Positions 1 through 64,000 of a stretch of DNA of 64,000 nt are shown piece after piece (position 1 is the stretch's first letter; each line of letters begins with the position of its first letter). The DNA is taken from the NCBI GenBank assembly GCA_028277405.1, contig JANQGH010000055.1, forward strand, positions 1 through 64,000, written 5' to 3'. The stretch comes from Alphaproteobacteria bacterium. Its GTDB lineage: Bacteria; Pseudomonadota; Alphaproteobacteria; DSM-16000; Inquilinaceae. The position numbers and the translations under genes were made by a program. The notes under the pieces are model-generated. The model saw only the letters and a program-made list of their open reading frames with translations, had not been told where the DNA came from and made no database searches.

Positions 1-35
1 ATGACCTGCTCCTCGGTGAACCTGCTCCTGCGCAT
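1..35 (-). CDS. IS3-family transposase OrfA, N-terminal fragment
   Basis: The ATG at 35-33 reads MRRSRFTEEQVI before leaving the window. That is the standard beginning of OrfA proteins of the IS3 family (IS407-like groups), which carry a helix-turn-helix and bind the IS ends. AGGAG lies about 10 bases upstream. Nothing can be said about whether the rest of the element is intact. Confidence 0.6.
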   Translation of the reverse strand, partial: MRRSRFTEEQV

Positions 36-99
36 CGTCCGTCTCCTCTCAAATGACGGACTCCCCTTTTAACTGAGGGATTAAACGGGGCGCAGACCA
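1..99 (-). mobile_element. End of an IS3-family insertion sequence, running off the window
   Basis: Read on the minus strand, this stretch starts with TGGTCTGCGCCCC at 99, a TG start as expected for an IS3-type inverted repeat. It then has a ribosome site AGGAG and the first codons of an IS3-type OrfA (ATG at 35). Only the left end and about 12 codons lie in the window. The exact boundary at 99 is inferred from the TG/CA rule; no flanking target duplication can be checked because the other end is outside. Confidence 0.6.
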
Positions 100-284
100 A
101 AGCGACTACGCAGCCCTGGAAACCGACGCCATCGCCGCGTAACTCATCTCAACAAGCCTCCGGCAAACCGGCGCCGTTCAGTGGGCGTATCGGGATACGG
201 CCGAGCCGAAGGCCGCTGGTTGGCCCAACATCGCTGACGACGGACAGGGTTGGATCAACCGCCGGGACGCGGCTGCCATTTCCC
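100..284. other. Intergenic stretch between the IS end and the PfkB gene
   Basis: No convincing gene. One frame reads a short open stretch ending in a stop near 139 (DYAALETDAIAA), which could be the tail of a gene cut by the IS, but it is too short to claim. No terminator-like hairpin with a T tract was found for the minus-strand operon that ends at 285. Confidence 0.3.
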
Positions 285-1232
285 TCAGACCGGTTTGCGC
301 TTCAACGACTCCGTCTGTCTGAGAGTGTCTTCAAACGATACAATGCCGGCATCCGATCCAAGTCCCGTGGCCACCAGAGCCGCTGTCGCCTGCGCAAAGC
401 CGATAGCATCTTCAGGCTGCATCTTGTGGTGCAAGGCACAGATGAACCCGGCATCAAACGCATCGCCGCAACCGGTTGTGTCGACGACATCGATTTCATA
501 AGCCGGCACTTTCAATCTCGTGCCGTCGGCATGGGCGTAATATGCGCCGTCGCTACCCAGCGTGAACACACAACACGTCGCGCCCTTGCCGATATAGTGG
601 TCGGCGCAGTCTTGCGGCGTGCTCTTGCCCGACATGTCCATGGCCTCTTCGATCGAAGGCATGAAATAGTCGATATAGGGCAGCATCGGTTCAACGATGG
701 CGGCGGTTTCGGCGGTTGCCGCGATCAGATCAAACGTCGTGGTGCAGCCGCGCTTCTTGGCTTCTTCGAGCAGGACGCGGCTTGGCGCGCCATCAAGCTT
801 GCGCAGCAATCCGGTGCCGCCCAGATGAACGATGGGCGCTTCGAACACTTTCTCGTAAAGATCGGGCGGCAAGTCGAAATGATCCGATGCGCCGCGCACA
901 TGCAGAGCCGGGCGCTCGCCATTGGGTCGCACGTTGAGAATTGTCGCCGATGTCGGCACGCCCTCGATCCGCTGCATGGCGGATGTGTCAATACCAAATC
1001 CGTCAAGGGTCGAGAGCACCCAGTCGGCTTTTTCGTCGTTGCCCACCGCACCCACAGCCAGACTGTTCAGGCCCAGTTTGGCGGTGTCCACCACCGTGCC
1101 GCCTGCGGTTCCCGCCACAGTCAGGCGGATCTGTTCGATGAACTCGACATTTCCGCCATCGGGGATCTTCGTCACAGGGCAGCCGAGAACGTCGAGAATG
1201 TACAATCCGATCACAGAGACGTCGTGTGCCAT
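285..1232 (-). CDS. PfkB-family carbohydrate kinase
   Basis: A 315-aa cytoplasmic sugar kinase of the ribokinase/PfkB fold, expected to phosphorylate a sugar, ketose or sugar phosphate with ATP. The C-terminal PfkB signature is DTTGCGDAFDAGF, with the catalytic Asp near residue 257; Cys stands where Ala is usual in the DTxGAGD motif. The N-terminal strand (GLYILDVLG) and an early Gly-rich loop (AGTAGGTVVDTAKLG) are also typical. It is the last gene of the minus-strand ABC operon, 6 bases after the ATPase gene, so its substrate is probably the imported compound or its first product. The exact sugar cannot be read from sequence. Confidence 0.88.
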   Translation of the reverse strand: MAHDVSVIGLYILDVLGCPVTKIPDGGNVEFIEQIRLTVAGTAGGTVVDTAKLGLNSLAVGAVGNDEKADWVLSTLDGFGIDTSAMQRIEGVPTSATILNVRPNGERPALHVRGASDHFDLPPDLYEKVFEAPIVHLGGTGLLRKLDGAPSRVLLEEAKKRGCTTTFDLIAATAETAAIVEPMLPYIDYFMPSIEEAMDMSGKSTPQDCADHYIGKGATCCVFTLGSDGAYYAHADGTRLKVPAYEIDVVDTTGCGDAFDAGFICALHHKMQPEDAIGFAQATAALVATGLGSDAGIVSFEDTLRQTESLKRKPV

Positions 1233-1238
1233 CGTCTC

Positions 1239-2315
1239 CTAGCCCCTTTCTTCAACACGGTTTCCATCTTCGAACAGTTGAAGATGCTCATTTGGAAACG
1301 CGACATGGATGGTGTCGTGATTGCGCAGGCCGGGCAATTTGCCGGTTTTCAGCTTCACCGTTTCGTCGGCGACCTTCAGCCGGACGAGAAGTTGGCCGGC
1401 AATGCCGACGATACAATCCTCCACTTCCGCCTTCACCGATCCCTCGAACGGCTCGATGCCTGCCTGCAGTTGCTCCGGCCGGATGCCGACGCGCAGCGCG
1501 CCCGACCCAAGCCGGTCAGGCGCCGGTACGGGCGCGGCCAGAAGCGGGGATTCCAATCCCCGTGTCGTGTGCGTCACGGGTATGAAGTTCATGCCCGGAT
1601 TGCCCAGGAACCAGCCGCCAAATTCCGTGCTCGGTTGCCGATAGAGGGTCGCGGGACTGTCGTACTGGATGATGCGGCCGTCCTTCATCAGCGCGATCTT
1701 GTCGGCCAGCGTCATCGCTTCGGTTTGATCATGCGTGACGTAGACAGCAGTCTGCCTGAGCCGCCGGCTGATCTCCTTGAACGTACGGATGAGCGTCAGT
1801 TTGGCGTTGACTTCGACATTCGTCGTCGGCTCGTCGAACAGGACCACTTTCGTTTGCCGCGCCACCGATCGGCCAACAGCGACCTTTTGACGGGAGCCGG
1901 AATCAAGCTCGTCGATAAAGGCGCCTGCCCGTCCGGCCATGTCGATGACCTCGAGCACCTCGTCGACCCGTTTGGCGCGCTCGGCTGCGGACAGGCTGGC
2001 ATCGCGCTTCAAAGGCAGGGCGATGTTCTCGCGCACCGTCAGCGTCGGGTACATGACTGGATACTGAAACACCATGCCGATGTTACGCCGCCGCGGCCGC
2101 ATCCTGGTCACGTCGGTGCCGTCGATGATGATGCGGCCTTCGCTCGGCGTTTCAAGGCCGGCAATCATCCGCATCAGCGTGGTCTTGCCGCAGCCCGAGG
2201 GTCCCAAAAGGCACGCCGTCTCGCCATCGGCAAACGTGATGTGAAGGTCGTCGACGGCGGTGAAGGTGCCAAACCGCTTCGTGACGCCGTCAATGACGAT
2301 GCCGGTTTCGCTCAC
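1239..2315 (-). CDS. ABC importer ATPase with degenerate signature motif (glycerol/CUT1 type)
   Basis: A 358-aa ATPase of the MalK/UgpC/GlpT type with a C-terminal TOBE-like regulatory region. Walker A is GPSGCGKTT (38-46), the catalytic Glu is 162 (FDEP) and the switch His is 195 (VTHD). The ABC signature, normally LSGGQ, reads LDSGSRQ (137-143), and the D-loop is also changed (TNVEV). It overlaps the next ATPase by 4 bases, so the two are probably made in equal amounts and pair as a heterodimer. Family resemblance is to the GlpS/GlpT ATPases of rhizobial glycerol importers, where one partner has a similar altered signature as I remember it. Confidence 0.85.
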   Translation of the reverse strand: MSETGIVIDGVTKRFGTFTAVDDLHITFADGETACLLGPSGCGKTTLMRMIAGLETPSEGRIIIDGTDVTRMRPRRRNIGMVFQYPVMYPTLTVRENIALPLKRDASLSAAERAKRVDEVLEVIDMAGRAGAFIDELDSGSRQKVAVGRSVARQTKVVLFDEPTTNVEVNAKLTLIRTFKEISRRLRQTAVYVTHDQTEAMTLADKIALMKDGRIIQYDSPATLYRQPSTEFGGWFLGNPGMNFIPVTHTTRGLESPLLAAPVPAPDRLGSGALRVGIRPEQLQAGIEPFEGSVKAEVEDCIVGIAGQLLVRLKVADETVKLKTGKLPGLRNHDTIHVAFPNEHLQLFEDGNRVEERG

Positions 2316-3394
2316 GGCGCAGCCTCTGCGCTTGGTGCCGCAGCCGGATTGTTCAGACGCGCACCATTTCGGCCGTCGAAAAAGACAAATGCATCGGGAT
2401 CGACGGCAAGCTCGACCGCTTCACCTTCTTCGACGATGCGTAGGCCATGGGTCGCCACGGCCCAGGTCAGCGGATGGCCATCGGCTTCGGCATAGATCAC
2501 TTGTTCACCGCCAAGGTCCTCGATCAGCTGGATCGTGGCACGGGTCTTGACGCCGTCTTTGTCGCCTAGTGAAAACGCCTCTGGCCGCAGGCCGGCCAGC
2601 GCGGCGCCGTCGGGCGCGCCGTCAAGCTTGAACGGACCGGCGGACACCTCCGCGCCGCGGCGCTCGACCGGCAGAATGTTGGCCCTGGGAAAACCCAGAA
2701 GCTCCATGGACCGGCGGTGCGTGGGGTGGCGGTAGACATCAACGACATCGCCCTTCTGCACCACGGCACCGCCATCGAGCACCAGGATCTTCTCAGCCAT
2801 TGTGAGCGCTTCAAGGGAATCTGACGTGGCGTAAAAGAAGGTGGCCTTGAGGTCCTGCTGGATCGACTTGAGTTCATCCATCAGGCGTTCCCGCAGCTTG
2901 TAGTCGAGACCGACAAGCGGATCATCGAGAAGGAAGATATCGGCATCCTTCAACAAGCCGCGGGCGACCGCCGTCCGCTGTTTTTCGCCGCCTGACAACT
3001 GCGCCGGTTTCTTGTCCAGCAAATGGTTGATGTCCAGAACGCCGGCCGCCCAGTCGACCCGCTTGGCAATCTCGCGCGATGGCCGGCCGGCGAGTTTGAG
3101 CGGGTAGCCGATGTTGGCGCGCACCGTCAGATGCGGATAAAGGGCGAAGCTCTGCGGCACGTATCCGACCGATCGCTGGGCAGCGCTGTAGCCGGTAATG
3201 TCCACGTCATTCAGCGAGATCGTCCCCGCATCGGGCGTTTCGAGCCCGACCAGAAGGCGCAGCAGCACCGATTTACCGGACCCGGTCGGCCCGCACATGA
3301 CAGTGAAGCTCTGCCGCTCGACCTCAAGGTCCAGCCCGTCGAGAACTGAATGACTTCCGTAGGCCTTGGAGAGACCTGAAACACGAATGGACAT
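2312..3394 (-). CDS. ABC importer ATPase with substituted catalytic Glu and switch His (partner subunit)
   Basis: A 360-aa MalK-like ATPase. Walker A is GPTGSGKS (35-42) and the signature is canonical (LSGGE, 133-137). The residue after Walker B that should be the catalytic Glu is Asp158 (LLDDP), and the switch His is replaced by Ser191 (YATSD). This pattern is the mirror image of the downstream ATPase, so a heterodimer would have one complete and one degenerate nucleotide site. Its ATG lies on the last base of the small membrane protein gene, and it overlaps the next ATPase by 4 bases. Confidence 0.85.
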   Translation of the reverse strand: MSIRVSGLSKAYGSHSVLDGLDLEVERQSFTVMCGPTGSGKSVLLRLLVGLETPDAGTISLNDVDITGYSAAQRSVGYVPQSFALYPHLTVRANIGYPLKLAGRPSREIAKRVDWAAGVLDINHLLDKKPAQLSGGEKQRTAVARGLLKDADIFLLDDPLVGLDYKLRERLMDELKSIQQDLKATFFYATSDSLEALTMAEKILVLDGGAVVQKGDVVDVYRHPTHRRSMELLGFPRANILPVERRGAEVSAGPFKLDGAPDGAALAGLRPEAFSLGDKDGVKTRATIQLIEDLGGEQVIYAEADGHPLTWAVATHGLRIVEEGEAVELAVDPDAFVFFDGRNGARLNNPAAAPSAEAAP

Positions 3395-3686
3395 CAGCGG
3401 CCCAACTGGCTGAGCACAGGGACCAAAAGAATGCCGATGACGAAGACGATGGCGATGATGCTAAGCAGGATCGCAATGCGCACGATCCCCTTCTTGAAGG
3501 GGATATCGCGTGGAATGTTGCCGACGGCGATCTGCAGGAACGTGGAAGCAACCAAGATGACCAAGCCAAGCTGGATGAACTCGAAATACTGAAGGGGGGT
3601 GAACGCGATCAATGCGATCCCCAGCAGCATGCATAGGATCAGAATGCTCTCCGCGCGCTCCTGAAACGTCTTGCGTGCCTGGGCCA

Positions 3687-3690
<4 letters not shown>
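3394..3690 (-). CDS. Small membrane protein in ABC operon, unknown function
   Basis: A 98-aa protein with two to three hydrophobic stretches (about residues 15-30, 36-55 and 70-92) and a basic loop between. I do not recognise the family. The glycerol importers of rhizobia also carry a small membrane protein (GlpU, DUF2160) in the operon, but the sequence here does not look the same and its place is different, between permease and ATPase. It overlaps the permease gene by 4 bases and abuts the ATPase gene, so it is translationally coupled to both. A role as an accessory subunit of the importer is inference. Confidence 0.7.
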
Positions 3691-4519
<829 letters not shown>

Positions 4520-4523
<4 letters not shown>

Positions 4524-5431
4524 GAACGCTCCCTCCGTCGTCTCAGATTGAGCACGTGGATGAAGACCGACGTCATGGCGATCGAGATGAGCAACAGCAG
4601 CACCGCATAGGCCGATGACCAGCCCATGTTGAAGCTCTGGAATGCCTGCTTGTTCAGTTCAACGGCAACCAGCCTGGTCTGCTGGCCGGGGCCGCCGTTG
4701 GTCATCGGGATGATCAGGTCCAGCGTCTTGAAGCTGTCGATGGTGCGCAGCAGCATGCCCAGCATCAAGATGAACTTGCCATGATGCCAGACGATCAGGC
4801 GCAACTGTTGAAACCATGTCAGCCGATCGATTTCCGCCGCTTCCAGCTCGGCCTTGGGCACCGACCCCAATGCGGCGAGCGCCATCAGGGTCATGAAGGG
4901 CGTCCACATCCAGCAATCGACCGCCAGAACGGCCCAATAGGCAAAAGCGGGGTCACCAAGGAAGTTGATCGGCTCGGTGACGCCAAACACGCCCATGATG
5001 GCGTTCAAGGCGCCAAATGTCGGGTCGTAGATGAAACGCCAAAAAGTGCCCGTTGCGACCGGTGTGAGGACCATCGGCGTGAACAGCAACGTCAACGCCA
5101 AACGCCGGCCAGGCATGTTCTTTGAACCCCAGAACAGAAAGCCCAGAGCCAGGCCCAGCAGCGTCTGGATCGAGACCGCACAGGCAACAAAGATGAACGT
5201 CCGGGACAGATCGCCCCAGATGCCGTTCCGGTTGAAGAAGATCTGGACGAAGTTCCTGAAGCCGACATACTCAGGCGGCATGCCGGAGGTCAGCGAGTAG
5301 TCGTAAAACGACAATCCCAACAGCCACAGTGTCGGGATTGTGTTGAATACGATGAAGAACGCCAGAACGGGTGCCAGCAGAACGAACACCAGCGTTCGCC
5401 GGTCATCAAGCATGCGCGCAAGCCGCTCCAT
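4520..5431 (-). CDS. ABC sugar permease, MalF/UgpA type
   Basis: A 303-aa integral membrane protein with a hydrophobic N-terminal segment and about six membrane spans. The EAA loop reads LEAAEIDRLTWFQQLRLIV, with Asp-Arg where DGA is usual. It is the partner of the MalG-type permease, overlapping it by 4 bases. The binding-protein gene lies 181 bases upstream with a hairpin in the gap, so lower expression than the binding protein is likely. Confidence 0.9.
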
Positions 5432-5565
5432 GGTCAGGCCGATTCCTTGCGGGCTTGCTTACCGACTCTACACATAAGATGCTGGCGAGGACTGTTGTTG
5501 GTCTGGCGGGCGATCACGTGATGACCGCGTCAGATCGGGTGAGAAAGAACCGCCGCGGCCCCAAC

Positions 5566-5599
5566 GGTGCGCGAGCCAGGGAGGATGGCTCTGCGCACC
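5566..5599 (-). terminator. Intercistronic hairpin after the binding-protein gene
   Basis: GGTGCGCGAGCC (5566-5577) pairs with GGCTCTGCGCACC (5587-5599) with one bulged T and a 9-base loop. No T tract follows on the minus strand, so it is more likely an mRNA-stabilising or partly attenuating hairpin than a full terminator. It lies in the gap between the binding protein and the first permease. Confidence 0.5.
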
Positions 5600-5612
5600 T
5601 GGGTTGTGCCGC

Positions 5613-7103
5613 CTACAGGGTTGCCGCGATACACGACCGGCTGGGTGCCGTCGTAGCCGTACCTGCATCGTACAGAATCTGCTGCTGGTTGCAGGCTGCG
5701 TAGTTGAGCGCCTGCATCGGGTCAGCGGTCTGCCCGGTCATGTATGACGTGAACGCCTCCTGCTGGACGGCCAGCATCTCGGCGTATCTGGGATGATGCC
5801 AGAAGTCGCGCGACCGGCCGGGCTCGAGCATGTACTTGTAGGCCCGGTTCCAAGGATTGATGTCGTCGAAGCCCGGGGCGGTCAGCGTTGGACGGTCGGC
5901 GGGGTTGCCGCCGCGGCGCGCGAACTCCAGCGCTGTTTCGGGCAGATACCACCAGTTCATGAAATCGATGGCAACGCGCATCTTTTCTTCGTCGTTATAG
6001 GCGTTGATCACCCAGGGCTGGCCACCCATCGTGTAAACGCGCCGCGCATCAGCGCCGGTGCCGTGCTTGGGCGGCGGAACGACCATCACCTGGTCATTGG
6101 CCGCCATCTCTTCGGTGATCATGGCCAGACCAACAGCGGCCCACTGGAAGCATGAGAAGACCTTGCCGGTGGTGAAGACGTCGATCTGCTCGGCAATGCC
6201 GAAGTTCGTCGCGCCTGGTGGCTGATACCTTAGCCAATCCTTCATCTGCGTCATCGCCGTGGCGTTGATGTCAGAGTTCAGGATGCCTTCGACCTGGCCG
6301 GTTGCCGCATCCCAGATATCGCCGCCCTGGCTGAACATGAACGGATACAGATAACAGGTCACGAAGTCATAGACGCGGCTGTACTGCATGGCCGTGCCCC
6401 ACATCTCTTCGTCGGGCCGGTTGAAAAATTCGGCGACCTTCTCGAAGTCGGTCATCGTCAGGTCTTCGAAGTCCTCGAAGGTCTGAGGCAGCGGCATGCC
6501 GTACTGTTGCTGGAAGGCGGCTTTCTCGGCCTCGTCGTGCAGCATGTCCTTGCGAATGAACAGGGCGATCGTGTCGCCTTCCTGCGGCAGGCCCCAGATG
6601 TTGTCCGAGCCGTCGGGATAAACCATGTACGTGTCAACAACGGTCTGCGAATACCAGTCAATGTCCAGGCCCGGATTGGCCGCGATCACGTCATTGAGCT
6701 GCAGGATCCAGCCAGGCTCGGCGAGCGCGCCAATCCACTGGCTGTCGGAAATGATGATGTTGAACTCCTGGCTGCGGGTGGCAAGCGAGGTTGCCGCGCG
6801 CTGGAACAGATCGGCAAACGGCGCTTCCGCGAACGCGAATTCGACCTCGTAGCCAAAGCGATCCCGGACGTAGTCATTGAACAGCGGCGTCATCGCCACC
6901 GACAGCGAAGACGGCAGCCAGCCCGCAATCCCCAAAATGTTCATGTCGATGCTGCGGCCGGTGAGCGGGTGAGCCTCCGTCGCGAATGCGCGGTTGGTTA
7001 CCGGCATTGACATGGCCGACGCCGCTGTCAGCGCCCCCATACCTTTCAGAACGCGGCGGCGCGGCATCATCAGGCCGCTGGGTCGCGTGGTGTATTTCGT
7101 CAT
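5613..7103 (-). CDS. ABC importer substrate-binding protein (family 1, sugar/polyol), Tat-type signal
   Basis: A 496-aa periplasmic binding protein, first gene of the minus-strand operon. The start at 7103 follows a strong site, GGGAGGAAC. The N-terminus has RRR at 15-17 followed by VLKG and a hydrophobic stretch ending near AFA (residue 41), which fits a twin-arginine signal. The body, with many aromatic residues, resembles extracellular solute-binding proteins used with glycerol-type importers. The last about 20 residues (from DAGTATTAP) look less conserved than the rest; I cannot tell whether this reflects a changed reading frame. It presents the substrate to the permease pair encoded downstream. 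Confidence 0.88.
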   Translation of the reverse strand: MTKYTTRPSGLMMPRRRVLKGMGALTAASAMSMPVTNRAFATEAHPLTGRSIDMNILGIAGWLPSSLSVAMTPLFNDYVRDRFGYEVEFAFAEAPFADLFQRAATSLATRSQEFNIIISDSQWIGALAEPGWILQLNDVIAANPGLDIDWYSQTVVDTYMVYPDGSDNIWGLPQEGDTIALFIRKDMLHDEAEKAAFQQQYGMPLPQTFEDFEDLTMTDFEKVAEFFNRPDEEMWGTAMQYSRVYDFVTCYLYPFMFSQGGDIWDAATGQVEGILNSDINATAMTQMKDWLRYQPPGATNFGIAEQIDVFTTGKVFSCFQWAAVGLAMITEEMAANDQVMVVPPPKHGTGADARRVYTMGGQPWVINAYNDEEKMRVAIDFMNWWYLPETALEFARRGGNPADRPTLTAPGFDDINPWNRAYKYMLEPGRSRDFWHHPRYAEMLAVQQEAFTSYMTGQTADPMQALNYAACNQQQILYDAGTATTAPSRSCIAATL

Positions 7104-7181
7104 TCTAGTTCCTCCCTACAGCTTGGTTCGGCCGTTGCCCGCCCGGACAGCAGCAAGCCACGTGCCTGATTCTCGTTCTCA

Positions 7182-7330
7182 TGAAAACGCCGGGTCCGTT
7201 CCGCGCCAAAGCTGGGCGCAAATGGCAACGTAAACGCACCTCTAAGGGCGCTTGCGGGCTTCATCCGTTACGTGAAAACGACCTTCAAACGTCAAAGTGT
7301 GAAAACAGTTCTCCCGTACTGGTTTTTCAC
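7182..7330. promoter_or_regulatory. Divergent control region with repeated TGAAAAC sites (likely SorC-type operator)
   Basis: TGAAAACG occurs at 7182-7189 and 7273-7280, and TGAAAAC at 7300-7306. The last forms an inverted repeat, GTGAAAACAGT (7299-7309) against ACTGGTTTTTCAC (7318-7330). The region separates the ABC operon from the regulator gene, so a single protein bound here could control both. That the SorC-like regulator binds these sites is inference. Confidence 0.5.
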
Positions 7331-7343
7331 CCTAAGATGTGAC

Positions 7344-8399
7344 ATGATTCTGCCCATGCTGACAAATGTCAACCGTAAAGCAGCACCCCGCGTCGATCGC
7401 TTGAAAACAACGGCCCGTTCAGCGGAAGAGGGCCCTTCGCCGGTGCCCATGCGCTTCCGAGGGGACCCAGCCATCTGGGCGGCCTGGCTGTACTATCGGG
7501 AGAACATGACCCAGGCCAACATCGGCAAGGCGATGGGGATCTCGCGCGCCACGGTCAACGCCTATATCTCCGACGCGCGCGATCGAGGCGTCGTGTCTGT
7601 CCGGATCGATCCCTCCTGGCTCAGCGCCATTGAATTGTCAGAGGAGATCACCACCAGGTTCGGGCTTCAGGGCACGCTTGTTGTGCCCACCCCGAACGCG
7701 GAGGACGGCAATGCAACGACCGTTCAGCGCATTGGCCGTGCCGGGGCGGAGTTTCTCGCCTCCCGCCTCAGGTCCGGCGCCACCGTTGGCGTGGCTTGGG
7801 GGCATACGGTCCTTGCCCTTGCCGAGGCAGTGACCGACCCCTCGATCGCTGATCTGACGGTCGCGCAGCTCACCGGCGGCACGACGTCGACGTTCGACTT
7901 TTCGCCTGAGTTTTGTGCGTCTCTGCTTGCCCGCAGGCTGAAGGCCCGCTGCTTACAGGTCACCGCGCCGGCGGTTGTGAGTTCACCTGAAGTCCGGTCC
8001 ATCCTCATGAGCGAGGGCATCCTGGCCGAGCAGTTCCGGGCCATCGCCCAAACCGACATTTGTGTTTTCGGAATCTGCACAACGGCGGCTGACAGCCTCG
8101 TTTTCACATCGGGTCTTCTGAACCCCGGTGAGTTGCCCGTAGGGCCAGCGGGTCCGGCGGTTGCGGCGATCGCCGGGCGCTTCATTTCCGCGGACGGCGC
8201 GCCGATCTTGGACAGCTACGATGAACGGGTGGTCGGCATGGGTCTTGACCAGCTCCGAAATGTTGAAACCCGGATTGCGGTCGCCGGTGGCCTGGAGAAG
8301 CGCGCAGCGATCGAGGCGTCGCTGCTTGGCGGTTACGCCACGCATCTGGTCACCGATGAGAGGACCGCGCAAGCGCTCCTGAAAACAGGCGGCATTTGA
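7344..8399 (+). CDS. SorC-family transcriptional regulator
   Basis: About 351 aa from the ATG at 7344. An N-terminal helix-turn-helix (MTQANIGKAMGISRATVNAY) is followed by a SorC/DeoR-type sugar-phosphate-binding domain with a typical GxxxGVAWGHTVLAL loop. Starts at 7356 or 7449 are also possible, since none has a good ribosome site; a GTG at 7272 would fall inside the operator repeats and is unlikely. Members of this family bind phosphorylated sugars and control adjacent catabolic operons. It sits between the divergent ABC operon and the DhaK/DhaL genes and probably senses their intermediate. Confidence 0.85.
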   Translation: MILPMLTNVNRKAAPRVDRLKTTARSAEEGPSPVPMRFRGDPAIWAAWLYYRENMTQANIGKAMGISRATVNAYISDARDRGVVSVRIDPSWLSAIELSEEITTRFGLQGTLVVPTPNAEDGNATTVQRIGRAGAEFLASRLRSGATVGVAWGHTVLALAEAVTDPSIADLTVAQLTGGTTSTFDFSPEFCASLLARRLKARCLQVTAPAVVSSPEVRSILMSEGILAEQFRAIAQTDICVFGICTTAADSLVFTSGLLNPGELPVGPAGPAVAAIAGRFISADGAPILDSYDERVVGMGLDQLRNVETRIAVAGGLEKRAAIEASLLGGYATHLVTDERTAQALLKTGGI

Positions 8400-8498
8400 T
8401 CGGTCGGACGCGTAAGCATCTCGTACCACCGAAGAGAACACTGGCAGGCCGTGGAAACCGGTCGCACAGGGAACCAAGAAGACTACGAGGAACCAACT

Positions 8499-9512
8499 TT
8501 GAACCCGGCGCCTAAAGTGAAGAAACTTCTCAACGACCCGGACAACGCGGTCGATGAGATGCTCGAAGGCATCTTGCTTGCCCATCCCGACCATCTGGTG
8601 ATGTCGGACGAACACAATCGGGCAATCATCGCCAAGCATGGTCCGCGGCCCGGAAAAGTGGGCCTTGTCATTGGTGGCGGTTCGGGCCACGAACCAACCT
8701 TTGTCGGATTTGTCGGCCGCGGTCTTGCCGACGCGGCGGCCATAGGCAATGTGTTCGCATCGCCGCCGCCCGATCCGGCAATTGCCTGTGCCAAGGCAGC
8801 CTCCGGCGGTGAAGGTGTGCTGTTCATGTACGGCAATTATGCCGGTGACGTCATGAATTTCGACATGGCCACCGAGTTGCTGGCCATGGACGATATCGAA
8901 GCGCGCACGGTTTTGACGACCGATGATGTCGCCGTTGAAAATCTCGAGCGCCGCCGGGGCGTTGCGGGCAACTTCTTCATCTTCAAGGCGGCCGGCGCGG
9001 CATGCGACAAGATGCTGTCGTTCGATGAGTGCGAACGGATCGCCCGCAAGGCGAACGCACACACCTTCACGATGGGGGTCGGCCTGACGGCGTGTTCACT
9101 ACCCCAGACCCGGGTGCCAAGTTTTGAGCTTGGGCCAGAGGAGATGGAGATTGGCCTTGGCATTCACGGCGAGCCAGGTGTGCGCAAGGGGCCGCTTGAC
9201 ACTGCCGACGCCGTCACCGATGAGATCGTCGACACGATTTTGGCCGAGATGGATCCCGAGCCCGGCGAGAAGGTTGCCGTACTGGTCAACTCGCTCGGCG
9301 CCACGCCCTTGATGGAACTCTACATCGTCAACCGTCGTCTGAACCAGCGCCTCAAGGACCGCGACATTTCAGTTCATGCAAGCTGGGTTGGCCCCTATTG
9401 CACATCACTCGACATGTCGGGCATGTCGATCACGCTGCACCGCCTTGATGGCGAACTGACCGGTCTGCTCGACCATCCGTGCGACTGTGCGATGTTTCGC
9501 GTGGGCCAGTGA
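8499..9512 (+). CDS. DhaK-like kinase subunit (ketose/dihydroxyacetone binding)
   Basis: A 337-aa protein of the dihydroxyacetone kinase DhaK family, which binds a short ketose covalently through His. The Gly-rich motif GGGSGHEPTFVGFVGRGL and the GLGIHGEPG motif carrying the presumed substrate-binding His are both present. I chose the TTG at 8499 because GAGGAA precedes it by 6 bases and family homology begins there; an in-frame start at 8451 is possible. DhaL follows 30 bases downstream. No PTS-type DhaM is present, so phosphate should come from ATP on DhaL. The true substrate could be dihydroxyacetone, erythrulose or another small ketose. Confidence 0.88.
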   Translation: MNPAPKVKKLLNDPDNAVDEMLEGILLAHPDHLVMSDEHNRAIIAKHGPRPGKVGLVIGGGSGHEPTFVGFVGRGLADAAAIGNVFASPPPDPAIACAKAASGGEGVLFMYGNYAGDVMNFDMATELLAMDDIEARTVLTTDDVAVENLERRRGVAGNFFIFKAAGAACDKMLSFDECERIARKANAHTFTMGVGLTACSLPQTRVPSFELGPEEMEIGLGIHGEPGVRKGPLDTADAVTDEIVDTILAEMDPEPGEKVAVLVNSLGATPLMELYIVNRRLNQRLKDRDISVHASWVGPYCTSLDMSGMSITLHRLDGELTGLLDHPCDCAMFRVGQ

Positions 9513-9542
9513 CCGTTCCCAGATTTCTGGACTGAGAAGGAG

Positions 9543-10193
9543 ATGTCCGTGGCGACGCTGAACGGGGCGGATTTTGTGGCGCTTTTCCATGCCATCGCGC
9601 AGATGATAGAACGTGAGAAAGATCATCTGAGCGCCCTTGATGGTGTCATCGGCGATGGCGATCACGGGGTGACCATGTCGATCGGTTTTCAGGCCGTCGA
9701 CAAGGCGCTTGCAGATGAAGCGCCTGACAGGACGCCGGCCGACATCTGCATGTTGGCTGCCAAGACCTTTCTCAACGCCGTGGGAGCCTCCGTCGGCCCC
9801 TTGTATGCGACCGCGCTCATGCGCGCCGGCGCGGCTGTCAAGGGCAAGTCCGATGTTGGCCCTGAAGACGTGGCCGACATGATCGCCGCGATGGCGGCAG
9901 GCATTGAGCATCGGGGCAAGGCCGAACCGGGTCAAAAAACCATGGTCGATGCCTGGCATCCCGCTGCCGAGGCCGCCCTCGGCGCCAAGGCTGGCGGCAG
10001 CCTGAAAGACATCACCGCGGCAGCCGCCGACGCCGGTCGCGCCGGCGCAGAAGCAACCGCAAGCTTGGTGGCGGGCAAAGGCCGCTCGGCCAACTTAGGA
10101 GACAGGGCCGTCGGCCATATCGACCCCGGTGCGGCGTCGGCCGCCATGATCCTTGACACAATCGCCCAATGGGCGAGCGAAAGGGCCGATTGA
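9543..10193 (+). CDS. DhaL-like ATP-binding kinase subunit
   Basis: A 216-aa all-helical subunit that carries the nucleotide. The Asp cluster that binds Mg-ATP is clear (DGVIGDGDHGVTMSIGF), as is the Gly-rich SVGPLYATALMRAG region. The ATG at 9543 follows AGAAGGAG. It pairs with the upstream DhaK-like protein to phosphorylate a small ketose. Only the DhaK and DhaL parts are present. ATP-dependent kinases usually fuse these domains, whereas PTS systems add DhaM, so this two-protein arrangement without DhaM is worth noting. Confidence 0.88.
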   Translation: MSVATLNGADFVALFHAIAQMIEREKDHLSALDGVIGDGDHGVTMSIGFQAVDKALADEAPDRTPADICMLAAKTFLNAVGASVGPLYATALMRAGAAVKGKSDVGPEDVADMIAAMAAGIEHRGKAEPGQKTMVDAWHPAAEAALGAKAGGSLKDITAAAADAGRAGAEATASLVAGKGRSANLGDRAVGHIDPGAASAAMILDTIAQWASERAD

Positions 10194-10203
10194 CGGCCTT
10201 GAT

Positions 10204-10863
10204 TTAGCGCACCAGGGCCAGCCCATATTCGTGCATGGCTTCCGCCACTTCCTCAAGCTCGGCGTCCGTCAGCAATTTGGGCCCTCCGACTTGGAGGCTG
10301 AGCCAATACTGCCGTGCCAGCGCCTCCAGTTCGGTGGCATATCCCTTGGCCTGCTCAAGCGAATGGCCCAGCGCGATCATGCCGTGGTTGGCGAGCAGGC
10401 AACCCATGCGGCCCTTGAGCGCCTCCACGGCATGACCCGACAAGGCTTGGGTGCCGAAGCGTGCATACGGCGCACAGCGGATGTCGTGACCGCCAAAGGC
10501 GGTGACCATGTAGTGACAGGGCGGTATTGACTTATGGGCGATTGCGAGTGCGGTTGCATAGTCGGAGTGCGCGTGGACGATCGCGCCCACATCCGGCCGT
10601 GCTGCGAAAATGTCGCGGTGGAAGCGCCATTCTGTTGATGGTGGTTTGGGGCCGTCATAGCTGCCGTCCCGTTGTGCGACGTCCATGTGGGCGACCATCT
10701 CAGGCTGCATCATCTCATAAGGCGTCGCGCTGGGGGATATCAGAAAGCCGTCATTGTGGCGCACGCTGACATTGCCGGACGTGCCCTGGTTCAAACCGCT
10801 CGTGTTTAGCCAGCGGCACGTGTCGACAATTGCCTGGCGGAGTGCATGTTCGTGGGAAATCAT
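10204..10863 (-). CDS. Class II aldolase/adducin-family protein
   Basis: A 219-aa zinc-dependent aldolase-type protein related to L-fuculose-1-phosphate and ribulose-phosphate aldolases or epimerases. Visible features are the substrate loop GNVSVRHNDGFLISPS, the zinc-site HAHSDYATALA and a later His in LLANHGMIALG. The frame stays open to 11220, but homology begins at the ATG at 10863, which has a GGG-rich site upstream. It converges on dhaL with a 10-base gap. It probably cleaves or isomerises a phosphorylated ketose made by the neighbouring kinases. Confidence 0.85.
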   Translation of the reverse strand: MISHEHALRQAIVDTCRWLNTSGLNQGTSGNVSVRHNDGFLISPSATPYEMMQPEMVAHMDVAQRDGSYDGPKPPSTEWRFHRDIFAARPDVGAIVHAHSDYATALAIAHKSIPPCHYMVTAFGGHDIRCAPYARFGTQALSGHAVEALKGRMGCLLANHGMIALGHSLEQAKGYATELEALARQYWLSLQVGGPKLLTDAELEEVAEAMHEYGLALVR

Positions 10864-11338
10864 GAAAGGCCCTGATGATTTGGGTGACGAGGATCGGTGG
10901 ACCGATCCCAGGGTTTGGCGTGTCGGCGGACCATAAACAAACGGGGCGGGTATCGAAATCCCGACGATTGACGCGTCCTGTCTGACGGGCAGAGTTCCCT
11001 GCGGGGAGAACTGGCGGATCGCGCATTGTGTTCTTGAGCCGACGGCCAGGCGGGGGAGCTGTGCCGCCTGGTTTGGCCTTGCAATGAATGCGCGCCGGCT
11101 CGCGTTTGCGTTGCGCAAACACGGTTCGCTTATCACGTCGTTCATGAAGAATCCGTGTCGACTGTTTCTTAAGTGGTTTGAGTGACTGGCGCCGCTCATG
11201 AAAATTAGTATCGAAACCACTCAATATTGACCCTAGAGAGCGCTCGGGGGCGCCTCTAGTCTGGCACCATAAGCTCTTCAAGAGTCATCTGTGGCAAGCA
11301 AAAGGTTCGATCAACGAGCCATGCCCAAGGAGGATGTC
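10864..11338. promoter_or_regulatory. Divergent intergenic control region (475 bp)
   Basis: No gene is supported here; open frames on the minus strand are low-complexity. It holds an inverted repeat AGTGGTTT (11172-11179) / AAACCACT (11214-11221) and a hairpin with arms starting CTAGAG (11233) and ending CTCTAG (11259). Either could be an operator for the divergent aldolase gene and the CUT2 transporter operon. A strong AAGGAGG ribosome site at 11328-11334 marks the transporter start. Confidence 0.4.
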
Positions 11339-12145
11339 ATGGCCACCACAGCCGGGGCGCCGAACGAGGCGGCCAACCTGTTATCTGTTCGCAACCTCGA
11401 TAAATATTATGGCGGCTTGCGCGCGCTGAACTCGGTGAGCCTCGACATAAGCGAAGGCGAGATTCTGGCGCTTGTCGGCGACAATGGTGCCGGCAAATCA
11501 ACGCTGATTAAGGCTCTTTCAGGCGCGTTGGAGCCCGATGGCGGTGAGATTTTTCTGCAAGGCGAAGTGATTGAGCTTCGCACCCCCCGAGACGCGACTG
11601 AGCGCGGTATTGAAACCGTCCACCAGAACCTGGGGCTGGTCGATACGCTCAATGTCCCTGAAAATGTCTTCCTCGGCCGCGAGATCAAGTCCCGCCTGTT
11701 GGGCCTTCTGCCGCAGCTCGACCATGGAGAGATGCGCCGACAGACGCGGGAACTGCTCGACCGCTTCTCCATCGGCCTACCGACCTTGAACGAGCCGGTC
11801 CGCCGCCTGTCGGGCGGCCAGCGCCAGACGATTGCCATCAGCCGTCTGCTGTTGGCAAAGCCGAAGCTGTTGATCATGGACGAGCCGATGGCAGCCCTCG
11901 GCGTCGATGAAGGCAGCAAAGTGCTCGATCTCGTCGTCAAGCTCCGCGACGAGGGCCTGACTGTCCTGATCATCAGTCACAATCTGGAGCATGTGTTCAA
12001 GATCGCCGACCGGGTTGCCGTGATGAAAAACGGCAAATTGGTCGCGGTTATCCCGACCGAACACACGACCCGCGAAGCCATTGTCGGGCTGATCACACTC
12101 GGGGCATCGGGTGCCCGAGAGGAGGATCGCAAATGGCTGTCGTGA
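11339..12145 (+). CDS. Sugar ABC importer ATPase, single-domain (FrcA-like)
   Basis: A 268-aa ATPase of the CUT2 family. Walker A is GDNGAGKST, the signature is LSGGQRQ, Walker B is LLIMDEP and the switch His is in IISHNLEHVF. Most CUT2 ATPases (RbsA type) have two fused domains of about 500 aa; this one has a single domain, as in the fructose importer FrcBCA of Sinorhizobium, and must act as a homodimer. The ATG at 11339 follows AAGGAGG; GTG at 11291 is a less likely start. The gene overlaps the permease by 13 bases. Confidence 0.9.
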   Translation: MATTAGAPNEAANLLSVRNLDKYYGGLRALNSVSLDISEGEILALVGDNGAGKSTLIKALSGALEPDGGEIFLQGEVIELRTPRDATERGIETVHQNLGLVDTLNVPENVFLGREIKSRLLGLLPQLDHGEMRRQTRELLDRFSIGLPTLNEPVRRLSGGQRQTIAISRLLLAKPKLLIMDEPMAALGVDEGSKVLDLVVKLRDEGLTVLIISHNLEHVFKIADRVAVMKNGKLVAVIPTEHTTREAIVGLITLGASGAREEDRKWLS

Positions 12146-13164
12146 CGGGGGCACCTGGCACCGAAAACGCATCAAAATCTGCAAAATCGATCGGCGGATC
12201 GGATCGGCGCTTCAACCTCCAAGGTGTCGGCCTAACGGTGGTCGTCGTGGCCTTGGCGTTGCTTTTCACGTGGATCAATCCGCGCTTCGCGACGCTTTCC
12301 AATCTCGCCAACGTACTCACCCAGTCGTCGACTTATGTGATTGTCGCCATGGGTATGACGTTTGTCATCTCCAAAGCCGGTATCGACTTGTCGGTCGGCT
12401 CGCTCTTGGCGCTGGTCACTTGCGTGTTCTTCGGCATGGTGGATGGCGGCAGTCCTTGGGGGCTGGCCCTCATTGTCATGTTCGGGCTGGCCATCGCGCT
12501 TGGTGCCTTAAACGGCGCGCTTGTCGCCTTTCTCGCCATCCCCGCCCTGATTGCAACATTAGGAACCATGGTCGCCTTTCGAGGGGTGGCCCTGCTGCAT
12601 TCGGCCGGCGAACTCTATTTCGGCCTGCCGGGGCCAATCCTTTGGCTCGGCCAGGGTGCGGTTTTCGGCATTCCCGTACCGATTCTGGTCGCGGCGCTGT
12701 TCGTGGCCTTCAGCTTCTGGCTGTTCAACCATACAAGCTTTGGACTGCATGTGCGTGCCGTCGGTGGCAACCGGGAGTCCGCCCGGCTTGCCGGCGTCAA
12801 TGTGCAACGGATCGAAGTGCTGACCTACGCGCTGATGGGGTTTGCCGTGGCACTGGGCGGCCTGCTGTGGATGGCCCGTATCGACGGCACACAAGCCACC
12901 ATGGGCACGGCGATGGAGATCCATGTGATTGCCGCCGTTATCATTGGCGGCACGAGCCTGTTCGGCGGTCGCGGCACAATATATGGCAGCCTTCTCGGCG
13001 CGATCCTTCTCAGCATGCTGAACAATGCGCTTGTGATCGCAGGCGTGGAGTTCTTCTGGCAGCTTGTCGCTATCGGCGCGATCGTCATTGCCGCCGTGAC
13101 CATCAACAATTTCCGCGAAAACCGCATTCCGTGGCTCCGCAAGATCGGTGGTCGCCGCTCTTAG
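12133..13164 (+). CDS. Sugar ABC importer permease (RbsC/FrcC type)
   Basis: A 343-aa inner-membrane protein with 8-10 hydrophobic segments. The conserved CUT2 loop VIIGGTSLFGGRGTIYGSLLG occurs near residues 272-292, and the early motif GIDLSVGSLLAL is also typical. The start overlaps the ATPase gene and follows GAGAGGAGG. It forms a homodimeric channel for a pentose, hexose or polyol delivered by the binding protein downstream. Confidence 0.92.
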   Translation: MAVVTGAPGTENASKSAKSIGGSDRRFNLQGVGLTVVVVALALLFTWINPRFATLSNLANVLTQSSTYVIVAMGMTFVISKAGIDLSVGSLLALVTCVFFGMVDGGSPWGLALIVMFGLAIALGALNGALVAFLAIPALIATLGTMVAFRGVALLHSAGELYFGLPGPILWLGQGAVFGIPVPILVAALFVAFSFWLFNHTSFGLHVRAVGGNRESARLAGVNVQRIEVLTYALMGFAVALGGLLWMARIDGTQATMGTAMEIHVIAAVIIGGTSLFGGRGTIYGSLLGAILLSMLNNALVIAGVEFFWQLVAIGAIVIAAVTINNFRENRIPWLRKIGGRRS

Positions 13165-13238
13165 CTGGTTGCTGGAGTGCGTTCTCACAAACAGTCCGAA
13201 TTGAAGATCACCACACGGCACATAAGGGAGGAAATCTG

Positions 13239-14228
13239 ATGAAGAATCTTTGCCGTAATCTGTTCGTGGCAGCCGCCACGATGGCCATTGCGATGACATC
13301 GCCCGTTGTCGCGCAGGACGAGCCGATCGAGATCGCTTATCTGTCGCCGTCTTTTGACATCTCCGATGCATGGGAGCGGGTCTATTGGTCCATGCGCGGG
13401 CGTCTTGACGAACTGGGCGTCGATTATGACGTTCAGCTTTTGGCCGTTCCAAACGCGACCGATCATGCTGGTCAGCTTGCCCAGGTCGAATCCGTCATTC
13501 AGCGCGGTGTCGACTACGTCATGCTTGGTGCAACCGAGTATGAGGCGGCCGTGCCGGCTCTGCGCCAGTTGAACGAGGCCGGCATTCCTGCGGTTGTCTA
13601 CAACTTCCTTGAACCCCATGAGGATGAAAGTGCTCGCGGGCTGCAATACATCGCCTTCGATCACGAGGAAGGCGGGCGGCTGGCTGGTGTGTGGACCGCG
13701 CTACAGCTGAACGGTGTCGGCAAGGTGGCCGTGCTCCAGGGCGTTCCAGGCGTTGTCAGCGATCAACGTATGGGCGGTTTCACGTCCGTTATTGAACAGT
13801 TCCCGAACATCGAGATCGTCGTCGGCGTTCACACGGACTTTGATCGCGTGAAGGCTTTCGAGGCCACCCAAAACCTCCTGACGGCGCATCCGGATCTCGA
13901 CGTGATCTATGGCGTGTCCACGGCGGTGGGTTTGGGTGCCGGTCAGGCCGTGCGTCAGGCTGGTCTGTCCGACGAGATCATGACCATCGGTTTCGGCGGC
14001 ACGGGTGATGAGATAACCGCCATGGAGGAGGGCTGGCTGAGCGCTTCGCCCCTGCGCTCCATCGACGATAGCGGCGTTGCCGTTGCCGACGCTTTTGTCG
14101 GTCATATGAATGGCGAAGAGGTTCCGGCAGTCTGGTCCGGGCCGTTCATCATGATCGACGCCAACTCCGATGCTGGTGAGATCGTCGAGCACGCCAACCG
14201 CTATTCGCGGCCTGCCATGGGCCGGTGA
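13239..14228 (+). CDS. Sugar ABC importer substrate-binding protein (RbsB/TorT-like)
   Basis: A 329-aa periplasmic protein of the Peripla_BP_4 (ribose-type) family. A Sec signal peptide covers about residues 1-25, with probable cleavage after VVAQ. The ATG at 13239 follows GGGAGGAAA; the same frame is open far upstream inside the permease gene but that part is not coding. It ends in front of a strong terminator, so it is the last gene of the transporter operon. Substrate unknown; adjacent dehydrogenases suggest a pentitol or pentulose. Confidence 0.9.
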   Translation: MKNLCRNLFVAAATMAIAMTSPVVAQDEPIEIAYLSPSFDISDAWERVYWSMRGRLDELGVDYDVQLLAVPNATDHAGQLAQVESVIQRGVDYVMLGATEYEAAVPALRQLNEAGIPAVVYNFLEPHEDESARGLQYIAFDHEEGGRLAGVWTALQLNGVGKVAVLQGVPGVVSDQRMGGFTSVIEQFPNIEIVVGVHTDFDRVKAFEATQNLLTAHPDLDVIYGVSTAVGLGAGQAVRQAGLSDEIMTIGFGGTGDEITAMEEGWLSASPLRSIDDSGVAVADAFVGHMNGEEVPAVWSGPFIMIDANSDAGEIVEHANRYSRPAMGR

Positions 14229-14254
14229 CCGCCTAGGCTGGACGGCATAAGGTT

Positions 14255-14290
14255 GCTTCGGGCCCTTTCGCGGGGCCCGAAGCTTTTCTT
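14255..14290 (+). terminator. Rho-independent terminator after the CUT2 binding-protein gene
   Basis: GCTTCGGGCCC (14255-14265) pairs perfectly with GGGCCCGAAGC (14273-14283) round a 7-base loop, followed by TTTTCTT (14284-14290). It lies only 15 bases before the SDR gene, so SDR expression depends on read-through or a promoter inside the hairpin region. Confidence 0.8.
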
Positions 14291-14305
14291 GAGGGAGCGC
14301 GGATT

Positions 14306-15031
14306 GTGGGTCTGGACGGTAAACGCATTCTGGTGACAGGCGCCGGCAAAGGCATTGGCGAAGCGACTGCGCGGCTGCTGGCATCGCGCGGCGCGAACGT
14401 TATCGCGCTCAGCCGTTCGCAAGATGACCTTGATCGGTTAAGCGCCGAGACGGGTTGCGAGACGATCGCCTGCGATTTGGCATACCTCGATGACATTGAG
14501 AAATGCGTTCAGGATGCACTGCCGCTCGACGGGCTGGTCAACAATGCCGGGACGACGGCACTGGAGCCGTTTTTGGAAACGTCGCTCGCTTCTTTCGATC
14601 ATCTGATGACGGTCAACACCAAGGCGGCCATGGTGATCGCGCAGGTAGCCACCCGCGACATGATCGAGCGCTCCGTTGCCGGTGCCATCGTCAATGTATC
14701 AAGCGTTGCGGCATCGATCGGCATCGCCGATCACACATCCTACTGCGCCTCGAAGGCTGCGCTCGATGCGCTGACCCGTGTCATGGCCATCGAGCTTGGT
14801 CCCCACGGCATCCGCGTGAATTCGGTGAACCCGGCGGTCACGCTCACGCCCATGGCCGTCAAGGCGTGGAGCGACCCCGCCAAAGCCGATCCGGTGAAGA
14901 ACCGCATTGCAATGGGTCGCTTCATCGAACCTCCCGAGGTGGCCGATGTGATCGCCTATCTGCTCGACGATGGTGCGAGCATGGTCACTGGTCACAGTCT
15001 TGCAATTGATGGTGGTCTGCTGATCACGTGA
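14306..15031 (+). CDS. Short-chain dehydrogenase resembling L-xylulose (dicarbonyl) reductase
   Basis: A 241-aa NAD(P)-dependent SDR. The cofactor loop TGAGKGIGEAT is at about 12-22, NNAG at about 78-81, the catalytic Ser in NVSSVAASIG and the YCASK motif. Large parts recall mammalian DCXR (L-xylulose reductase): TGAGKGIG, VSRTQADLD-like and VNPTVVMT-like stretches. DCXR-type enzymes interconvert L-xylulose and xylitol. The GTG at 14306 follows GAGGGAG. A xylitol-dehydrogenase-like gene 1 kb away supports a role in polyol oxidation, although other sugars or simple dicarbonyls remain possible. Confidence 0.82.
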   Translation: MGLDGKRILVTGAGKGIGEATARLLASRGANVIALSRSQDDLDRLSAETGCETIACDLAYLDDIEKCVQDALPLDGLVNNAGTTALEPFLETSLASFDHLMTVNTKAAMVIAQVATRDMIERSVAGAIVNVSSVAASIGIADHTSYCASKAALDALTRVMAIELGPHGIRVNSVNPAVTLTPMAVKAWSDPAKADPVKNRIAMGRFIEPPEVADVIAYLLDDGASMVTGHSLAIDGGLLIT

Positions 15032-15044
15032 CCGTATCGTCAGA

Positions 15045-15956
15045 TTAGCGCAGTGCGTCGCCTTGAACTTCAGCCCGTGTCGCCTGTGCCAGAAGATGCC
15101 TGTAGCGCGACGGTGCCATCCCTTTCTCCGCCAAGAATCGGCGGTTGAAATTCGAGATGTTTTGAAAGCCGGCCTCGAAACAGATGTCGGTGATCCGTTT
15201 GGATGGATCGACGAGGAGTTCGCAGGCCTTTGCTATGCGCAGTTTGCGGACATAGTCGACGAAGGTGCAACCGGTGTTGCGCTTGAAGAATCGTGAGAAG
15301 GTGGGCTCGGACATACCCACCAGTTTTGCGGCGCGCGACATGCGAACCTCACCGATAAGATTGTCATAGACATAGTCCATCACTTCGCTGACCGCCCTTT
15401 GAACGTCCGGTTCGAGATCTGGACCATAATCGGGACTTGAGAGCATGGTCCATTCCGACGTGGTCGCCAGCAGTTGAAAAAGTTCAAATACACGGCCAAG
15501 TCGCGTCAGGCCTGTCAACGCGCCGACGCTTTCCAAAAGCTCGCCGGCTTGTTTGGCGGTCTCACCATGGAACACCAGCCCGCGGCGTGAGCGTTCGATC
15601 AGGTCGTCGAGGCTGTCGAGTTCCGGTAGCAGTGCTGCGGCATCGCAAAAACGCTCGTGATGGAACTGTAAGACGACATGATCGTCCTTCGCCACTTGTC
15701 CCGGTCGCAAGTTGGGCACCCAATTGTGGGGCAGATTCGGCCCTACGAGAGCGATGTAACCTGGCTCGTATTCCTGAATATGGTCGCCGATAAATGCCAC
15801 GCCTTTCGTTGCGCGAATCCGATGAATTTCGCATTCGGGATGGTGGTTCCAGTGGGCCAGCTCACACGGGTAGTCGTGAACGTGCCAGCGAAACGAAGCG
15901 CCGGGCTCGACGGCAATCCACTCAAATCTCGGCGCGGTCATCGGCTGTTGGGTCAA
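15045..15956 (-). CDS. AraC-family transcriptional regulator
   Basis: A 303-aa regulator with an N-terminal cupin-like sensing domain (His-rich WHVHDYPCELAHWNHHPE) and a C-terminal double helix-turn-helix (MSRAAKLVGMSEPTFSRFFK, then RITDICFEAGFQNISNFNRR). The start is a TTG at 15956 preceded by GGGGAAC; an ATG at 15941 is an alternative. It is transcribed with the dehydrogenase gene upstream (36-base gap) and probably controls the pentitol genes on either side. Confidence 0.88.
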   Translation of the reverse strand: MTQQPMTAPRFEWIAVEPGASFRWHVHDYPCELAHWNHHPECEIHRIRATKGVAFIGDHIQEYEPGYIALVGPNLPHNWVPNLRPGQVAKDDHVVLQFHHERFCDAAALLPELDSLDDLIERSRRGLVFHGETAKQAGELLESVGALTGLTRLGRVFELFQLLATTSEWTMLSSPDYGPDLEPDVQRAVSEVMDYVYDNLIGEVRMSRAAKLVGMSEPTFSRFFKRNTGCTFVDYVRKLRIAKACELLVDPSKRITDICFEAGFQNISNFNRRFLAEKGMAPSRYRHLLAQATRAEVQGDALR

Positions 15957-15992
15957 TGCTCGTTCCCCGCTTTCGAAGACAGCCGCAGGGTA

Positions 15993-17030
15993 TCAGGCCG
16001 TCACTTTGATCTGAAGCTTGACATCGGAGGCATTGCCGTAGGCGGCACGTTCAAACGCCGCTACGGACTGGTCGAACGGAAATGTACCACTAATCAGGGG
16101 TTTCAGGTCGACGGTGCCGGACGCAATCAGATTAAGCGCTCGGTCGAAAACGTTGGCGTATCTGAACACCGTTTCGATGCGCACTTCACGCGCCTGTGCA
16201 GCGACGATGTCGAGCGGGACGGGATCGGGCGGCATACCCACGAGAACCACCGTGCCTGCCGGCCGCACCATCTCAAACAGACCATCGAAGGCCGTTCGGG
16301 CACCGCTGGCTTCGACCACAATGTCGGCGCCCCAATTGCCGGTGGTTCTGTCGACGACCGATGCAAGATCGGTATCGCGTATGTTGACCGGGAGAACATT
16401 GTCATAGGCAGCCGCGACGGCGAGCTTTTCGTCGACAAGGTCGGATATGATGACTTGGCTGCAACCGCCCGCCAGAAGTGCCAGGGCACACATGATCCCG
16501 ATCGGCCCGGCGCCAAGAACGAGCGCGACGTCGCCCGGCGTGATCTGCGCCCGCGCCGCCGCCTGCACGCCGATGGCGAACGGCTCGACCATCGCGCCCT
16601 CCGCGAAGCTGACGTGGTCCGGCATCTTGAAGGTGAAGCCAGCGGGGTGAACCACTTGCGGCGCCAGACAGCCATGCACGGGCGGCGTTGCCCAGAACAC
16701 GACGTCCGGATCAACGTTGTAGGCTCCCAGCTTGACGGCTCTGGAGTTCGATGCCGGGACCCCAGGCTCCATGCAGACCCGATCTCCCGGCTTGAGGTCG
16801 CGGACGCGTGCTCCAATCTGGCTGACAACACCTGACGCTTCATGGCCCAGCACCATGGGCGCTTCGACGACAAAAGGCCCTATCCGGCCATGGGTGTAAT
16901 AATGAATATCGCTGCCACAGATGCCGACCGTGTCGATGTCGATCAGCACATCGTCGGGGCCGGGTGAGGTAGGCAGATCAATTTCCCGGATCGCGATTTC
17001 TCCAACCCGTTCGAGTACAACGGCCTTCAC
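15993..17030 (-). CDS. Zinc-dependent alcohol dehydrogenase, xylitol/sorbitol dehydrogenase type
   Basis: A 345-aa medium-chain dehydrogenase. Catalytic zinc ligands are visible as Cys38 ([10 protein letters not shown]) and His63-Glu64 (GHEASG); the NAD loop is [14 protein letters not shown]. The [10 protein letters not shown]...FWATPP block is that of polyol dehydrogenases. The four Cys of the structural zinc lobe are missing, as known for sorbitol/xylitol dehydrogenases. The predicted reaction is xylitol or D-sorbitol to the 2-ketose with NAD. With the L-xylulose-reductase-like SDR it could connect L-xylulose, xylitol and D-xylulose; no xylulokinase is in the window. Confidence 0.87.
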
Positions 17031-17151
17031 TGCGCATCTCCTCCCAAAGCCATTTTTGACCGCTATACTACGTTATCTGCTGTCGACCTCTAGGCTGCCG
17101 CAGTATTGGAATCGATACGAATTTTCAACGCAGTGCCCCGCTTGACGCTGT

Positions 17152-17892
17152 TCAGGCCAGGCCGGTGATCATTGAGACGATTTCGTTCTTGTCGGTCTCG
17201 GCCGTGCGGCGGATGCCGACCTGGCTGCCGCGGCGCAGCACGCAGATGCGGTCGGCCAGGCGGAAGACCTGGTCCAGGCTGTGGCTGATGATCAGGATGG
17301 CCAGGTTTTGCGTGCGCAGGGTCTTGATGATCTCTTCGACCCGCGCCGTCTCCGCAACGCCGAGCGCGGCCGTCGGTTCGTCCAGCAGCACGATGCGCTT
17401 GGCCCAATGAAAGGCGCGCGCGATCGCCACGCCCTGGCGCTGGCCGCCGGACAGGTCGCGGATGGTGGCGGTGACCGACGGGATGCGTACGTCAAGTTGC
17501 GACACCAGGGCTTGTGCCTCGTCGATCATGCCGCGTCGGTCGAGCAGCCCCAGCGGTCTCTTGATCTTCTCGCGGCCCAGGAACAGGTTCATATAGACCG
17601 GCTGTTGGTCGGCGAGCGCCAGGTCCTGGTAGACCACCTCGACATCGTTGCGGTTGGCGTCGGTCGTCGGTTGGACGGTCTTGCCGGCGAACTCGATCGT
17701 GCCGGCCGTGGGCGGGTGCACGCCGGCGATGATCTTGACCAGGGTCGATTTGCCGGCGCCATTGTCGCCGACCAGCGCCACGATCTCGCCCGCCTCTATT
17801 GCCAGCGAACAGTTTTCGATCGCAACCAGGCCCGAAAACTCCTTTCGGATATCGGTCAGCCTGAGGGCCGGGGCGTTGGATACGTTGGGCAT
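17152..17892 (-). CDS. Sugar-type ABC importer ATPase, single-domain (FrcA-like), second copy
   Basis: A 246-aa ATPase with Walker A GDNGAGKST, signature LSGGQRQ, Walker B VLLDEPTAALGV and switch His in IISHSLDQVF. Single-domain CUT2 type, only distantly similar to the copy at 11339. The ATG at 17892 lies 10 bases after the stop of the YhfX-like gene. It is the last gene of the ROK operon, unusually separated from its permease by the YhfX-like gene. Confidence 0.9.
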   Translation of the reverse strand: MPNVSNAPALRLTDIRKEFSGLVAIENCSLAIEAGEIVALVGDNGAGKSTLVKIIAGVHPPTAGTIEFAGKTVQPTTDANRNDVEVVYQDLALADQQPVYMNLFLGREKIKRPLGLLDRRGMIDEAQALVSQLDVRIPSVTATIRDLSGGQRQGVAIARAFHWAKRIVLLDEPTAALGVAETARVEEIIKTLRTQNLAILIISHSLDQVFRLADRICVLRRGSQVGIRRTAETDKNEIVSMITGLA

Positions 17893-17902
17893 CGCGCGGC
17901 GC

Positions 17903-19099
17903 CTAGCCCGGCCAGTCCATGGACTGGCCGAAACCGTTTTCGATACTTTCAACCTTCGGCTCGCCGGACGTCACTCCGGAAACGCCAACGACAAAGCAAC
18001 GGGTTACGAATGCCTGGGCCCTGAAGCCGAAGACCACACTGTCGCCGGGCTTCGGCGAGACCGGCCCAGCACAGCTGACCATGCCGTAATAGTCGATAGC
18101 GGACGGCGGCGGGATCTCGACATCCGCCAGCGCGGCTTCGCTGCTGGTGGGCGTGTCAGAGACGATGGCCCTGAGCTGATAGTCGGGGAACACGGGATCG
18201 ATATAGAGGCCTCCGCCAAAGCAGTAGGCGTCGCCGCCATGCAGGTGCGAGATCTCGCTCAAGTAAAGGGTTGCCGGCAGTTCCGGTAGGTCCTCGATCG
18301 CGTGCAGCGGCGTCGTGCCGTGCAGACCGTTGCCGGGCTCGCACTGCGTGACGCCGGCATCGGCCAACGCCTGCAAGGTCACCGTCGATGTGGTGCCGGG
18401 GGCATTGATCTCGATCGCGCCGCGGCCGGCCCTTGCCAAGGTCTCGGCTGCTCTTTCCAAGGTGCGCAGATTGGGCGTCGGGGCGACGCGCCGCCGCTCA
18501 GGGTCGAACAGCAGCGCCGGAAAGGTCGTGATGCCGGCGAAATGGCCGCCCTCAAGCCGGTCCAGCGCGTCCGCGACTCGGCCGATGTCATCGGCCTCAA
18601 AGCCGCCCTCATGGCCCCGATAGAACGTGTCGCCGTCGGCATGGATGCGGGCCAGCAGCGCCTGGTCCCGGCCCAACGCGCGCGCAGCTGCCGCCGCTTC
18701 GCGGGCCTTGGTTTCGCTGAACACGGTCCAGAAGCGCGGGCTTAGCTTTGCCCCGGCCGTCGCTTCGAATCTTGGGATCTGGGTCAGGTGTCCCAGATGG
18801 CCGATGGCCATGCCGGCGCGATGGCAGGCGATGGCGCAGGCCATGTCGACGGCAACCACCTCGTCGATCCCGCCGCGTTTGACCGCCCCGCAGAAGGACG
18901 AAGAGCGCCCGACCTGCTTTGTCATCGCGAAGGTTGCAAGGCCCAGCCGATCCGCCTCGGCCTTGAACCGTCTTGCGTTCGCCTCGACCGCGTCGAGATC
19001 GATCATAAGCGCGTTGGCCGGCACCTGGCCCGCCTGGTGCAGCGCAATCGCCGTTTCGATGAAGCGCGGATTGCGGCGGCGCAGAACGTCGAGAAACAT
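17903..19099 (-). CDS. YhfX-type PLP-dependent protein (alanine-racemase-like fold, putative amino-acid racemase)
   Basis: A 398-aa protein closely recalling E. coli YhfX along its length (start MFLDVLRRRNPRF; middle MTKQVGR, where Lys is the likely PLP anchor; LPTPNLxTL- and LSEISHLHGGDAYCFGGG-like blocks; end VTSGEPKVESIENG). The fold is that of alanine racemase or D-threonine aldolase N-terminal barrels. E. coli YhfX has no firmly established reaction. The ATG at 19099 follows GGAGAAG; the frame stays open upstream but overlaps the permease. It lies between permease and ATPase genes in the ROK operon, so it should act on the imported compound. Confidence 0.85.
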   Translation of the reverse strand: MFLDVLRRRNPRFIETAIALHQAGQVPANALMIDLDAVEANARRFKAEADRLGLATFAMTKQVGRSSSFCGAVKRGGIDEVVAVDMACAIACHRAGMAIGHLGHLTQIPRFEATAGAKLSPRFWTVFSETKAREAAAAARALGRDQALLARIHADGDTFYRGHEGGFEADDIGRVADALDRLEGGHFAGITTFPALLFDPERRRVAPTPNLRTLERAAETLARAGRGAIEINAPGTTSTVTLQALADAGVTQCEPGNGLHGTTPLHAIEDLPELPATLYLSEISHLHGGDAYCFGGGLYIDPVFPDYQLRAIVSDTPTSSEAALADVEIPPPSAIDYYGMVSCAGPVSPKPGDSVVFGFRAQAFVTRCFVVGVSGVTSGEPKVESIENGFGQSMDWPG

Positions 19100-19110
19100 T
19101 GCTTCTTCTC

Positions 19111-20064
19111 CTAGCGCGCCGGCTCGCGCAGCGAAATCGCGACCGCCGCCAAGATGATCAGGCCGCGCACGATCAGTTGCTGCGACACCGACAGGCCCAT
19201 CAGGATCAAGCCGTTGTTCAACATGCCCATCAGCAGCGATCCGAACAGCGCGCCGATGATCGAGCCCTTGCCGCCGTTCAGCTTGGTGCCGCCGACGATC
19301 ACGGCGGCGATCACGATCATCAGGTCCGCCTCGCCCAAGGTGTAGCGCGCGCCCTGGATACGGCCGGCATAGAGCAGGCCGGCGAGGGCGGCGCAGGCGC
19401 CGCTTAGCACCAGGACGCTGAGGCGGATACGTGTGACCTTGACCCGGCAGGCGCGGGCGGCGGCGGCATTGTCCCCCGTCGCCACCACATGGGCGCCGAA
19501 GGTTGTATGCCGATAGACGAGATGCCCTAACGCCACCACCGCCACGGTCCACAGGACCAGCGACGGGATACCGAACAGGGAGCCCGAGCCGAAGAAGCCA
19601 GCGAAGGCCTCGTTGGTGATGGGGATCGAGCGCAGGTCCGTCAGCGTCCGGGCAACGCCGGCGAACAGGCCCATCGTCGCCAGCGTGACCAGGAAGGAGG
19701 GCAGCCTGAGAAAGGCGACGAAGGCGCCGTTGATGGCCCCGATGACACAGCCCGCAGCCAGGGCCGCGGCGATGCCGACCAGGGCCGAGGCCTCCTGCAT
19801 GACCACGGCACCAACCAGCGCCGCGACCGCCACGATCGATCCGAAGGACAGGTCGATCTCGCCGGCCGATAGGACGAAGACCAAGCCAACGGCCATGACG
19901 GTCGCGGGTGCGGTCTGCAGGACGATGTTGATCAGGTTGCGCGAGGACAGAAAGCCGGTGTCCCACAGCGTCACCGAAAAGAACAGAAAGATGACCAGAA
20001 AGCCGACATAGACGACGTTCTGGCGAACGTCGACCCGGTCGAGCAGCCTGTGAACACCATCCAT
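19111..20064 (-). CDS. Sugar-type ABC importer permease (RbsC type)
   Basis: A 317-aa inner-membrane protein with about 8-9 spans. The CUT2 loop reads VIVGGTKLNGGKGSIIGALFG and the early motif is GEIDLSFGSIVAVAALVG. It is the channel of the importer encoded by the ROK operon, 11 bases before the YhfX-like gene, with a hairpin separating it from the binding-protein gene. Confidence 0.92.
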   Translation of the reverse strand: MDGVHRLLDRVDVRQNVVYVGFLVIFLFFSVTLWDTGFLSSRNLINIVLQTAPATVMAVGLVFVLSAGEIDLSFGSIVAVAALVGAVVMQEASALVGIAAALAAGCVIGAINGAFVAFLRLPSFLVTLATMGLFAGVARTLTDLRSIPITNEAFAGFFGSGSLFGIPSLVLWTVAVVALGHLVYRHTTFGAHVVATGDNAAAARACRVKVTRIRLSVLVLSGACAALAGLLYAGRIQGARYTLGEADLMIVIAAVIVGGTKLNGGKGSIIGALFGSLLMGMLNNGLILMGLSVSQQLIVRGLIILAAVAISLREPAR

Positions 20065-20090
20065 CGTCGGGTCCTTCGGATCGATCGGAC

Positions 20091-20121
20091 GGCCGCGCCG
20101 GCACGTGTGACCGGCGCGGCC
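20091..20121 (-). terminator. Intercistronic hairpin after the binding-protein gene
   Basis: GGCCGCGCCGG (20091-20101) and CCGGCGCGGCC (20111-20121) form a perfect 11-bp stem with a 9-base loop, without a T tract. It is placed exactly between binding protein and permease, so a role in mRNA stability or partial termination is likely. Confidence 0.6.
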
Positions 20122-20129
20122 CCTTGCCG

Positions 20130-21185
20130 CTATTGGGCGGCGTTCAGCACGCTTTCCGGCGCATCGCGGTGCAGCGAAATGGTCCAGCCCTCGGCCACAT
20201 TGTCCGCCGTCACGGTGATGGCCGGTGCCACGATGAAGGGCGGCATGGCATTGCCCAACAGGTCGTTGGCGCCGACCGCCGCCATGGCCCGACCCAGCTC
20301 GTAGGCTTCGTCGGCGACGATCGCCGCCACGTTGCCGCCCTGCACCATGTCCAGGGCCACCGGCTCGCTCAGGTCGAGCGTCACCACGCGGGTGTGATCG
20401 TTGCCGTTGGCCCGAAGCGCGGCGATGACACCCTCGGCCGGCTGCGCCCAGGTGACATAGATGCCGTCGAGATCCGGGTAGCGCAGCAAGAGGGCGTTGG
20501 CGATCTCCTCCGCCCGGGCCGGGTCCGCCAAGCCTTCCTCGGCGACGACCTCGATGTTCGGATAGTCGTTGATGATGGTGGTCATGAACGCGTTGTCGCG
20601 CTGGTTGGTCACGTAATAGTCGGCGTCGTGATAGATCCAGGCGACCTGGCCTTCTTCGCCCATCGCGGCGGCCAGGGCATCGGCGGCCTGCTTGCCCATT
20701 TGGAACAGATCGTCGGTCACGATCGCGGCATAGTCCTCGCCATGGACATAGCCGCTGGGCAGGTTGGACAGGAACACCAGGCTGACGCCGGCTTCCGCCG
20801 CCTCGCTGAACGCTTCGGCCGAGGTGACCGGGTCGAGGGGCAGGGCGATGATGATGTCCGGCTCCAAGGTCAGCGCGGTCTCGATGTCACTGCGCTGCCG
20901 GGCGGCGTCGAAGCCTGCGTCGGTGGTCGCGACCACCTCGATGCCGAGACGTTCGAATTCGTCGGTCGCGCCGTCCGTCACGGCATTCACGAAATCGGCC
21001 GAAGTGTGCCACAGCAGGGCCGCCGTCGCCCCACGCTCGCGAAGGGTTTCGGCATCGGAATCGGAAACCGTGATGGTTGCCGACGGCGTGGCCTCCTCGC
21101 CACCCGGGCCGACGGTCTCGGCTGCAGCAGACCCGCTGAATAACACCAGGCCGGTCGCGATGGCGGTGGTCAGTCGTATGGTCAT
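20130..21185 (-). CDS. Sugar-type ABC importer substrate-binding protein (ribose family)
   Basis: A 351-aa periplasmic protein of the Peripla_BP_4 group. A signal peptide spans residues 1-22 (hydrophobic ATGLVLFSGSAAA). The ATG at 21185 follows GGGGAG and overlaps the upstream hydrolase by 4 bases. Ribose-type landmarks such as ALPLDPVTSAEAFSEAAEAGV are present. Although this family usually binds sugars or autoinducer-2, its neighbours act on amino compounds, so an amino-sugar, glycated amino acid or similar ligand is possible. Confidence 0.88.
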   Translation of the reverse strand: MTIRLTTAIATGLVLFSGSAAAETVGPGGEEATPSATITVSDSDAETLRERGATAALLWHTSADFVNAVTDGATDEFERLGIEVVATTDAGFDAARQRSDIETALTLEPDIIIALPLDPVTSAEAFSEAAEAGVSLVFLSNLPSGYVHGEDYAAIVTDDLFQMGKQAADALAAAMGEEGQVAWIYHDADYYVTNQRDNAFMTTIINDYPNIEVVAEEGLADPARAEEIANALLLRYPDLDGIYVTWAQPAEGVIAALRANGNDHTRVVTLDLSEPVALDMVQGGNVAAIVADEAYELGRAMAAVGANDLLGNAMPPFIVAPAITVTADNVAEGWTISLHRDAPESVLNAAQ

Positions 21186-22474
21186 GATGGATCTCCCCTT
21201 CCATTGACGTGGTTGATGGCAACAGTGCCGCAGAAATCGGCGATGAAGGCGGCGAAGGCGACGATGCCGGCCAGGTACTCCTCGACCGACACATGTTCCT
21301 CCAGCGTGTGGCAATTGCGAATGTCGCCGGGTGCGCAATAGACGGTCGGTACGCCCAGCCGATCGACCAGGAAGGGCGCCTCGGACCAGTAGGGCGCACC
21401 GTCGATCGAGCCCCGGCCGGGCAGGGCTTCGTCCAGCCGTCTCCTTAAGGCGGCGATGGCCGGCAGATCGGCGTCGGTTTCCGTCGGTGACCCGCCGAGC
21501 GGGTGGTCGCGACCGGCCGGGAAATCGACAGAGACTGCGATTTCGGGGTCCGTCACAGCGTCGCGGACGGTTTGCTCGATCTCACCGGCTGCCGTGTCCA
21601 GGCTTTCGCCCGGCCGCAATTTGCGGATCAGCGACAGCGCGCACTCGCCAGGCACGGCGATGTAGCCGCCGGACTTGATTTCGGTGACGAGCAGGAAGGA
21701 CCGACCGATCAAAGGGTGGGTGCCCCGTTCGGCCAGATCATCGGAATGGCGCCACAGGGCGGACAGAACGCCATGGGCGGCCTTCAGCGCATCCTTGCCA
21801 AGCTCCGGCACACCGAAATAGGCGGACTTGCCTGTGACGGTGATGTCGGCGATCAGAAAGCCCATCTGCACGGGGTAGATCGCGAGTTGCGTGGGCTCGA
21901 CATAGATCGCGAAGTCGGGCCTCGCGACTTCGCCGCTTTCGCACAGCGCGACATAGTCTTTCGCTCCCTCGCTGCGCCCCATGTCCGGCTCGCCGCTTTC
22001 CTCGTCGCCGATGAAGGCAAAGCCGACATCGCCGGAAAGCTCGACACCGACGGCGTCGAGCAGGCGCAGCGCCGAGAGGCTGGCGCAGATGCCGGCCTTC
22101 AGATCGCCGGAACCGCGCCCCCACAGCGCGCCGTCGACGATGGCGCCGCCAAACGGGTCCTCACGTTCGGTCCCCTGCCAATGCTCGCGCCAGCCGCGCA
22201 CATGCACCGTGTCCGTATGGCCCATGAACAGCAGTTTCGGGCCGTGGCCCTTGCCCCTCCGTTCGCCCCAGACATTGGGCCGGCCAGGGGCGAAGTCTCG
22301 ATGCCCCGTCGCAACACCGAGTTCGCGCAACTCCGTTTCCAGCAGTTCGGCGAAGTTTGTCTCGTTGCCGGTGATGCTTTCGCGCGCGACCGCGCGTCGC
22401 CACAGATCGATTGCCGTGCCCTCGTCTAGGGCCGCGCGTAGCTCGGCGGCGGAGGGCGGCTGGTGCGGGATCAT
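21182..22474 (-). CDS. M20-family metallohydrolase (ArgE/DapE/carboxypeptidase type)
   Basis: A 430-aa zinc hydrolase. Metal and catalytic residues lie in FMGHTDTVHV, GRGSGDLKAG, FIGDEESGEPDMG and later HTLEEHVSVEEYL. A lid/dimerisation domain sits in the middle. Family members remove acyl groups from N-acyl amino acids or cleave dipeptides. The start at 22474 overlaps the ROK gene by 4 bases and the stop overlaps the binding-protein gene by 4, so it is a core member of the operon. It suggests the imported ligand carries an amide bond cut in the cytoplasm. Confidence 0.88.
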   Translation of the reverse strand: MIPHQPPSAAELRAALDEGTAIDLWRRAVARESITGNETNFAELLETELRELGVATGHRDFAPGRPNVWGERRGKGHGPKLLFMGHTDTVHVRGWREHWQGTEREDPFGGAIVDGALWGRGSGDLKAGICASLSALRLLDAVGVELSGDVGFAFIGDEESGEPDMGRSEGAKDYVALCESGEVARPDFAIYVEPTQLAIYPVQMGFLIADITVTGKSAYFGVPELGKDALKAAHGVLSALWRHSDDLAERGTHPLIGRSFLLVTEIKSGGYIAVPGECALSLIRKLRPGESLDTAAGEIEQTVRDAVTDPEIAVSVDFPAGRDHPLGGSPTETDADLPAIAALRRRLDEALPGRGSIDGAPYWSEAPFLVDRLGVPTVYCAPGDIRNCHTLEEHVSVEEYLAGIVAFAAFIADFCGTVAINHVNGRGDPS

Positions 22475-23670
22475 TCGGCCACGCCCGCGATGACCTGGTC
22501 GGCCGGTGGTAGAGAGATCCCCGTCGAAGCGACAGGCGCGCCGAACAGGGATTTGTGCAGAAGGCCCAGTCCGATCGCCGTGGCGCCGACGATGGTCGCG
22601 TTGGCGCCCAACTGACCGGCCTCGACCTCCGGCGGCCGCGTCATGCAACCGGGCAGGATCTCGCGCACGCGGGAGACAATCTCCTCGCGTCCGCCAATGC
22701 CGCCGCCCAGCAGGACCCGCACCGGGTCGACGATGGCGCAGATGGCCGCGACCGCGCGGGCCATCACCGTCGCGGTGTCGTCAAGAACCGCGCGGGCCGA
22801 GGCGTCGCCGGCTTCGGCAAGATCGAAGATGCGTGGAACCGATTCAGCATGCCCGGCCAGATCGCGAAAGCGCCGTTCGATGCCGAGCATGCCGACGCGC
22901 CGTTCCAGCGCGCCGACGCGCCTTGCTTCGGCGCTGAAGGGATCGCTGCCAAACGGCAGATAGCCCAGTTCGCCGGCCGCGCCGGTCGCACCCCGGACGA
23001 GCTCGCCGCCGATCATGATACCCGCGCCGAGGCCGGTACCGAGCGCGATGTAGACCAGATCGTCGACATTGCGCCCGGCGCCGAGCCAGTGTTCGCCGAA
23101 CGCCGCCAGGTTGACGTCGTTTTCCAGCACGACCTCGACCCCCAACCGGGCGCTGATCGCCTGTCCGATATCGATTTCCTCGAAGCCCGGGATGTTGGGT
23201 GCCAGAACAACATGGCCGGAGCCTGGCCTCGGGGCGCCCGGAACGGCCACAACCGCCAACCGGATGCGGTCCGTGTCAACGGCGGCTGTCTTTGTCGTCA
23301 GGCGCGCCAGACCGACGATTTGCTCGACGACATGCAGTTTGCCGCGCTTGTCGGTTGGCGCCACCTCCTCGGCCAGGGTGCGGCAGGCGAGATCGCACAG
23401 GGCGACGCGCACCTTGGTGCCGCCAAGGTCGACCGCGATGATAAACGCCGCGCGCGGATTGACCTCGTAGGTGATCGCCGTTCGGCCGATATGGCCACTG
23501 GTCCGGCCCGTCTCGGTAACGAAACCGTCTTCTTCAAGCTGGCCGACAATCTCGGAGATCGTCTGCTTGGACAGGCCGGTCTGCTTGGCGAGGCTGGCGC
23601 GCGAGATCGGCGCGCAGCGCAAGATGGCCGCCATGACGGCTTGCTTTGACAGTTGACGCGAGAGGGTCAC
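22471..23670 (-). CDS. ROK-family transcriptional regulator (XylR/NagC type)
   Basis: A 399-aa repressor-type protein with an N-terminal winged helix (CAPISRASLAKQTGLSKQTI) and a ROK sugar-kinase-like domain (VDLGGTKVRVALCD, GTGLGAGIMIGGELVRGATGAAGELG). The ROK zinc motif CxCGxxGCxE is absent. The GTG start at 23670 lies just downstream of a perfect inverted repeat of the kind bound by XylR-type ROK repressors. It is the first gene of the operon and presumably represses it, released by a sugar-like ligand. Confidence 0.9.
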   Translation of the reverse strand: MTLSRQLSKQAVMAAILRCAPISRASLAKQTGLSKQTISEIVGQLEEDGFVTETGRTSGHIGRTAITYEVNPRAAFIIAVDLGGTKVRVALCDLACRTLAEEVAPTDKRGKLHVVEQIVGLARLTTKTAAVDTDRIRLAVVAVPGAPRPGSGHVVLAPNIPGFEEIDIGQAISARLGVEVVLENDVNLAAFGEHWLGAGRNVDDLVYIALGTGLGAGIMIGGELVRGATGAAGELGYLPFGSDPFSAEARRVGALERRVGMLGIERRFRDLAGHAESVPRIFDLAEAGDASARAVLDDTATVMARAVAAICAIVDPVRVLLGGGIGGREEIVSRVREILPGCMTRPPEVEAGQLGANATIVGATAIGLGLLHKSLFGAPVASTGISLPPADQVIAGVAE

Positions 23671-23693
23671 GTCGGACAGGCCTCCGAGCTGAT

Positions 23694-23724
23694 CTATTAG
23701 TTCGGTATCAGAACGAACTAATAG
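23694..23724. promoter_or_regulatory. Perfect inverted repeat, likely ROK repressor operator
   Basis: CTATTAGTTCG (23694-23704) and CGAACTAATAG (23714-23724) are perfect inverse complements round a 9-base spacer. The TTAGTT...AACTAA core matches known XylR-type ROK operators. The site lies in the 142-bp gap between the ROK operon and the divergent proline-racemase-family gene and could control both. Confidence 0.75.
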
Positions 23725-23812
23725 GCGTATGTCAATATGGTGTTGCCGGCTGGCCGCTTGGCATGGCTTTTGACGGGGTCAGTCGGAGATCGCGCCCAAC
23801 GCCGGGGAAGTC

Positions 23813-24847
23813 ATGCGCACCACCAAAGCCATTCATGTCATCTCGGCCCACGCCGAGGGCGAGGTCGGCGACGTGATCGTCGGCGGTGTGGCGCCACCAC
23901 CGGGTGACACGCTGTGGGATCAGCGCAGCTTCATCGCGCAAGACGGCGCGCTGCGCAGCTTCGTCCTGAACGAGCCGAGGGGCGGTGTCTTTCGCCACGT
24001 CAATTTGCTCGTCCCGCCGAAGCATCCCGACGCGCAGATGGGCTTCATCATTATGGAGCCCGAAGACACGCCGCCCATGTCCGGCTCCAACGCGATCTGT
24101 GTCGCGACGGTTTTGCTGGATGGCGGCATTGTGCCCATGCAAGAGCCGGTTACGGAGATGATCCTGGAGGCCCCCGGCGGTCTGGTGCGCATCAAGGCCG
24201 ATTGCCGAAACGGCAAGGCGGAGCGCATCACCGTCAGGAACATGCCCTCCTTTGTCGACCGGCTCGACGCGACGGTGGAGGTGGCGGGGCTCGGTCCGCT
24301 GACGGTCGACACCGCCTTTGGTGGCGACAGTTTCGTCATCGTGAACGCCGATGATGTCGGCTTTCAGATTGTGCCGGCCGAGGTGCGCGACATTGCCCGC
24401 CTAGGCGTCGAGGTGACCAGAGCCGCGAACGAACAACTCGGCTTCTCGCACCCCGACAATCCCGACTGGGATCACATCTCCTTCTGCCTGTTCGCCGGGC
24501 CCCTGGAGAAAACGGATGGGGGTTTCACCGCACGATCGGCCGTCTCGGTTCGGCCGGGCAAGGTCGATCGCTCGCCGATCGGGACGGGCGTGTCGGCGCG
24601 CATGGCGGTCCTGAACGCGCGCGGCGTGATGCAGGTTGGCCAGACTCTGACCGCCCGATCGATCCTGGACTCCGCCTTCGTCGGCCGTATCGCCGAGACG
24701 ACCATGGTTGGCGGTCGCGCGGCCATCGTTCCCGAAATCTCGGGTCGAGGCTGGATCACCGGCATCCATCAACACATGCTGGACCCCGACGACCCTTGGC
24801 CGTTGGGCTATCGGCTCAGTGACACGTGGGGGCAGGACACCGGCTGA
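23813..24847 (+). CDS. Proline racemase-family protein with altered catalytic pair (Ser/Ile)
   Basis: A 344-aa protein of the proline racemase / 4-hydroxyproline epimerase / trans-3-hydroxyproline dehydratase superfamily. Known members use Cys/Cys, Ser/Cys or Cys/Thr pairs at two sites. Here the first is Ser90 ([11 protein letters not shown]) and the second, in [14 protein letters not shown], is Ile256 (codon ATC at 24578-24580). The rest is well conserved (AYGGDSF-like [17 protein letters not shown]). An inactive enzyme or a changed reaction are both possible. It is divergent from the ROK operon and converges on the GntR gene 9 bases away. Confidence 0.85.
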
Positions 24848-24856
24848 AGCACCTGC

Positions 24857-25573
24857 TCAGGGCTGCGGGCCGGCCGTCCCCTCTTCCTCGGTCTGGCTCA
24901 GGAACGAAACGACCTGATCGAGCCCCTGGCGCATGTGGTCTTCCAGATGCCGCAACATGGCGTCGAGATCGTCGCCGGTGGCCAGTTCGACATAGCGGTC
25001 GTTGCCCCGCTTCAGGGGCAGCAGGTTGGCATTGGCCCGATGGTGCCAGGTGAAATAGGTCTGCAGCCTTGGCCTCATCCGCTGCCAGATCTCGAAAAGC
25101 AGGGCGTGGTCGGCGCGTTCGAACACCCAGCTATGGATGTCGAGTTCGCGGCGGATCGACAGCGCGTCGTCGCCCTCGTCGATGGCGTCGTGAAACCGAC
25201 GCAAGCGATCCTTCAGGTCGGACAGGCTGCGCCGGTCGCGGCGGTCCCAGGCGGCGCGGAAGGCAAACGCCTCCAGGTTGGCGCGCAACGAGTACAGTTC
25301 CCGCAGGTCACGGCGGGTCAGCCGGCGCACGTAAAGGCCCTTGTAAGGCTGGCTGTCCAGCAACCCGGCCTCCACCAGGTCGCGGATCGCCTCGCGCAGG
25401 GGCCCGCGGCTCACATCCAGGCGCTTAGCGAGGTCCATCTCCGTCAGGCGCCGCCCGGCTTCCAGCTGCCCCGTTATGATCAGGTCGCGCAGCCGGTCGA
25501 CCACTTGGCCGCGCAAGGTACGTGTACCGATCGGGGCGATCTCGCCCGGTCCGGCGACAGGATTGTCAGGCAA
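24857..25573 (-). CDS. GntR-family regulator, FCD type
   Basis: A 238-aa regulator with a winged helix (MDLAKRLDVSRGPLREAIRD, about residues 45-64) and a helical FCD ligand-binding domain (RRELDIHSWVFERADH). The TTG at 25573 overlaps the aminotransferase stop by 8 bases. It is the last gene of the amino-acid ABC operon and probably its autoregulator, likely binding the site at 29660-29681. FCD domains usually bind organic or amino acids. Confidence 0.87.
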   Translation of the reverse strand: MPDNPVAGPGEIAPIGTRTLRGQVVDRLRDLIITGQLEAGRRLTEMDLAKRLDVSRGPLREAIRDLVEAGLLDSQPYKGLYVRRLTRRDLRELYSLRANLEAFAFRAAWDRRDRRSLSDLKDRLRRFHDAIDEGDDALSIRRELDIHSWVFERADHALLFEIWQRMRPRLQTYFTWHHRANANLLPLKRGNDRYVELATGDDLDAMLRHLEDHMRQGLDQVVSFLSQTEEEGTAGPQP

Positions 25574-26507
25574 GCCCGCACTCCCGCCTGATCAGATCGG
25601 CATAGAGCGACCGGATGCGCTGAGCCATCGGGCCAGGCCAGGACGTGCCGATCTGGCGGCCGTCGATTTCGCGCACCGGCGTCTGGGCGCCGAAGGTGCC
25701 GGTGACGAAGGCCTCGTCCGCGCCGTAGGTCTCGACCAGCGAGAAGGCACGTTCGTGGACCGGGATGCCGTCGGCGCGCGCCAGATCGATCACCTTCTGG
25801 CGCGTGATGCCGTTCATGCAATAGTCGCCGGTCGAGGTCCAAAGTTCGCCCTTGCGCACGATGAAGAAGTTGGTGGAGTTGGTGGTGTTGACGAAGCCCT
25901 GCGGGTCCAGCATCAGCGCCTCGTCCGCGCCCGCCTTCAGCGCGTGGACCAGGGCCAGGATACAGTTTAGCTTGCTGTGCGAATTCAGCTTCGGGTCCTG
26001 GGTCATGGGCAGGCCACGATGGATCGGCACGGTATGCAGGCTGAGCCCGCGCCGGATCGTCTTCTCGTCGGCCACCTTGTATTCGGGAATGACCACGATC
26101 GTCGGCCCATAGACGCTGAGCCGAGGGTCCTGAAACGGCGATTTCTTGCGGCCCCGCGTGACCATCAGCCGGACATGGACATCATCGGTCATGCCGTTGG
26201 CCCGCGCGGTCTCATAGAGCAGCGCGGCGACCTCCTCCTTGGTCTTGCCGATATCCAGATCGATGGCGAGCGCGGCTTCGAACAGCCGGTCAAGATGGTC
26301 GTCCAGAAAGGCGAAGACGCCGTTATAGAGCCGCAAGCCCTCCCACACGCCGTCGCCCAGCATGAAGCCGCTGTCATAGACCGAGACCTTGGCCTCGTCC
26401 TTGGGCAGCATCTCGCCGTCGACATAGATCAGAATGTCGGCGTTGCGCGGGTCCTCCTCGCTGTCATGGGTGCTGACGGAAGATCGAACGGCGTCGGTTA
26501 TGTCCAT
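25566..26507 (-). CDS. Class IV aminotransferase (D-amino-acid/branched-chain type)
   Basis: A 313-aa PLP enzyme of fold type IV. The motif SVYDSGFMLGDGVWEGLRLYNG is typical of D-amino-acid and related transaminases; the PLP Lys lies in NSHSKLNCILALVHA, and the end of the active site in VTGTFGAQTPVREIDGR. The ATG at 26507 was chosen because homology starts just after it. Substrates could be D-amino acids, branched-chain amino acids or (R)-amines. Its place behind an amino-acid importer and beside racemase-like genes favours a D-amino acid. Confidence 0.85.
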   Translation of the reverse strand: MDITDAVRSSVSTHDSEEDPRNADILIYVDGEMLPKDEAKVSVYDSGFMLGDGVWEGLRLYNGVFAFLDDHLDRLFEAALAIDLDIGKTKEEVAALLYETARANGMTDDVHVRLMVTRGRKKSPFQDPRLSVYGPTIVVIPEYKVADEKTIRRGLSLHTVPIHRGLPMTQDPKLNSHSKLNCILALVHALKAGADEALMLDPQGFVNTTNSTNFFIVRKGELWTSTGDYCMNGITRQKVIDLARADGIPVHERAFSLVETYGADEAFVTGTFGAQTPVREIDGRQIGTSWPGPMAQRIRSLYADLIRRECGLA

Positions 26508-26541
26508 ATTGGTGCTTTCCGCATATGCCGCGAAGGTCTCA

Positions 26542-27342
26542 TTAGGTGATCGCCAGGTCGGGCAGCTTATAGGTCGCGTGGCCGCGCAGGAAATCCCGTG
26601 TGCGCTGCTGTTTCGGCCGCACCAGCACATCGTCCGGCGCGCCTTGCTCCAGGATAACGCCGTCGCTCAGGAACAGAACCTTGCTGGCCACAGAGTAGGC
26701 AAAGCCGAGTTCGTGGGTGACGATCAGCATGGTCATGCCTTCGTCCGCCAGCGACCGGATCGTCTGCAAGACCTCACCGACCAGTTCCGGGTCCAGTGCG
26801 GAGGTGGCCTCGTCGAACAGCATCAATTGCGGCTCCATGGCAAGCGCCCGGGCAATCGCGACCCGCTGCTGCTGCCCGCCGGAGAGATGAGCCGGATAGC
26901 TGTGCATCTTGTCCGCGAGGCCGACCTTGGAGAGATAGGTCTCGGCTCGCGCCTCGCATTCGCCGCGCGGCAGCTTCAACACCGTACGCGGCCCCTCCAT
27001 GACGTTTCCGAACGCGGTCATGTGGGGGAAGAGGTTGAAGTGCTGAAAGACCATGCCGACCGTGGCGCGGATGCCGATCAACTCCGATTCACGATAATCG
27101 ACCTGGATCCGCCCGCTGGCGCGGCTTCGCTCCGTGCCAACCGGCTTGCCCGCAATGGCGATGCGGCCGCTGGTCGGGATCTCCATGAAGTTGACGCAGC
27201 GCAACAGCGTGCTCTTGCCCGACCCGCTGGAGCCCAGAATGACGACCGTCTCACCCTTCTCGACCGTAAGATCGATGCCCTTCAGCACCTCCAGCGCGCC
27301 GAAGGACTTGTTCAAGTTCTCGATCTTCAACAGTTCGGTCAT
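26542..27342 (-). CDS. Polar amino-acid ABC importer ATPase (GlnQ/HisP type)
   Basis: A 266-aa ATPase with Walker A GSSGSGKST, signature LSGGQQQRVAIARAL, Walker B LMLFDEATSALDPE (Ala where Pro is usual) and switch His in IVTHELGFA. An insertion with TERSRASGRIQVDYRESEL after the first strands is seen in several GlnQ-like proteins. It energises the two permeases encoded upstream. Confidence 0.93.
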   Translation of the reverse strand: MTELLKIENLNKSFGALEVLKGIDLTVEKGETVVILGSSGSGKSTLLRCVNFMEIPTSGRIAIAGKPVGTERSRASGRIQVDYRESELIGIRATVGMVFQHFNLFPHMTAFGNVMEGPRTVLKLPRGECEARAETYLSKVGLADKMHSYPAHLSGGQQQRVAIARALAMEPQLMLFDEATSALDPELVGEVLQTIRSLADEGMTMLIVTHELGFAYSVASKVLFLSDGVILEQGAPDDVLVRPKQQRTRDFLRGHATYKLPDLAIT

Positions 27343-27354
27343 CGATCGCCGGTC

Positions 27355-28020
27355 CTATTCATGCCGGCTCAACCGGCGTTCCAGCCCACGCACGGCAATC
27401 GCGATGGGCCAGATCATGATGAAGAAGATAAGGCCGACGACCGTGTAGGTCTCGATCGGATTGAACTCGATCGTGCTGATCGTCTTGGCCTGGTGCACCA
27501 GCTCGCCAAACGCGATGACGGAGGCCAGGCTGGTCATCTTGGTCAGCTCAATCGCCCGGTTCATGAAGGCCGGGATCATGCGCCGCATGGCCTGAGGCAG
27601 GATTACGCGGCGCATCTGTTCGCCATAGCGCATGCCCAGCGCCTTGGCCGCCTCCCACTGGCCGCGATGGATCGATTGGATGCCGGCGCGGTAGATCTCG
27701 CTGCAAAAGGCGGCCGTGTTCAGCGACAGGCCCAGGGTCGCGGCGGTGAAGCTGTCGATCCGAAACGGCGAGATGATCGGAAAGGCGAAAAAGAACCACA
27801 TGATCTGAACCAGCGCCGGCGTGTTGCGGAACACTTCCACGAACACGCTGGCCGGCACGTTCAAGAGCCGGTTTTTCGAGTAGCGCGCCGCGCCGATGAA
27901 CAGGCCCAGGAACAGGCCGATGCCCAAGCAGACGACCGCCAGCAGCACCGTGTTGCCAAGGCCGATCAGCAGCAGGCGCCAATTGGTGAAGACGCTCTCG
28001 AAGTCCCAGATATGCTCCAT
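27355..28020 (-). CDS. Polar amino-acid ABC importer permease
   Basis: A 221-aa HisM/GlnP-type permease with about five spans. The EAA loop is EAAKALGMRYGEQMRRVILPQAMR. It lies 2 bases from the other permease and 12 bases from the ATPase. The two permeases share the block GQWEAAKAxGM, consistent with an old duplication giving a heterodimeric channel. Confidence 0.93.
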   Translation of the reverse strand: MEHIWDFESVFTNWRLLLIGLGNTVLLAVVCLGIGLFLGLFIGAARYSKNRLLNVPASVFVEVFRNTPALVQIMWFFFAFPIISPFRIDSFTAATLGLSLNTAAFCSEIYRAGIQSIHRGQWEAAKALGMRYGEQMRRVILPQAMRRMIPAFMNRAIELTKMTSLASVIAFGELVHQAKTISTIEFNPIETYTVVGLIFFIMIWPIAIAVRGLERRLSRHE

Positions 28021-28021
28021 G

Positions 28022-28702
28022 TCAGTGCACTGTGCCTTCGCCGGTGCGGCCTAGGCGGCGCTCCAACCGCCGGACGAACAGGCTGACCGGGAACAGGACG
28101 GCGAAATACATCGCGGCCGCGACGGTGAAGACCTCCAGCGGCCGGAACGTCGCCTGGGCGATGGTGTTGGCCTCGTAGAGCAGGTCGGCGTAGGAGACGG
28201 TGGCGACCAGGGTCGTCGTCTTCATCAGCTCGATCACCCGCTCCAAGAACGCAGGGATCATGCGCTTGACGGCCTGGGGCAGGATGACACGGCGCATGGA
28301 CTGGCCCCGGTCCATGCCGATGGCCTTGGCCGCCTCCCACTGGCCCTTTTCGATCGAGACGATGCCGCCGCGAAAGACCTCGGCGAAGAAGGCTGAGGAT
28401 TGAAACGAGAAGGTTACGACCGAGGCGATGAAGGGCGTGATGTTGATGCCGGTCAGGATCGGCAGGGCGAAGAACAGCCAGAAAAGCTGCACCAGCGGCG
28501 GGGTGGAACGCAGGAACTCGATCACGATGCCGACCGGGATTCGGATCACCCCGTGCCGCGACAGACGCAGCAGTGCGAGTATCAACCCCAGCGGCACGCC
28601 GAACAACAGGGCGAGGCCCGTGACCTTCAGCGTGTTGACCAGGCCCAGCAACAGCAAGTCGAAGTCGCGGAAGACGACGCCGAAATCCCACTCATACCCC
28701 AT
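28022..28702 (-). CDS. Polar amino-acid ABC importer permease
   Basis: A 226-aa permease paralogous to the next one. The EAA loop is EAAKAIGMDRGQSMRRVILPQ. About five membrane segments. It is separated from the upstream binding-protein gene by a gap containing a GC-rich hairpin. Confidence 0.93.
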   Translation of the reverse strand: MGYEWDFGVVFRDFDLLLLGLVNTLKVTGLALLFGVPLGLILALLRLSRHGVIRIPVGIVIEFLRSTPPLVQLFWLFFALPILTGINITPFIASVVTFSFQSSAFFAEVFRGGIVSIEKGQWEAAKAIGMDRGQSMRRVILPQAVKRMIPAFLERVIELMKTTTLVATVSYADLLYEANTIAQATFRPLEVFTVAAAMYFAVLFPVSLFVRRLERRLGRTGEGTVH

Positions 28703-28720
28703 CAGGAACGGTTCCTAGAG

Positions 28721-28750
28721 GGCGGGCGCCGAGCCATCCCAGCGCCCGCC
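28721..28750 (-). terminator. Intercistronic hairpin after the binding-protein gene
   Basis: GGCGGGCGC (28721-28729) pairs perfectly with GCGCCCGCC (28742-28750) round a 12-base loop, with no T tract. It occupies the gap between the binding-protein and permease genes. Confidence 0.6.
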
Positions 28751-28764
28751 ACGTGGCTGGCCCG

Positions 28765-29607
28765 TTACCACTGTTCCCGACGAATGGCCGGCACCGTCGC
28801 CGGGTCGACGCCGAACTCGGTCAGGAATTCCTCATACCAGGCCTGGGTCTGCCCGGTCGTGTAATAGTAGGCGATCGCGGTGTTGACCCAATCCCGCCAG
28901 CGGGGATCATCTTCCTGGCGCACGCCGGCGCTGGAGGCCGATTCCCGGATCGGCGCCGGCAGCACGATCTGGCCCCGGCCGATCTGCTGGCGCATGGCGA
29001 TCAGCGGCGGATGGAACAGCGAGACCGCGTTCACCCGGCCGGACTGGAACGCCGCGACGGCCTCGCCGTTGGACGGGAAGCGCAGGATGTTCGCCTGGTC
29101 CAGGCGCTGGGTGACGTAGCTGTCCATCGTCGTGCCCTGGGTCACGGCGATCGAGATGTCGGCGCTGTTGAGATCGGCCCAGTCCTCGACCTGGATGTCG
29201 TCGTCGACCAGGACCGCGAGCGCGTAGTAGAGCAGGGGCTGGGCGGGGAAGTCGATCGCCATGGCCCGTGCCGGTGTGGCGTCGAGCACGAACATGATGT
29301 CGATCTGATCGGCCTGCAGCGCGGCCACGGCGGTGCCCCAAGTGACCTCGACCACATCCAGATCGACGCCCAGAACCTCGGCCATCGCGTTGCCGACCGA
29401 GATGCCGAGGCCCGACCATTCGCCCGAGGCCGGATCGAGAAAATACCAGGGTGGTGCCTGGGTGGCGCCGACGCGCAGCGTCCCGCGATCCTGGATCTCG
29501 TCCCAGGTGGACTGCGCCTGCGCCATTTGCGGCGTGCCGACCGCCGCGGCGAAAACAAGTGTCAGCGCCACCAGCGCCGACGCCAGAAATCCACGTTTTG
29601 TGACCAT
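28765..29607 (-). CDS. Polar amino-acid ABC importer substrate-binding protein
   Basis: A 280-aa periplasmic family 3 binding protein. A signal peptide covers residues 1 to about 32 (cleavage near AQAQ). The body begins with the usual DRGTLRVGATQAPPWYF and has the DIMFVLDATPARAMAIDF strand. The ATG at 29607 follows GGGAGAGG. It is the first gene of the operon and lies just downstream of a GATTGT palindrome. Ligand unknown; the operon suggests an amino acid handled by a class IV aminotransferase. Confidence 0.92.
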   Translation of the reverse strand: MVTKRGFLASALVALTLVFAAAVGTPQMAQAQSTWDEIQDRGTLRVGATQAPPWYFLDPASGEWSGLGISVGNAMAEVLGVDLDVVEVTWGTAVAALQADQIDIMFVLDATPARAMAIDFPAQPLLYYALAVLVDDDIQVEDWADLNSADISIAVTQGTTMDSYVTQRLDQANILRFPSNGEAVAAFQSGRVNAVSLFHPPLIAMRQQIGRGQIVLPAPIRESASSAGVRQEDDPRWRDWVNTAIAYYYTTGQTQAWYEEFLTEFGVDPATVPAIRREQW

Positions 29608-29659
29608 GTCGCCTCTCCCGTGTTCGTTGCTCCGACCCGTTGAAGACGTCAGAGTATCC

Positions 29660-29681
29660 GATTGTCAGATTGTCAACAATC
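29660..29681. promoter_or_regulatory. Likely GntR operator and promoter for the amino-acid ABC operon
   Basis: GATTGTCA occurs twice in tandem (29660-29667 and 29668-29675). The second copy runs into ACAATC to make the palindrome GATTGTCAACAATC (29668-29681). Its core fits the TNGT(N)AC(N)A pattern of FCD-type GntR operators. On the minus strand it overlaps a TTGACA -35-like hexamer, so binding would block transcription. Confidence 0.55.
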
Positions 29682-29786
29682 CTATTATCGGGTGCGGCTA
29701 AGTGAGTCTGCGGTCGGCCGGTTGTCGATTGCGGGCCTACTGTCAGGGAGCCTGGGCCGGCGATGACGCGTCAGCCGCCCCCGCAA

Positions 29787-29984
29787 TCACTCCTTGTCGT
29801 CAGGCGTCTTGTATTTGCCACTCAAGAAGAAGTCGTAGGCGCCATAGGCCGTGATCGCGCCGAACAGGAACATCCACAACTGCTCGCCGAAGAAGATGAC
29901 CTCGGCGGCGAAGGCGCCGGCGGCAATTGCCAGACAGATCACCCGACGGTAGAGCGGACGAAACCAGTCGTCATTGGCGGCCAT
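29787..29984 (-). CDS. Small membrane protein, unknown function
   Basis: A 65-aa protein from the ATG at 29984, preceded by AGGGAA. Two hydrophobic stretches (about 15-30 and 32-50) are followed by a charged tail ending KTPDDKE. A longer form starting at a TTG at 30038 would begin inside a hairpin and is less likely. I do not recognise the family; coding is supported by the membrane pattern and ribosome site only. Confidence 0.5.
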   Translation of the reverse strand: MAANDDWFRPLYRRVICLAIAAGAFAAEVIFFGEQLWMFLFGAITAYGAYDFFLSGKYKTPDDKE

Positions 29985-30006
29985 TCGGTCGGGTTCCCTG
30001 CTGAAG

Positions 30007-30040
30007 TTTTGCCGGCTACCGCCTCTCAATACCGGCAAAA
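30007..30040. other. Inverted repeat between the ATP-grasp gene and the small membrane protein
   Basis: TTTTGCCGG (30007-30015) and CCGGCAAAA (30032-30040) form a perfect 9-bp stem with a 16-base loop. The A/T run is inside the stem, not after it, so it is not a classic terminator for the minus strand. It could be a processing or regulatory hairpin. Confidence 0.4.
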
Positions 30041-30106
30041 GATAGGATCGCCAAGCCGATTGGCCGGCGCTCGTCGGTGCATCGATGAAGGAGCGCTAGA
30101 TGGGCA

Positions 30107-31099
30107 TCAGGCGGCCGCCGCAACCTTTGGCGCCGTGCCATACGCGTCGTTCAGCAATCCGCCGAGATAGTCGGCAATGGCGCCCATGCCGCTTCGCCCG
30201 TCCTTGGCTTCGGCGTCGGGATTGTAGTTGGTGTTGGTATTGACGTCGTAGGTGTAGGCGCGACCGTCGGCATCCTCGATGAACTCGATACCGGCGATGT
30301 CGATGCCGTTCTTGGCCAGGAAGGCCTGCCAGGCCGGCACCAGCGGGTGCTGGAAGTCTGGAATGATCTGGAATTTGTCGGCGGGCGCCACGGCAGGGCA
30401 GACACTGTCATCGTCGTCGATCTGGCAGACATCGGCGGGGCAGAGCTCAAAGCCTTCCGAGGTGTCGACGCGCACGGCATAGACGAGGCGGCCGCCGACG
30501 AACTCGACCCGGGTGATGTAAGGCGAGGGCGCCTCTATGTAGCGCTGGACCAGGGTGATGCCGTCGATCGACTCCTCGAAGTCGGGGCTCGCCAGATGTT
30601 GCTCCAGCGCTTCTGCAGACAGCAGCAGGCGCACGCCGAGGCCCTTGCCGGCGCGGTTGTGCTTCAGGATGATCGGATAGCCGATCTTTTGCGCGGCATC
30701 GGCGATGTGTTCCTTACCAATGACGGCCGCGGTGTCAGGTGTCTCGATGCCGAACGACTTCAGCGCCTCGTACTGGCCGACCTTGGTGACTTCTAGCTGA
30801 ACCGCGCGCTCGCCGTTGATCACCGTGCGGCCGTGCCGGGTCAGCCAGGCCAGGACAGCGGCCGTGAATTCAGGCGCATAACGATGGCCGCGCGTATGCG
30901 ACGACGCGCTGATCCGGTTGTAGAAGACGCCCTCCGGCGGCGGCCGCGTGAGATCAAGCGCGCCCCGGTGCAGAAACCATTCGGTGAACGGCACGTTCCG
31001 CGCCGCGAACTCCCGCCGCAACGGCGCCACCCAATCGTCGTTCTCATGGATGACGAAAACGCGGGGCGCGGCCCCGGCCGCATAGGTCTCAAGCATCAT
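30107..31099 (-). CDS. ATP-grasp ligase, RimK-like
   Basis: A 330-aa enzyme expected to join a carboxylate to an amine with ATP. The ATP-grasp core starts about residue 110 (YEALKSFGIETPDT), with the ATP-binding Lys in YPIILKHNRAGKGLGV and Mg ligands in GIEFIEDADGRAYTYDVNTNTNYN. The ATG at 31099 follows GGAGAG; one codon later is a second ATG. RimK-like ligases add glutamate or make small peptides. It sits behind a GntR gene and near peptide import and hydrolysis genes, so a peptide-like product or substrate is plausible. Confidence 0.82.
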   Translation of the reverse strand: MMLETYAAGAAPRVFVIHENDDWVAPLRREFAARNVPFTEWFLHRGALDLTRPPPEGVFYNRISASSHTRGHRYAPEFTAAVLAWLTRHGRTVINGERAVQLEVTKVGQYEALKSFGIETPDTAAVIGKEHIADAAQKIGYPIILKHNRAGKGLGVRLLLSAEALEQHLASPDFEESIDGITLVQRYIEAPSPYITRVEFVGGRLVYAVRVDTSEGFELCPADVCQIDDDDSVCPAVAPADKFQIIPDFQHPLVPAWQAFLAKNGIDIAGIEFIEDADGRAYTYDVNTNTNYNPDAEAKDGRSGMGAIADYLGGLLNDAYGTAPKVAAAA

Positions 31100-31129
31100 G
31101 ACGCGATCTCTCCAAACGCGCCGGAACAT

Positions 31130-31179
31130 CGGATCAGCCGGCGCTGATCCGAATATAGGGTAAAAATTTTCTAAGTTAA
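31130..31179 (-). promoter_or_regulatory. Promoter with palindrome at the start site, upstream of the ATP-grasp gene
   Basis: On the minus strand, TTAACT (31179-31174), a 16-base spacer and TATATT (31157-31152) form a likely promoter. Directly downstream, CGGATCAGC (31130-31138) and GCTGATCCG (31143-31151) make a 9-bp inverted repeat with a 4-base loop, covering the expected transcription start. An operator for a repressor is the simplest reading. Confidence 0.5.
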
Positions 31180-31250
31180 TGGCGATTGCTGCGCCGGATT
31201 CGTGATTTCATCCTGCTATTCGGCGCCTGGTTAGAAGATAATGCCATGCC

Positions 31251-31958
31251 CTAGCTGAGTTTCCACTGATGCCGGTCCAGCCATTCGTTGGGCTCATAAT
31301 GGGCAATGTGATTGGCGACCAGGCGACGCATAAAGGGCCGATCGCGCCGCTCGATCGCTTTCACCATCAGCAAATGCTCGTCCGCCGCATTGCGGACGCG
31401 AGCTTCGGACGTCCAGATCTTCTGCACGGGCACCGGCACGCTACGCCGCAGATCCATGATCGACCGGACAAGCTCGCGATTGGTGCAGAGCTCCAGCATG
31501 GCGCCGTGAAAGGCCAGGTTGGCGTTGTTCTGATCGATACGATCGCCCTTGTTGATCGCGATGTTGAACGCCTCCGCCAGGTCCCCAAGTTCGTAGACCG
31601 AGGCGGGCGTGGCCCGGTCGATGATGTCATCGACGGCCGCGACCTCCAGGATCACGCGCACCTCGGCCACGTCGCGCAGCCGCCGTTCGTTGAACTCACT
31701 GACATAGTAGCCGCGGTTGGGGATGCGGTGGACCAGGCGGCGGGCGGTCAAGCTCTCCAACGCCTGGCGTACATCGATCCGCGAACAGCCATACCGCTTT
31801 TCGAGATTGATCTGCTTCAGCCAACTGCCGGTAACCAACAGGCCGGCGTTGATGTCGGCCTCGATGCGACTGGCGATCTCCTCCGCCTTTCCGCCTTTGG
31901 TCGATTGCGGTGGCCGCTCGGCCGCCTGCGCATGAACCGTGGTCACCTTGTCGCTCAC
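31251..31958 (-). CDS. GntR-family regulator, FCD type
   Basis: A 235-aa regulator with a winged helix (about 45-80: INLEKRYGCSRIDVRQALES) and an FCD domain (LAFHGAMLELCTNRELV...). The GTG at 31958 follows GAGGGGG. It is divergent from the alpha/beta hydrolase with a 159-bp A/T-rich gap, and lies upstream of the ATP-grasp gene. It probably controls both directions. Confidence 0.86.
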   Translation of the reverse strand: MSDKVTTVHAQAAERPPQSTKGGKAEEIASRIEADINAGLLVTGSWLKQINLEKRYGCSRIDVRQALESLTARRLVHRIPNRGYYVSEFNERRLRDVAEVRVILEVAAVDDIIDRATPASVYELGDLAEAFNIAINKGDRIDQNNANLAFHGAMLELCTNRELVRSIMDLRRSVPVPVQKIWTSEARVRNAADEHLLMVKAIERRDRPFMRRLVANHIAHYEPNEWLDRHQWKLS

Positions 31959-32117
31959 CGCCCCCTCGCTTCCACGATCTCGCCGGTCAACCGAGCGCCT
32001 ATCGCTGCGCCGGCGACAATCCGACGAGACGGATTGCCAAAATTATTCGAAAAATGGCGCCAATTTGATAGTCTCGAAGTATCGAAATTATCAGCGACAA
32101 TCAAGGTTGATCAGAAA

Positions 32118-32951
32118 ATGTCTCAACTGACGGTCAATGGTGCCCAACTCACCTATCAGGTCGCCGGGCCTGAGAACGCGCCGTTGATCGTCGTCCTGCA
32201 TGGCGGCCGAGGGATCGGCGACCACCGGTCCGAGTTCGAGGCCTATCGGCCCCTGACCGACCGTTTCCGGTTGGTCGGCTTCGACCAGCGGGGCTGCGGC
32301 CGGTCATCCCTGACGCCGCCATTCACGTTCGCGCAGTTGGCTGATGACGTCGATGGCGTGCGCCAGGCCTTCGCTGGTGACGCGCCGATGATCCTGATCG
32401 GCGGGTCATTCGGCGGCATGATCGCGCTCACCTATGCACTGGCGTATCCGAACGGCCTGTCGCATCTGATCCTGCGCGGCGCCGCGCCGAGCCACGATCA
32501 GGAGATCGAGGCGATCGCCAACTTCAAGGCGCGGCTGCACAAGGCGCCGAACGCCTCTATCGATATGATCGACAAGCTTTTTTCCGACCGGGTCACCGAC
32601 GATATCGAACTGCAACTGATCTGGTTTGCGCTCCAGCCGCTCTACTATGAGCGCTTCGATCCCGACGCGGCGTTGGCCGCGACGCGCCGCCTGTCATGCC
32701 ACGCCGAAACCCACAACGCGCTCTATCGCAACAAGGACCAGTATGACGTGCGCGGGCGTCTGGGAGAGATCGGTGTGCCGACCCTGGCGATCGTCGGTTC
32801 GCAGGACTGGATTTGCCCGCCCAGCCAGTCGATTGCGATCGCCGACGGCATCCCGAGCGCCGAGCTCTTCATCGTCGAAGGCTGCAACCATGCCGTGCAT
32901 CTCGAAGCCAATGATCAGGTCCTGGCACGCATTCGCGCGTTTCTGGGCTGA
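32118..32951 (+). CDS. Alpha/beta hydrolase, proline-iminopeptidase-like
   Basis: A 277-aa hydrolase. The oxyanion motif is HGGRGIGD, with GFDQRGCGRSS after it as in prolyl iminopeptidases. The nucleophile Ser is in GGSFGG, the acid in GSQDWICPP and the His in CNHAVHLE. The ATG at 32118 was chosen because homology begins there, although the frame is open from 31269. Family members cleave N-terminal residues, esters or lactones. It stands next to a peptide importer, so a peptide-like substrate fits. Confidence 0.82.
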   Translation: MSQLTVNGAQLTYQVAGPENAPLIVVLHGGRGIGDHRSEFEAYRPLTDRFRLVGFDQRGCGRSSLTPPFTFAQLADDVDGVRQAFAGDAPMILIGGSFGGMIALTYALAYPNGLSHLILRGAAPSHDQEIEAIANFKARLHKAPNASIDMIDKLFSDRVTDDIELQLIWFALQPLYYERFDPDAALAATRRLSCHAETHNALYRNKDQYDVRGRLGEIGVPTLAIVGSQDWICPPSQSIAIADGIPSAELFIVEGCNHAVHLEANDQVLARIRAFLG

Positions 32952-33069
32952 TTGCCCTCGACACGCGCAAGTCTCCCACGGCCTTTACTTTCCGTACCAG
33001 TGCCGTAAATTGGCGCCATTATGAAGACGCTGGAGCGATTTGCTCGCGCATAACAGGGGGAGAGGGAAC

Positions 33070-34584
33070 ATGGGAGCCTTTCAAAACAGGCTGACGGCGG
33101 GGACCTGCCTTGTCGGGGCCTTGATGCTGTCTACCGCCGCGATGACCATTACAGCGGCCGCGCAAGATCTGACGGTCGCGCTGCCGACCAGCGTCAACAC
33201 GCTGGACCCGCACAACACGGCCACCGTCGGCACGGACCTCAGCGTCATCAGCCATCTCTACACGCCGCTGGTCATTCGCGGTCCGGACCTGGCCTTGCAG
33301 CCGGCCCTGGCGACGTCCTGGGAAGCCGTCGACGACCTCACCTGGCGCTTCGAGCTTCGGCCGGGCGTCACCTTCGTCAATGGCGAGCCGTTGGACGCCG
33401 AGGCGGTGCGGTGGAACATCGAGCGCGTTCTGGACCCGGACTTCAATGCCCGCGTCCAGTCCTGGTTCCGGCCGATCGAGGAAGTGCGCGTCATCGACGA
33501 CACGACCTTGGAGATCGTTACGAATGCACCGTATCCGGCACTGGCCGATCAGATGTCCAGTTTCTTCCTGCTGCCCCCGCAATGGACGGAGGCGCACAAC
33601 CCGGCCGCCGAGGCCTCGAGCTCCGGTCCTTACGAGCTGGTCGAGTTCGTCTCGGGCGACCGCATCGTACTGCAGGCCAATGACGACTATTGGGGCGAAG
33701 CGCCGCCGTTCCAGACGGTCGAGTTTCGGATGATGCCGGAGGACTCAAGCCGCATCGCCGCCCTGCTGGCGGACGAGGCGGACTTCGTCCAATACTTCCC
33801 GCCGTCGGAGATAGACCGCATCAACGAGAGCGGGCGTGCCGAAGCCTCGGCCATTTCCGGCATCCGCTTCATGCTGGTGAAGTTCAACAATCTGCGGCCG
33901 CCGTTCCAGGATAATCCGGACCTGCGCATGGCGATCAACTACGCCATCGACCGCCAGGGGATTATCGACTCGCTGTTCAACGGCCTGGGCGACATCGCCA
34001 ACTGCCAGGCCCTGTCGCCGGCCTATTTCGGCTACAACGCCGAACTTGAGCCGGCGCCTTACGATCCGCAACGGGCGCGCGAACTGCTGGCGTCGGCCGG
34101 CTATCCGGATGGGTTGGAACTGGACCTTGAGGTGCCGCTCGGCCGCTATGTCCAGGCGCAGGAGATCGCCCAGGTGATCGCCGCCATGCTGGCCGAAATC
34201 GGCGTCGACGTGAACATCATCGAGATGGAGTTCGGCGCCTGGCTCGACAAATACCGCAATGCCGGCGACCTCGGCGACATGTCCTATCTCGGACAGGCCT
34301 GGCCGACCCTGGATGCGGACGGGCTGCTGACCCTGTTCGAGCCCGGCAACGCCTATGCCTATTACGAGAACGAGCAGTTCGGCGAGCTTATCCGCGAGGC
34401 GCGCTCGATAACCGATCGCGATCGGCGGCAGGATCTCTATCGCGAGGCCACCCAGGTCATGTGCGAGGACCCGCCGCATGTGCCGATGTTCTTCCAGCCG
34501 ACCACGTACGCCGTTTCCAATGACATCGAATGGCAGGTCAGGCCGGACGACTGGGTGCGCGCCTTCGATATGGCGCCGCGCTAG
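33070..34584 (+). CDS. Dipeptide/oligopeptide-type ABC importer substrate-binding protein
   Basis: A 504-aa family 5 binding protein (DppA/OppA type). A signal peptide spans about residues 1-35 (ALMLSTAAMTITAAA). Family landmarks are LDPHNTATVGTDL, WEAVDDLTWRFELRPGVTF and AINYAIDRQGI. The ATG at 33070 follows GGGGGAGAGGG. It starts the operon running to 39598. Members bind peptides, nickel, glutathione or opines; the exact ligand is unknown. Confidence 0.9.
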   Translation: MGAFQNRLTAGTCLVGALMLSTAAMTITAAAQDLTVALPTSVNTLDPHNTATVGTDLSVISHLYTPLVIRGPDLALQPALATSWEAVDDLTWRFELRPGVTFVNGEPLDAEAVRWNIERVLDPDFNARVQSWFRPIEEVRVIDDTTLEIVTNAPYPALADQMSSFFLLPPQWTEAHNPAAEASSSGPYELVEFVSGDRIVLQANDDYWGEAPPFQTVEFRMMPEDSSRIAALLADEADFVQYFPPSEIDRINESGRAEASAISGIRFMLVKFNNLRPPFQDNPDLRMAINYAIDRQGIIDSLFNGLGDIANCQALSPAYFGYNAELEPAPYDPQRARELLASAGYPDGLELDLEVPLGRYVQAQEIAQVIAAMLAEIGVDVNIIEMEFGAWLDKYRNAGDLGDMSYLGQAWPTLDADGLLTLFEPGNAYAYYENEQFGELIREARSITDRDRRQDLYREATQVMCEDPPHVPMFFQPTTYAVSNDIEWQVRPDDWVRAFDMAPR

Positions 34585-34599
34585 CGCCGTTGGCTTAGC

Positions 34600-34632
34600 G
34601 CGGGCCCGATTTCAGGCATGAAGCGGGCCCGC
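34600..34632 (+). terminator. Intercistronic hairpin after the binding-protein gene
   Basis: GCGGGCCCG (34600-34608) pairs with CGGGCCCGC (34624-34632) with a 15-base loop and no T tract. It lies between the binding protein and the first permease, 54 bases before the permease start. Confidence 0.55.
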
Positions 34633-34685
34633 CTAACCCATTGTCTATCGTTGCAGAAGGGGCGGGCGGAATTGGTCGATAGATC

Positions 34686-35606
34686 ATGAGCGGCTACTTC
34701 GCCGGCCGCTTGCTGGAGTCGCTGGTCGCCATTCTTGGCGTCCTGACGATCGTCTTCATTGCGGCCAGACTGACCGGTGACCCGGCGGTTCTGCTGCTGC
34801 CGATCAGCGCCACCGACGCCGACATCGCCCGCATGCGGCAGGAACTTGGGCTCGACCGGCCTCTGCTGGAGCAGTATCTGGCGTTTCTGGCCGATGTCCT
34901 GCGGGGCGATTTCGGCGTCTCCTTCGAACACCACCGGCCCGCCATGCAGGTGGTTTTGGAGCGCCTGCCGGCGACCTTCGAACTTGCCGGCGTTGCTCTT
35001 CTGATCGGTGCCGCCGTGGGCATCGCCGCCGGCCTGGTCGCGGCGCTGGCACGGGGCACGGTGCTTGAGTTGATCGCCATGGGCGTAGCGCTGATCGGCC
35101 AGGCGACGCCGATTTTCTGGCTTGGCATCGTCTTGATCCTGGTCTTCGCTGTGGAACTGCAATGGCTGCCCGCGGGCGGAAGGGGCGGGCTGGACCACAT
35201 CATCCTGCCGGCCATCACGCTGGCGACCTTCACCACGGCCAGCATCGCGCGCCTCTTGCGCTCCAGCATGATCGAGGTGCTGAAGGAAGACTATATCCGC
35301 ACCGCCTGGGCCAAGGGTCTGGTGCCGCGCATCGTCTATCTGCGGCACGCCGCGCGCAACGCGCTGATCCCGGTCATCACGATGATCGGCATTCTGGCCG
35401 GCGAGCTGTTCAGCGGTGCCGTCGTGACCGAAACCATCTTCTCCTGGCCCGGCGTCGGCCGCGTGGTGGTGCAGGCGATCGAAACCAAGGACTTCGCCGT
35501 CGTGCAGGCCGGCGTCACGGTCATCTCGGTCATCTTCATCGGTTTCAATCTGCTGGTTGACCTGCTCTATGGCCTGGTCGATCCGCGTATCCGGATCGCC
35601 TCATGA
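34686..35606 (+). CDS. Dipeptide-type ABC importer permease (DppB type)
   Basis: A 306-aa permease with about six spans. The N-terminal MSGYFAGRLLESLVAILGVL and the block GDPAVLLLPISATDADIARM are DppB-like, and the docking loop is IRTAWAKGLVPRIVYLRHAARN. It overlaps the DppC-type gene by 4 bases. Confidence 0.93.
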   Translation: MSGYFAGRLLESLVAILGVLTIVFIAARLTGDPAVLLLPISATDADIARMRQELGLDRPLLEQYLAFLADVLRGDFGVSFEHHRPAMQVVLERLPATFELAGVALLIGAAVGIAAGLVAALARGTVLELIAMGVALIGQATPIFWLGIVLILVFAVELQWLPAGGRGGLDHIILPAITLATFTTASIARLLRSSMIEVLKEDYIRTAWAKGLVPRIVYLRHAARNALIPVITMIGILAGELFSGAVVTETIFSWPGVGRVVVQAIETKDFAVVQAGVTVISVIFIGFNLLVDLLYGLVDPRIRIAS

Positions 35607-36457
35607 GGCGGCTTTGGCGGGCGATCCGGCGCAGCCCCAGCGGCCTGGTCGGCATCGTGCTGGTCGGCGTGTTCATCTTCACGGCGATCGCGGCCCCGCT
35701 GCTGGCGCCGATGGACCCGGTGGCGATCGATCTCGCCAACCGGCTGGGCGCGCCGACCTGGACCGTCGAAGGGCCGGGTGCGCATCCGCTGGGTGCCGAC
35801 CAGTTGGGCCGCGACATTCTCAGCCGCATCATCTGGGGCAGCCGCATCACCCTGGTGGTTGCGATCACCGCCGTGGTGATGAGCGGCGCGCTGGGCGTCT
35901 TGCTGGGCCTGCTGGCCGGTTTCCTGGGCGGCTGGACGGAACGTGTCATCATGCGGCTGGCCGATGTTCAGCTCTCCATCCCGTTGATGCTGTTCGCCCT
36001 GCTGATCATCGGCGCGCTGGGCCCCAGCCTGTTCAACCTGATCATCGTGCTGGCCCTGACCGGCTGGACCCGGTTTGCCCGCATCGTGCGCGGCGAAACC
36101 CTGTCCCTGCGTGAGCGCGAATTCGTCATGTCCGTGCGCGCGGCCGGCGCCACCGGCCTGCGCATCATGCTGCGGCACATCCTTCCTAACGTAATGACCG
36201 CCGCCATCGTGGTCGCGACCTTGGAGGTGGCGCGCGTCGTCATTCTGGAATCCGCGCTCAGCTTCCTCGGCATGGGGTTGCAGCCGCCGGAGGCAAGCTG
36301 GGGCCGGATGCTGGCGGAGGGCCGCGACTACATCGCCTCGGCCTGGTGGCTGGCGACCTTCCCGGGCGTAGCGATCCTGCTGGTGGTCCTGGGTGTGAAC
36401 TTGTTCGGCGACTGGCTGCGCGACTATTTCGATCCGAAACTGCAAGAGAACCGCTGA
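35603..36457 (+). CDS. Dipeptide-type ABC importer permease (DppC type)
   Basis: A 284-aa permease. The DppC landmark HPLGADQLGRDILSRIIWGSR is at about 56-76, and the docking loop is VRAAGATGLRIMLRHILPNV. It pairs with the DppB-type protein as the channel. The M24-family gene follows 27 bases downstream. Confidence 0.93.
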   Translation: MRRLWRAIRRSPSGLVGIVLVGVFIFTAIAAPLLAPMDPVAIDLANRLGAPTWTVEGPGAHPLGADQLGRDILSRIIWGSRITLVVAITAVVMSGALGVLLGLLAGFLGGWTERVIMRLADVQLSIPLMLFALLIIGALGPSLFNLIIVLALTGWTRFARIVRGETLSLREREFVMSVRAAGATGLRIMLRHILPNVMTAAIVVATLEVARVVILESALSFLGMGLQPPEASWGRMLAEGRDYIASAWWLATFPGVAILLVVLGVNLFGDWLRDYFDPKLQENR

Positions 36458-36484
36458 CCAGCAGCGGCCAAGGGGAACGCCACC

Positions 36485-37669
36485 ATGCACGATGCCGCGA
36501 TCGGCAAGGAACGGATCCAGCGCCTGCAAGATGCGTTAAAGGCGCGGGGCGTTGCCGCGATGATCTGCCTGAAGCCGGAGAACAGCTTTTATCTCAGCGG
36601 TTTCAACCCGATCATCTACAGCCATCCTGTCGTGGCGATCCTGCCGGCCGAGGGCGACCCGGTGGTGCTGGTCCATGCGCTGCGCGACGACCATGCCCGC
36701 GCGTCGGCCTGGGTCAAGGACATTTGCCTTTACGGCGCCTGGTCGACCAAGAAGACGATGGGGCCGAACTGGCTGTCCGCCTTGCACGAGATCCTGAAGG
36801 AACGCGGCGTTGCCGATGGTGTGCTGGGCATCGAAGAAGACTATCTGCCGCTGACCAAGATGCGCCAGTTTGAGAGCGAGTTCACCGGCGCCTCCTTCGC
36901 CAACATCTCCGATGCGATCGCCGAGGCCAGGCTGGTCAAGGAACCCTACGAGATCGACTGCGCGCGCAAGGCGGCGGATATCGCGGATGTCGGCATGGAT
37001 GCGGCCATCGCCTGCCTGGCCGCCGGCGGCAGTGAGCGGGAGGTCTCGCTGGCCGCCATGTCGGCCATGAACCGGCACTGGTCACGGCACTATCCCGATA
37101 TCGAGGTGTGCGATTTCGGCAGCCTGGAGGGTGGCTTCCACAATGGCCTTGCCTGCTGGACCATGATCGGCGACCGGGTCGCGACCAATGCCGACAACCC
37201 GACTGACCGGCGCGCGCAGCCGGGGGAGATCGTGGTCATTTTCATCTGGGCGGTCTGCAACGGCATCCATGCCGAAAATGAACGCGCGGTGGCGGTCGGG
37301 CCCTTACCGGATGAGCGCAAGCGCGCCTACGAGACGATCCTGGAGATCCGCGAAATCACAGCGCCGTTGATGCGGCCTGGAACGGCGGTCGCCGATTTCT
37401 TTCGGGCCGCGGCGGCCGAATACGACCGGCTTGGCTACAAGGCGAACACGCCGGGCCGCATCGGTCACGGCATGGGGCTGGGCGCGCACGAGGCCCCCTC
37501 GCTGGACGAACGGTCGTCGGCCACCCTTCAGGCCAACATGCTGATCAGTTTCGAGCCCAATCTCCGCATCCCGCCTTGGGGCGGCGTTCAGCATTCCGAC
37601 ACGGTGCTGATCACGGAGACGGGCCATGAGTTCCTGACCAGCACCGACAACGGTTTCCTACAGGTCTGA
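36485..37669 (+). CDS. M24-family (creatinase/Xaa-Pro peptidase fold) hydrolase lacking metal ligands
   Basis: A 394-aa protein with an N-terminal creatinase domain (1-150) and a pita-bread catalytic domain. Against the five metal ligands of M24 peptidases (Asp, Asp, His, Glu, Glu) it shows Phe253, Glu264, His328 (GHGMGLGAHEAP), Glu357 (SFEPNL) and Ser371. Three of five are changed, which suggests a metal-independent enzyme such as creatinase or ectoine hydrolase. It lies between the permease and ATPase genes of a dipeptide-type importer, so it should act on the imported compound, probably cleaving a C-N bond. Confidence 0.82.
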   Translation: MHDAAIGKERIQRLQDALKARGVAAMICLKPENSFYLSGFNPIIYSHPVVAILPAEGDPVVLVHALRDDHARASAWVKDICLYGAWSTKKTMGPNWLSALHEILKERGVADGVLGIEEDYLPLTKMRQFESEFTGASFANISDAIAEARLVKEPYEIDCARKAADIADVGMDAAIACLAAGGSEREVSLAAMSAMNRHWSRHYPDIEVCDFGSLEGGFHNGLACWTMIGDRVATNADNPTDRRAQPGEIVVIFIWAVCNGIHAENERAVAVGPLPDERKRAYETILEIREITAPLMRPGTAVADFFRAAAAEYDRLGYKANTPGRIGHGMGLGAHEAPSLDERSSATLQANMLISFEPNLRIPPWGGVQHSDTVLITETGHEFLTSTDNGFLQV

Positions 37670-37682
37670 GGGACGCTCACGC

Positions 37683-38681
37683 ATGTCGCCGATCCTGGAA
37701 GTCGACGGTCTGACGGTGGTCTTCGACACCGATGAGGGCGTCGTGCACGCCGTCTCGGACGTCAGCTACGATCTCCAGGTCGGCGAAACCCTGGGCGTCG
37801 TCGGCGAAAGCGGCAGCGGCAAGAGCGTGCATGTGCTGGCCATGCTGGGCCTGGTGCCGATGCCGCCGGGCCGGATCGTCAGCGGGTCGGTCCGCTTCGA
37901 CGGCAAGGAACTGCTCGGCCTGAACAGGCGCGACCTGCGCGCCATCCGCGGCCGCGATATCGGCTTCATCTTCCAGGACCCGATGACCTCGCTGAACCCG
38001 GTCCTGTCGATCGGCCGGCAGATGACCGAGGGGCTGGAGCAGCATTTGGGCATGTCCCACGGCCAGGCGCTGCGCCGCGCGGCGGAACTGATCGATCTGG
38101 TCAAGATCCCGCAGCCGGAACGGCGCTTGCGGCAGTATCCGCACGAGCTGTCGGGCGGCATGCGCCAAAGGGTGATGATCGCCATGGCGCTGGCCTGCGA
38201 ACCGAAACTGCTGATCGCCGACGAGCCGACCACGGCGCTCGATGTCACCATCCAGGCCGAGATCATCGCGCTGGTGAACGATCTGAAGGAACGATTGGGT
38301 ACCGCGATCATCTGGATCACCCACGATCTCGGCGTCGTGGCGGGCATCGCCGACACGGTCCAGGTGATGTATGCCGGCCGGCTGCTCGAACGCGGGCCGA
38401 TCGATGCGGTGTTCGAGGACCCGCGCAGCGCCTATACGCTCGGCCTGCTGCGCTCGCTGCCACAGGCGGCCGGTACCGGACTGGTACCGATCGAGGGCGC
38501 GCCGCCGGATCTGCGCCATTTGCCCGAAGGCGATCCGTTCGCGCCGCGCAATCCGTACGCGACGCCGCGCTGCCATCGCGAAACGCCGCCGCTGCGCCAG
38601 GCCGACGCCTCGGTCGACGGTCATCTGGTCGCGGCATGGTACGACCTGCGGCAGATAGATGCGCCGGGGCCACCCAAATGA
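37683..38681 (+). CDS. Dipeptide-type ABC importer ATPase (DppD type)
   Basis: A 332-aa ATPase with Walker [10 protein letters not shown], signature [15 protein letters not shown], Walker [14 protein letters not shown] and switch His in [11 protein letters not shown]. The C-terminal Dpp extension [16 protein letters not shown] normally carries the Cys of an iron-sulphur cluster; only one Cys is visible there. It overlaps the DppF-type gene by 4 bases. Confidence 0.93.
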
Positions 38682-39598
38682 CCGCCAGCCCACAATCGCT
38701 GTTGCAGGTGCGTAACCTGGTCAAGAGCTACGCCGCGCGGCGCGGCTTCGTGCGCACGCGCGCGGTGACGGGCCCGGCGGTGAACGATGTCAGCTTTGAG
38801 ATCAGGCGCGGCGAGACGCTGGGCCTGGTGGGGGAGTCCGGCAGCGGAAAGAGCACCATCGGCCGGGCCGTCACCATGCTGTCGCCGCCGGATGAGGGGG
38901 CGGTTGCGTTCGACGGCGTCGACCTGACTGAACTGTCGGCGCGCCGGCTGAGGCGGATCAGGAAGCGGTTTCAGGTCGTCTTTCAGGACCCCTATGCCTC
39001 GCTCAGCCCGCGCATGCGTGTCGGCGAGTTCATCGGCGAACCGCTGCGCATCCACAAGGTCGGCCGGTCGCGCGCCGAAATCGCCGATCGGGTGGCCGAA
39101 CTGCTGACCATGGTCGGTCTCGATCCGGCCTTCGCCAAACGCTACCCGCATCAGTTTTCCGGTGGCCAGCGCCAGCGCCTGTGCATCGCCCGGGCGATCG
39201 CCTTGAACCCGGACTTCATTGTGGCCGACGAGCCGATCTCGGCGCTGGACGTCTCGATCCAGGCGCAAGTCATCACGCTGTTACAGTCGCTTCAGCGCGA
39301 TCTCAATCTCACCTACCTCTTCATCTCGCACGATCTCAGCATCGTGCGTCACATCTGCCATCGCACGGCCGTGCTCTATCGCGGGCGCATCGTCGAACTG
39401 GCGCCGACCGAGCTGTTGTTCACCGACGCGCGCCACCCCTATACCAAGGTGCTTTTGTCGGCCGTGCCGATTCCGAACCCGAAGCGGGAACGGGCGCGGC
39501 GCCATCTTCTGATGGACCCGAACTTCGACTATTCGGAACCGGATTCATCGCTGGTCGAGGTGGCGCCCGACCATTGGCTGGCCGCTGGGCGCGCCTGA
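38678..39598 (+). CDS. Dipeptide-type ABC importer ATPase (DppF type)
   Basis: A 306-aa ATPase with Walker [10 protein letters not shown], signature [15 protein letters not shown], Walker [14 protein letters not shown] and switch His in FISHDLSIV. The ATG at 38678 overlaps the DppD-type stop (ATGA). It forms the ATPase heterodimer with that protein. Confidence 0.93.
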
Positions 39599-39625
39599 CT
39601 CGATTAACCGAGGGGGGACCTGATC

Positions 39626-40231
39626 TTGCCCGAAAAGCCCGTCATCCAAGCCTTCTACGGCATGTCGTCGCCTTGGGCCTATCTCGGCGCCCCGCGCCTC
39701 TTCGAGATTGCCGACCGCCATGGTGCGGACCTGGTGCTGCGGCCGATCCGGATTATCCAGCCGAACGGCGGCATTCCGCTGCGCACCCGCCCCATTCCCC
39801 GCCAAGTCTACCACGCGGTGGAATTGGCGCGCTGGCGCGATTTTCTCGGCACCAAACTGAACCTGAAGCCGAAGCACTACCCCTGCCGGTCGATCGAACC
39901 GGCCGCCCATGCGGTGATCGCGGCTGCCCAGGCCGGGCTGGACGCGAGAACCTTCAGCTACTCGATCCAGCGAGGCCTGTGGGCTGAGGATCGCGATATT
40001 GCGGATACGGAGGTCTTGCGGGCACTGGCCTTGCGCGACCTTGGGCAAGAGGGCGCCGCTCTTGTCCGCGATCCGCAACCGTCTGCGATTACGGAGGTCT
40101 TCCAGCACAATCTTGCCGACGCCGAGGCCATCGGCATCTTCGGCACGCCGACCTACGTCTTCAGGGACGAGTTGTTCTGGGGCCAGGATCGCCTCGATTT
40201 CCTGGATCGAGCCCTCGCCGCGGCGACGTAG
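39626..40231 (+). CDS. DsbA-fold isomerase, 2-hydroxychromene-2-carboxylate isomerase-like
   Basis: A 201-aa kappa-class-GST/HCCA-isomerase-like protein. The active-site motif FYGMSSPWAYLG has Ser where DsbA has CxxC, and the cis-Pro region is FGTPTYVFRDELFWGQDRLDF. The TTG at 39626 follows GAGGGGGG. Known relatives isomerise aromatic-ring cleavage products with glutathione. It is 27 bases after the DppF-type gene and may be the last gene of that operon; its role there is unclear. Confidence 0.8.
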   Translation: MPEKPVIQAFYGMSSPWAYLGAPRLFEIADRHGADLVLRPIRIIQPNGGIPLRTRPIPRQVYHAVELARWRDFLGTKLNLKPKHYPCRSIEPAAHAVIAAAQAGLDARTFSYSIQRGLWAEDRDIADTEVLRALALRDLGQEGAALVRDPQPSAITEVFQHNLADAEAIGIFGTPTYVFRDELFWGQDRLDFLDRALAAAT

Positions 40232-40285
40232 AACCCGTTCGTCAGCCTCGGTGCTAGCCTCGATCGAGTCGACCGAGCATATGGC

Positions 40286-40331
40286 TTGATCCTAAATGTA
40301 CTGTTTGGTACATTATGTACTGAACAGTACA
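40286..40331. promoter_or_regulatory. Promoter and 35-bp near-palindromic operator (likely TetR site)
   Basis: From 40297 to 40331 a 35-base sequence reads the same on both strands except at two pairs and the centre. Outer arms are TGTACTGTT and AACAGTACA; inner arms are GTACAT and ATGTAC. A -35-like TTGATC (40286-40291) and, 17 bases on, TACATT (40309-40314) overlap it. A TetR regulator gene lies 0.5 kb downstream and is the natural candidate to bind here. Confidence 0.7.
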
Positions 40332-40346
40332 AAAGGGAGGGTAGTC

Positions 40347-40820
40347 ATGTCTGTAGCGCAGTCCGCTGACGCCGGTGAGAACGGCGCGTTTCCCTTCGAC
40401 CGGTCGCCGGAGAGCTTCACGCTCGACGCTGAAACCGACATCCGCAACCGACACGGCGCGTTCAGCTGGTCGGAGTTGGTAACCAAGGATCCCGAGGCCG
40501 CCGCCGACTACTACACCAAGCTGTTCGGCTGGCAGTATCACAGCTTCGACATGAACGGCGCGCTCTACCGGGTCATCACGATCAACGGCCACGGTGTCGG
40601 TGGCATCAGGGCGCCCATGCCCGGCGAGCCGGACGAGACGCGTTGGCTGACCTTTGTTTCAGTGAAGGACATCGAGGCCGTGGCGTCCGGCATCGAAGCC
40701 GCCGGCGGCACCGTGACCGTTCCCGTCACCGAACTTCCGGGCATCGGCAAGATGGCCGGCATGATCGACCCGGTCGGCGGGCAGACCTACGCCTTTGAGT
40801 ATGACAAGCCGTTCTTCTAA
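40347..40820 (+). CDS. VOC-superfamily (glyoxalase-like) protein
   Basis: A 157-aa protein with one VOC repeat pair: WSELVTKDPEAAADYYTKLFGW at about 37-58 and GMIDPVGGQTYAFEY near the end. This subfamily (PF00903-like, YP-family) often lacks a known reaction. The ATG at 40347 follows AAGGGAGGG. It sits directly behind the palindromic operator and before the TetR gene, and is probably its regulatory target. Confidence 0.82.
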   Translation: MSVAQSADAGENGAFPFDRSPESFTLDAETDIRNRHGAFSWSELVTKDPEAAADYYTKLFGWQYHSFDMNGALYRVITINGHGVGGIRAPMPGEPDETRWLTFVSVKDIEAVASGIEAAGGTVTVPVTELPGIGKMAGMIDPVGGQTYAFEYDKPFF

Positions 40821-40857
40821 TCTCGGGTGATTCTCTTGGAACAAGCCCGATGGGCGA

Positions 40858-41451
40858 ATGGCAAGACGGCGACAGGGCGAAGAAACGCGCACCCGCATTA
40901 TCGAGGCTGCGGCCGACCTGTTTCACCGGGATGGCATCCACGCCGTCAGCGTCGATGACGTTCTAGCGGCCTCCGGCACCGGCAAGAGCCAGATGTACCA
41001 CTACTTCCGTTCCAAGGATGATCTGGTTCTGGCCGTTGCCGAGCGGCTGAGGGACGGGGCTAGGGGCAGTCCGCTGGCCCAACCGATCAGTTCGTGGGAG
41101 GGCGTCGAGGCTTGGCTGCGCGTCCACATCACCGCCATGGCCGGGTGCGACTTCGCCCGCGGTTGCCCGGTCGGCACGCTCGCCTATGCCCGACCGGAAG
41201 ACCATGAAGCGCTGCGCGGGCTTGTCGCCGCCACCTACGACATCCAACGCGGCCCGTTGATTGCGTTCTTCGAGAGCCGGCTGGCCAAGATCGACAATCC
41301 GACGTGGAATGCTGACGCGCTCGCCACGCTGTGTCTGGCCACGATTCAGGGCTCCATGATCTTGGCCCGCAACGACGGTGGCCCCACGGCGATGGAACAA
41401 TCGATCGACGGCCTGATGCGGCTGCTAAAGCACGCTCTGGGCGACGATTAG
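40858..41451 (+). CDS. TetR-family transcriptional regulator
   Basis: A 197-aa regulator with a typical N-terminal helix-turn-helix (TRTRIIEAAADLFHRDGIHAVSVDDVLAASG, about 10-40, ending SQMYHYFRSKDDL). The C-terminal domain (from residue 60) resembles the group with GCPVGTLA. It lies 37 bases after the VOC gene, likely cotranscribed, so both respond to the same operator. Its stop overlaps the ABC-F stop on the other strand by 4 bases. Confidence 0.88.
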   Translation: MARRRQGEETRTRIIEAAADLFHRDGIHAVSVDDVLAASGTGKSQMYHYFRSKDDLVLAVAERLRDGARGSPLAQPISSWEGVEAWLRVHITAMAGCDFARGCPVGTLAYARPEDHEALRGLVAATYDIQRGPLIAFFESRLAKIDNPTWNADALATLCLATIQGSMILARNDGGPTAMEQSIDGLMRLLKHALGDD

Positions 41452-43028
41452 AGTTCGATCACGCGCTCAATGCCGATGGCGTCGAGGAAGTCCCGGTCGT
41501 GGCTGACGACCAGCAGGGCACCGTCATAGTCGACGAGGGCGGCCTCGATGGCGGCGATCGACTCCAGATCCAGATGGTTGGTCGGTTCATCCAGGATCAG
41601 CAACTGCGGCGGTGCCGGGCCGCCAAGGGTGCAGGCCAAAGCGGCGCGCAGCGTTTCGCCGCCGCTGAGCTGTCCGACGGGCACCTCCGCCGCCTCGGCG
41701 CGGAACAGGAAGCGGGCGAGCACCGCTCGGCCCGCGTTCTTGCCCGCCGCCGGATGCAGGCGGGCGAAGTTCTCGACGATCGTCTCGTCGGGGTGCAGCA
41801 GGGCTGCCTTCTGGTCGAGCATCGCGGCGCCGACGAACCGGCGAACGGTGCCGGCGGACGGGGCCAGCTCCCCGCCGGCCAGCTTGATCAGGGTTGTCTT
41901 GCCGACACCATTCGGCCCGGTGACCGCGATGCGCTCGGGCCCGACGATCGTGAACGACAGATCCGACAGTACCGCCTTACCGCCCGGCGTTTGCCAATGA
42001 AGATGGTCAAACCCCAGGACCATTTTCCCGGCAGATAAGTCGGCCGAGGGCAGCGCGAGTCTCAGGTGTCGCAGCCGCTCGACGGCGCGGCGTTTTTCGG
42101 CCAGGTTTTCGTCCGCCTGCTGGCGAAGCCGATCGCTGACAACGTGCTGGCGCCCGTGGCTGCTTTCGCTGCGCTCTTTGCGGCCGTCGTAGAGCGACTT
42201 CCCATGGCTGCGGCTCGCCCGGCCGCGTTTGCCGCTGGCATCGCGCTTTTGTTTGCGTTCGCGTGCCTGCTGCAGCGAGCGTTCGAGCTGTTTCGTGGCG
42301 CGTTCCGCGCTGGCCAGCTCGCGCTCGGCGGTCTCGCGTTCGTGGTCCCTTTGCGCTTTGTAGACATCCCAATTGCCGCCATAGATCCGGGCGCCGAGCG
42401 ACGACAGCTCAACGATCCGGTCCATGCAGCGCAACAGGGCCCGGTCGTGGCTGATGACGATGGCGCCGCCGCGCCAGTCGCCGAGAATCCGCGTGACCAA
42501 GTCTCGGGCGCCGGCATCGAGATTGTTCGTCGGCTCGTCCAGGACCAGCGTGTCGGGCGCATCCAGCAGCAGCCCGGCCAGCGACAGCCGCGTCACCTCG
42601 CCACCACTAAGCGCGCTTAGGGGTTGGCGCAGGTCGAGATCGTTGAGGCCGGTGGCGGCCAGCGCTTCGGCAATGCGGGTCTCCAGCGCCCAGTCCGCCT
42701 GGGCCAGGTCGTCCTCGCTCGCCTGACCATCTGCGATGCGGTCGAGCCGGGCCAGGCCATCGGCGATGCCCATCTGGTCGGCGACGGTCGCACCGGGCGA
42801 GGGGCGAACCTCCTGGCTGAGAACCCCGATGCGACCCTGTCGGTGCACATGGCCGGATTGGGGCTGGATCTCGCCCAGCAGCAGCTTCAGCAGGGTGGTT
42901 TTGCCGACGCCGTTGCGGCCGATCAGGCCGGTGCGTTCAGCCCCGAAGGAAAGGGTGAGGTCGGTAAAAAGCGAACGGCCGTCAGGCGTTTGATATCCGA
43001 GATTCTCGGCCAGCAAAAAGGCAGACAT
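41448..43028 (-). CDS. ABC-F family ATPase (duplicated ATP-binding cassettes)
   Basis: A 526-aa soluble protein without membrane parts. Two cassettes carry Walker A GRNGVGKTT and GPNGVGKTT, signatures LSGGEVTRL and LSGGETLRA, and Walker B VLDEPTNNLD and ILDEPTNHLD. A charged coiled-coil linker (about 205-315) joins them. ABC-F proteins act on the ribosome, either as translation factors or in antibiotic protection; the subgroup cannot be settled by eye. It is divergent from the SOS operon with a 215-bp gap. Confidence 0.9.
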   Translation of the reverse strand: MSAFLLAENLGYQTPDGRSLFTDLTLSFGAERTGLIGRNGVGKTTLLKLLLGEIQPQSGHVHRQGRIGVLSQEVRPSPGATVADQMGIADGLARLDRIADGQASEDDLAQADWALETRIAEALAATGLNDLDLRQPLSALSGGEVTRLSLAGLLLDAPDTLVLDEPTNNLDAGARDLVTRILGDWRGGAIVISHDRALLRCMDRIVELSSLGARIYGGNWDVYKAQRDHERETAERELASAERATKQLERSLQQARERKQKRDASGKRGRASRSHGKSLYDGRKERSESSHGRQHVVSDRLRQQADENLAEKRRAVERLRHLRLALPSADLSAGKMVLGFDHLHWQTPGGKAVLSDLSFTIVGPERIAVTGPNGVGKTTLIKLAGGELAPSAGTVRRFVGAAMLDQKAALLHPDETIVENFARLHPAAGKNAGRAVLARFLFRAEAAEVPVGQLSGGETLRAALACTLGGPAPPQLLILDEPTNHLDLESIAAIEAALVDYDGALLVVSHDRDFLDAIGIERVIEL

Positions 43029-43207
43029 GGAACAGCACCAGATGAAGATGAGACGGAGAGTGGCGCGTGGTCGTCATCTTTCTCATCGGTGTCTCCTGGG
43101 GTGCCTTCCGGTCTGCGGTAGGGCAGGAGATAAGGGACGGCGTCTGGGTCCGCAAGGCGTTTTCGCGCCTGACCTGGTTGGCTGTGGGTTCCGCCGATTC
43201 ATTTCTC

Positions 43208-43243
43208 TTGCATTTGTTCCTGTTTTGTTCTTACACTCGTTTC
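43208..43243 (+). promoter_or_regulatory. SOS promoter with LexA box
   Basis: TTGCAT (43208-43213), an 18-base spacer and TACACT (43232-43237) make the promoter. Inside it lies GTTC (43216-43219), 7 bases, GTTC (43227-43230), the direct-repeat LexA box of alphaproteobacteria. The ATG of the next gene at 43244 is only 7 bases after the -10 element, where transcription should start, so the mRNA is probably leaderless. Confidence 0.8.
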
Positions 43244-44005
43244 ATGCAATACACCCTCTCCATCGGGGCGGCCGCGCCCACGATCACCATCCATCGCCGG
43301 CTGTTGGCTGCCTTCGGTGCGCCGTTGCCGCCGCTTCGGCTGGACCCGCTCAGCCAGCTTGTCTTGGCGCTAATCAACGTGCGTACGCGTGACGAGGTCG
43401 CGCGTGCTGCCTTTGCCGGCCTCGCCTTGAAGTTCCGGTCTTGGGATCGGCTGCAACATGCCGCGCCTGACGTGATCGAACCGATCATCGACCGGGTGAC
43501 GTTTCCGGAAAAGAAGGCCGTGACCTTGCCGGCGGCGCTGCGTGCGATCACCGCCCGGCGCGGTCGTCTGACGCTTGATTTCCTCGATGAATTGCCCACC
43601 GATGCGGCCCGGGCCTGGCTAACCGACATTCCGGGTGTGGGGCCTAAAATCAGCGCCTCGGTGCTTAATTTCAGCACCTTGCAGCGGCGCGCGCTGGTCG
43701 TGGACACCCATTGTAAGCGGGTTGCCAAGCGCTTGCGGCTGGTTCCGCGTCCCGCCAATGACGAGAAGGTATCGGCCCTTCTGGACGGTCAGATGCCTTC
43801 GATCTGGACGGCCGAGGATATTTTTGACCATCACCGGCTGCTGAAGCAGCTGGGTCAGACTTATTGTACCGCGACCACGCCGTCTTGCCGGTCGTGCCCT
43901 TTGCGCTCTCTTTGCCCGACAGGTCAGGCGCGCTGGGCGGCGCCGGCCAAGCGACTATCTGACGACCGGTTTGCGGAGCCGGTTATGGCGGTTTCTTCTC
44001 TATGA
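43244..44005 (+). CDS. Endonuclease III-like HhH-GPD DNA glycosylase with 4Fe-4S cluster
   Basis: A 253-aa base-excision enzyme. The helix-hairpin-helix reads IPGVGPKISASVLN with catalytic Lys135; the catalytic Asp is 154 (VVDTH). Cluster ligands are Cys208, 215, 218 and 224, with the exact C-X6-C-X2-C-X5-C spacing of endonuclease III. It differs from ordinary Nth elsewhere in sequence. I chose ATG 43244 because homology starts there and the promoter leaves no room for more. It is the first gene of the SOS operon with imuA 9 bases downstream. Confidence 0.85.
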   Translation: MQYTLSIGAAAPTITIHRRLLAAFGAPLPPLRLDPLSQLVLALINVRTRDEVARAAFAGLALKFRSWDRLQHAAPDVIEPIIDRVTFPEKKAVTLPAALRAITARRGRLTLDFLDELPTDAARAWLTDIPGVGPKISASVLNFSTLQRRALVVDTHCKRVAKRLRLVPRPANDEKVSALLDGQMPSIWTAEDIFDHHRLLKQLGQTYCTATTPSCRSCPLRSLCPTGQARWAAPAKRLSDDRFAEPVMAVSSL

Positions 44006-44014
44006 GCACACATA

Positions 44015-44917
44015 ATGACCATACCTCTCGACTCGCTTTCCCCCTTTCCGCATGGCCCGCCCGTTAAGCTCTTCTGGCGGCGCGCGGCGCTGACCGATTT
44101 GCGCCGCAAGGTCGCCGCCATCGAGGGCCGGCCGCCGCAATACGACAATGTCCGACATGCCTTGCCAGACAAGGCCGTTCCAATAACCGAGGCCGGCTCC
44201 CCGATCTGGCGGTTCGGTGTCGAGGCCATCGACGGGGCCTTGCCGGACGGGCGCCTGGCCAACACCGGCCTGCATGACATCACCGCCGATGCTTACGGCG
44301 ACGGGCCGGCGGCGGTCGGCTTTTGCCTGGCCCTGCTGCGTCGTCTTCAGGCCACGTCGGCGGGGACGGGCGCGGTTCTGTGGTGCGAAAACGCGCAAGC
44401 GGCGCGGGAATTCGGCGGGCTCTACGGGCCTGGCCTGGCCGCGCTGGGCATCGATCCGGCCCGTCTGGTCCTGGTCACCGTCGGCCGCGACAAGGAGGTG
44501 TTGTGGGCGATGGAGGAAGGGTTGCGCGCCGCCACGCTGACCGCCGTCATCGGCGAGGTCACCACCGCCGACTTCACCGCCAGCCGCCGCCTGTCGCTGG
44601 CCTGTGCGGACAGCGCAACGCCCGCCCTGCTGCTGCGTCATCACCGCGACACCACCACCAGTGCGGCCCGCACCCGCTGGCGCGTGGCCGCCCGGCCGGG
44701 CGTGGCGGATGACTGGGATGCGCGGGCGCCGGGCCGGCCGCGCTGGTCTTTGGAACTGACCCGCTGCCGGGGCGGCCGGCCAGGGTCCTGGCATGTGGAG
44801 TGGAACGATGCGACGGGTGATTTCCGTCTGGCTGCCCCACTGGCCGATCGAACGGCTGCGCCGCAGCCGGCGCCGGTCCGGGCCTGGGGCGGGCCGCACC
44901 TCCGGCGCGCCGGCTGA
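44015..44917 (+). CDS. imuA: ImuA, RecA-like SOS mutagenesis protein
   Basis: A 300-aa protein of the ImuA/SulA-related group, needed with ImuB and DnaE2 for damage-induced mutagenesis. Typical parts are IDGALPDGRLANTGLHDI, VLWCENAQAAREFGGLYGPGL and the C-terminal WHVEWNDATGDFRLAAPL. Its last 110 bases overlap imuB in another frame, as is usual for this cassette. It is under the LexA-controlled promoter at 43208. Confidence 0.9.
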   Translation: MTIPLDSLSPFPHGPPVKLFWRRAALTDLRRKVAAIEGRPPQYDNVRHALPDKAVPITEAGSPIWRFGVEAIDGALPDGRLANTGLHDITADAYGDGPAAVGFCLALLRRLQATSAGTGAVLWCENAQAAREFGGLYGPGLAALGIDPARLVLVTVGRDKEVLWAMEEGLRAATLTAVIGEVTTADFTASRRLSLACADSATPALLLRHHRDTTTSAARTRWRVAARPGVADDWDARAPGRPRWSLELTRCRGGRPGSWHVEWNDATGDFRLAAPLADRTAAPQPAPVRAWGGPHLRRAG

Positions 44918-46385
44918 TCACGCTGATCAGGCGCCCTTCGCCCTGATCCAGCCCGATCGCGGGATCTTGCGCCTTTACGCGCTGAACCGGTCGGCGGCCG
45001 AACAGGGGCTCGCGGTCGGCCAGGCGCTGACCGATGCTCGAGCCCTGATCCCGGACCTGACGGTCCACCAGGCGGAATCGGAGGCGGACGCCAAGGCTCT
45101 GAAGGCCCTGGCCGATTGGTGCGGCCGCTACACGCCCTGGACCAATATCGACGGCGATGACGGGCTGTGGCTGGACATCACCGGCTGTGCCCATCTGTTC
45201 GGCGGCGAGGCCGGGCTGGTCGACGACCTGGTCCGTCGATTGCGGAAACTGGGCTTCACCGCCCGTCCCGGCCTGGCCGACACGCCCGGCGCCGCCTGGG
45301 CCATCTCCCGCCACGGCAACAGCCCGATCGCCAACCCGGCCGATCAGGACGAGGCGTTGGCCCCCTTGCCGGTCGAGGCGCTGCGTCTGGACCCGGACAG
45401 CGCACTCTTGCTGCAACGGTTGGGCCTGAAAACCATCGGCCCGCTGCTCGACCTGCCGCGCGCCACCCTGGAACGACGCTTCCGCTCGCCGGAGGAAGGC
45501 GAGGCCGTGCTGACCCGCCTCGACCAAGCGATGGGCAGGCGCGACGAACCGCTCAGCCCGCTCCATCCCATCCCCGCCTTCACCGCCCGGCTGGCCCTGG
45601 CCGAACCGGTGCTGACCGCGGAAGGCATGGAGGCGGTGCAGGACCGGCTGCTGGCGCGTCTGTGTCGCGATCTGGCCGAGGCCCAGAAGGGCGCCCGATC
45701 GCTGACCTTGCACGCCTATCGGGTCGATGGCGAGGTCGCGCGCATCGCCATCGCCATGGGAAGGCCGGCGCGCGACCCGCGCCATATGAAGCGCCTGTTC
45801 CAGGAAAGGCTGGAGACGATCGATCTCGGTTTCGGGGTCGAAACCGCGCTGCTGACCGCTGATCTGGTGGAACCGCTGTTGCCGCGCCAGATCGCCTTGC
45901 AGGCCAGCGACCGTCGGGCCTCGAACGACGCCATCGACCAGCTGGTCGACCGGCTGGCCAACCGGCTGGGCGAACCTCACATCCGCCGGCTTCAGCCTAA
46001 CGAGAGCCATATCCCGGAACGCGCCCAGCGCCGCGTGCCCGCGACACGAGACAGCGCCGATTGGGCAGACCCGAGCCGGCCCCGGCCGCTACGGCTGCTG
46101 GACCGGCCGGAGCCGATCGAGGTGATCGCCGAGGTTCCCGAAAGCCCGCCCAAGCAATTCATTTGGCGGCGCGTCGCCCGCCGGGTGCTACACGCCGACG
46201 GGCCGGAACGGATCGAGCCGGAATGGTGGCGCCAGGTCGGCCAGCCGGTTCAAGAGCGCGTGCGCGACTATTACCGGGTCGAAGACCGTGAAGGGCGGCG
46301 CTACTGGCTTTATCGGGAAGGCCTCTATCAGGCGGAAGGGCAGAGCGGCAAGCCGGCCTGGTTCCTGCACGGCGTGTTCGGGTGA
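44808..46385 (+). CDS. imuB: ImuB, inactive Y-family polymerase-like mutasome subunit
   Basis: A 525-aa Y-family-like protein. The N-terminus RRVISVWLPHWPIERL lacks the Asp of active polymerases, and the second acidic motif is DGLWLDITGCAHLFGG instead of SxDE, so it is a non-catalytic adaptor linking DnaE2 to the clamp. The ATG at 44808 follows GGAGTGG; a GTG at 44793 is possible. It overlaps imuA and is followed within 5 bases by dnaE2. Confidence 0.92.
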   Translation: MRRVISVWLPHWPIERLRRSRRRSGPGAGRTSGAPADHADQAPFALIQPDRGILRLYALNRSAAEQGLAVGQALTDARALIPDLTVHQAESEADAKALKALADWCGRYTPWTNIDGDDGLWLDITGCAHLFGGEAGLVDDLVRRLRKLGFTARPGLADTPGAAWAISRHGNSPIANPADQDEALAPLPVEALRLDPDSALLLQRLGLKTIGPLLDLPRATLERRFRSPEEGEAVLTRLDQAMGRRDEPLSPLHPIPAFTARLALAEPVLTAEGMEAVQDRLLARLCRDLAEAQKGARSLTLHAYRVDGEVARIAIAMGRPARDPRHMKRLFQERLETIDLGFGVETALLTADLVEPLLPRQIALQASDRRASNDAIDQLVDRLANRLGEPHIRRLQPNESHIPERAQRRVPATRDSADWADPSRPRPLRLLDRPEPIEVIAEVPESPPKQFIWRRVARRVLHADGPERIEPEWWRQVGQPVQERVRDYYRVEDREGRRYWLYREGLYQAEGQSGKPAWFLHGVFG

Positions 46386-46389
46386 GGCC

Positions 46390-49300
46390 GTGATTGGCTA
46401 CGCCGAACTTCAGGTCGCCAGCAATTTCTCGTTCCTGCGCGGCGCCTCGCATCCGGACGAGCTGATGCTGACGGCGGCTTCCCTTGGCCTCCGCGCCATC
46501 GCCGTGACCGACCGCAATACGCTGGCCGGTGTCGTGCGCGCCCATACCGCCGCCAAGCAGGCCGGCATCCGCTTCATTCCCGGCTGCCGGCTGGACCTGC
46601 GCGACGGGCCCAGCCTGCTCTGCCTGCCGACCGACCGGGCCGCCTATGGCCGGCTCAGCCGCCTCCTGACCCTGGGCAAGAGACGGGCGGAAAAGGGCGC
46701 ATGCGATCTCGACCTGGCCGACGTCTATGCCCATGCTGAAGGCCAGATCTTCATCCTGATCCCGCCCGAAACCTTGGAGGACGAAGCCTTTACCGCCGAG
46801 GTGGCTGAGATCGCGTCCCGGCTCGACGCGCCGTGTTATCTGGCCGCCCACGCGCTTTACCGCGGCGACGACAAGGCCCGGATCAACCGGCTGGCCGCGA
46901 TCGCCGAGGCGGCCGGCACGCCCATGGTCGCCACCGGTGATGTCCATTATCACCATCCCGACCGGCGCGCCCTGCAGGATGTGCTGACCTGCATCCGCGA
47001 ACACTGCACCATTCACGAGGCCGGCTGGCGCCTACACGCCAACGCGGAACGGCACCTGAAACCGGCGGATGAAATGGCCCGCCTGTTCGCCGGCCACGAA
47101 CAGGCCGTGGCCCGCACGCTGGATATCATGGAGGCCTGCCGGTTCAGCCTGGACGAGCTGCGCTACAACTATCCCGACGAGCCGGTGCCGCCGGGCAAGA
47201 CCCCGCAAGAGCATCTGGAGGATCTGACCTGGGCGGGGGCCGCCCGCCGTTTTCCCGACGGCATCCCGGCCAAGGTGCGCGAGACGCTGGTCAAGGAACT
47301 GGCGATCATCAAGCGTCGCGACTACGCGCCCTATTTCCTGACCGTGCACGACATCGTCCGCTGGGCGCGCGCGCAGGGCATTCTGTGCCAGGGGCGCGGC
47401 TCGGCAGCCAACTCGTCGGTCTGTTTTTGCCTGTGGGTCACCGAGGTCAACCCGATCGAAATCGATCTCCTGTTCGAACGCTTCATCTCCGAAGCGCGGG
47501 ACGAGCCGCCCGACATCGATGTCGATTTCGAGCATGAGCGGCGCGAGGAGGTGATGCAGTACATCTACCGCCGCTATGGCCGCGAGCGGGCCAGCATCGC
47601 CGCCACGGTGATCTCCTACCGCTCGCGCAGTGCCGTGCGTGAGGTCGGCAAGGCGATGGGGTTGACCGACGACGTCACCGGCGCGCTGGCCGGTATGGTC
47701 TGGGGCTGGTCGGAAGAGGGCGTGCCGGACGAGCATGTGCGCGAGGCCGGGCTGGACCCGGCGGACCCGATGCTGCGCCGGACCTTGGAACTGACGGCAG
47801 AGCTGATCGGCTTTCCGCGCCATCTGTCCCAGCATGTCGGCGGCTTTGTGCTGACCCAGGACCCGCTCAGTGAAATCGTGCCGATCGGGAACGCCGCCAT
47901 GGATGACCGCACCTTCGTCGAATGGGACAAGGACGATCTGGACGCGCTGCATATTCTGAAGGTCGATGTGCTGGCCTTGGGCATGCTGACCTGCCTGGCC
48001 AGATGCTTCGCGCTCGCCCGCCAGCATTACGACAAGAAATATACCCTGGCCGGCTTTCACCCCATGACCGACGAGGCGACCTACACCATGCTGCAGCAGG
48101 GCGATTCCGTCGGCGTGTTCCAGGTCGAAAGCCGGGCGCAGATGAACATGCTGCCCCGGCTGAAGCCGAAGGATTTCTACGATCTGGTGATCGAGGTCGC
48201 GATCGTCCGCCCCGGCCCGATCCAGGGCGACATGGTGCATCCCTATCTGCGCCGGCGGGACAGGATAGAGCCGGTGGAATACCCCTCGCCCGACCCGTCC
48301 CACGGCCCGCCGGACGAGCTGGAGCGCATCCTGAAAAAGACCCTGGGCGTGCCGATCTTTCAGGAACAGGCCATGCGCATCGCCATCGAGGCGGCCAAGT
48401 TCGACGCCGGCGAGGCCAACGATCTGCGCTATGCCATGGCCACCTTCCGCCGGCGCGGCACCATCGAGCAGCTGGAGCAGAAGATGGTCGGTCGCATGAT
48501 CGAGCGGGGCTACGACCCCGACTTCGCCGCCCGCTGTTTCAACCAGATCAAGGGCTTCGGCGAATACGGCTTTCCGGAATCCCACGCCGCCAGCTTCGCC
48601 CTTCTGGTCTATGTCTCGTCCTGGCTGAAATGGCATTACCCGGAGGTGTTCGCCTGTGGCATCCTGAACTCCCAGCCCATGGGTTTTTATGCCCCGGCCC
48701 AGCTGGTGCGCGACGCCCGCGAGCATGGCGTCGAAGTGCGGCCGGTCGATGTCAATCACAGCGATTGGGACTGCACGCTGGAACCCACCGATGGCGATCG
48801 CTGCGCCGTACGGCTGGGCATGCGCGAGGTCGACGGGCTGTCCGAGGAAATCGGCCTGGAGATTGTGAAGGCGCGGGGTGCGGCCTATGCCGACCTGCCG
48901 ACCCTGTGGCGTCGTGCCGGCGTGCCGGTCGCCAGCCTGGAACGGCTGGCGGCGGCGGACGCGTTCGGCTCGCTGGGCCTCGACCGGCGCCAGGCGCTGT
49001 GGGAAGTCTCCGCCATCAAGGCGGCTGCCCCCTTGCCCCTGTTCGCCCATGCCGATGCCAGGGAGGAGGCGGACGAGGCACCGGTCACCCTTCCGCCCAT
49101 GCATCTGTCCGAACAGGTGATGGTCGACTATCAGACCCAGCGCCTGTCGCTAAAGGCCCACCCCATGTCCTTCCTGCGGTCCTACTTCGCCGCGCGCGGG
49201 GTCACGCCCAACCGCGACCTGATGGGCATGAAGGACGGCCAGCGTGTCTCGGTCGCCGGCATCGTCCTGGTCCGCCAGCGGCCGGGTACGGCCAAGGGGG

Positions 49301-49617
49301 TGATCTTCGCCACCTTGGAGGACGAGACGGGCATCGCCAACGCAGTGGTCTGGCAGCACGTCTTTCAAGCCAATCGCAAGGTGGTGATGGGCAGCCGGCT
49401 GGTCTTGATCCACGGCCGCCTTCAGCGCCACGAGAACATCATCCATGTCGTCGCCGACCAACTGCAGGACATGTCCGGCCTGCTCGCCACCCTGTTCGCC
49501 GGCCAGCCGCCGGGTGCGAACGACCAGCCGGAAACCAGCCCGAAACGCCCGCCGCCCAGCCTGCACAAACACCCCCGCAACGTCCGGGTTATCCCGAAAT
49601 CGCGCGACTTCCATTGA
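46390..49617 (+). CDS. dnaE2: Error-prone DNA polymerase DnaE2
   Basis: A 1075-aa alpha-subunit-like polymerase that copies past lesions. The N-terminal PHP domain begins YAELQVASNFSFLRGASHP, and the catalytic Asp pair is in PDIDVDFEHERREEV (near 381). The C-terminal OB-fold contains VSVAGIVLVRQRPGTAKGV. The GTG at 46390 follows GGTGAGG and lies 5 bases after imuB; the frame is open further upstream but within imuB. Length and motifs match DnaE2. Confidence 0.95.
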   Translation: MIGYAELQVASNFSFLRGASHPDELMLTAASLGLRAIAVTDRNTLAGVVRAHTAAKQAGIRFIPGCRLDLRDGPSLLCLPTDRAAYGRLSRLLTLGKRRAEKGACDLDLADVYAHAEGQIFILIPPETLEDEAFTAEVAEIASRLDAPCYLAAHALYRGDDKARINRLAAIAEAAGTPMVATGDVHYHHPDRRALQDVLTCIREHCTIHEAGWRLHANAERHLKPADEMARLFAGHEQAVARTLDIMEACRFSLDELRYNYPDEPVPPGKTPQEHLEDLTWAGAARRFPDGIPAKVRETLVKELAIIKRRDYAPYFLTVHDIVRWARAQGILCQGRGSAANSSVCFCLWVTEVNPIEIDLLFERFISEARDEPPDIDVDFEHERREEVMQYIYRRYGRERASIAATVISYRSRSAVREVGKAMGLTDDVTGALAGMVWGWSEEGVPDEHVREAGLDPADPMLRRTLELTAELIGFPRHLSQHVGGFVLTQDPLSEIVPIGNAAMDDRTFVEWDKDDLDALHILKVDVLALGMLTCLARCFALARQHYDKKYTLAGFHPMTDEATYTMLQQGDSVGVFQVESRAQMNMLPRLKPKDFYDLVIEVAIVRPGPIQGDMVHPYLRRRDRIEPVEYPSPDPSHGPPDELERILKKTLGVPIFQEQAMRIAIEAAKFDAGEANDLRYAMATFRRRGTIEQLEQKMVGRMIERGYDPDFAARCFNQIKGFGEYGFPESHAASFALLVYVSSWLKWHYPEVFACGILNSQPMGFYAPAQLVRDAREHGVEVRPVDVNHSDWDCTLEPTDGDRCAVRLGMREVDGLSEEIGLEIVKARGAAYADLPTLWRRAGVPVASLERLAAADAFGSLGLDRRQALWEVSAIKAAAPLPLFAHADAREEADEAPVTLPPMHLSEQVMVDYQTQRLSLKAHPMSFLRSYFAARGVTPNRDLMGMKDGQRVSVAGIVLVRQRPGTAKGVIFATLEDETGIANAVVWQHVFQANRKVVMGSRLVLIHGRLQRHENIIHVVADQLQDMSGLLATLFAGQPPGANDQPETSPKRPPPSLHKHPRNVRVIPKSRDFH

Positions 49618-49709
49618 TGCCAACTGTTGAAACCTTGTTGCTCACCGCTACCAAGGCTATACGGGCCAGGACGATCTGATCCAGCTACCCAACAACAGGG
49701 CGTTGCGCG

Positions 49710-51332
49710 ATGCCCCAGCCAAAGGCCGAGACCACGGGTCTGAGCCGGCAATTGGGCCCGGTGGCCATGATGTTCACCGGCCTCAGCATCATCGGCTCCG
49801 GCTGGCTGTTCGCGGCGCTCTACACCGCCCAACTCGCTGGGCCCGCCGGCATCCTGTCCTGGGTCATCGGCGGTATCGTCACGCTGGCCATCGCGCTGGT
49901 CTATGCGGAGTTGGGCGGCATGCTGCCGGTCGGCGGCGCGCTCGCCCGTATCCCGTATTTCGCCTTCGGCCCGCTTGGCGGCTTCATGGCCGGCTGGCTG
50001 TGCTGGGCCGCCTTCGTGGCGACCGCGCCGCTCGAGGTCATCGCCGTCCTGGAATATGCCAGCAACTATCTGCCGTGGCTCAGCGTCAATATCGAGGGCG
50101 AGCGCGTGCTGACTTTCGAGGGCGTGCTGGTCGCCATCGCCCTGATGGCGCTGTTCACGGTCATCAACCTGCTGGGCGTCAAATACTTCGCGCGCGCCAA
50201 CACCGCCATCACCTTCTGGAAGCTGCTGGTTCCGGTGGTCGCCGCGATCCTGCTGATCGTCTATGGCTTTCGCTGGGAGAACTTCACCGAATTCGACGGC
50301 TTCGCGCCCTATGGCGCCACCGGCGTGATGAGCGCGGTGTCCAGCGGCGGCATCATGTTCGCCTTTTACGGCTTCCGCAGCGTCGTGGACATGGCGGGCG
50401 AGGCGCGCAATCCCAGGCGCGACGTACCCTTGTCGATCATCGGCACCGTCGTCTTCTGCATCATCTTCTACATCCTGCTGCAAATCGCCTTCATCGGCGC
50501 GATCCCGGTTGCCCATCTCGACAATGGCTGGGCCGGCATCACCGAGACGGCGCCTGGCGGTCCCTTCGCCGCCTTTGCCGCGATCCTGGGGCTGCAATGG
50601 CTGGCGATCCTGCTCTATGCCGACGCCATCGTCTCGCCGGCAGGCACGGGCCTGTCCTTCGTGGCCTCGACGGCGCGGGTAAACTACTCGATGGCAAAGG
50701 CCGGCCAGATCCCCAGCATCTTCCAGCGGCTCAACCGCTATCACGTGCCGGGCTGGAGCCTGGTGTTCAATTTCCTGATCGGCATCGTCGTCGTGCTGCC
50801 CTTGCCGGGCTGGAACGAGCTGGTCGAGTTCATCAGCACGGCCGCCGTGCTGTCCTTCGCTTTCGGCCCGGTCGCCCTCTTGGTCATGCGCCGGCAGGAA
50901 CCGACCCGGTTCCGGCCGGTTCGGCTGCCGATGGTCACGACCTTCGCCACCATCGCCTTCGTCCTGGTCGGCTTTGTCGTCTATTGGACCGGCTGGCAGA
51001 CCAATTGGAAGATCATGCTGGTCGCCATGGCCGGGCTTTTGATTCTGGCGGTCACGCGCCGCATGAAGGGGGGCAGCAAGGAGCCGCTTCAGCTCCGCGC
51101 CTCGGCTTGGATCTGGCCCTACTACGCGGGTTTGGCCATCATGTCGTACGTCGGCAACTATGGCGGCGGGCTGGGGCTGATCTCGGACGGCTGGGACATG
51201 CTGATCCTCACAGTTTTCTCCCTCGTCATCTTCCGCCTTGCCATACGGCTGCGGCTGGAGTCCGAGGTAGTCGACCGGCTGATGGAATCCGGACGGGCGG
51301 AGCTGGAATCGGCCGAACGGGCAGGGGCCTGA
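49710..51332 (+). CDS. APC-family amino acid permease
   Basis: A 540-aa membrane transporter with about 12 hydrophobic segments. The first helix has the broken motif GLSIIGSGWLFA, typical of the APC fold, followed by SWVIGGIVTLAIALVYAELG. A second conserved block is AFYGFRSVVDMAGEARNPRRDVP. It is a proton or sodium symporter or exchanger; the substrate is not clear. It converges on the HyuB operon with a 14-base gap and no visible terminator. Confidence 0.9.
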   Translation: MPQPKAETTGLSRQLGPVAMMFTGLSIIGSGWLFAALYTAQLAGPAGILSWVIGGIVTLAIALVYAELGGMLPVGGALARIPYFAFGPLGGFMAGWLCWAAFVATAPLEVIAVLEYASNYLPWLSVNIEGERVLTFEGVLVAIALMALFTVINLLGVKYFARANTAITFWKLLVPVVAAILLIVYGFRWENFTEFDGFAPYGATGVMSAVSSGGIMFAFYGFRSVVDMAGEARNPRRDVPLSIIGTVVFCIIFYILLQIAFIGAIPVAHLDNGWAGITETAPGGPFAAFAAILGLQWLAILLYADAIVSPAGTGLSFVASTARVNYSMAKAGQIPSIFQRLNRYHVPGWSLVFNFLIGIVVVLPLPGWNELVEFISTAAVLSFAFGPVALLVMRRQEPTRFRPVRLPMVTTFATIAFVLVGFVVYWTGWQTNWKIMLVAMAGLLILAVTRRMKGGSKEPLQLRASAWIWPYYAGLAIMSYVGNYGGGLGLISDGWDMLILTVFSLVIFRLAIRLRLESEVVDRLMESGRAELESAERAGA

Positions 51333-51346
51333 CGCCGGCATCCCGC

Positions 51347-52984
51347 CTAACCGATCAGACCGTCCAAAACATCCTCCTGTTCGGAATGTGCCTTGCGGTC
51401 GGCGGAATCGCCATAGCCGGCGCCGCCGGCCGTCAGCACCGAAACACGGTCACCGGCCCGCACGGCCGTTCTGGCGGTGCCTACCCGGCGCTCTCGATCG
51501 GTGTCGGGAAACAAGACTATGGCCGTCGGTTCGGGCTCGCCCCCGCCCGACAGACCCCAGGGGCGTGCCTTGGTCTTCTTCGCCACCGTGAGGAACTCTC
51601 CATCGGCCGTGAAGATGATGTCGCGGCGCAACCCCGGGCCGCCGCGAAAACGCCCACCGCCGAACGAGCCCGGGCGCAGTTCCAGCCGCTCCATACGCAT
51701 CGCGGTCTTGCTCTCCAGCACTTCCACGGGCGTGTTGCGCACGACGCTTTGCGCCAGATGGCTGCCGGCCAAGCGGCCGTCATGGCGCGCTGTTGCACCC
51801 CAGCCCACCGATTCATTGTTGGAAATCGCGTAAGCTCGTCCACTGTCGGGATGCGTGCCGATCATCATGAACCCGGGCACATCGCCGCCCGAACAGGCCT
51901 GGATCCGCTCGGGCATGGCCTGGGCCAAGGCCTTGAAGATCAGTTCCAGGGCCACGATGCCGGTCCATTGGGTGAAGGTCGGTGCCGGGTAGACGGCATG
52001 AAACAGCGTGCCCGGCGCCGCCTTGACGGTCAGTGCACGCATCTGCCCGCCATTGGTCGGCTCGAACGGCGAGGTCAGTGCCTTGAAGGCGACCTTCGCC
52101 GTGGCCATGGTGGAGCCGAAGGGCAGGTTGACCGGCCCCTTGGCCGCCAGGGCCGACCCGTCGAAGTCGATCTCGAAGCGGCCGTCACTATGCCGCACCG
52201 TGACCGCCATGCGGATCGGCGCGTCGCCGATGCCGTCATCATCCAGCCAGTCGACCGCGCTCCATTCACCTTGTGGCAGGTCGGCGAGGCCGCGGGCGGT
52301 GATCCGCTCGCCATAGGCCAGCAGGGCGTCCGTCGCCCGCCGCAGCCGGTCCGGTCCAAACCGCCCCAACACGGCCTGCATCCGGCGCTGGCCTGTCGCC
52401 AGCGCGGCAAGCTGTGCGTTCACGTCGCCCATCACCGCATCCGGCATGCGGGAGTTGAAGCGGATGATGTCGACGAGTTCCTGGTCGAGCCGCCCGCTCT
52501 TGACTAGCTTGGTGCCGGGAAACACCAGCCCCTCTTGATGCATGTCGGTGCTGTCGAGGACATAGCCCGGGTCCTTGGCACCGAGATCGAGCCAATGGGC
52601 GCGGATGGTAAGATACGCCACCGGGGCGCCGCCCGCATCGCTGAACACAGGCGCGATCAACGTGGCGTCATAGGTGTGCGCGGCGTTCCAATAGGGATAG
52701 TTGGACAGCACCACGTCGCCCGGGGCCAGCCGGTCGACGCCGACGAAATCGACCACCTTGCGCACGGCGTAGTCGTTGGCGCCCAGAAACCGGGTGAGCC
52801 CTGGCGCCTCGGCGATCAGGTCCAGATTGCGGTCGTAGATCGAGATGCCGAAATCGCGCACCTCGTAGATGACCGGGCTGAACGCGGTGCGCATCAAGGT
52901 CGTGCGCATTTCCTCCGCGACCGACAGCAGCGTCGCGCGGACGACCTCCAGGGTTGCGCCGTCGACCGTGCCCGTGTCAGCCAT
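51347..52984 (-). CDS. Hydantoinase B/oxoprolinase-family subunit (second copy)
   Basis: A 545-aa HyuB-type subunit of an ATP-dependent amidohydrolase. Shared HyuB blocks are VVLSNYPYWNAAHTYD, LDLGAKDPGYVLDSTDMHQEG and GRFRGGPGLRRDIIF. It is clearly paralogous to the gene upstream, overlapping it by 8 bases. The ATG at 52984 was chosen at the start of homology. It ends the 11-kb operon. Confidence 0.9.
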   Translation of the reverse strand: MADTGTVDGATLEVVRATLLSVAEEMRTTLMRTAFSPVIYEVRDFGISIYDRNLDLIAEAPGLTRFLGANDYAVRKVVDFVGVDRLAPGDVVLSNYPYWNAAHTYDATLIAPVFSDAGGAPVAYLTIRAHWLDLGAKDPGYVLDSTDMHQEGLVFPGTKLVKSGRLDQELVDIIRFNSRMPDAVMGDVNAQLAALATGQRRMQAVLGRFGPDRLRRATDALLAYGERITARGLADLPQGEWSAVDWLDDDGIGDAPIRMAVTVRHSDGRFEIDFDGSALAAKGPVNLPFGSTMATAKVAFKALTSPFEPTNGGQMRALTVKAAPGTLFHAVYPAPTFTQWTGIVALELIFKALAQAMPERIQACSGGDVPGFMMIGTHPDSGRAYAISNNESVGWGATARHDGRLAGSHLAQSVVRNTPVEVLESKTAMRMERLELRPGSFGGGRFRGGPGLRRDIIFTADGEFLTVAKKTKARPWGLSGGGEPEPTAIVLFPDTDRERRVGTARTAVRAGDRVSVLTAGGAGYGDSADRKAHSEQEDVLDGLIG

Positions 52985-54659
52985 CGTCGGACGACACGCC
53001 ATAGACCGTGCGTGCGGCGTCCACGGAGATGTATCCTTCGGCCACATCCTCGCGAACACGCCGGCGATCGCGCTTGGCGGGGTCGCCGTACCCGCCGCCG
53101 CCCGCCGTCAGCAGGGTAATCCGATCGCCGGCGGCCACGGCCGTGCGCTTGGTCGATACCCGGCGCTCGCGCTCCGTGCCTGGAAACAGGATGACAGTGT
53201 TGGGATCGGTCTCGCGGCCGCCTTCCAGCGCCCAGGGCGGGCTCTTGGTCTTCTTCATCACCGTCAGGAATTCGCCATCCGTCAGAAACCTGATGTCCCG
53301 ATGCAGGCCGAGACCGCCGCGATATTGCCCGGCGCCGCCGGAGTCCGGCCGCAACTCCGCCCGTTCGATCAGCATCGTCGTCTTCGTCTCCAGCACCTCC
53401 AGCGGCGTGTTGCGCACGATGCTTTCAGACAGATGGATCAGCGCACTGGCCCCGTCATGGCACGGCGTCGCGCCCCAGCCGACCGGGTCGTTGTTCGAGA
53501 TCGCGAACATCTGCCCAGTGTCGGGATGGGTGCCGATCATCATGAAGCCCGGTACGTCGCCGCCGGATGATGCCGCCATGCGGTCCGGCATGGCCTTGGC
53601 CAGCGCCTTGTGGATCAGCTCCAGCCCGACGATGCCGGTCCAAAGTGTGAATGTCGGCGCGGGGTAGACCGCGTGGAACAGCGTGCCCGGTTCGGCCTTG
53701 ACCTTCAGCGCGCGGGTCTGGCCCGCGTTCGACGGCCGGTCGGGCGAGGTCAGGGATTTGAACACGACCTTGCACATGGCCAAGGTCGAGCCGAAGGGCA
53801 TGTTCACCGGCCCGCGCGTGGCCGCTGCGGAACCGGCGAAGTCCACCTCGAAGACGCCGTCCTGGATCGTGACCGTGACCTGCATGGCCACCGGCTCGTC
53901 ACTGATGCCGTCATCGTCGATGATGTCGCTGGCCGTCCAACTTCCTTGGGGCAGGTTTGCCAATGCGGCCGCCGTCGTCCGCTCGCCATGGTCCATGATC
54001 GAGGCGATGGCCGCATCCAGGCGCGGCCGGGTGAACTTGGCCACGATCTCGTGCAGCCGCCGTTCGCCGGTGCGCAGCGCCGCGACCTGCGCGTTCAGAT
54101 CGCCGATCACCAGATCGGGCATGCGGGAGTTGAAGCGGATCAGGTCGATGATCTCGTCATTCGCCTGGCCACGCCGGAACACCTTGGTGCCAGGAAAGAC
54201 CACGCCTTCCTGGTGCATATCCGTGCTGTCCAGAACATAGCCGGGATCCTTCGCCCCCAGATCCATCCAGTGCGCCCGGATGCACATATAGGCGAACAGG
54301 CGGCCGTCACTGGGGTCGAACACTGGCGCCAGCAGGGTCGCGTCATAGGTGTGGGCGGCGTTCCAGTACGGGTAGTTCGACAGGATAATGTCGCCCGGCT
54401 CGACATTCTCCGACCCGACATGCGCCATCACCTTGCGCACGCTGTAGTCGTTGGCGCCCAGGAAGAAGGTCAGGCCGGGCGCTTCGGCGATCAGGTCCAT
54501 CGCCGCGTCGTAGATCGAGATGCCGAAATCCAGGACCTCGTAGATCACCGGGTTGAAGGCCGTGCGGATCAAGGTCGCCCGCATTTCGTTGGCCGCGGCC
54601 GTCAGATAGCTCTGCACGACCTCGACCGTGGCGCCGTCGATGTCAGTCCTCGCGGTCAT
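52977..54659 (-). CDS. Hydantoinase B/oxoprolinase-family subunit (first copy)
   Basis: A 560-aa HyuB-type subunit. It shares IILSNYPYWNAAHTYD and MDLGAKDPGYVLDSTDMHQE with the copy downstream, plus a C-terminal tail (RDRRRVREDVAEGYISVDA) the other lacks. It lies 1 base from hyuA. The pair acts with HyuA to open cyclic amides such as hydantoins or 5-oxoproline with ATP. Confidence 0.9.
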   Translation of the reverse strand: MTARTDIDGATVEVVQSYLTAAANEMRATLIRTAFNPVIYEVLDFGISIYDAAMDLIAEAPGLTFFLGANDYSVRKVMAHVGSENVEPGDIILSNYPYWNAAHTYDATLLAPVFDPSDGRLFAYMCIRAHWMDLGAKDPGYVLDSTDMHQEGVVFPGTKVFRRGQANDEIIDLIRFNSRMPDLVIGDLNAQVAALRTGERRLHEIVAKFTRPRLDAAIASIMDHGERTTAAALANLPQGSWTASDIIDDDGISDEPVAMQVTVTIQDGVFEVDFAGSAAATRGPVNMPFGSTLAMCKVVFKSLTSPDRPSNAGQTRALKVKAEPGTLFHAVYPAPTFTLWTGIVGLELIHKALAKAMPDRMAASSGGDVPGFMMIGTHPDTGQMFAISNNDPVGWGATPCHDGASALIHLSESIVRNTPLEVLETKTTMLIERAELRPDSGGAGQYRGGLGLHRDIRFLTDGEFLTVMKKTKSPPWALEGGRETDPNTVILFPGTERERRVSTKRTAVAAGDRITLLTAGGGGYGDPAKRDRRRVREDVAEGYISVDAARTVYGVSSDDG

Positions 54660-54660
54660 A

Positions 54661-56715
54661 TCAAGCGCCCTCGGTGGAGGTGACCAGCAGATGCCCGTAC
54701 CGGTTCACCTCAAGCCGCTGATCGGACTGGATCACGGTCACCGACGTGCCTTCGTCGACCATCGCCGGTCCGTCGATCCGGTCGTCAGGCGCCAATCGCG
54801 CACGGTCGTAGACGGCGAACGGCGTCATCGTCCGGCGCGCGAAGCAGTAGGCCGGCCGTTCGTTGAGCAAGGCGCGCTCCGGTCCACCGCCGGCGGGTTC
54901 CCTTATCGCCACCGTCGGGCTGCGGCCGATGCCCAGCCCGCGCACACGCACATTCAGGATCTGAACCGGTGCTTCCATGGCGTGGCCATAGCGTGCTTCG
55001 TGTAACTCTTCGAACGCCCGGCGCAAGGCGGCACGATCGATCGCGCCGCCGACCGCGACCGTCAGCGCATGCTCCTGGCCCATATAGCGCAGCTCAAGCT
55101 GCCGCTCCGTCGCCGCGTTGTCGGCCCCGATCCCCTGATCGGCCAGCGACGCGCTCGCGTCGGCCTCCATGGCGGCGAACAGGCTTTCCAGATCGTCGGC
55201 CGAGACCTCGTCCAGCAGGCGCAGATCGGTGCGGGCATAGTCGTTAACGATGTCGGCGCCCAACATGCCCCAGGCGGAAAAACCCGACGGGACGATCGGC
55301 ACGATCACCTCCCGGATGCCCATGTCGCGGGCGACCAGAGGCGCCAACAGCGGCCCGGCGCCGCCGAAGGCCAGCAGCGAGAAGGTCGCCGGGTCCCGCC
55401 CGCGCTCGACCGTCACCTGGCGCACGGCCCCCACCGTGCGGGCCAGCAGCACGTCGTAAATGCCGGCGGCGGCGGCCTCGACATCCATGCCGAGCTCGGC
55501 GCCGATCCAGCGCTCGATCCCGCTGCGTGCCGCCGCGACATCGAGCGTCATCTGGCCTTCCAGGAACCGGTCGGGATCGACATAGCCCAGGATCAGCGCG
55601 GCGTCGGTCACCGTCGGCCGGTCGCCGCCTCTGCCATAGCAGATCGGGCCCGGCTCCGCGCCCGCGCTTTGCGGGCCGACCTTCAACAGCCCCTCGTCGG
55701 TCCAGGCGATCGAGCCGCCGCCGGCCCCGATCGTACGGATATCGTATGTCGGGATCAGCAGGGGGTAGTGCTCCAGTTCGGCCTCATGAGCGGTCACCGG
55801 CTGGGCGTTTTCGATCAGGCAGACATCCAGCGACGTGCCGCCGACATCGAAGGAGATCAGATCGCGACGGTCCAACAGGTCGGCCATGAACGCGGCCCCG
55901 ATAATGCCGCCGGCGGGGCCGGAGAGCACGGTCTGGGTCGGCGACGCCTTCGCGGCCGCCGTCGTCATCGCGCCGCCGCCGGAGCGCATGACCAGAAACC
56001 GGCCGGCAAAGCCGCCATCGTCGAGCGCGCCGGACAGCCGATCGATGTAGCGCTCGAAGATCGGCCGGATATAGGCGTCGAGCACGGTGGTGCTGGTACG
56101 CTCATACTCGCGATGCTCGCGCGCGATGTCCGACGAGATCGAGACCTTCACCTCCGGGTATTGCGCACGGATGATTTCCGCCGCCCGCTGCTCATGGGCC
56201 GGGTCGCGAAACGAGAACAGAAAGCAGATCGCGATCGCCTCGACGCCCTGTTCCTCCACCAGATGGCGGGCGGCCGCGCGCACGCCAGTCTCGTCCAGCG
56301 GCACAAGTTCGCGCCCCTTATAGTCGAGGCGGCAGCCCACGCCCGCGATCCGTCGGCGCTTCACCAGCGGTTCGGGCGGCTCGTACTGAAAGTCATACAT
56401 GTGGTCGTCCGGCACATTGCCGCGCCCGATCATGAAGATGTCGCGAAAGCCGTCATTGATGATGATGCCCGTGACGGCACCGCGCCGTTCCAGCACCGCG
56501 TTCAGGCCCAGCGTCGTGCCGTGAATGAACACCTCCAGCCGGGCCAGATCGGTCGCCAGCTTGGCGATCGCGTCGGTGACGCCGCGCCAGGGCTCGCCAG
56601 GCGTGGTCGGCGCCTTGGCCAGCCGAAAGGCGCCGGTCATCATGTCCAACTCCACGGCGTCGACGAAGGTGCCGCCGATATCGACGGCCATGCGCAAATC
56701 TTGGTCAGCCGCCAT
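54661..56715 (-). CDS. Hydantoinase A/oxoprolinase-family subunit
   Basis: A 684-aa HyuA-type subunit. The ATP-binding start MAVDIGGTFVDAVELD is at about 9-24, followed by HGTTLGLNAVLERRG, and later SFDVGGTSLDVCLI and GAGGGSIAWTDEGLLKVGPQ. The ATG at 56715 overlaps the ATPase gene by 11 bases. It couples ATP hydrolysis to ring opening with the HyuB partners. Hydantoins, 5-oxoproline, N-methylhydantoin or similar ring amides are possible substrates. Confidence 0.9.
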   Translation of the reverse strand: MAADQDLRMAVDIGGTFVDAVELDMMTGAFRLAKAPTTPGEPWRGVTDAIAKLATDLARLEVFIHGTTLGLNAVLERRGAVTGIIINDGFRDIFMIGRGNVPDDHMYDFQYEPPEPLVKRRRIAGVGCRLDYKGRELVPLDETGVRAAARHLVEEQGVEAIAICFLFSFRDPAHEQRAAEIIRAQYPEVKVSISSDIAREHREYERTSTTVLDAYIRPIFERYIDRLSGALDDGGFAGRFLVMRSGGGAMTTAAAKASPTQTVLSGPAGGIIGAAFMADLLDRRDLISFDVGGTSLDVCLIENAQPVTAHEAELEHYPLLIPTYDIRTIGAGGGSIAWTDEGLLKVGPQSAGAEPGPICYGRGGDRPTVTDAALILGYVDPDRFLEGQMTLDVAAARSGIERWIGAELGMDVEAAAAGIYDVLLARTVGAVRQVTVERGRDPATFSLLAFGGAGPLLAPLVARDMGIREVIVPIVPSGFSAWGMLGADIVNDYARTDLRLLDEVSADDLESLFAAMEADASASLADQGIGADNAATERQLELRYMGQEHALTVAVGGAIDRAALRRAFEELHEARYGHAMEAPVQILNVRVRGLGIGRSPTVAIREPAGGGPERALLNERPAYCFARRTMTPFAVYDRARLAPDDRIDGPAMVDEGTSVTVIQSDQRLEVNRYGHLLVTSTEGA

Positions 56716-58330
56716 TGCCAGCGTGCCTTTCGGATACGGTCGATAGGGAGGGCACGGCCGCCAACAGGCGGCGCGTGTACGGATCCTGGGGTGCCTCGAA
56801 CAGGCGATCGGTCGGTCCTTCCTCGACCACGCGCCCCTCCGACAGCACCATGACGCGGTCGCAGATCGACCGCACGATGGCCAGGTCGTGCGATACGAAC
56901 AGATAGCCACGATCGCGCCGGGCCGTCAGGCGCCGGATCAGCTCCAGGATTTGCGCCTGGATGGTGACGTCAAGCGCCGAGGTCGGCTCGTCGAGCACGA
57001 CCAGGGCCGGATCGATGACCAGCGCGCGCGCAATGCCGACACGCTGGGCCTGGCCGCCGCTCAACTCATGCGGCCGGCGTTTGCGATAGTCGGGGCCGAG
57101 GCCGACATCGGTCAGGATGGCGTCGATGCGCCGGTCCTGTTCCGCCCGGCCCAGCCGGATCAGCCGCAGCGGGTCGGCGACGATCTGGGCCACGGACCGG
57201 CGCGGGTTCAGCGCGTCGATCGGGTCCTGGAAGACCATCTGCATGCGGTTTCTGAGGTGGCGCAGGCGGCTGCGTCCCAAGCCGGCCAAGTCGATCCCGT
57301 CGATCATGACGCGGCCGCGCGTCGGCCGGATCAGCCCCATGATCGTACGCGACAGGGTCGACTTGCCGCAGCCGCTTTCGCCGACGATGCCCAGCGTCTC
57401 GCCCTTGCGCAACGACAGGGAGACATCGAACAAGGCCTGGTGGCCCTGGCGGCCAAATCGCGAGCGATAGACCACGTCGGCGTTTTCGACCGCCAGCAGC
57501 GGCCCGCCCCCGCCAGCGGGAGCGCCCGTCGCGGCGCGCACCCGGTTGATGTCCGGCACGGCGGCGACCAGTCGCTTGGTGTAGGGGTGCGTGGGCCGCG
57601 TGAGTAGTTGGGCGGTGGGGCCAATCTCCACCAGACGGCCGGTTTCCAGCACCCCGATGCGATCGCAGATCGCGGCAATCGCGGCCAGATCGTGCGAGAT
57701 CACAATCACGCCCCGGTCCTTGCCGGCCTGGGCGGCGATCAGGGCCAGGATGTCGCGGGTCAAGGTCACGTCCAGCCCGGTGCTGGGCTCGTCGGCCAGC
57801 AGCAGGCGCGGCCCGCAGGCGAGCGCCAGGGCGATCATCACCCGCTGGCATTGCCCGCCGGACATCTCGTGGGGAAATGCGCCCAGGCGCCGTTCCGGCT
57901 CCCGGATGCCGACCTGTTGGAACAGGGCAAGCGCCGCCTTCCAGGCCTCCGTCTCATCCATGCCGGCATGGGCGCGCAGCCGGTCGACGATCTGGTGCCC
58001 GACCGTGCGCGCCGGGCTCAGCGAGGATCGCGGTGTCTGAAAGCACAAGGCCGCGCCCGCGCCGCGATGCTGGCGCAGGGCTTCGGCATCCATCGCGAAG
58101 ACATCGCGTCCGTCGACTTGGACGCTGCCGCTGACCCGCGCGCGCCCCGGCAATTGGCGCACGATCGATCGCGCCAGCATCGACTTGCCGCCCCCGCTTT
58201 CGCCGACCAGCCCGAAAACCTCGCCGGCGGCGACCGACAGCGAGACCTGATCCAGCGCCCGGACAGTGCCGTTCGGCCCGTCGATATCGACGGTGAGGTC
58301 GCTGATCTCAAGAACGTCCGCGCCGGTCAT
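56705..58330 (-). CDS. Dipeptide-type ABC importer ATPase, fused DppD-DppF
   Basis: A 541-aa protein with both ATPase domains in one chain. Domain 1: GESGGGKSM, signature MSGGQCQRVMIALAL, Walker B LLADEPSTGLDV. Domain 2: GESGCGKST, LSGGQAQRVGIARAL, VVLDEPTSALDV. A short linker near residue 260 joins them. In the other peptide importer of this window the two ATPases are separate genes. The ATG at 58330 overlaps the permease by 4 bases. Confidence 0.9.
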   Translation of the reverse strand: MTGADVLEISDLTVDIDGPNGTVRALDQVSLSVAAGEVFGLVGESGGGKSMLARSIVRQLPGRARVSGSVQVDGRDVFAMDAEALRQHRGAGAALCFQTPRSSLSPARTVGHQIVDRLRAHAGMDETEAWKAALALFQQVGIREPERRLGAFPHEMSGGQCQRVMIALALACGPRLLLADEPSTGLDVTLTRDILALIAAQAGKDRGVIVISHDLAAIAAICDRIGVLETGRLVEIGPTAQLLTRPTHPYTKRLVAAVPDINRVRAATGAPAGGGGPLLAVENADVVYRSRFGRQGHQALFDVSLSLRKGETLGIVGESGCGKSTLSRTIMGLIRPTRGRVMIDGIDLAGLGRSRLRHLRNRMQMVFQDPIDALNPRRSVAQIVADPLRLIRLGRAEQDRRIDAILTDVGLGPDYRKRRPHELSGGQAQRVGIARALVIDPALVVLDEPTSALDVTIQAQILELIRRLTARRDRGYLFVSHDLAIVRSICDRVMVLSEGRVVEEGPTDRLFEAPQDPYTRRLLAAVPSLSTVSERHAGNGG

Positions 58331-59181
58331 CGCCGCTGCCCGGTGCGCTGCAGCAGGCCCTCGCCGATCAGGTTGAAGCCGAGCACGGTGATGAACAGGG
58401 CCAGGCCCGGGAAGACGGAAGTCCACCAGCGCCCGCCGACCACGTCGGCCGCCCCGGTCGAGATCATCGCGCCCCATTCGGCCGTCGGCACCGCGACGCC
58501 GAGGCCCAGGAAGGAGAGGCCGGCCAGCATCAGAATTGCCCAGCCGCAATTCAGGGGCGCGATGACCAACAGCGGCGTCAGCGCGTTGGGCAGCAAATGG
58601 CGAAACAGGATCGACAGTCGCGAGTTCCCGGCGCATTCCGCCGCCTCGATATAGATGTGGCTTTTCAGCGAGCGCACCTCGGCCCGCATCAGCCGCGCGT
58701 AGGCCGGCGCGTTGATCAGCCCGATGGCCAGGATCAGTGTGTGCAGGCTGTTGCCGAGCAATGCCGCGACGGTCAGGGCCAGGATGAACACCGGGAACGC
58801 CTGGACGATGTCCAGCAGGCGCATGGTCGTCTCCTCGACCCAGCCGCCCGCATAGCCCGTCGCCAGCCCGATCGTGCCGCCGACCAGAACCGCCAGCGCG
58901 ACCGAGGCGACCGCGACGCCCAGATCGATGCGCGCGGCGAACAGGATGCGCGACCAGATGTCCATGCCGTTGCCGTCCGTGCCCAGCCAATGGCCTGGGC
59001 CCGGTGGTTCCAGAAAGGCGATCGGGTCGATTTCGGTCGGCCCCCATTGGCTCAGCCACGGCGCAGCCACGGCCCCGAACAGGACGATCAGCAGGATCAG
59101 CGATCCGGCCGCGATTAGGCCGTCGCCGCCGCGTCGCACGCGCTTGGCCGGCGGGTGGGTCAGGTCGTCGACAACCGCCAT
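58327..59181 (-). CDS. Dipeptide-type ABC importer permease (DppC type)
   Basis: A 284-aa permease with the DppC block HWLGTDGNGMDIWSRILFAARI and docking loop AECAGNSRLSILFRHLLPNA. The ATG at 59181 overlaps the DppB-type stop by one base. About six membrane spans. Confidence 0.92.
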   Translation of the reverse strand: MAVVDDLTHPPAKRVRRGGDGLIAAGSLILLIVLFGAVAAPWLSQWGPTEIDPIAFLEPPGPGHWLGTDGNGMDIWSRILFAARIDLGVAVASVALAVLVGGTIGLATGYAGGWVEETTMRLLDIVQAFPVFILALTVAALLGNSLHTLILAIGLINAPAYARLMRAEVRSLKSHIYIEAAECAGNSRLSILFRHLLPNALTPLLVIAPLNCGWAILMLAGLSFLGLGVAVPTAEWGAMISTGAADVVGGRWWTSVFPGLALFITVLGFNLIGEGLLQRTGQRR

Positions 59182-60191
59182 CAGACCTCCACCCTGGGGT
59201 CCAATGCCGCCTGCAACAGGTCGGCGATCAGGAAGACCAAGACGTAGAAGGTGGCGACGACCAGGACGTAGGCCTGGATTACCGGATAGTCGCGCAGCAA
59301 CAGGCCGCGCAGTGCCCACTGGCCGAGGCCTTGCCAGGAGAAGACGTATTCGACCAGAACGCTGCCCCCCAACAGGTTGCCGAAGACCAGGGCCGCCAGT
59401 GTGGGCAGGCGGATCAGGGTCAGGCGGAACAGATAGGCGAACAGCAGCACCCGGTCCTTCAGCCCGTGGGATTCGGCGCAGCGATAGCTGTCGCTGTCGA
59501 TGACCTCAAGCGCGGAGGCCCGCACGCTGCGCAACAGCGGCGCGGTGATCACGATGGCCAGGGTCAACACCGGCAGCATCAGATGGTGGAGCGCCGAGAA
59601 GGAGGCCGGCAGATCACCCTGCAGCAGCGTGTCGACGGTGATGAACCCGGTGATCGGCGGTACGGAGAACAGCGGGCTGATCCGCCCAGCCGGCGGCGGC
59701 GCCCAGCCCAGGGCCTGATAGAAGATCAGAACCAGCACCAGCCCGAGCCAGAATTCAGGCAGTGAATTGCCGGCGAGCGCGGCCACGCGTGCGGTATGGT
59801 CCGACGGCCGGCCGGCGCGTCTGGCGGCATAGATGCCGCCGACCACCGCGATGACCAGCGCCAGCCCCATGGCGTAGACGATCAGCTCCAGCGTCAAAGG
59901 CACGCGGCGTGTCAGTTGTTCGGCCACCGGAGTGTTGGTGGTGATCGACCGGCCGAGATCGCCGCGCAACACATCGCCCAGATAGGCGAGGTACTGCGCC
60001 GCGAGGGGCCGGTCGAGGCCGAAGCGTTCGCGCGCCTGCTGGATGTCGGCCTCTGTCGCCGTTTCCGGCACGATCAACAGCACCGGGTCGCCCGGCAGCA
60101 CGCGGATCAGGACAAAGGTCAGCACGCTGACCCCGATCAAGACCGGGATCAGCAGCAGCAGGCGGCGAACGATGTAGCGGGTAAGGCGCAC
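59181..60191 (-). CDS. Dipeptide-type ABC importer permease (DppB type)
   Basis: A 336-aa permease. The start is read as the GTG at 60191 (VRLTRYIVRRLLLLIPVLIGVS), a classic DppB beginning; ribosome-site evidence is weak. The blocks GDPVLLIVPETATEADIQQARE and CAESHGLKDRVLLFAYLFRLT are typical. It lies 16 bases after the binding-protein gene, without the hairpin seen in the other operons. Confidence 0.88.
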   Translation of the reverse strand: MRLTRYIVRRLLLLIPVLIGVSVLTFVLIRVLPGDPVLLIVPETATEADIQQARERFGLDRPLAAQYLAYLGDVLRGDLGRSITTNTPVAEQLTRRVPLTLELIVYAMGLALVIAVVGGIYAARRAGRPSDHTARVAALAGNSLPEFWLGLVLVLIFYQALGWAPPPAGRISPLFSVPPITGFITVDTLLQGDLPASFSALHHLMLPVLTLAIVITAPLLRSVRASALEVIDSDSYRCAESHGLKDRVLLFAYLFRLTLIRLPTLAALVFGNLLGGSVLVEYVFSWQGLGQWALRGLLLRDYPVIQAYVLVVATFYVLVFLIADLLQAALDPRVEV

Positions 60192-60207
60192 CGCGATCGA
60201 TCGTTTC

Positions 60208-61836
60208 TCAGCGCTCCAGATAGCGCAGGCGGAACAGACCGTCGACCGGCTGTACCCAGCCGGAGATGGAGCCGGACACCGGCAGCCCGAAATTCGGCTG
60301 GCACAGCACCAGCCAGGGCACATCTTCCGCCAGAATCTCCTGAACCCGCATGAAGATCTCCTGGCGTGCGGCCGGGTCGAGCAGCCCGTTCAACTCACCA
60401 AACAGCTCGTTGACCTCCGCATTGTCATAGTTGGCGTAGTTCAGAAACCCGCCCTCGGTCAGCGCGACGGACAAGAGGTACTCCACATCGTTCACCCACA
60501 TCTGGCCGGAGGCGACCTGCAACGGGATCGTCCGGTCGCGCCGGCGTTGCTGCAGCGTCGCCGGGTCGACCGTCTCGATTTCCGCCCGCACCCCGACCTC
60601 GCCGAGCGCGTTTTGCAGCAGGATGGCGATGCGCTCCTGCTCCACATTGTCGGTGACGATGACGATCGAGGTGTCGAACCCGTCCGCCAGGCCAGCCTGC
60701 TCAAGCAAGGCGCGCGCCTGGTCCGGATCATGAGCGTAGGGATAGCCGGCATCCGAGTGGCCGGGCATATCCAGCGGCACCGGGCTGGTCGAGCGGCGAG
60801 CGTCGCCGTTGTAAACGCTGGCGATGATCTGCTCGTAGGGCACGGCATAGGCCATTGCCTGGCGCACCAGCGGATTGTCGAACGGCGGCGTCACCGTCGA
60901 CATGGGCACGAAAACGAACTCGTTGCTGGGCGCCGAGATCACCGTAATGCCCGGCTCGGACCTGAGATCGTCGATATCGCGGCGGGGCAGGCCCAGCGCG
61001 ATGTCGATATCGCCGTTCTGGAGCAGCAGGCGCCGATTGGCCGCGGCCGGAATGATCGGCAACCGCACGCGGTGCACGGGCGGTTCGCCCAGCGGGAAGT
61101 CCGGATTGGCCTCCAGCACGATTTCCTGGCCCGGCTCATAGCCCACCACGTTGTAGGCGCCGCCCAGCGGCGGGTTCCGGTTCACCCAGTCCGTCGCCCA
61201 CGGGTCGTCCGTCGTGGCGTGCTCTTGCACCAGTTGGCTGTCGAAGACGTAAAGCGAGATGATCTGGATCTGCGAGGTCATCGCGCTGGGCTGGGACTGG
61301 TGGAAGCGCACCGTGTAGTCGTCCACGACCTCGACCTGGTCCGCCTCGGTCAGACCGATGATGCGATAGATGCCGGCGACGTTGGCCTGCGCGGCAAAGG
61401 CGCGGTCCTTCGACCATTTGACGTCCGCCGCCGTCAGCTCGTTGCCGCTGGGAAAGCGCATGCCTTGACGAATGCCCAGCGTCCAGACCGTGCCGTCCTC
61501 GTTCGATTCCCAGGATTCGGCAAAGGTCGGCACCACGGTTTCGGTGTCCTGGATGCGGCCGCCGGCCACGTCGCGGACGCCATAGTCCAGCATGTAGGGA
61601 TAGGTGTTCTTCATCACGGCCAGGCCGATCAGGTCGAAGGCCAGATAGTCCTGGTCCCAGCCACCGAGATCGCCGGCGATCGCGATGGTCAGCGTGTCTT
61701 CACCCTGCGCGAACACCGGCTTGGCGCCGAGGCCCATGGTGGCGACAAAGCCCAGGCCGCCGCCAAGTTGCAGGGCCTGCCGTCGGTTCAGGGCGAATTG
61801 CGCGCTCGTATCCTTCTGCTCGGTTTGCTTCGTCAT
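60208..61836 (-). CDS. Dipeptide-type ABC importer substrate-binding protein
   Basis: A 542-aa family 5 binding protein. The signal region has RRQALQLGGGLGFVATMG (about 19-36), which fits a twin-arginine signal, and ends near VFAQ. The ATG at 61836 follows CAGGAGG. Body motifs include AESWESNEDGTVWTLGIRQGM and VRQAMAYAVPYEQII. It delivers the ligand that HyuA and HyuB probably open. Confidence 0.9.
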   Translation of the reverse strand: MTKQTEQKDTSAQFALNRRQALQLGGGLGFVATMGLGAKPVFAQGEDTLTIAIAGDLGGWDQDYLAFDLIGLAVMKNTYPYMLDYGVRDVAGGRIQDTETVVPTFAESWESNEDGTVWTLGIRQGMRFPSGNELTAADVKWSKDRAFAAQANVAGIYRIIGLTEADQVEVVDDYTVRFHQSQPSAMTSQIQIISLYVFDSQLVQEHATTDDPWATDWVNRNPPLGGAYNVVGYEPGQEIVLEANPDFPLGEPPVHRVRLPIIPAAANRRLLLQNGDIDIALGLPRRDIDDLRSEPGITVISAPSNEFVFVPMSTVTPPFDNPLVRQAMAYAVPYEQIIASVYNGDARRSTSPVPLDMPGHSDAGYPYAHDPDQARALLEQAGLADGFDTSIVIVTDNVEQERIAILLQNALGEVGVRAEIETVDPATLQQRRRDRTIPLQVASGQMWVNDVEYLLSVALTEGGFLNYANYDNAEVNELFGELNGLLDPAARQEIFMRVQEILAEDVPWLVLCQPNFGLPVSGSISGWVQPVDGLFRLRYLER

Positions 61837-61869
61837 AATTGCCTCCTGTTCATGTGCTCAGTTGTAAGG

Positions 61870-62595
61870 TCAAGCGGGCTGGGCGGGCATGCCCTCGCTC
61901 TGCCCTCGGTCCAGTCCCATCCATGCGGCGATGTCGGACGGATGACCGCCCAGCAAAATGTCCATGGCGCGGGAGATGTCGCGCTCGATGGCCCGGCGGG
62001 CGGCGGCCGGCTTCCGATCGCTCAGCGCCTCGATCGCCTCGCGATGGTGCTGGTCGCCGGTTCCCCAGGCGGTCCCGACCCGCTGGGTCACGATCCGCAA
62101 ATAGGGTCCGAACTGTAGCCACAGGCTTTCGATCAGCGGCACCAGAACGTCCGAACCCGCGGCCCGGTAAATCTGAAAATGAAAGACCCGGTTCTGCGTC
62201 AGGTTGGGCAAGGCGCCATCGTCGCCTCTCGTGGCCTCGCTTCGCTTGAGCGTTCGTCTCAGGGCGTTTAGCCGGTCTTTCGAGATCGCGTGAGCCGCCA
62301 GTTCGGCCGCGCGGCCCTCCAGCAGCAGACGGACCTGCTTCAGATCCGCCAGTCGCGCCAGATCCATCTCGGGCACCATGACCGATCCGGAGGGCCGCAC
62401 CGTCAGCGCCCGCTCGGCGATCAGCTGTCGCAAGGCCTCGCGCACGGGCATCGGGCTGACGCGATAGTCGGCCGCCAGGCGGCGCAGGGTCAGCACGTCG
62501 CCCGGACGATAGCGGCCATCCATCAGTTCGGCCCTGAGCGCGTCGAACACCCGCCGATGGGCGGGGAGGTTTTCCGTTTGGGCAAGACCGCTCAA
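61870..62595 (-). CDS. GntR-family regulator, FCD type
   Basis: A 241-aa regulator with a winged helix (about 15-75: LRRLAADYRVSPMPVREALR) and an FCD domain (NRVFHFQIYRAAGSDVLVPLI). The TTG at 62595 is the best start; no ATG upstream is in frame. It is the first gene of the 11-kb hydantoinase operon and probably its autorepressor, with a perfect palindrome about 120 bases upstream. Confidence 0.85.
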   Translation of the reverse strand: MSGLAQTENLPAHRRVFDALRAELMDGRYRPGDVLTLRRLAADYRVSPMPVREALRQLIAERALTVRPSGSVMVPEMDLARLADLKQVRLLLEGRAAELAAHAISKDRLNALRRTLKRSEATRGDDGALPNLTQNRVFHFQIYRAAGSDVLVPLIESLWLQFGPYLRIVTQRVGTAWGTGDQHHREAIEALSDRKPAAARRAIERDISRAMDILLGGHPSDIAAWMGLDRGQSEGMPAQPA

Positions 62596-63040
62596 CGGGT
62601 TGCACCCGTCACGCTGGCGCGCGCGTCAACACCCTCGACGTCGCCGCCCGCGAATCCGTCGGAAACCGCGATCGATTTCGGCAAGTAGGAAGCCCCCCGC
62701 AACTACCGCCACGATAATTATCGTTCACAACCGTGATCACAGCGTACGGCCACTCGCGCGGCAACGCAATCTCCTCGCGCGGGCATGTCGCAATCCCGTT
62801 TCTCAGCGAGGATACCGGACTGGGCCACGCCATTCTCCGGAACTTGCCCTGGCCATCGATACCAAAGCGCTATGTGGAACGGTTGACCGCCGGCCGAGCT
62901 CCGGGCCGATCTCACCATCCAAAAGGGGTTCGGTTGTCTGCCTTGTTGGCAGAGCCATCGCAGCAACGCGCTTGAACCCTGAATATGATGATGTTTATGA
63001 TAATAACGATCAAACCGACGGAGGCGAGCCGAAGCCATCG
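62596..63040. promoter_or_regulatory. Divergent control region (445 bp) with a perfect 14-bp palindrome
   Basis: No gene is supported. ACGATAATTATCGT at 62711-62724 is perfectly palindromic and A/T-rich in a GC-rich setting, a plausible GntR operator. A related half, GATAATAACGAT, occurs at about 62999-63010 near the VOC gene. Both sides could be controlled together. Confidence 0.5.
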
Positions 63041-63499
63041 ATGCTGAAAGACTGGAACCACAGCTCGCTCACCGTCACGGACATCGACCGGTCGGCCGAG
63101 TTCTACGGCCGGGCCTTTGGCTTCGTTCACAAATTCACCGTGCGGGATATGACGCACCAGATCGCATCGATCACGGGCGTCGAGGGCGCGCGGTGCGATC
63201 TGATGCAGCTCGACGCCCCGGTCGGGGATCACGTTCTGGAACTGATCGCTTTTCACCATCCACCTCGCGACGAGGCAGATGATCGGCCCCGGCCACTGCA
63301 GCCTGGTCAGGCCCATGTCAGCTTTGTGGTCGAAGATCTCGACGCGACGCTGGTCCGCATCGAGGAACTGGGCGCGCGCAGGTTGGGCGCGGTGACCGAG
63401 TTTGCCGAGGGCCGCGCCGCCTATTGCCAGGAGCCTGGCGGGTCCGTTCTGGAACTGGAAGAGCTTTATGAGCAAGAGGACGGCGCCGATGGAGAATGA
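63041..63499 (+). CDS. VOC-superfamily (glyoxalase/dioxygenase-like) protein
   Basis: A 152-aa protein with the two halves of a VOC fold: a first metal-site His in NHSSLTVTDIDRSAEFYGRAFGF, QAHVSFVVEDLD in the middle and PGGSVLELEELYE at the end (last ligand Glu). The ATG at 63041 is the only start at the edge of homology; the ribosome site is distant. Its end overlaps the E1-alpha start by 11 bases, so they are translated together. Confidence 0.82.
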   Translation: MLKDWNHSSLTVTDIDRSAEFYGRAFGFVHKFTVRDMTHQIASITGVEGARCDLMQLDAPVGDHVLELIAFHHPPRDEADDRPRPLQPGQAHVSFVVEDLDATLVRIEELGARRLGAVTEFAEGRAAYCQEPGGSVLELEELYEQEDGADGE

Positions 63500-64000
63500 G
63501 CGCAGCCTCGCGCGGTTCGAGCGCTTGGCGCAGATGCGCCATTTCGACGAGGCCTGTCTCGCCGGCGTGATGAGCCGCGAGATCCATGGCGAGCTGCATA
63601 TCGGCATCGGGCAGGAGGCGATCGGCGCGGGCATGGCGGAGGCGCTGCGCCCGGGCGACGCCGTGGTCTCGACCCATCGCAACCACTTCCACGCCCTGGC
63701 CAAGGGCGTCTCGCCAAAGGCGTTGCTCGCCGAGATTTATGAAAAGGAGACCGGCCTTTGCCGGGGGCGCGGCGGCCACATGCACCCGTTCGACCTCTCG
63801 ACCAATTTCTCCGCCACCGGCATCGTCGGGGCCTCGCTGCCGGTGGCGCTGGGCTATGCCTATGGTTTCAAGCTGCGCGGCCAGGACCATGTGGCGGTCG
63901 GCGTCACGGGCGATGGCGGCGTGCTGACCGGCGGCTTTCATGAAAGCCTGAACATGGCCGGCGCCTGGGACCTGCCGCTGGTGGTGCTGGTCGAAAACAA
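63489..64000 (+). CDS. TPP-dependent dehydrogenase E1 alpha subunit, partial
   Basis: The first 170 codons of a protein that leaves the window. It starts MENERSLARFERLAQMRHFD after AGAGGACGG. Typical E1-alpha parts are IGIGQEAIGAGMAEAL, STHRNHFHALAKGV, GRGGHMHPFD and the TPP motif from GDGGVLTGGF to LVEN at the very edge. Pyruvate, acetoin or branched-chain 2-oxo-acid dehydrogenases are possible; the beta subunit should follow. Confidence 0.88.
   Translation, partial: MENERSLARFERLAQMRHFDEACLAGVMSREIHGELHIGIGQEAIGAGMAEALRPGDAVVSTHRNHFHALAKGVSPKALLAEIYEKETGLCRGRGGHMHPFDLSTNFSATGIVGASLPVALGYAYGFKLRGQDHVAVGVTGDGGVLTGGFHESLNMAGAWDLPLVVLVEN

Follow-up and report, generated by a model that had tools for sequence, protein, structure and literature searches.

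Does a gene with a peptidase fold, placed inside a peptide-importer operon, still encode a peptidase when its product departs from the metal-ligand set of its class? The question is raised by an open reading frame in the window, the 64,000-nucleotide stretch of alphaproteobacterial DNA analysed here (Table 1). Its ATG is preceded by a plausible ribosome-binding stretch (AAGGGG), and its 394-amino-acid product carries Creatinase_N and Peptidase_M24 domains well above the Pfam cut-offs (Peptidase_M24, 1.6e-32). The ligand set of M24 metallopeptidases (D, D, H, E, E) is absent from this protein, which reads F, E, H, E, S. Aligned to Pfu prolidase (1pv9), whose metal ligands we take to be D209, D220, H284, E313 and E327, the corresponding columns are F253, E264, H328, E357 and S371. 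The first-pass annotation had described Phe253, Glu264 and Ser371 as replacements and His328 and Glu357 as retained, and this was confirmed by the prolidase alignment and found to be fixed in relatives. It had also asked whether the ligands might be shifted rather than missing; this was ruled out, as the blocks around all five columns align to prolidase without gaps. No conserved acid takes over column 253 or 371 in 40 relatives, and the ligands are replaced, not shifted. Also lost, and not on the earlier list, is the catalytic His that prolidase and creatinase share, the position being A236 here and A, C, S or T across the family, and the adjoining Asp237 is invariant in the family. The protein is an uncharacterised M24 variant, and its active-site residues make the annotation of its relatives as Xaa-Pro peptidases doubtful.

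Table 1. The M24 gene, the importer operon and flanking genes in the window
Feature	Coordinates	Strand	Basis or remark
RimK-like ATP-grasp gene	30107-31129	-	flanks operon
GntR/FCD regulator, divergent, possible local regulator	31251..31958	-	Pfam; related ORF in 2/40 loci
Alpha/beta hydrolase, proline-iminopeptidase-like, start uncertain	32124..32951	+	Abhydrolase_1; TIGR01250 below cut-off
Periplasmic solute-binding protein (SBP_bac_5); alternative start 33040	33070..34584	+	Pfam
Importer permease, DppB/GsiC/NikB type	34686..35606	+	domain/family models
Importer permease, DppC/GsiD/NikC type	35603..36457	+	domain/family models
M24/creatinase-fold protein, metal-ligand columns F253/E264/H328/E357/S371	36485..37669	+	Pfam, alignment, predicted structure
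Importer ATPase, DppD/OppD type	37683..38681	+	domain/family models
Importer ATPase, DppF/OppF/GsiA-C-terminal type; alternative start 38636	38681..39598	+	domain/family models
DsbA-fold gene	39626-40231	+	flanks operon
Glyoxalase-fold gene	40296-40820	+	flanks operon

To assess how far the altered active site is shared, we compared 40 relatives, comprising four plasmid copies (nine plasmid records matched, five were fetched and four used) and 36 copies found by scanning the genomes of 84,980 species with two exact peptide patterns, which makes 36 a lower bound. All 40 were 51-68% identical to the query (plasmid records, 51.9-56.8%; species-scan copies, 52-68%). Residues E264, E266, R267, H328, H335, E357, S371, D372 and D237 were kept in every relative, and column 253 was hydrophobic (F/L/M/V) in 39 and D in one (L042); the ligand replacement is therefore a fixed family trait. 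In the 27-row alignment, all nine chosen active-site columns, each polar or charged, were invariant, compared with 73 of 394 columns overall (hypergeometric 1.7e-7, for columns picked after looking), and the replacement pattern is due neither to chance nor to sequencing error. A distant M24 protein (L062, 22% identity) was set aside and not counted with the 40; of the family residues it has just the metal-ligand His and a single Glu nearby. Plasmid pNgVX of N. galegae VafX2 (L005:8959-10100) was excluded from the relatives because its M24 copy matches in two pieces; this copy is also annotated short, and is therefore taken to be broken or mis-sequenced near its 5' end.

The structure predicted for the M24 protein from a 27-row alignment, which drew on 26 of the 40 relatives, had a mean pLDDT of 89.8. 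Creatinases held the first three ranks in VIA-align (Z = 41.2, 41.0 and 40.9), followed by the ectoine hydrolase DoeA (38.8) and prolidases (38.5 and below), while structures of the DMSP lyase DddP scored about 30 (rows 43, 46-48). Foldseek, ordered by E-value, placed prolidases ahead of creatinases, and the sequence search likewise ranked prolidases first (best match, Xaa-Pro dipeptidase 1pv9, E = 3.6e-31); within a single fold, Z gaps of a few units should not be over-read. The protein scored far below the cut-offs of the curated models for DoeA (TIGR02993, 53 bits against 613; NF038259, 78 bits against 575) and for the Xaa-Pro dipeptidase PepQ (NF040821, 119 bits against 630). The likeness to creatinase or ectoine hydrolase that had been read from the letters was thus upheld in so far as creatinases, ahead of DoeA, top the VIA-align comparison; the Foldseek order favours prolidases, however, and identity with either enzyme was not upheld, as counterparts of creatinase His232 and His376 are absent and the DoeA scores fall short.

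In a tree of 52 rows that included 13 of the 40 relatives, the M24 family came out as a single clade with 100/100 support, its stem being 1.1 changes per column long. Closest to it, at weak support (83/58), was a group made up of the creatinases together with L082 and L010, and DoeA fell in another clade. A DoeA ortholog was ruled out by the curated cut-offs, the residues and the tree. Among 36 other M24 proteins compared, two carried the E/H/E/S set, one in the window's own genome (L068) and one in another genome (L008). Both share with the M24 protein the Glu in the second-Asp (D2) column, the creatinase-type Glu-Arg, the His, the Glu and the fifth-column Ser, but are about 30% identical to it or less and have kept the catalytic His; the loss of the dinuclear site may therefore predate the family, and the loss of the His may be its own mark. 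L068 and a further protein of the window's genome, L069 (contigs C94 and C87), resemble L008 in that their first Asp ligand is replaced and their second ligand column carries Glu; the fifth column is Ser in L068 and L008 and Ile in L069, and the catalytic His is present in all three, which are possibly further non-peptidases.

The genomic setting of the gene was examined in the window and in the related loci. On the + strand, the alpha/beta hydrolase gene is followed by the SBP_bac_5 gene, two permease genes, the M24 gene and two oligo_HPY ATPase genes, so that SBP_bac_5, two BPD_transp_1 and two ABC_tran plus oligo_HPY proteins, the components of a peptide-type ABC importer, lie in one run. 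The M24 gene starts 27 bases after the stop of the second permease gene and stops 13 bases before the first ATPase gene. Its tie to the importer, proposed earlier from this position between permease and ATPase genes, held across loci: in 31 of the 33 loci with a downstream ATPase (window included), the M24 stop lies no more than 13 bases from, or overlaps, the next ATPase ORF. Identities between locus L027 and the window were 62% for the solute-binding protein, 74 and 69% for the permeases, 68% for the M24 protein and 73 and 65% for the ATPases, and ORFs matching the alpha/beta hydrolase frame at an E-value no higher than 1e-10 occurred in 34 of the 40 related loci, with the highest identity (66%) in Brenneria. 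Importer, M24 gene and upstream alpha/beta hydrolase gene are co-inherited. The RimK-like, DsbA-fold and glyoxalase-fold genes had no ORF match in the compared stretches of the 40 related loci and for that reason probably lie outside the system.

Neighbouring genes were counted over 41 loci (window included) from our own greedy choice of ORFs, clustered by single linkage at 38% identity and named from one or a few scanned members per cluster. Within the stretches compared, the solute-binding protein and the first permease were each found in 35 loci, the ATPases in 33 and the alpha/beta hydrolase in 32; the solute-binding cluster was not found in 6 of the 41 loci, and the count for the second permease (23/41) is a lower bound since long false starts hid it in several loci. 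Beyond the importer, a flavin monooxygenase occurred in 29 of the 41 loci, a LysR regulator and a BisC/TorA-type S/N-oxide reductase in 27 each, an AhpD-like protein in 26 and a CMD protein in 21, each of these five clusters being named from one Rhizobium cremeum member. Less frequent were a PLP enzyme near the Cds1 L-cysteine desulfhydrase model (9/41; 567 bits against a cut-off of 600 for each of two scanned), a URO-D protein (5/41; three scanned, one resembling methylcobalamin:CoM methyltransferases) and an opine-dehydrogenase-family gene (3/41; two scanned, and L026 by clustering), whose L027 member is nearest to 1bg6, N-(1-D-carboxylethyl)-L-norvaline dehydrogenase. These neighbours suggest amino-acid-derived, opine-like, partly sulfur-containing nutrients, as judged by gene company.

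Individual loci carried further genes. In Sinorhizobium medicae (L001) and Paraburkholderia podalyriae (L058) a pair of small genes lies directly upstream of the M24 gene (L001:7768-8735 on plasmid pMl1; L058:2689-3806), where most other loci have a permease gene. The second gene of the pair carries Cucumopine_C (shown by a scan in L001 and by clustering in L058). The first genes form one cluster, whose L001 member is annotated DUF3830 on a weak match (E = 9.7e-5, 22.8 bits, under the cut-off). In appearance this is a split version of cucumopine synthase, which makes an opine, and it could be a clue to the ligand class. In Brenneria (L037:174-4239, minus strand), four genes lie upstream of the M24 importer cluster, transcribed in the order TctC, small gene, TctA, opine-dehydrogenase-family gene. 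A Chloroflexi MAG (L033) has a URO-D domain fused to MOSC directly after the M24 gene (11200-12714) and, ahead of the solute-binding gene, a member of the 6-APA acyltransferase (AAT) family.

None of the redox clusters was found in the window stretch compared (26001-46000). Elsewhere in the window's own genome (G000), contig C4 encodes a flavin monooxygenase 64% identical to the rhizobial one, in a cassette (L097:6345-14017) with LysR, GST and carbon-nitrogen hydrolase genes beside a TctABC-like transporter. The cassette resembles parts of the rhizobial M24 clusters, and contig C2 encodes a BisC-type protein (41% identity). The cysteine-desulfhydrase-like protein had own-genome matches of only 24-31%, and the L027 opine dehydrogenase had no match there in a search run without a positive control. 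A single pathway shared by all loci found no support, the redox genes being absent from the window; from this and from the six loci without a solute-binding cluster, the pathway context varies.

The family is rare and patchy. At E of 1e-50 or better, its profile matched 3 of 385 genomes sampled from the class, namely the window's own, G245, which is probably the same record as L029, and G094, which encodes the L082 protein placed among the creatinases in the tree. No ortholog was seen in 16 genomes of the same taxonomic family as the window, where no match exceeded 33% identity, and none of 54 viral stretches that matched a pattern encoded a relative. Alpha-, Beta- and Gammaproteobacteria all include carriers, as does a Chloroflexi bin (one contig), and some copies sit on large rhizobial plasmids. 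The tree joins Brenneria (gamma) and Paraburkholderia (beta) to Rhizobium CF080 (100/98) and places Gluconacetobacter with Falsirhodobacter (100/99); horizontal spread is the natural reading. Among the matches listed in a literature search, whose titles and opening lines of abstracts were read, nothing was recognised on this M24 family.

The reading that we favour, to which we give an even chance, is that a cytosolic pita-bread enzyme lacking a dinuclear metal centre hydrolyses a C-N bond of an imported amino-acid-like compound. We infer this from the fixation in 40 of 40 relatives, the confident model, the residues that coincide with those of creatinase and the co-inherited importer. A small anionic amino-acid-like ligand would enter the cytosol through the peptide-type ABC importer whose genes flank the M24 gene and meet an acid-rich, creatinase-like active site formed by Glu264, Glu266-Arg267, His328, His335, Glu357 and probably Asp237. 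There, Glu264, Glu266 and Glu357 together with His328 would polarise water and the scissile bond (an amide, an amidine or a cyclic equivalent), with Asp237 possibly acting as base in place of creatinase His232; the arginines R325, R231 and R67 are invariant and could bind a carboxylate. The alpha/beta hydrolase would act before or after the M24 enzyme, and the S/N-oxide reductase, flavin monooxygenase, cysteine-desulfhydrase-like and opine dehydrogenase neighbours suggest an opine-like nutrient that contains sulfur in some lineages. Against this reading stand the absence of His232 and His376, the persistence of three of the four His-side ligands, the first place of prolidases by sequence and Foldseek, and the variation in pathway context between loci.

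The strongest rival, which we consider unlikely on present evidence, is a mononuclear metalloenzyme in which only the second ion has been lost and a single divalent ion is still bound by Glu264, His328 and Glu357. In M24 enzymes these three columns belong to the His-side site of the two-ion centre, and since the Asp-to-Glu264 change is conservative, three of its four ligands remain and one ion could be accommodated. All three residues are fixed in the 40 relatives, and the same E/H/E/S set recurs in L068 and L008, which retain the catalytic His; the fourth ligand, however, is Ser in every relative. Published work bears on both sides: the His-bound ion of E. coli PepQ is described as having shown the greater density (PMC4213023), and Mn and Mg are described as raising the activity of a creatinase, a point that also tells against the C-N hydrolase reading, yet that creatinase is described as retaining >80% of its activity in EDTA (PMC7568399). 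Creatinase 1chm keeps H324 and E358, and creatinase is not known as a metalloenzyme, which also counts against this rival. Of the metal-independent hydrolase proposed in the first-pass annotation, the loss of the five-ligand dinuclear site therefore stands, while metal independence is less certain, since E264, H328 and E357 could hold one ion; its observation was real and well described, and its interpretation somewhat over-interpreted.

A lyase or isomerase, not a hydrolase, is improbable. The pita-bread fold does host lyases, DddP among them, and the opine dehydrogenase and PLP enzymes among the neighbours make non-hydrolytic chemistry possible, but DddP matches the model far less well than creatinase does (Z of 30 against 41) and the creatinase Glu-Arg pair is present. 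More improbable still is a non-catalytic ligand-binding or regulatory protein that kept the fold alone, as Spt16 did. In its favour, the protein has neither a full metal site nor the catalytic His; against it stand the invariance of nine active-site columns, all polar or charged, and the fixed place of the gene in an importer operon of catabolic type. The prolidase-first rankings and the Peptidase_M24 match would speak for an ordinary dipeptidase that depends on metal and whose ligands are displaced, but this is highly improbable given the gap-free ligand blocks and the lack of a conserved acid at column 253 or 371.

Returning to the C-N hydrolase reading, we extend it only tentatively, and would sooner expect the extension to fail than to hold: the family may represent another way of dismantling the pita-bread site, unlike those of creatinase and ectoine hydrolase, in which the Glu264/Glu266 pair and Asp237 replace both the dinuclear metal and the creatinase His base. 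It may also supply a core hydrolase of an undescribed pathway for the import and breakdown of amino-acid derivatives that are opine-like and, in certain lineages, organosulfur compounds; this pathway would have spread among rhizobia, acetic-acid bacteria, Bordetella and Brenneria, and perhaps to Chloroflexi. With a fixed, distinct active site beside a dedicated importer, its function is approachable through what the solute-binding protein binds, and the family would reveal the frequency and the routes of the M24 fold's departures from metal catalysis.

Compared with known systems, the importer resembles those of the Gsi, Dpp and Nik type in its SBP_bac_5 protein, two BPD permeases and two oligo_HPY ATPases, but the best listed NCBIfam equivalogs of all five importer proteins fall below their curated cut-offs. 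The Xaa-Pro dipeptidase 1pv9 shares with the M24 protein the His and one Glu ligand, and its H291 corresponds to H335, whereas three ligand columns and the catalytic His192 are replaced. DoeA/EutD (6twk) also has the M24 fold with a dismantled metal site, and as described in the literature it opens the ectoine ring in a pathway whose import and catabolic genes are clustered (PMC5924519, PMC3187862). The DoeA ortholog L072, assigned as such by a score above the TIGR02993 cut-off, differs in reading E/P/Y/M/T at the five columns, in keeping the catalytic His and in belonging to a separate clade. Creatinase (1chm), to our knowledge not known as a metalloenzyme, matches over the whole fold (VIA-align Z = 41.2, rmsd 3.0 over 373), and its dinuclear ligands are not intact either; its Glu262-Arg263 corresponds to E266-R267, kept in 40 of 40 relatives, its His324 to H328 and its Glu358 to E357. 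It is only 24% identical, however, and its His232, His376, Arg64 and Ala260 are replaced by A236, S371, H47 and Glu264 (the residue letters were verified; we presume catalytic roles for His232, Glu262-Arg263, Glu358, Arg64 and His376). On these comparisons the M24 protein is an ortholog of neither creatinase nor ectoine hydrolase, but a member of a separate family on a long branch.
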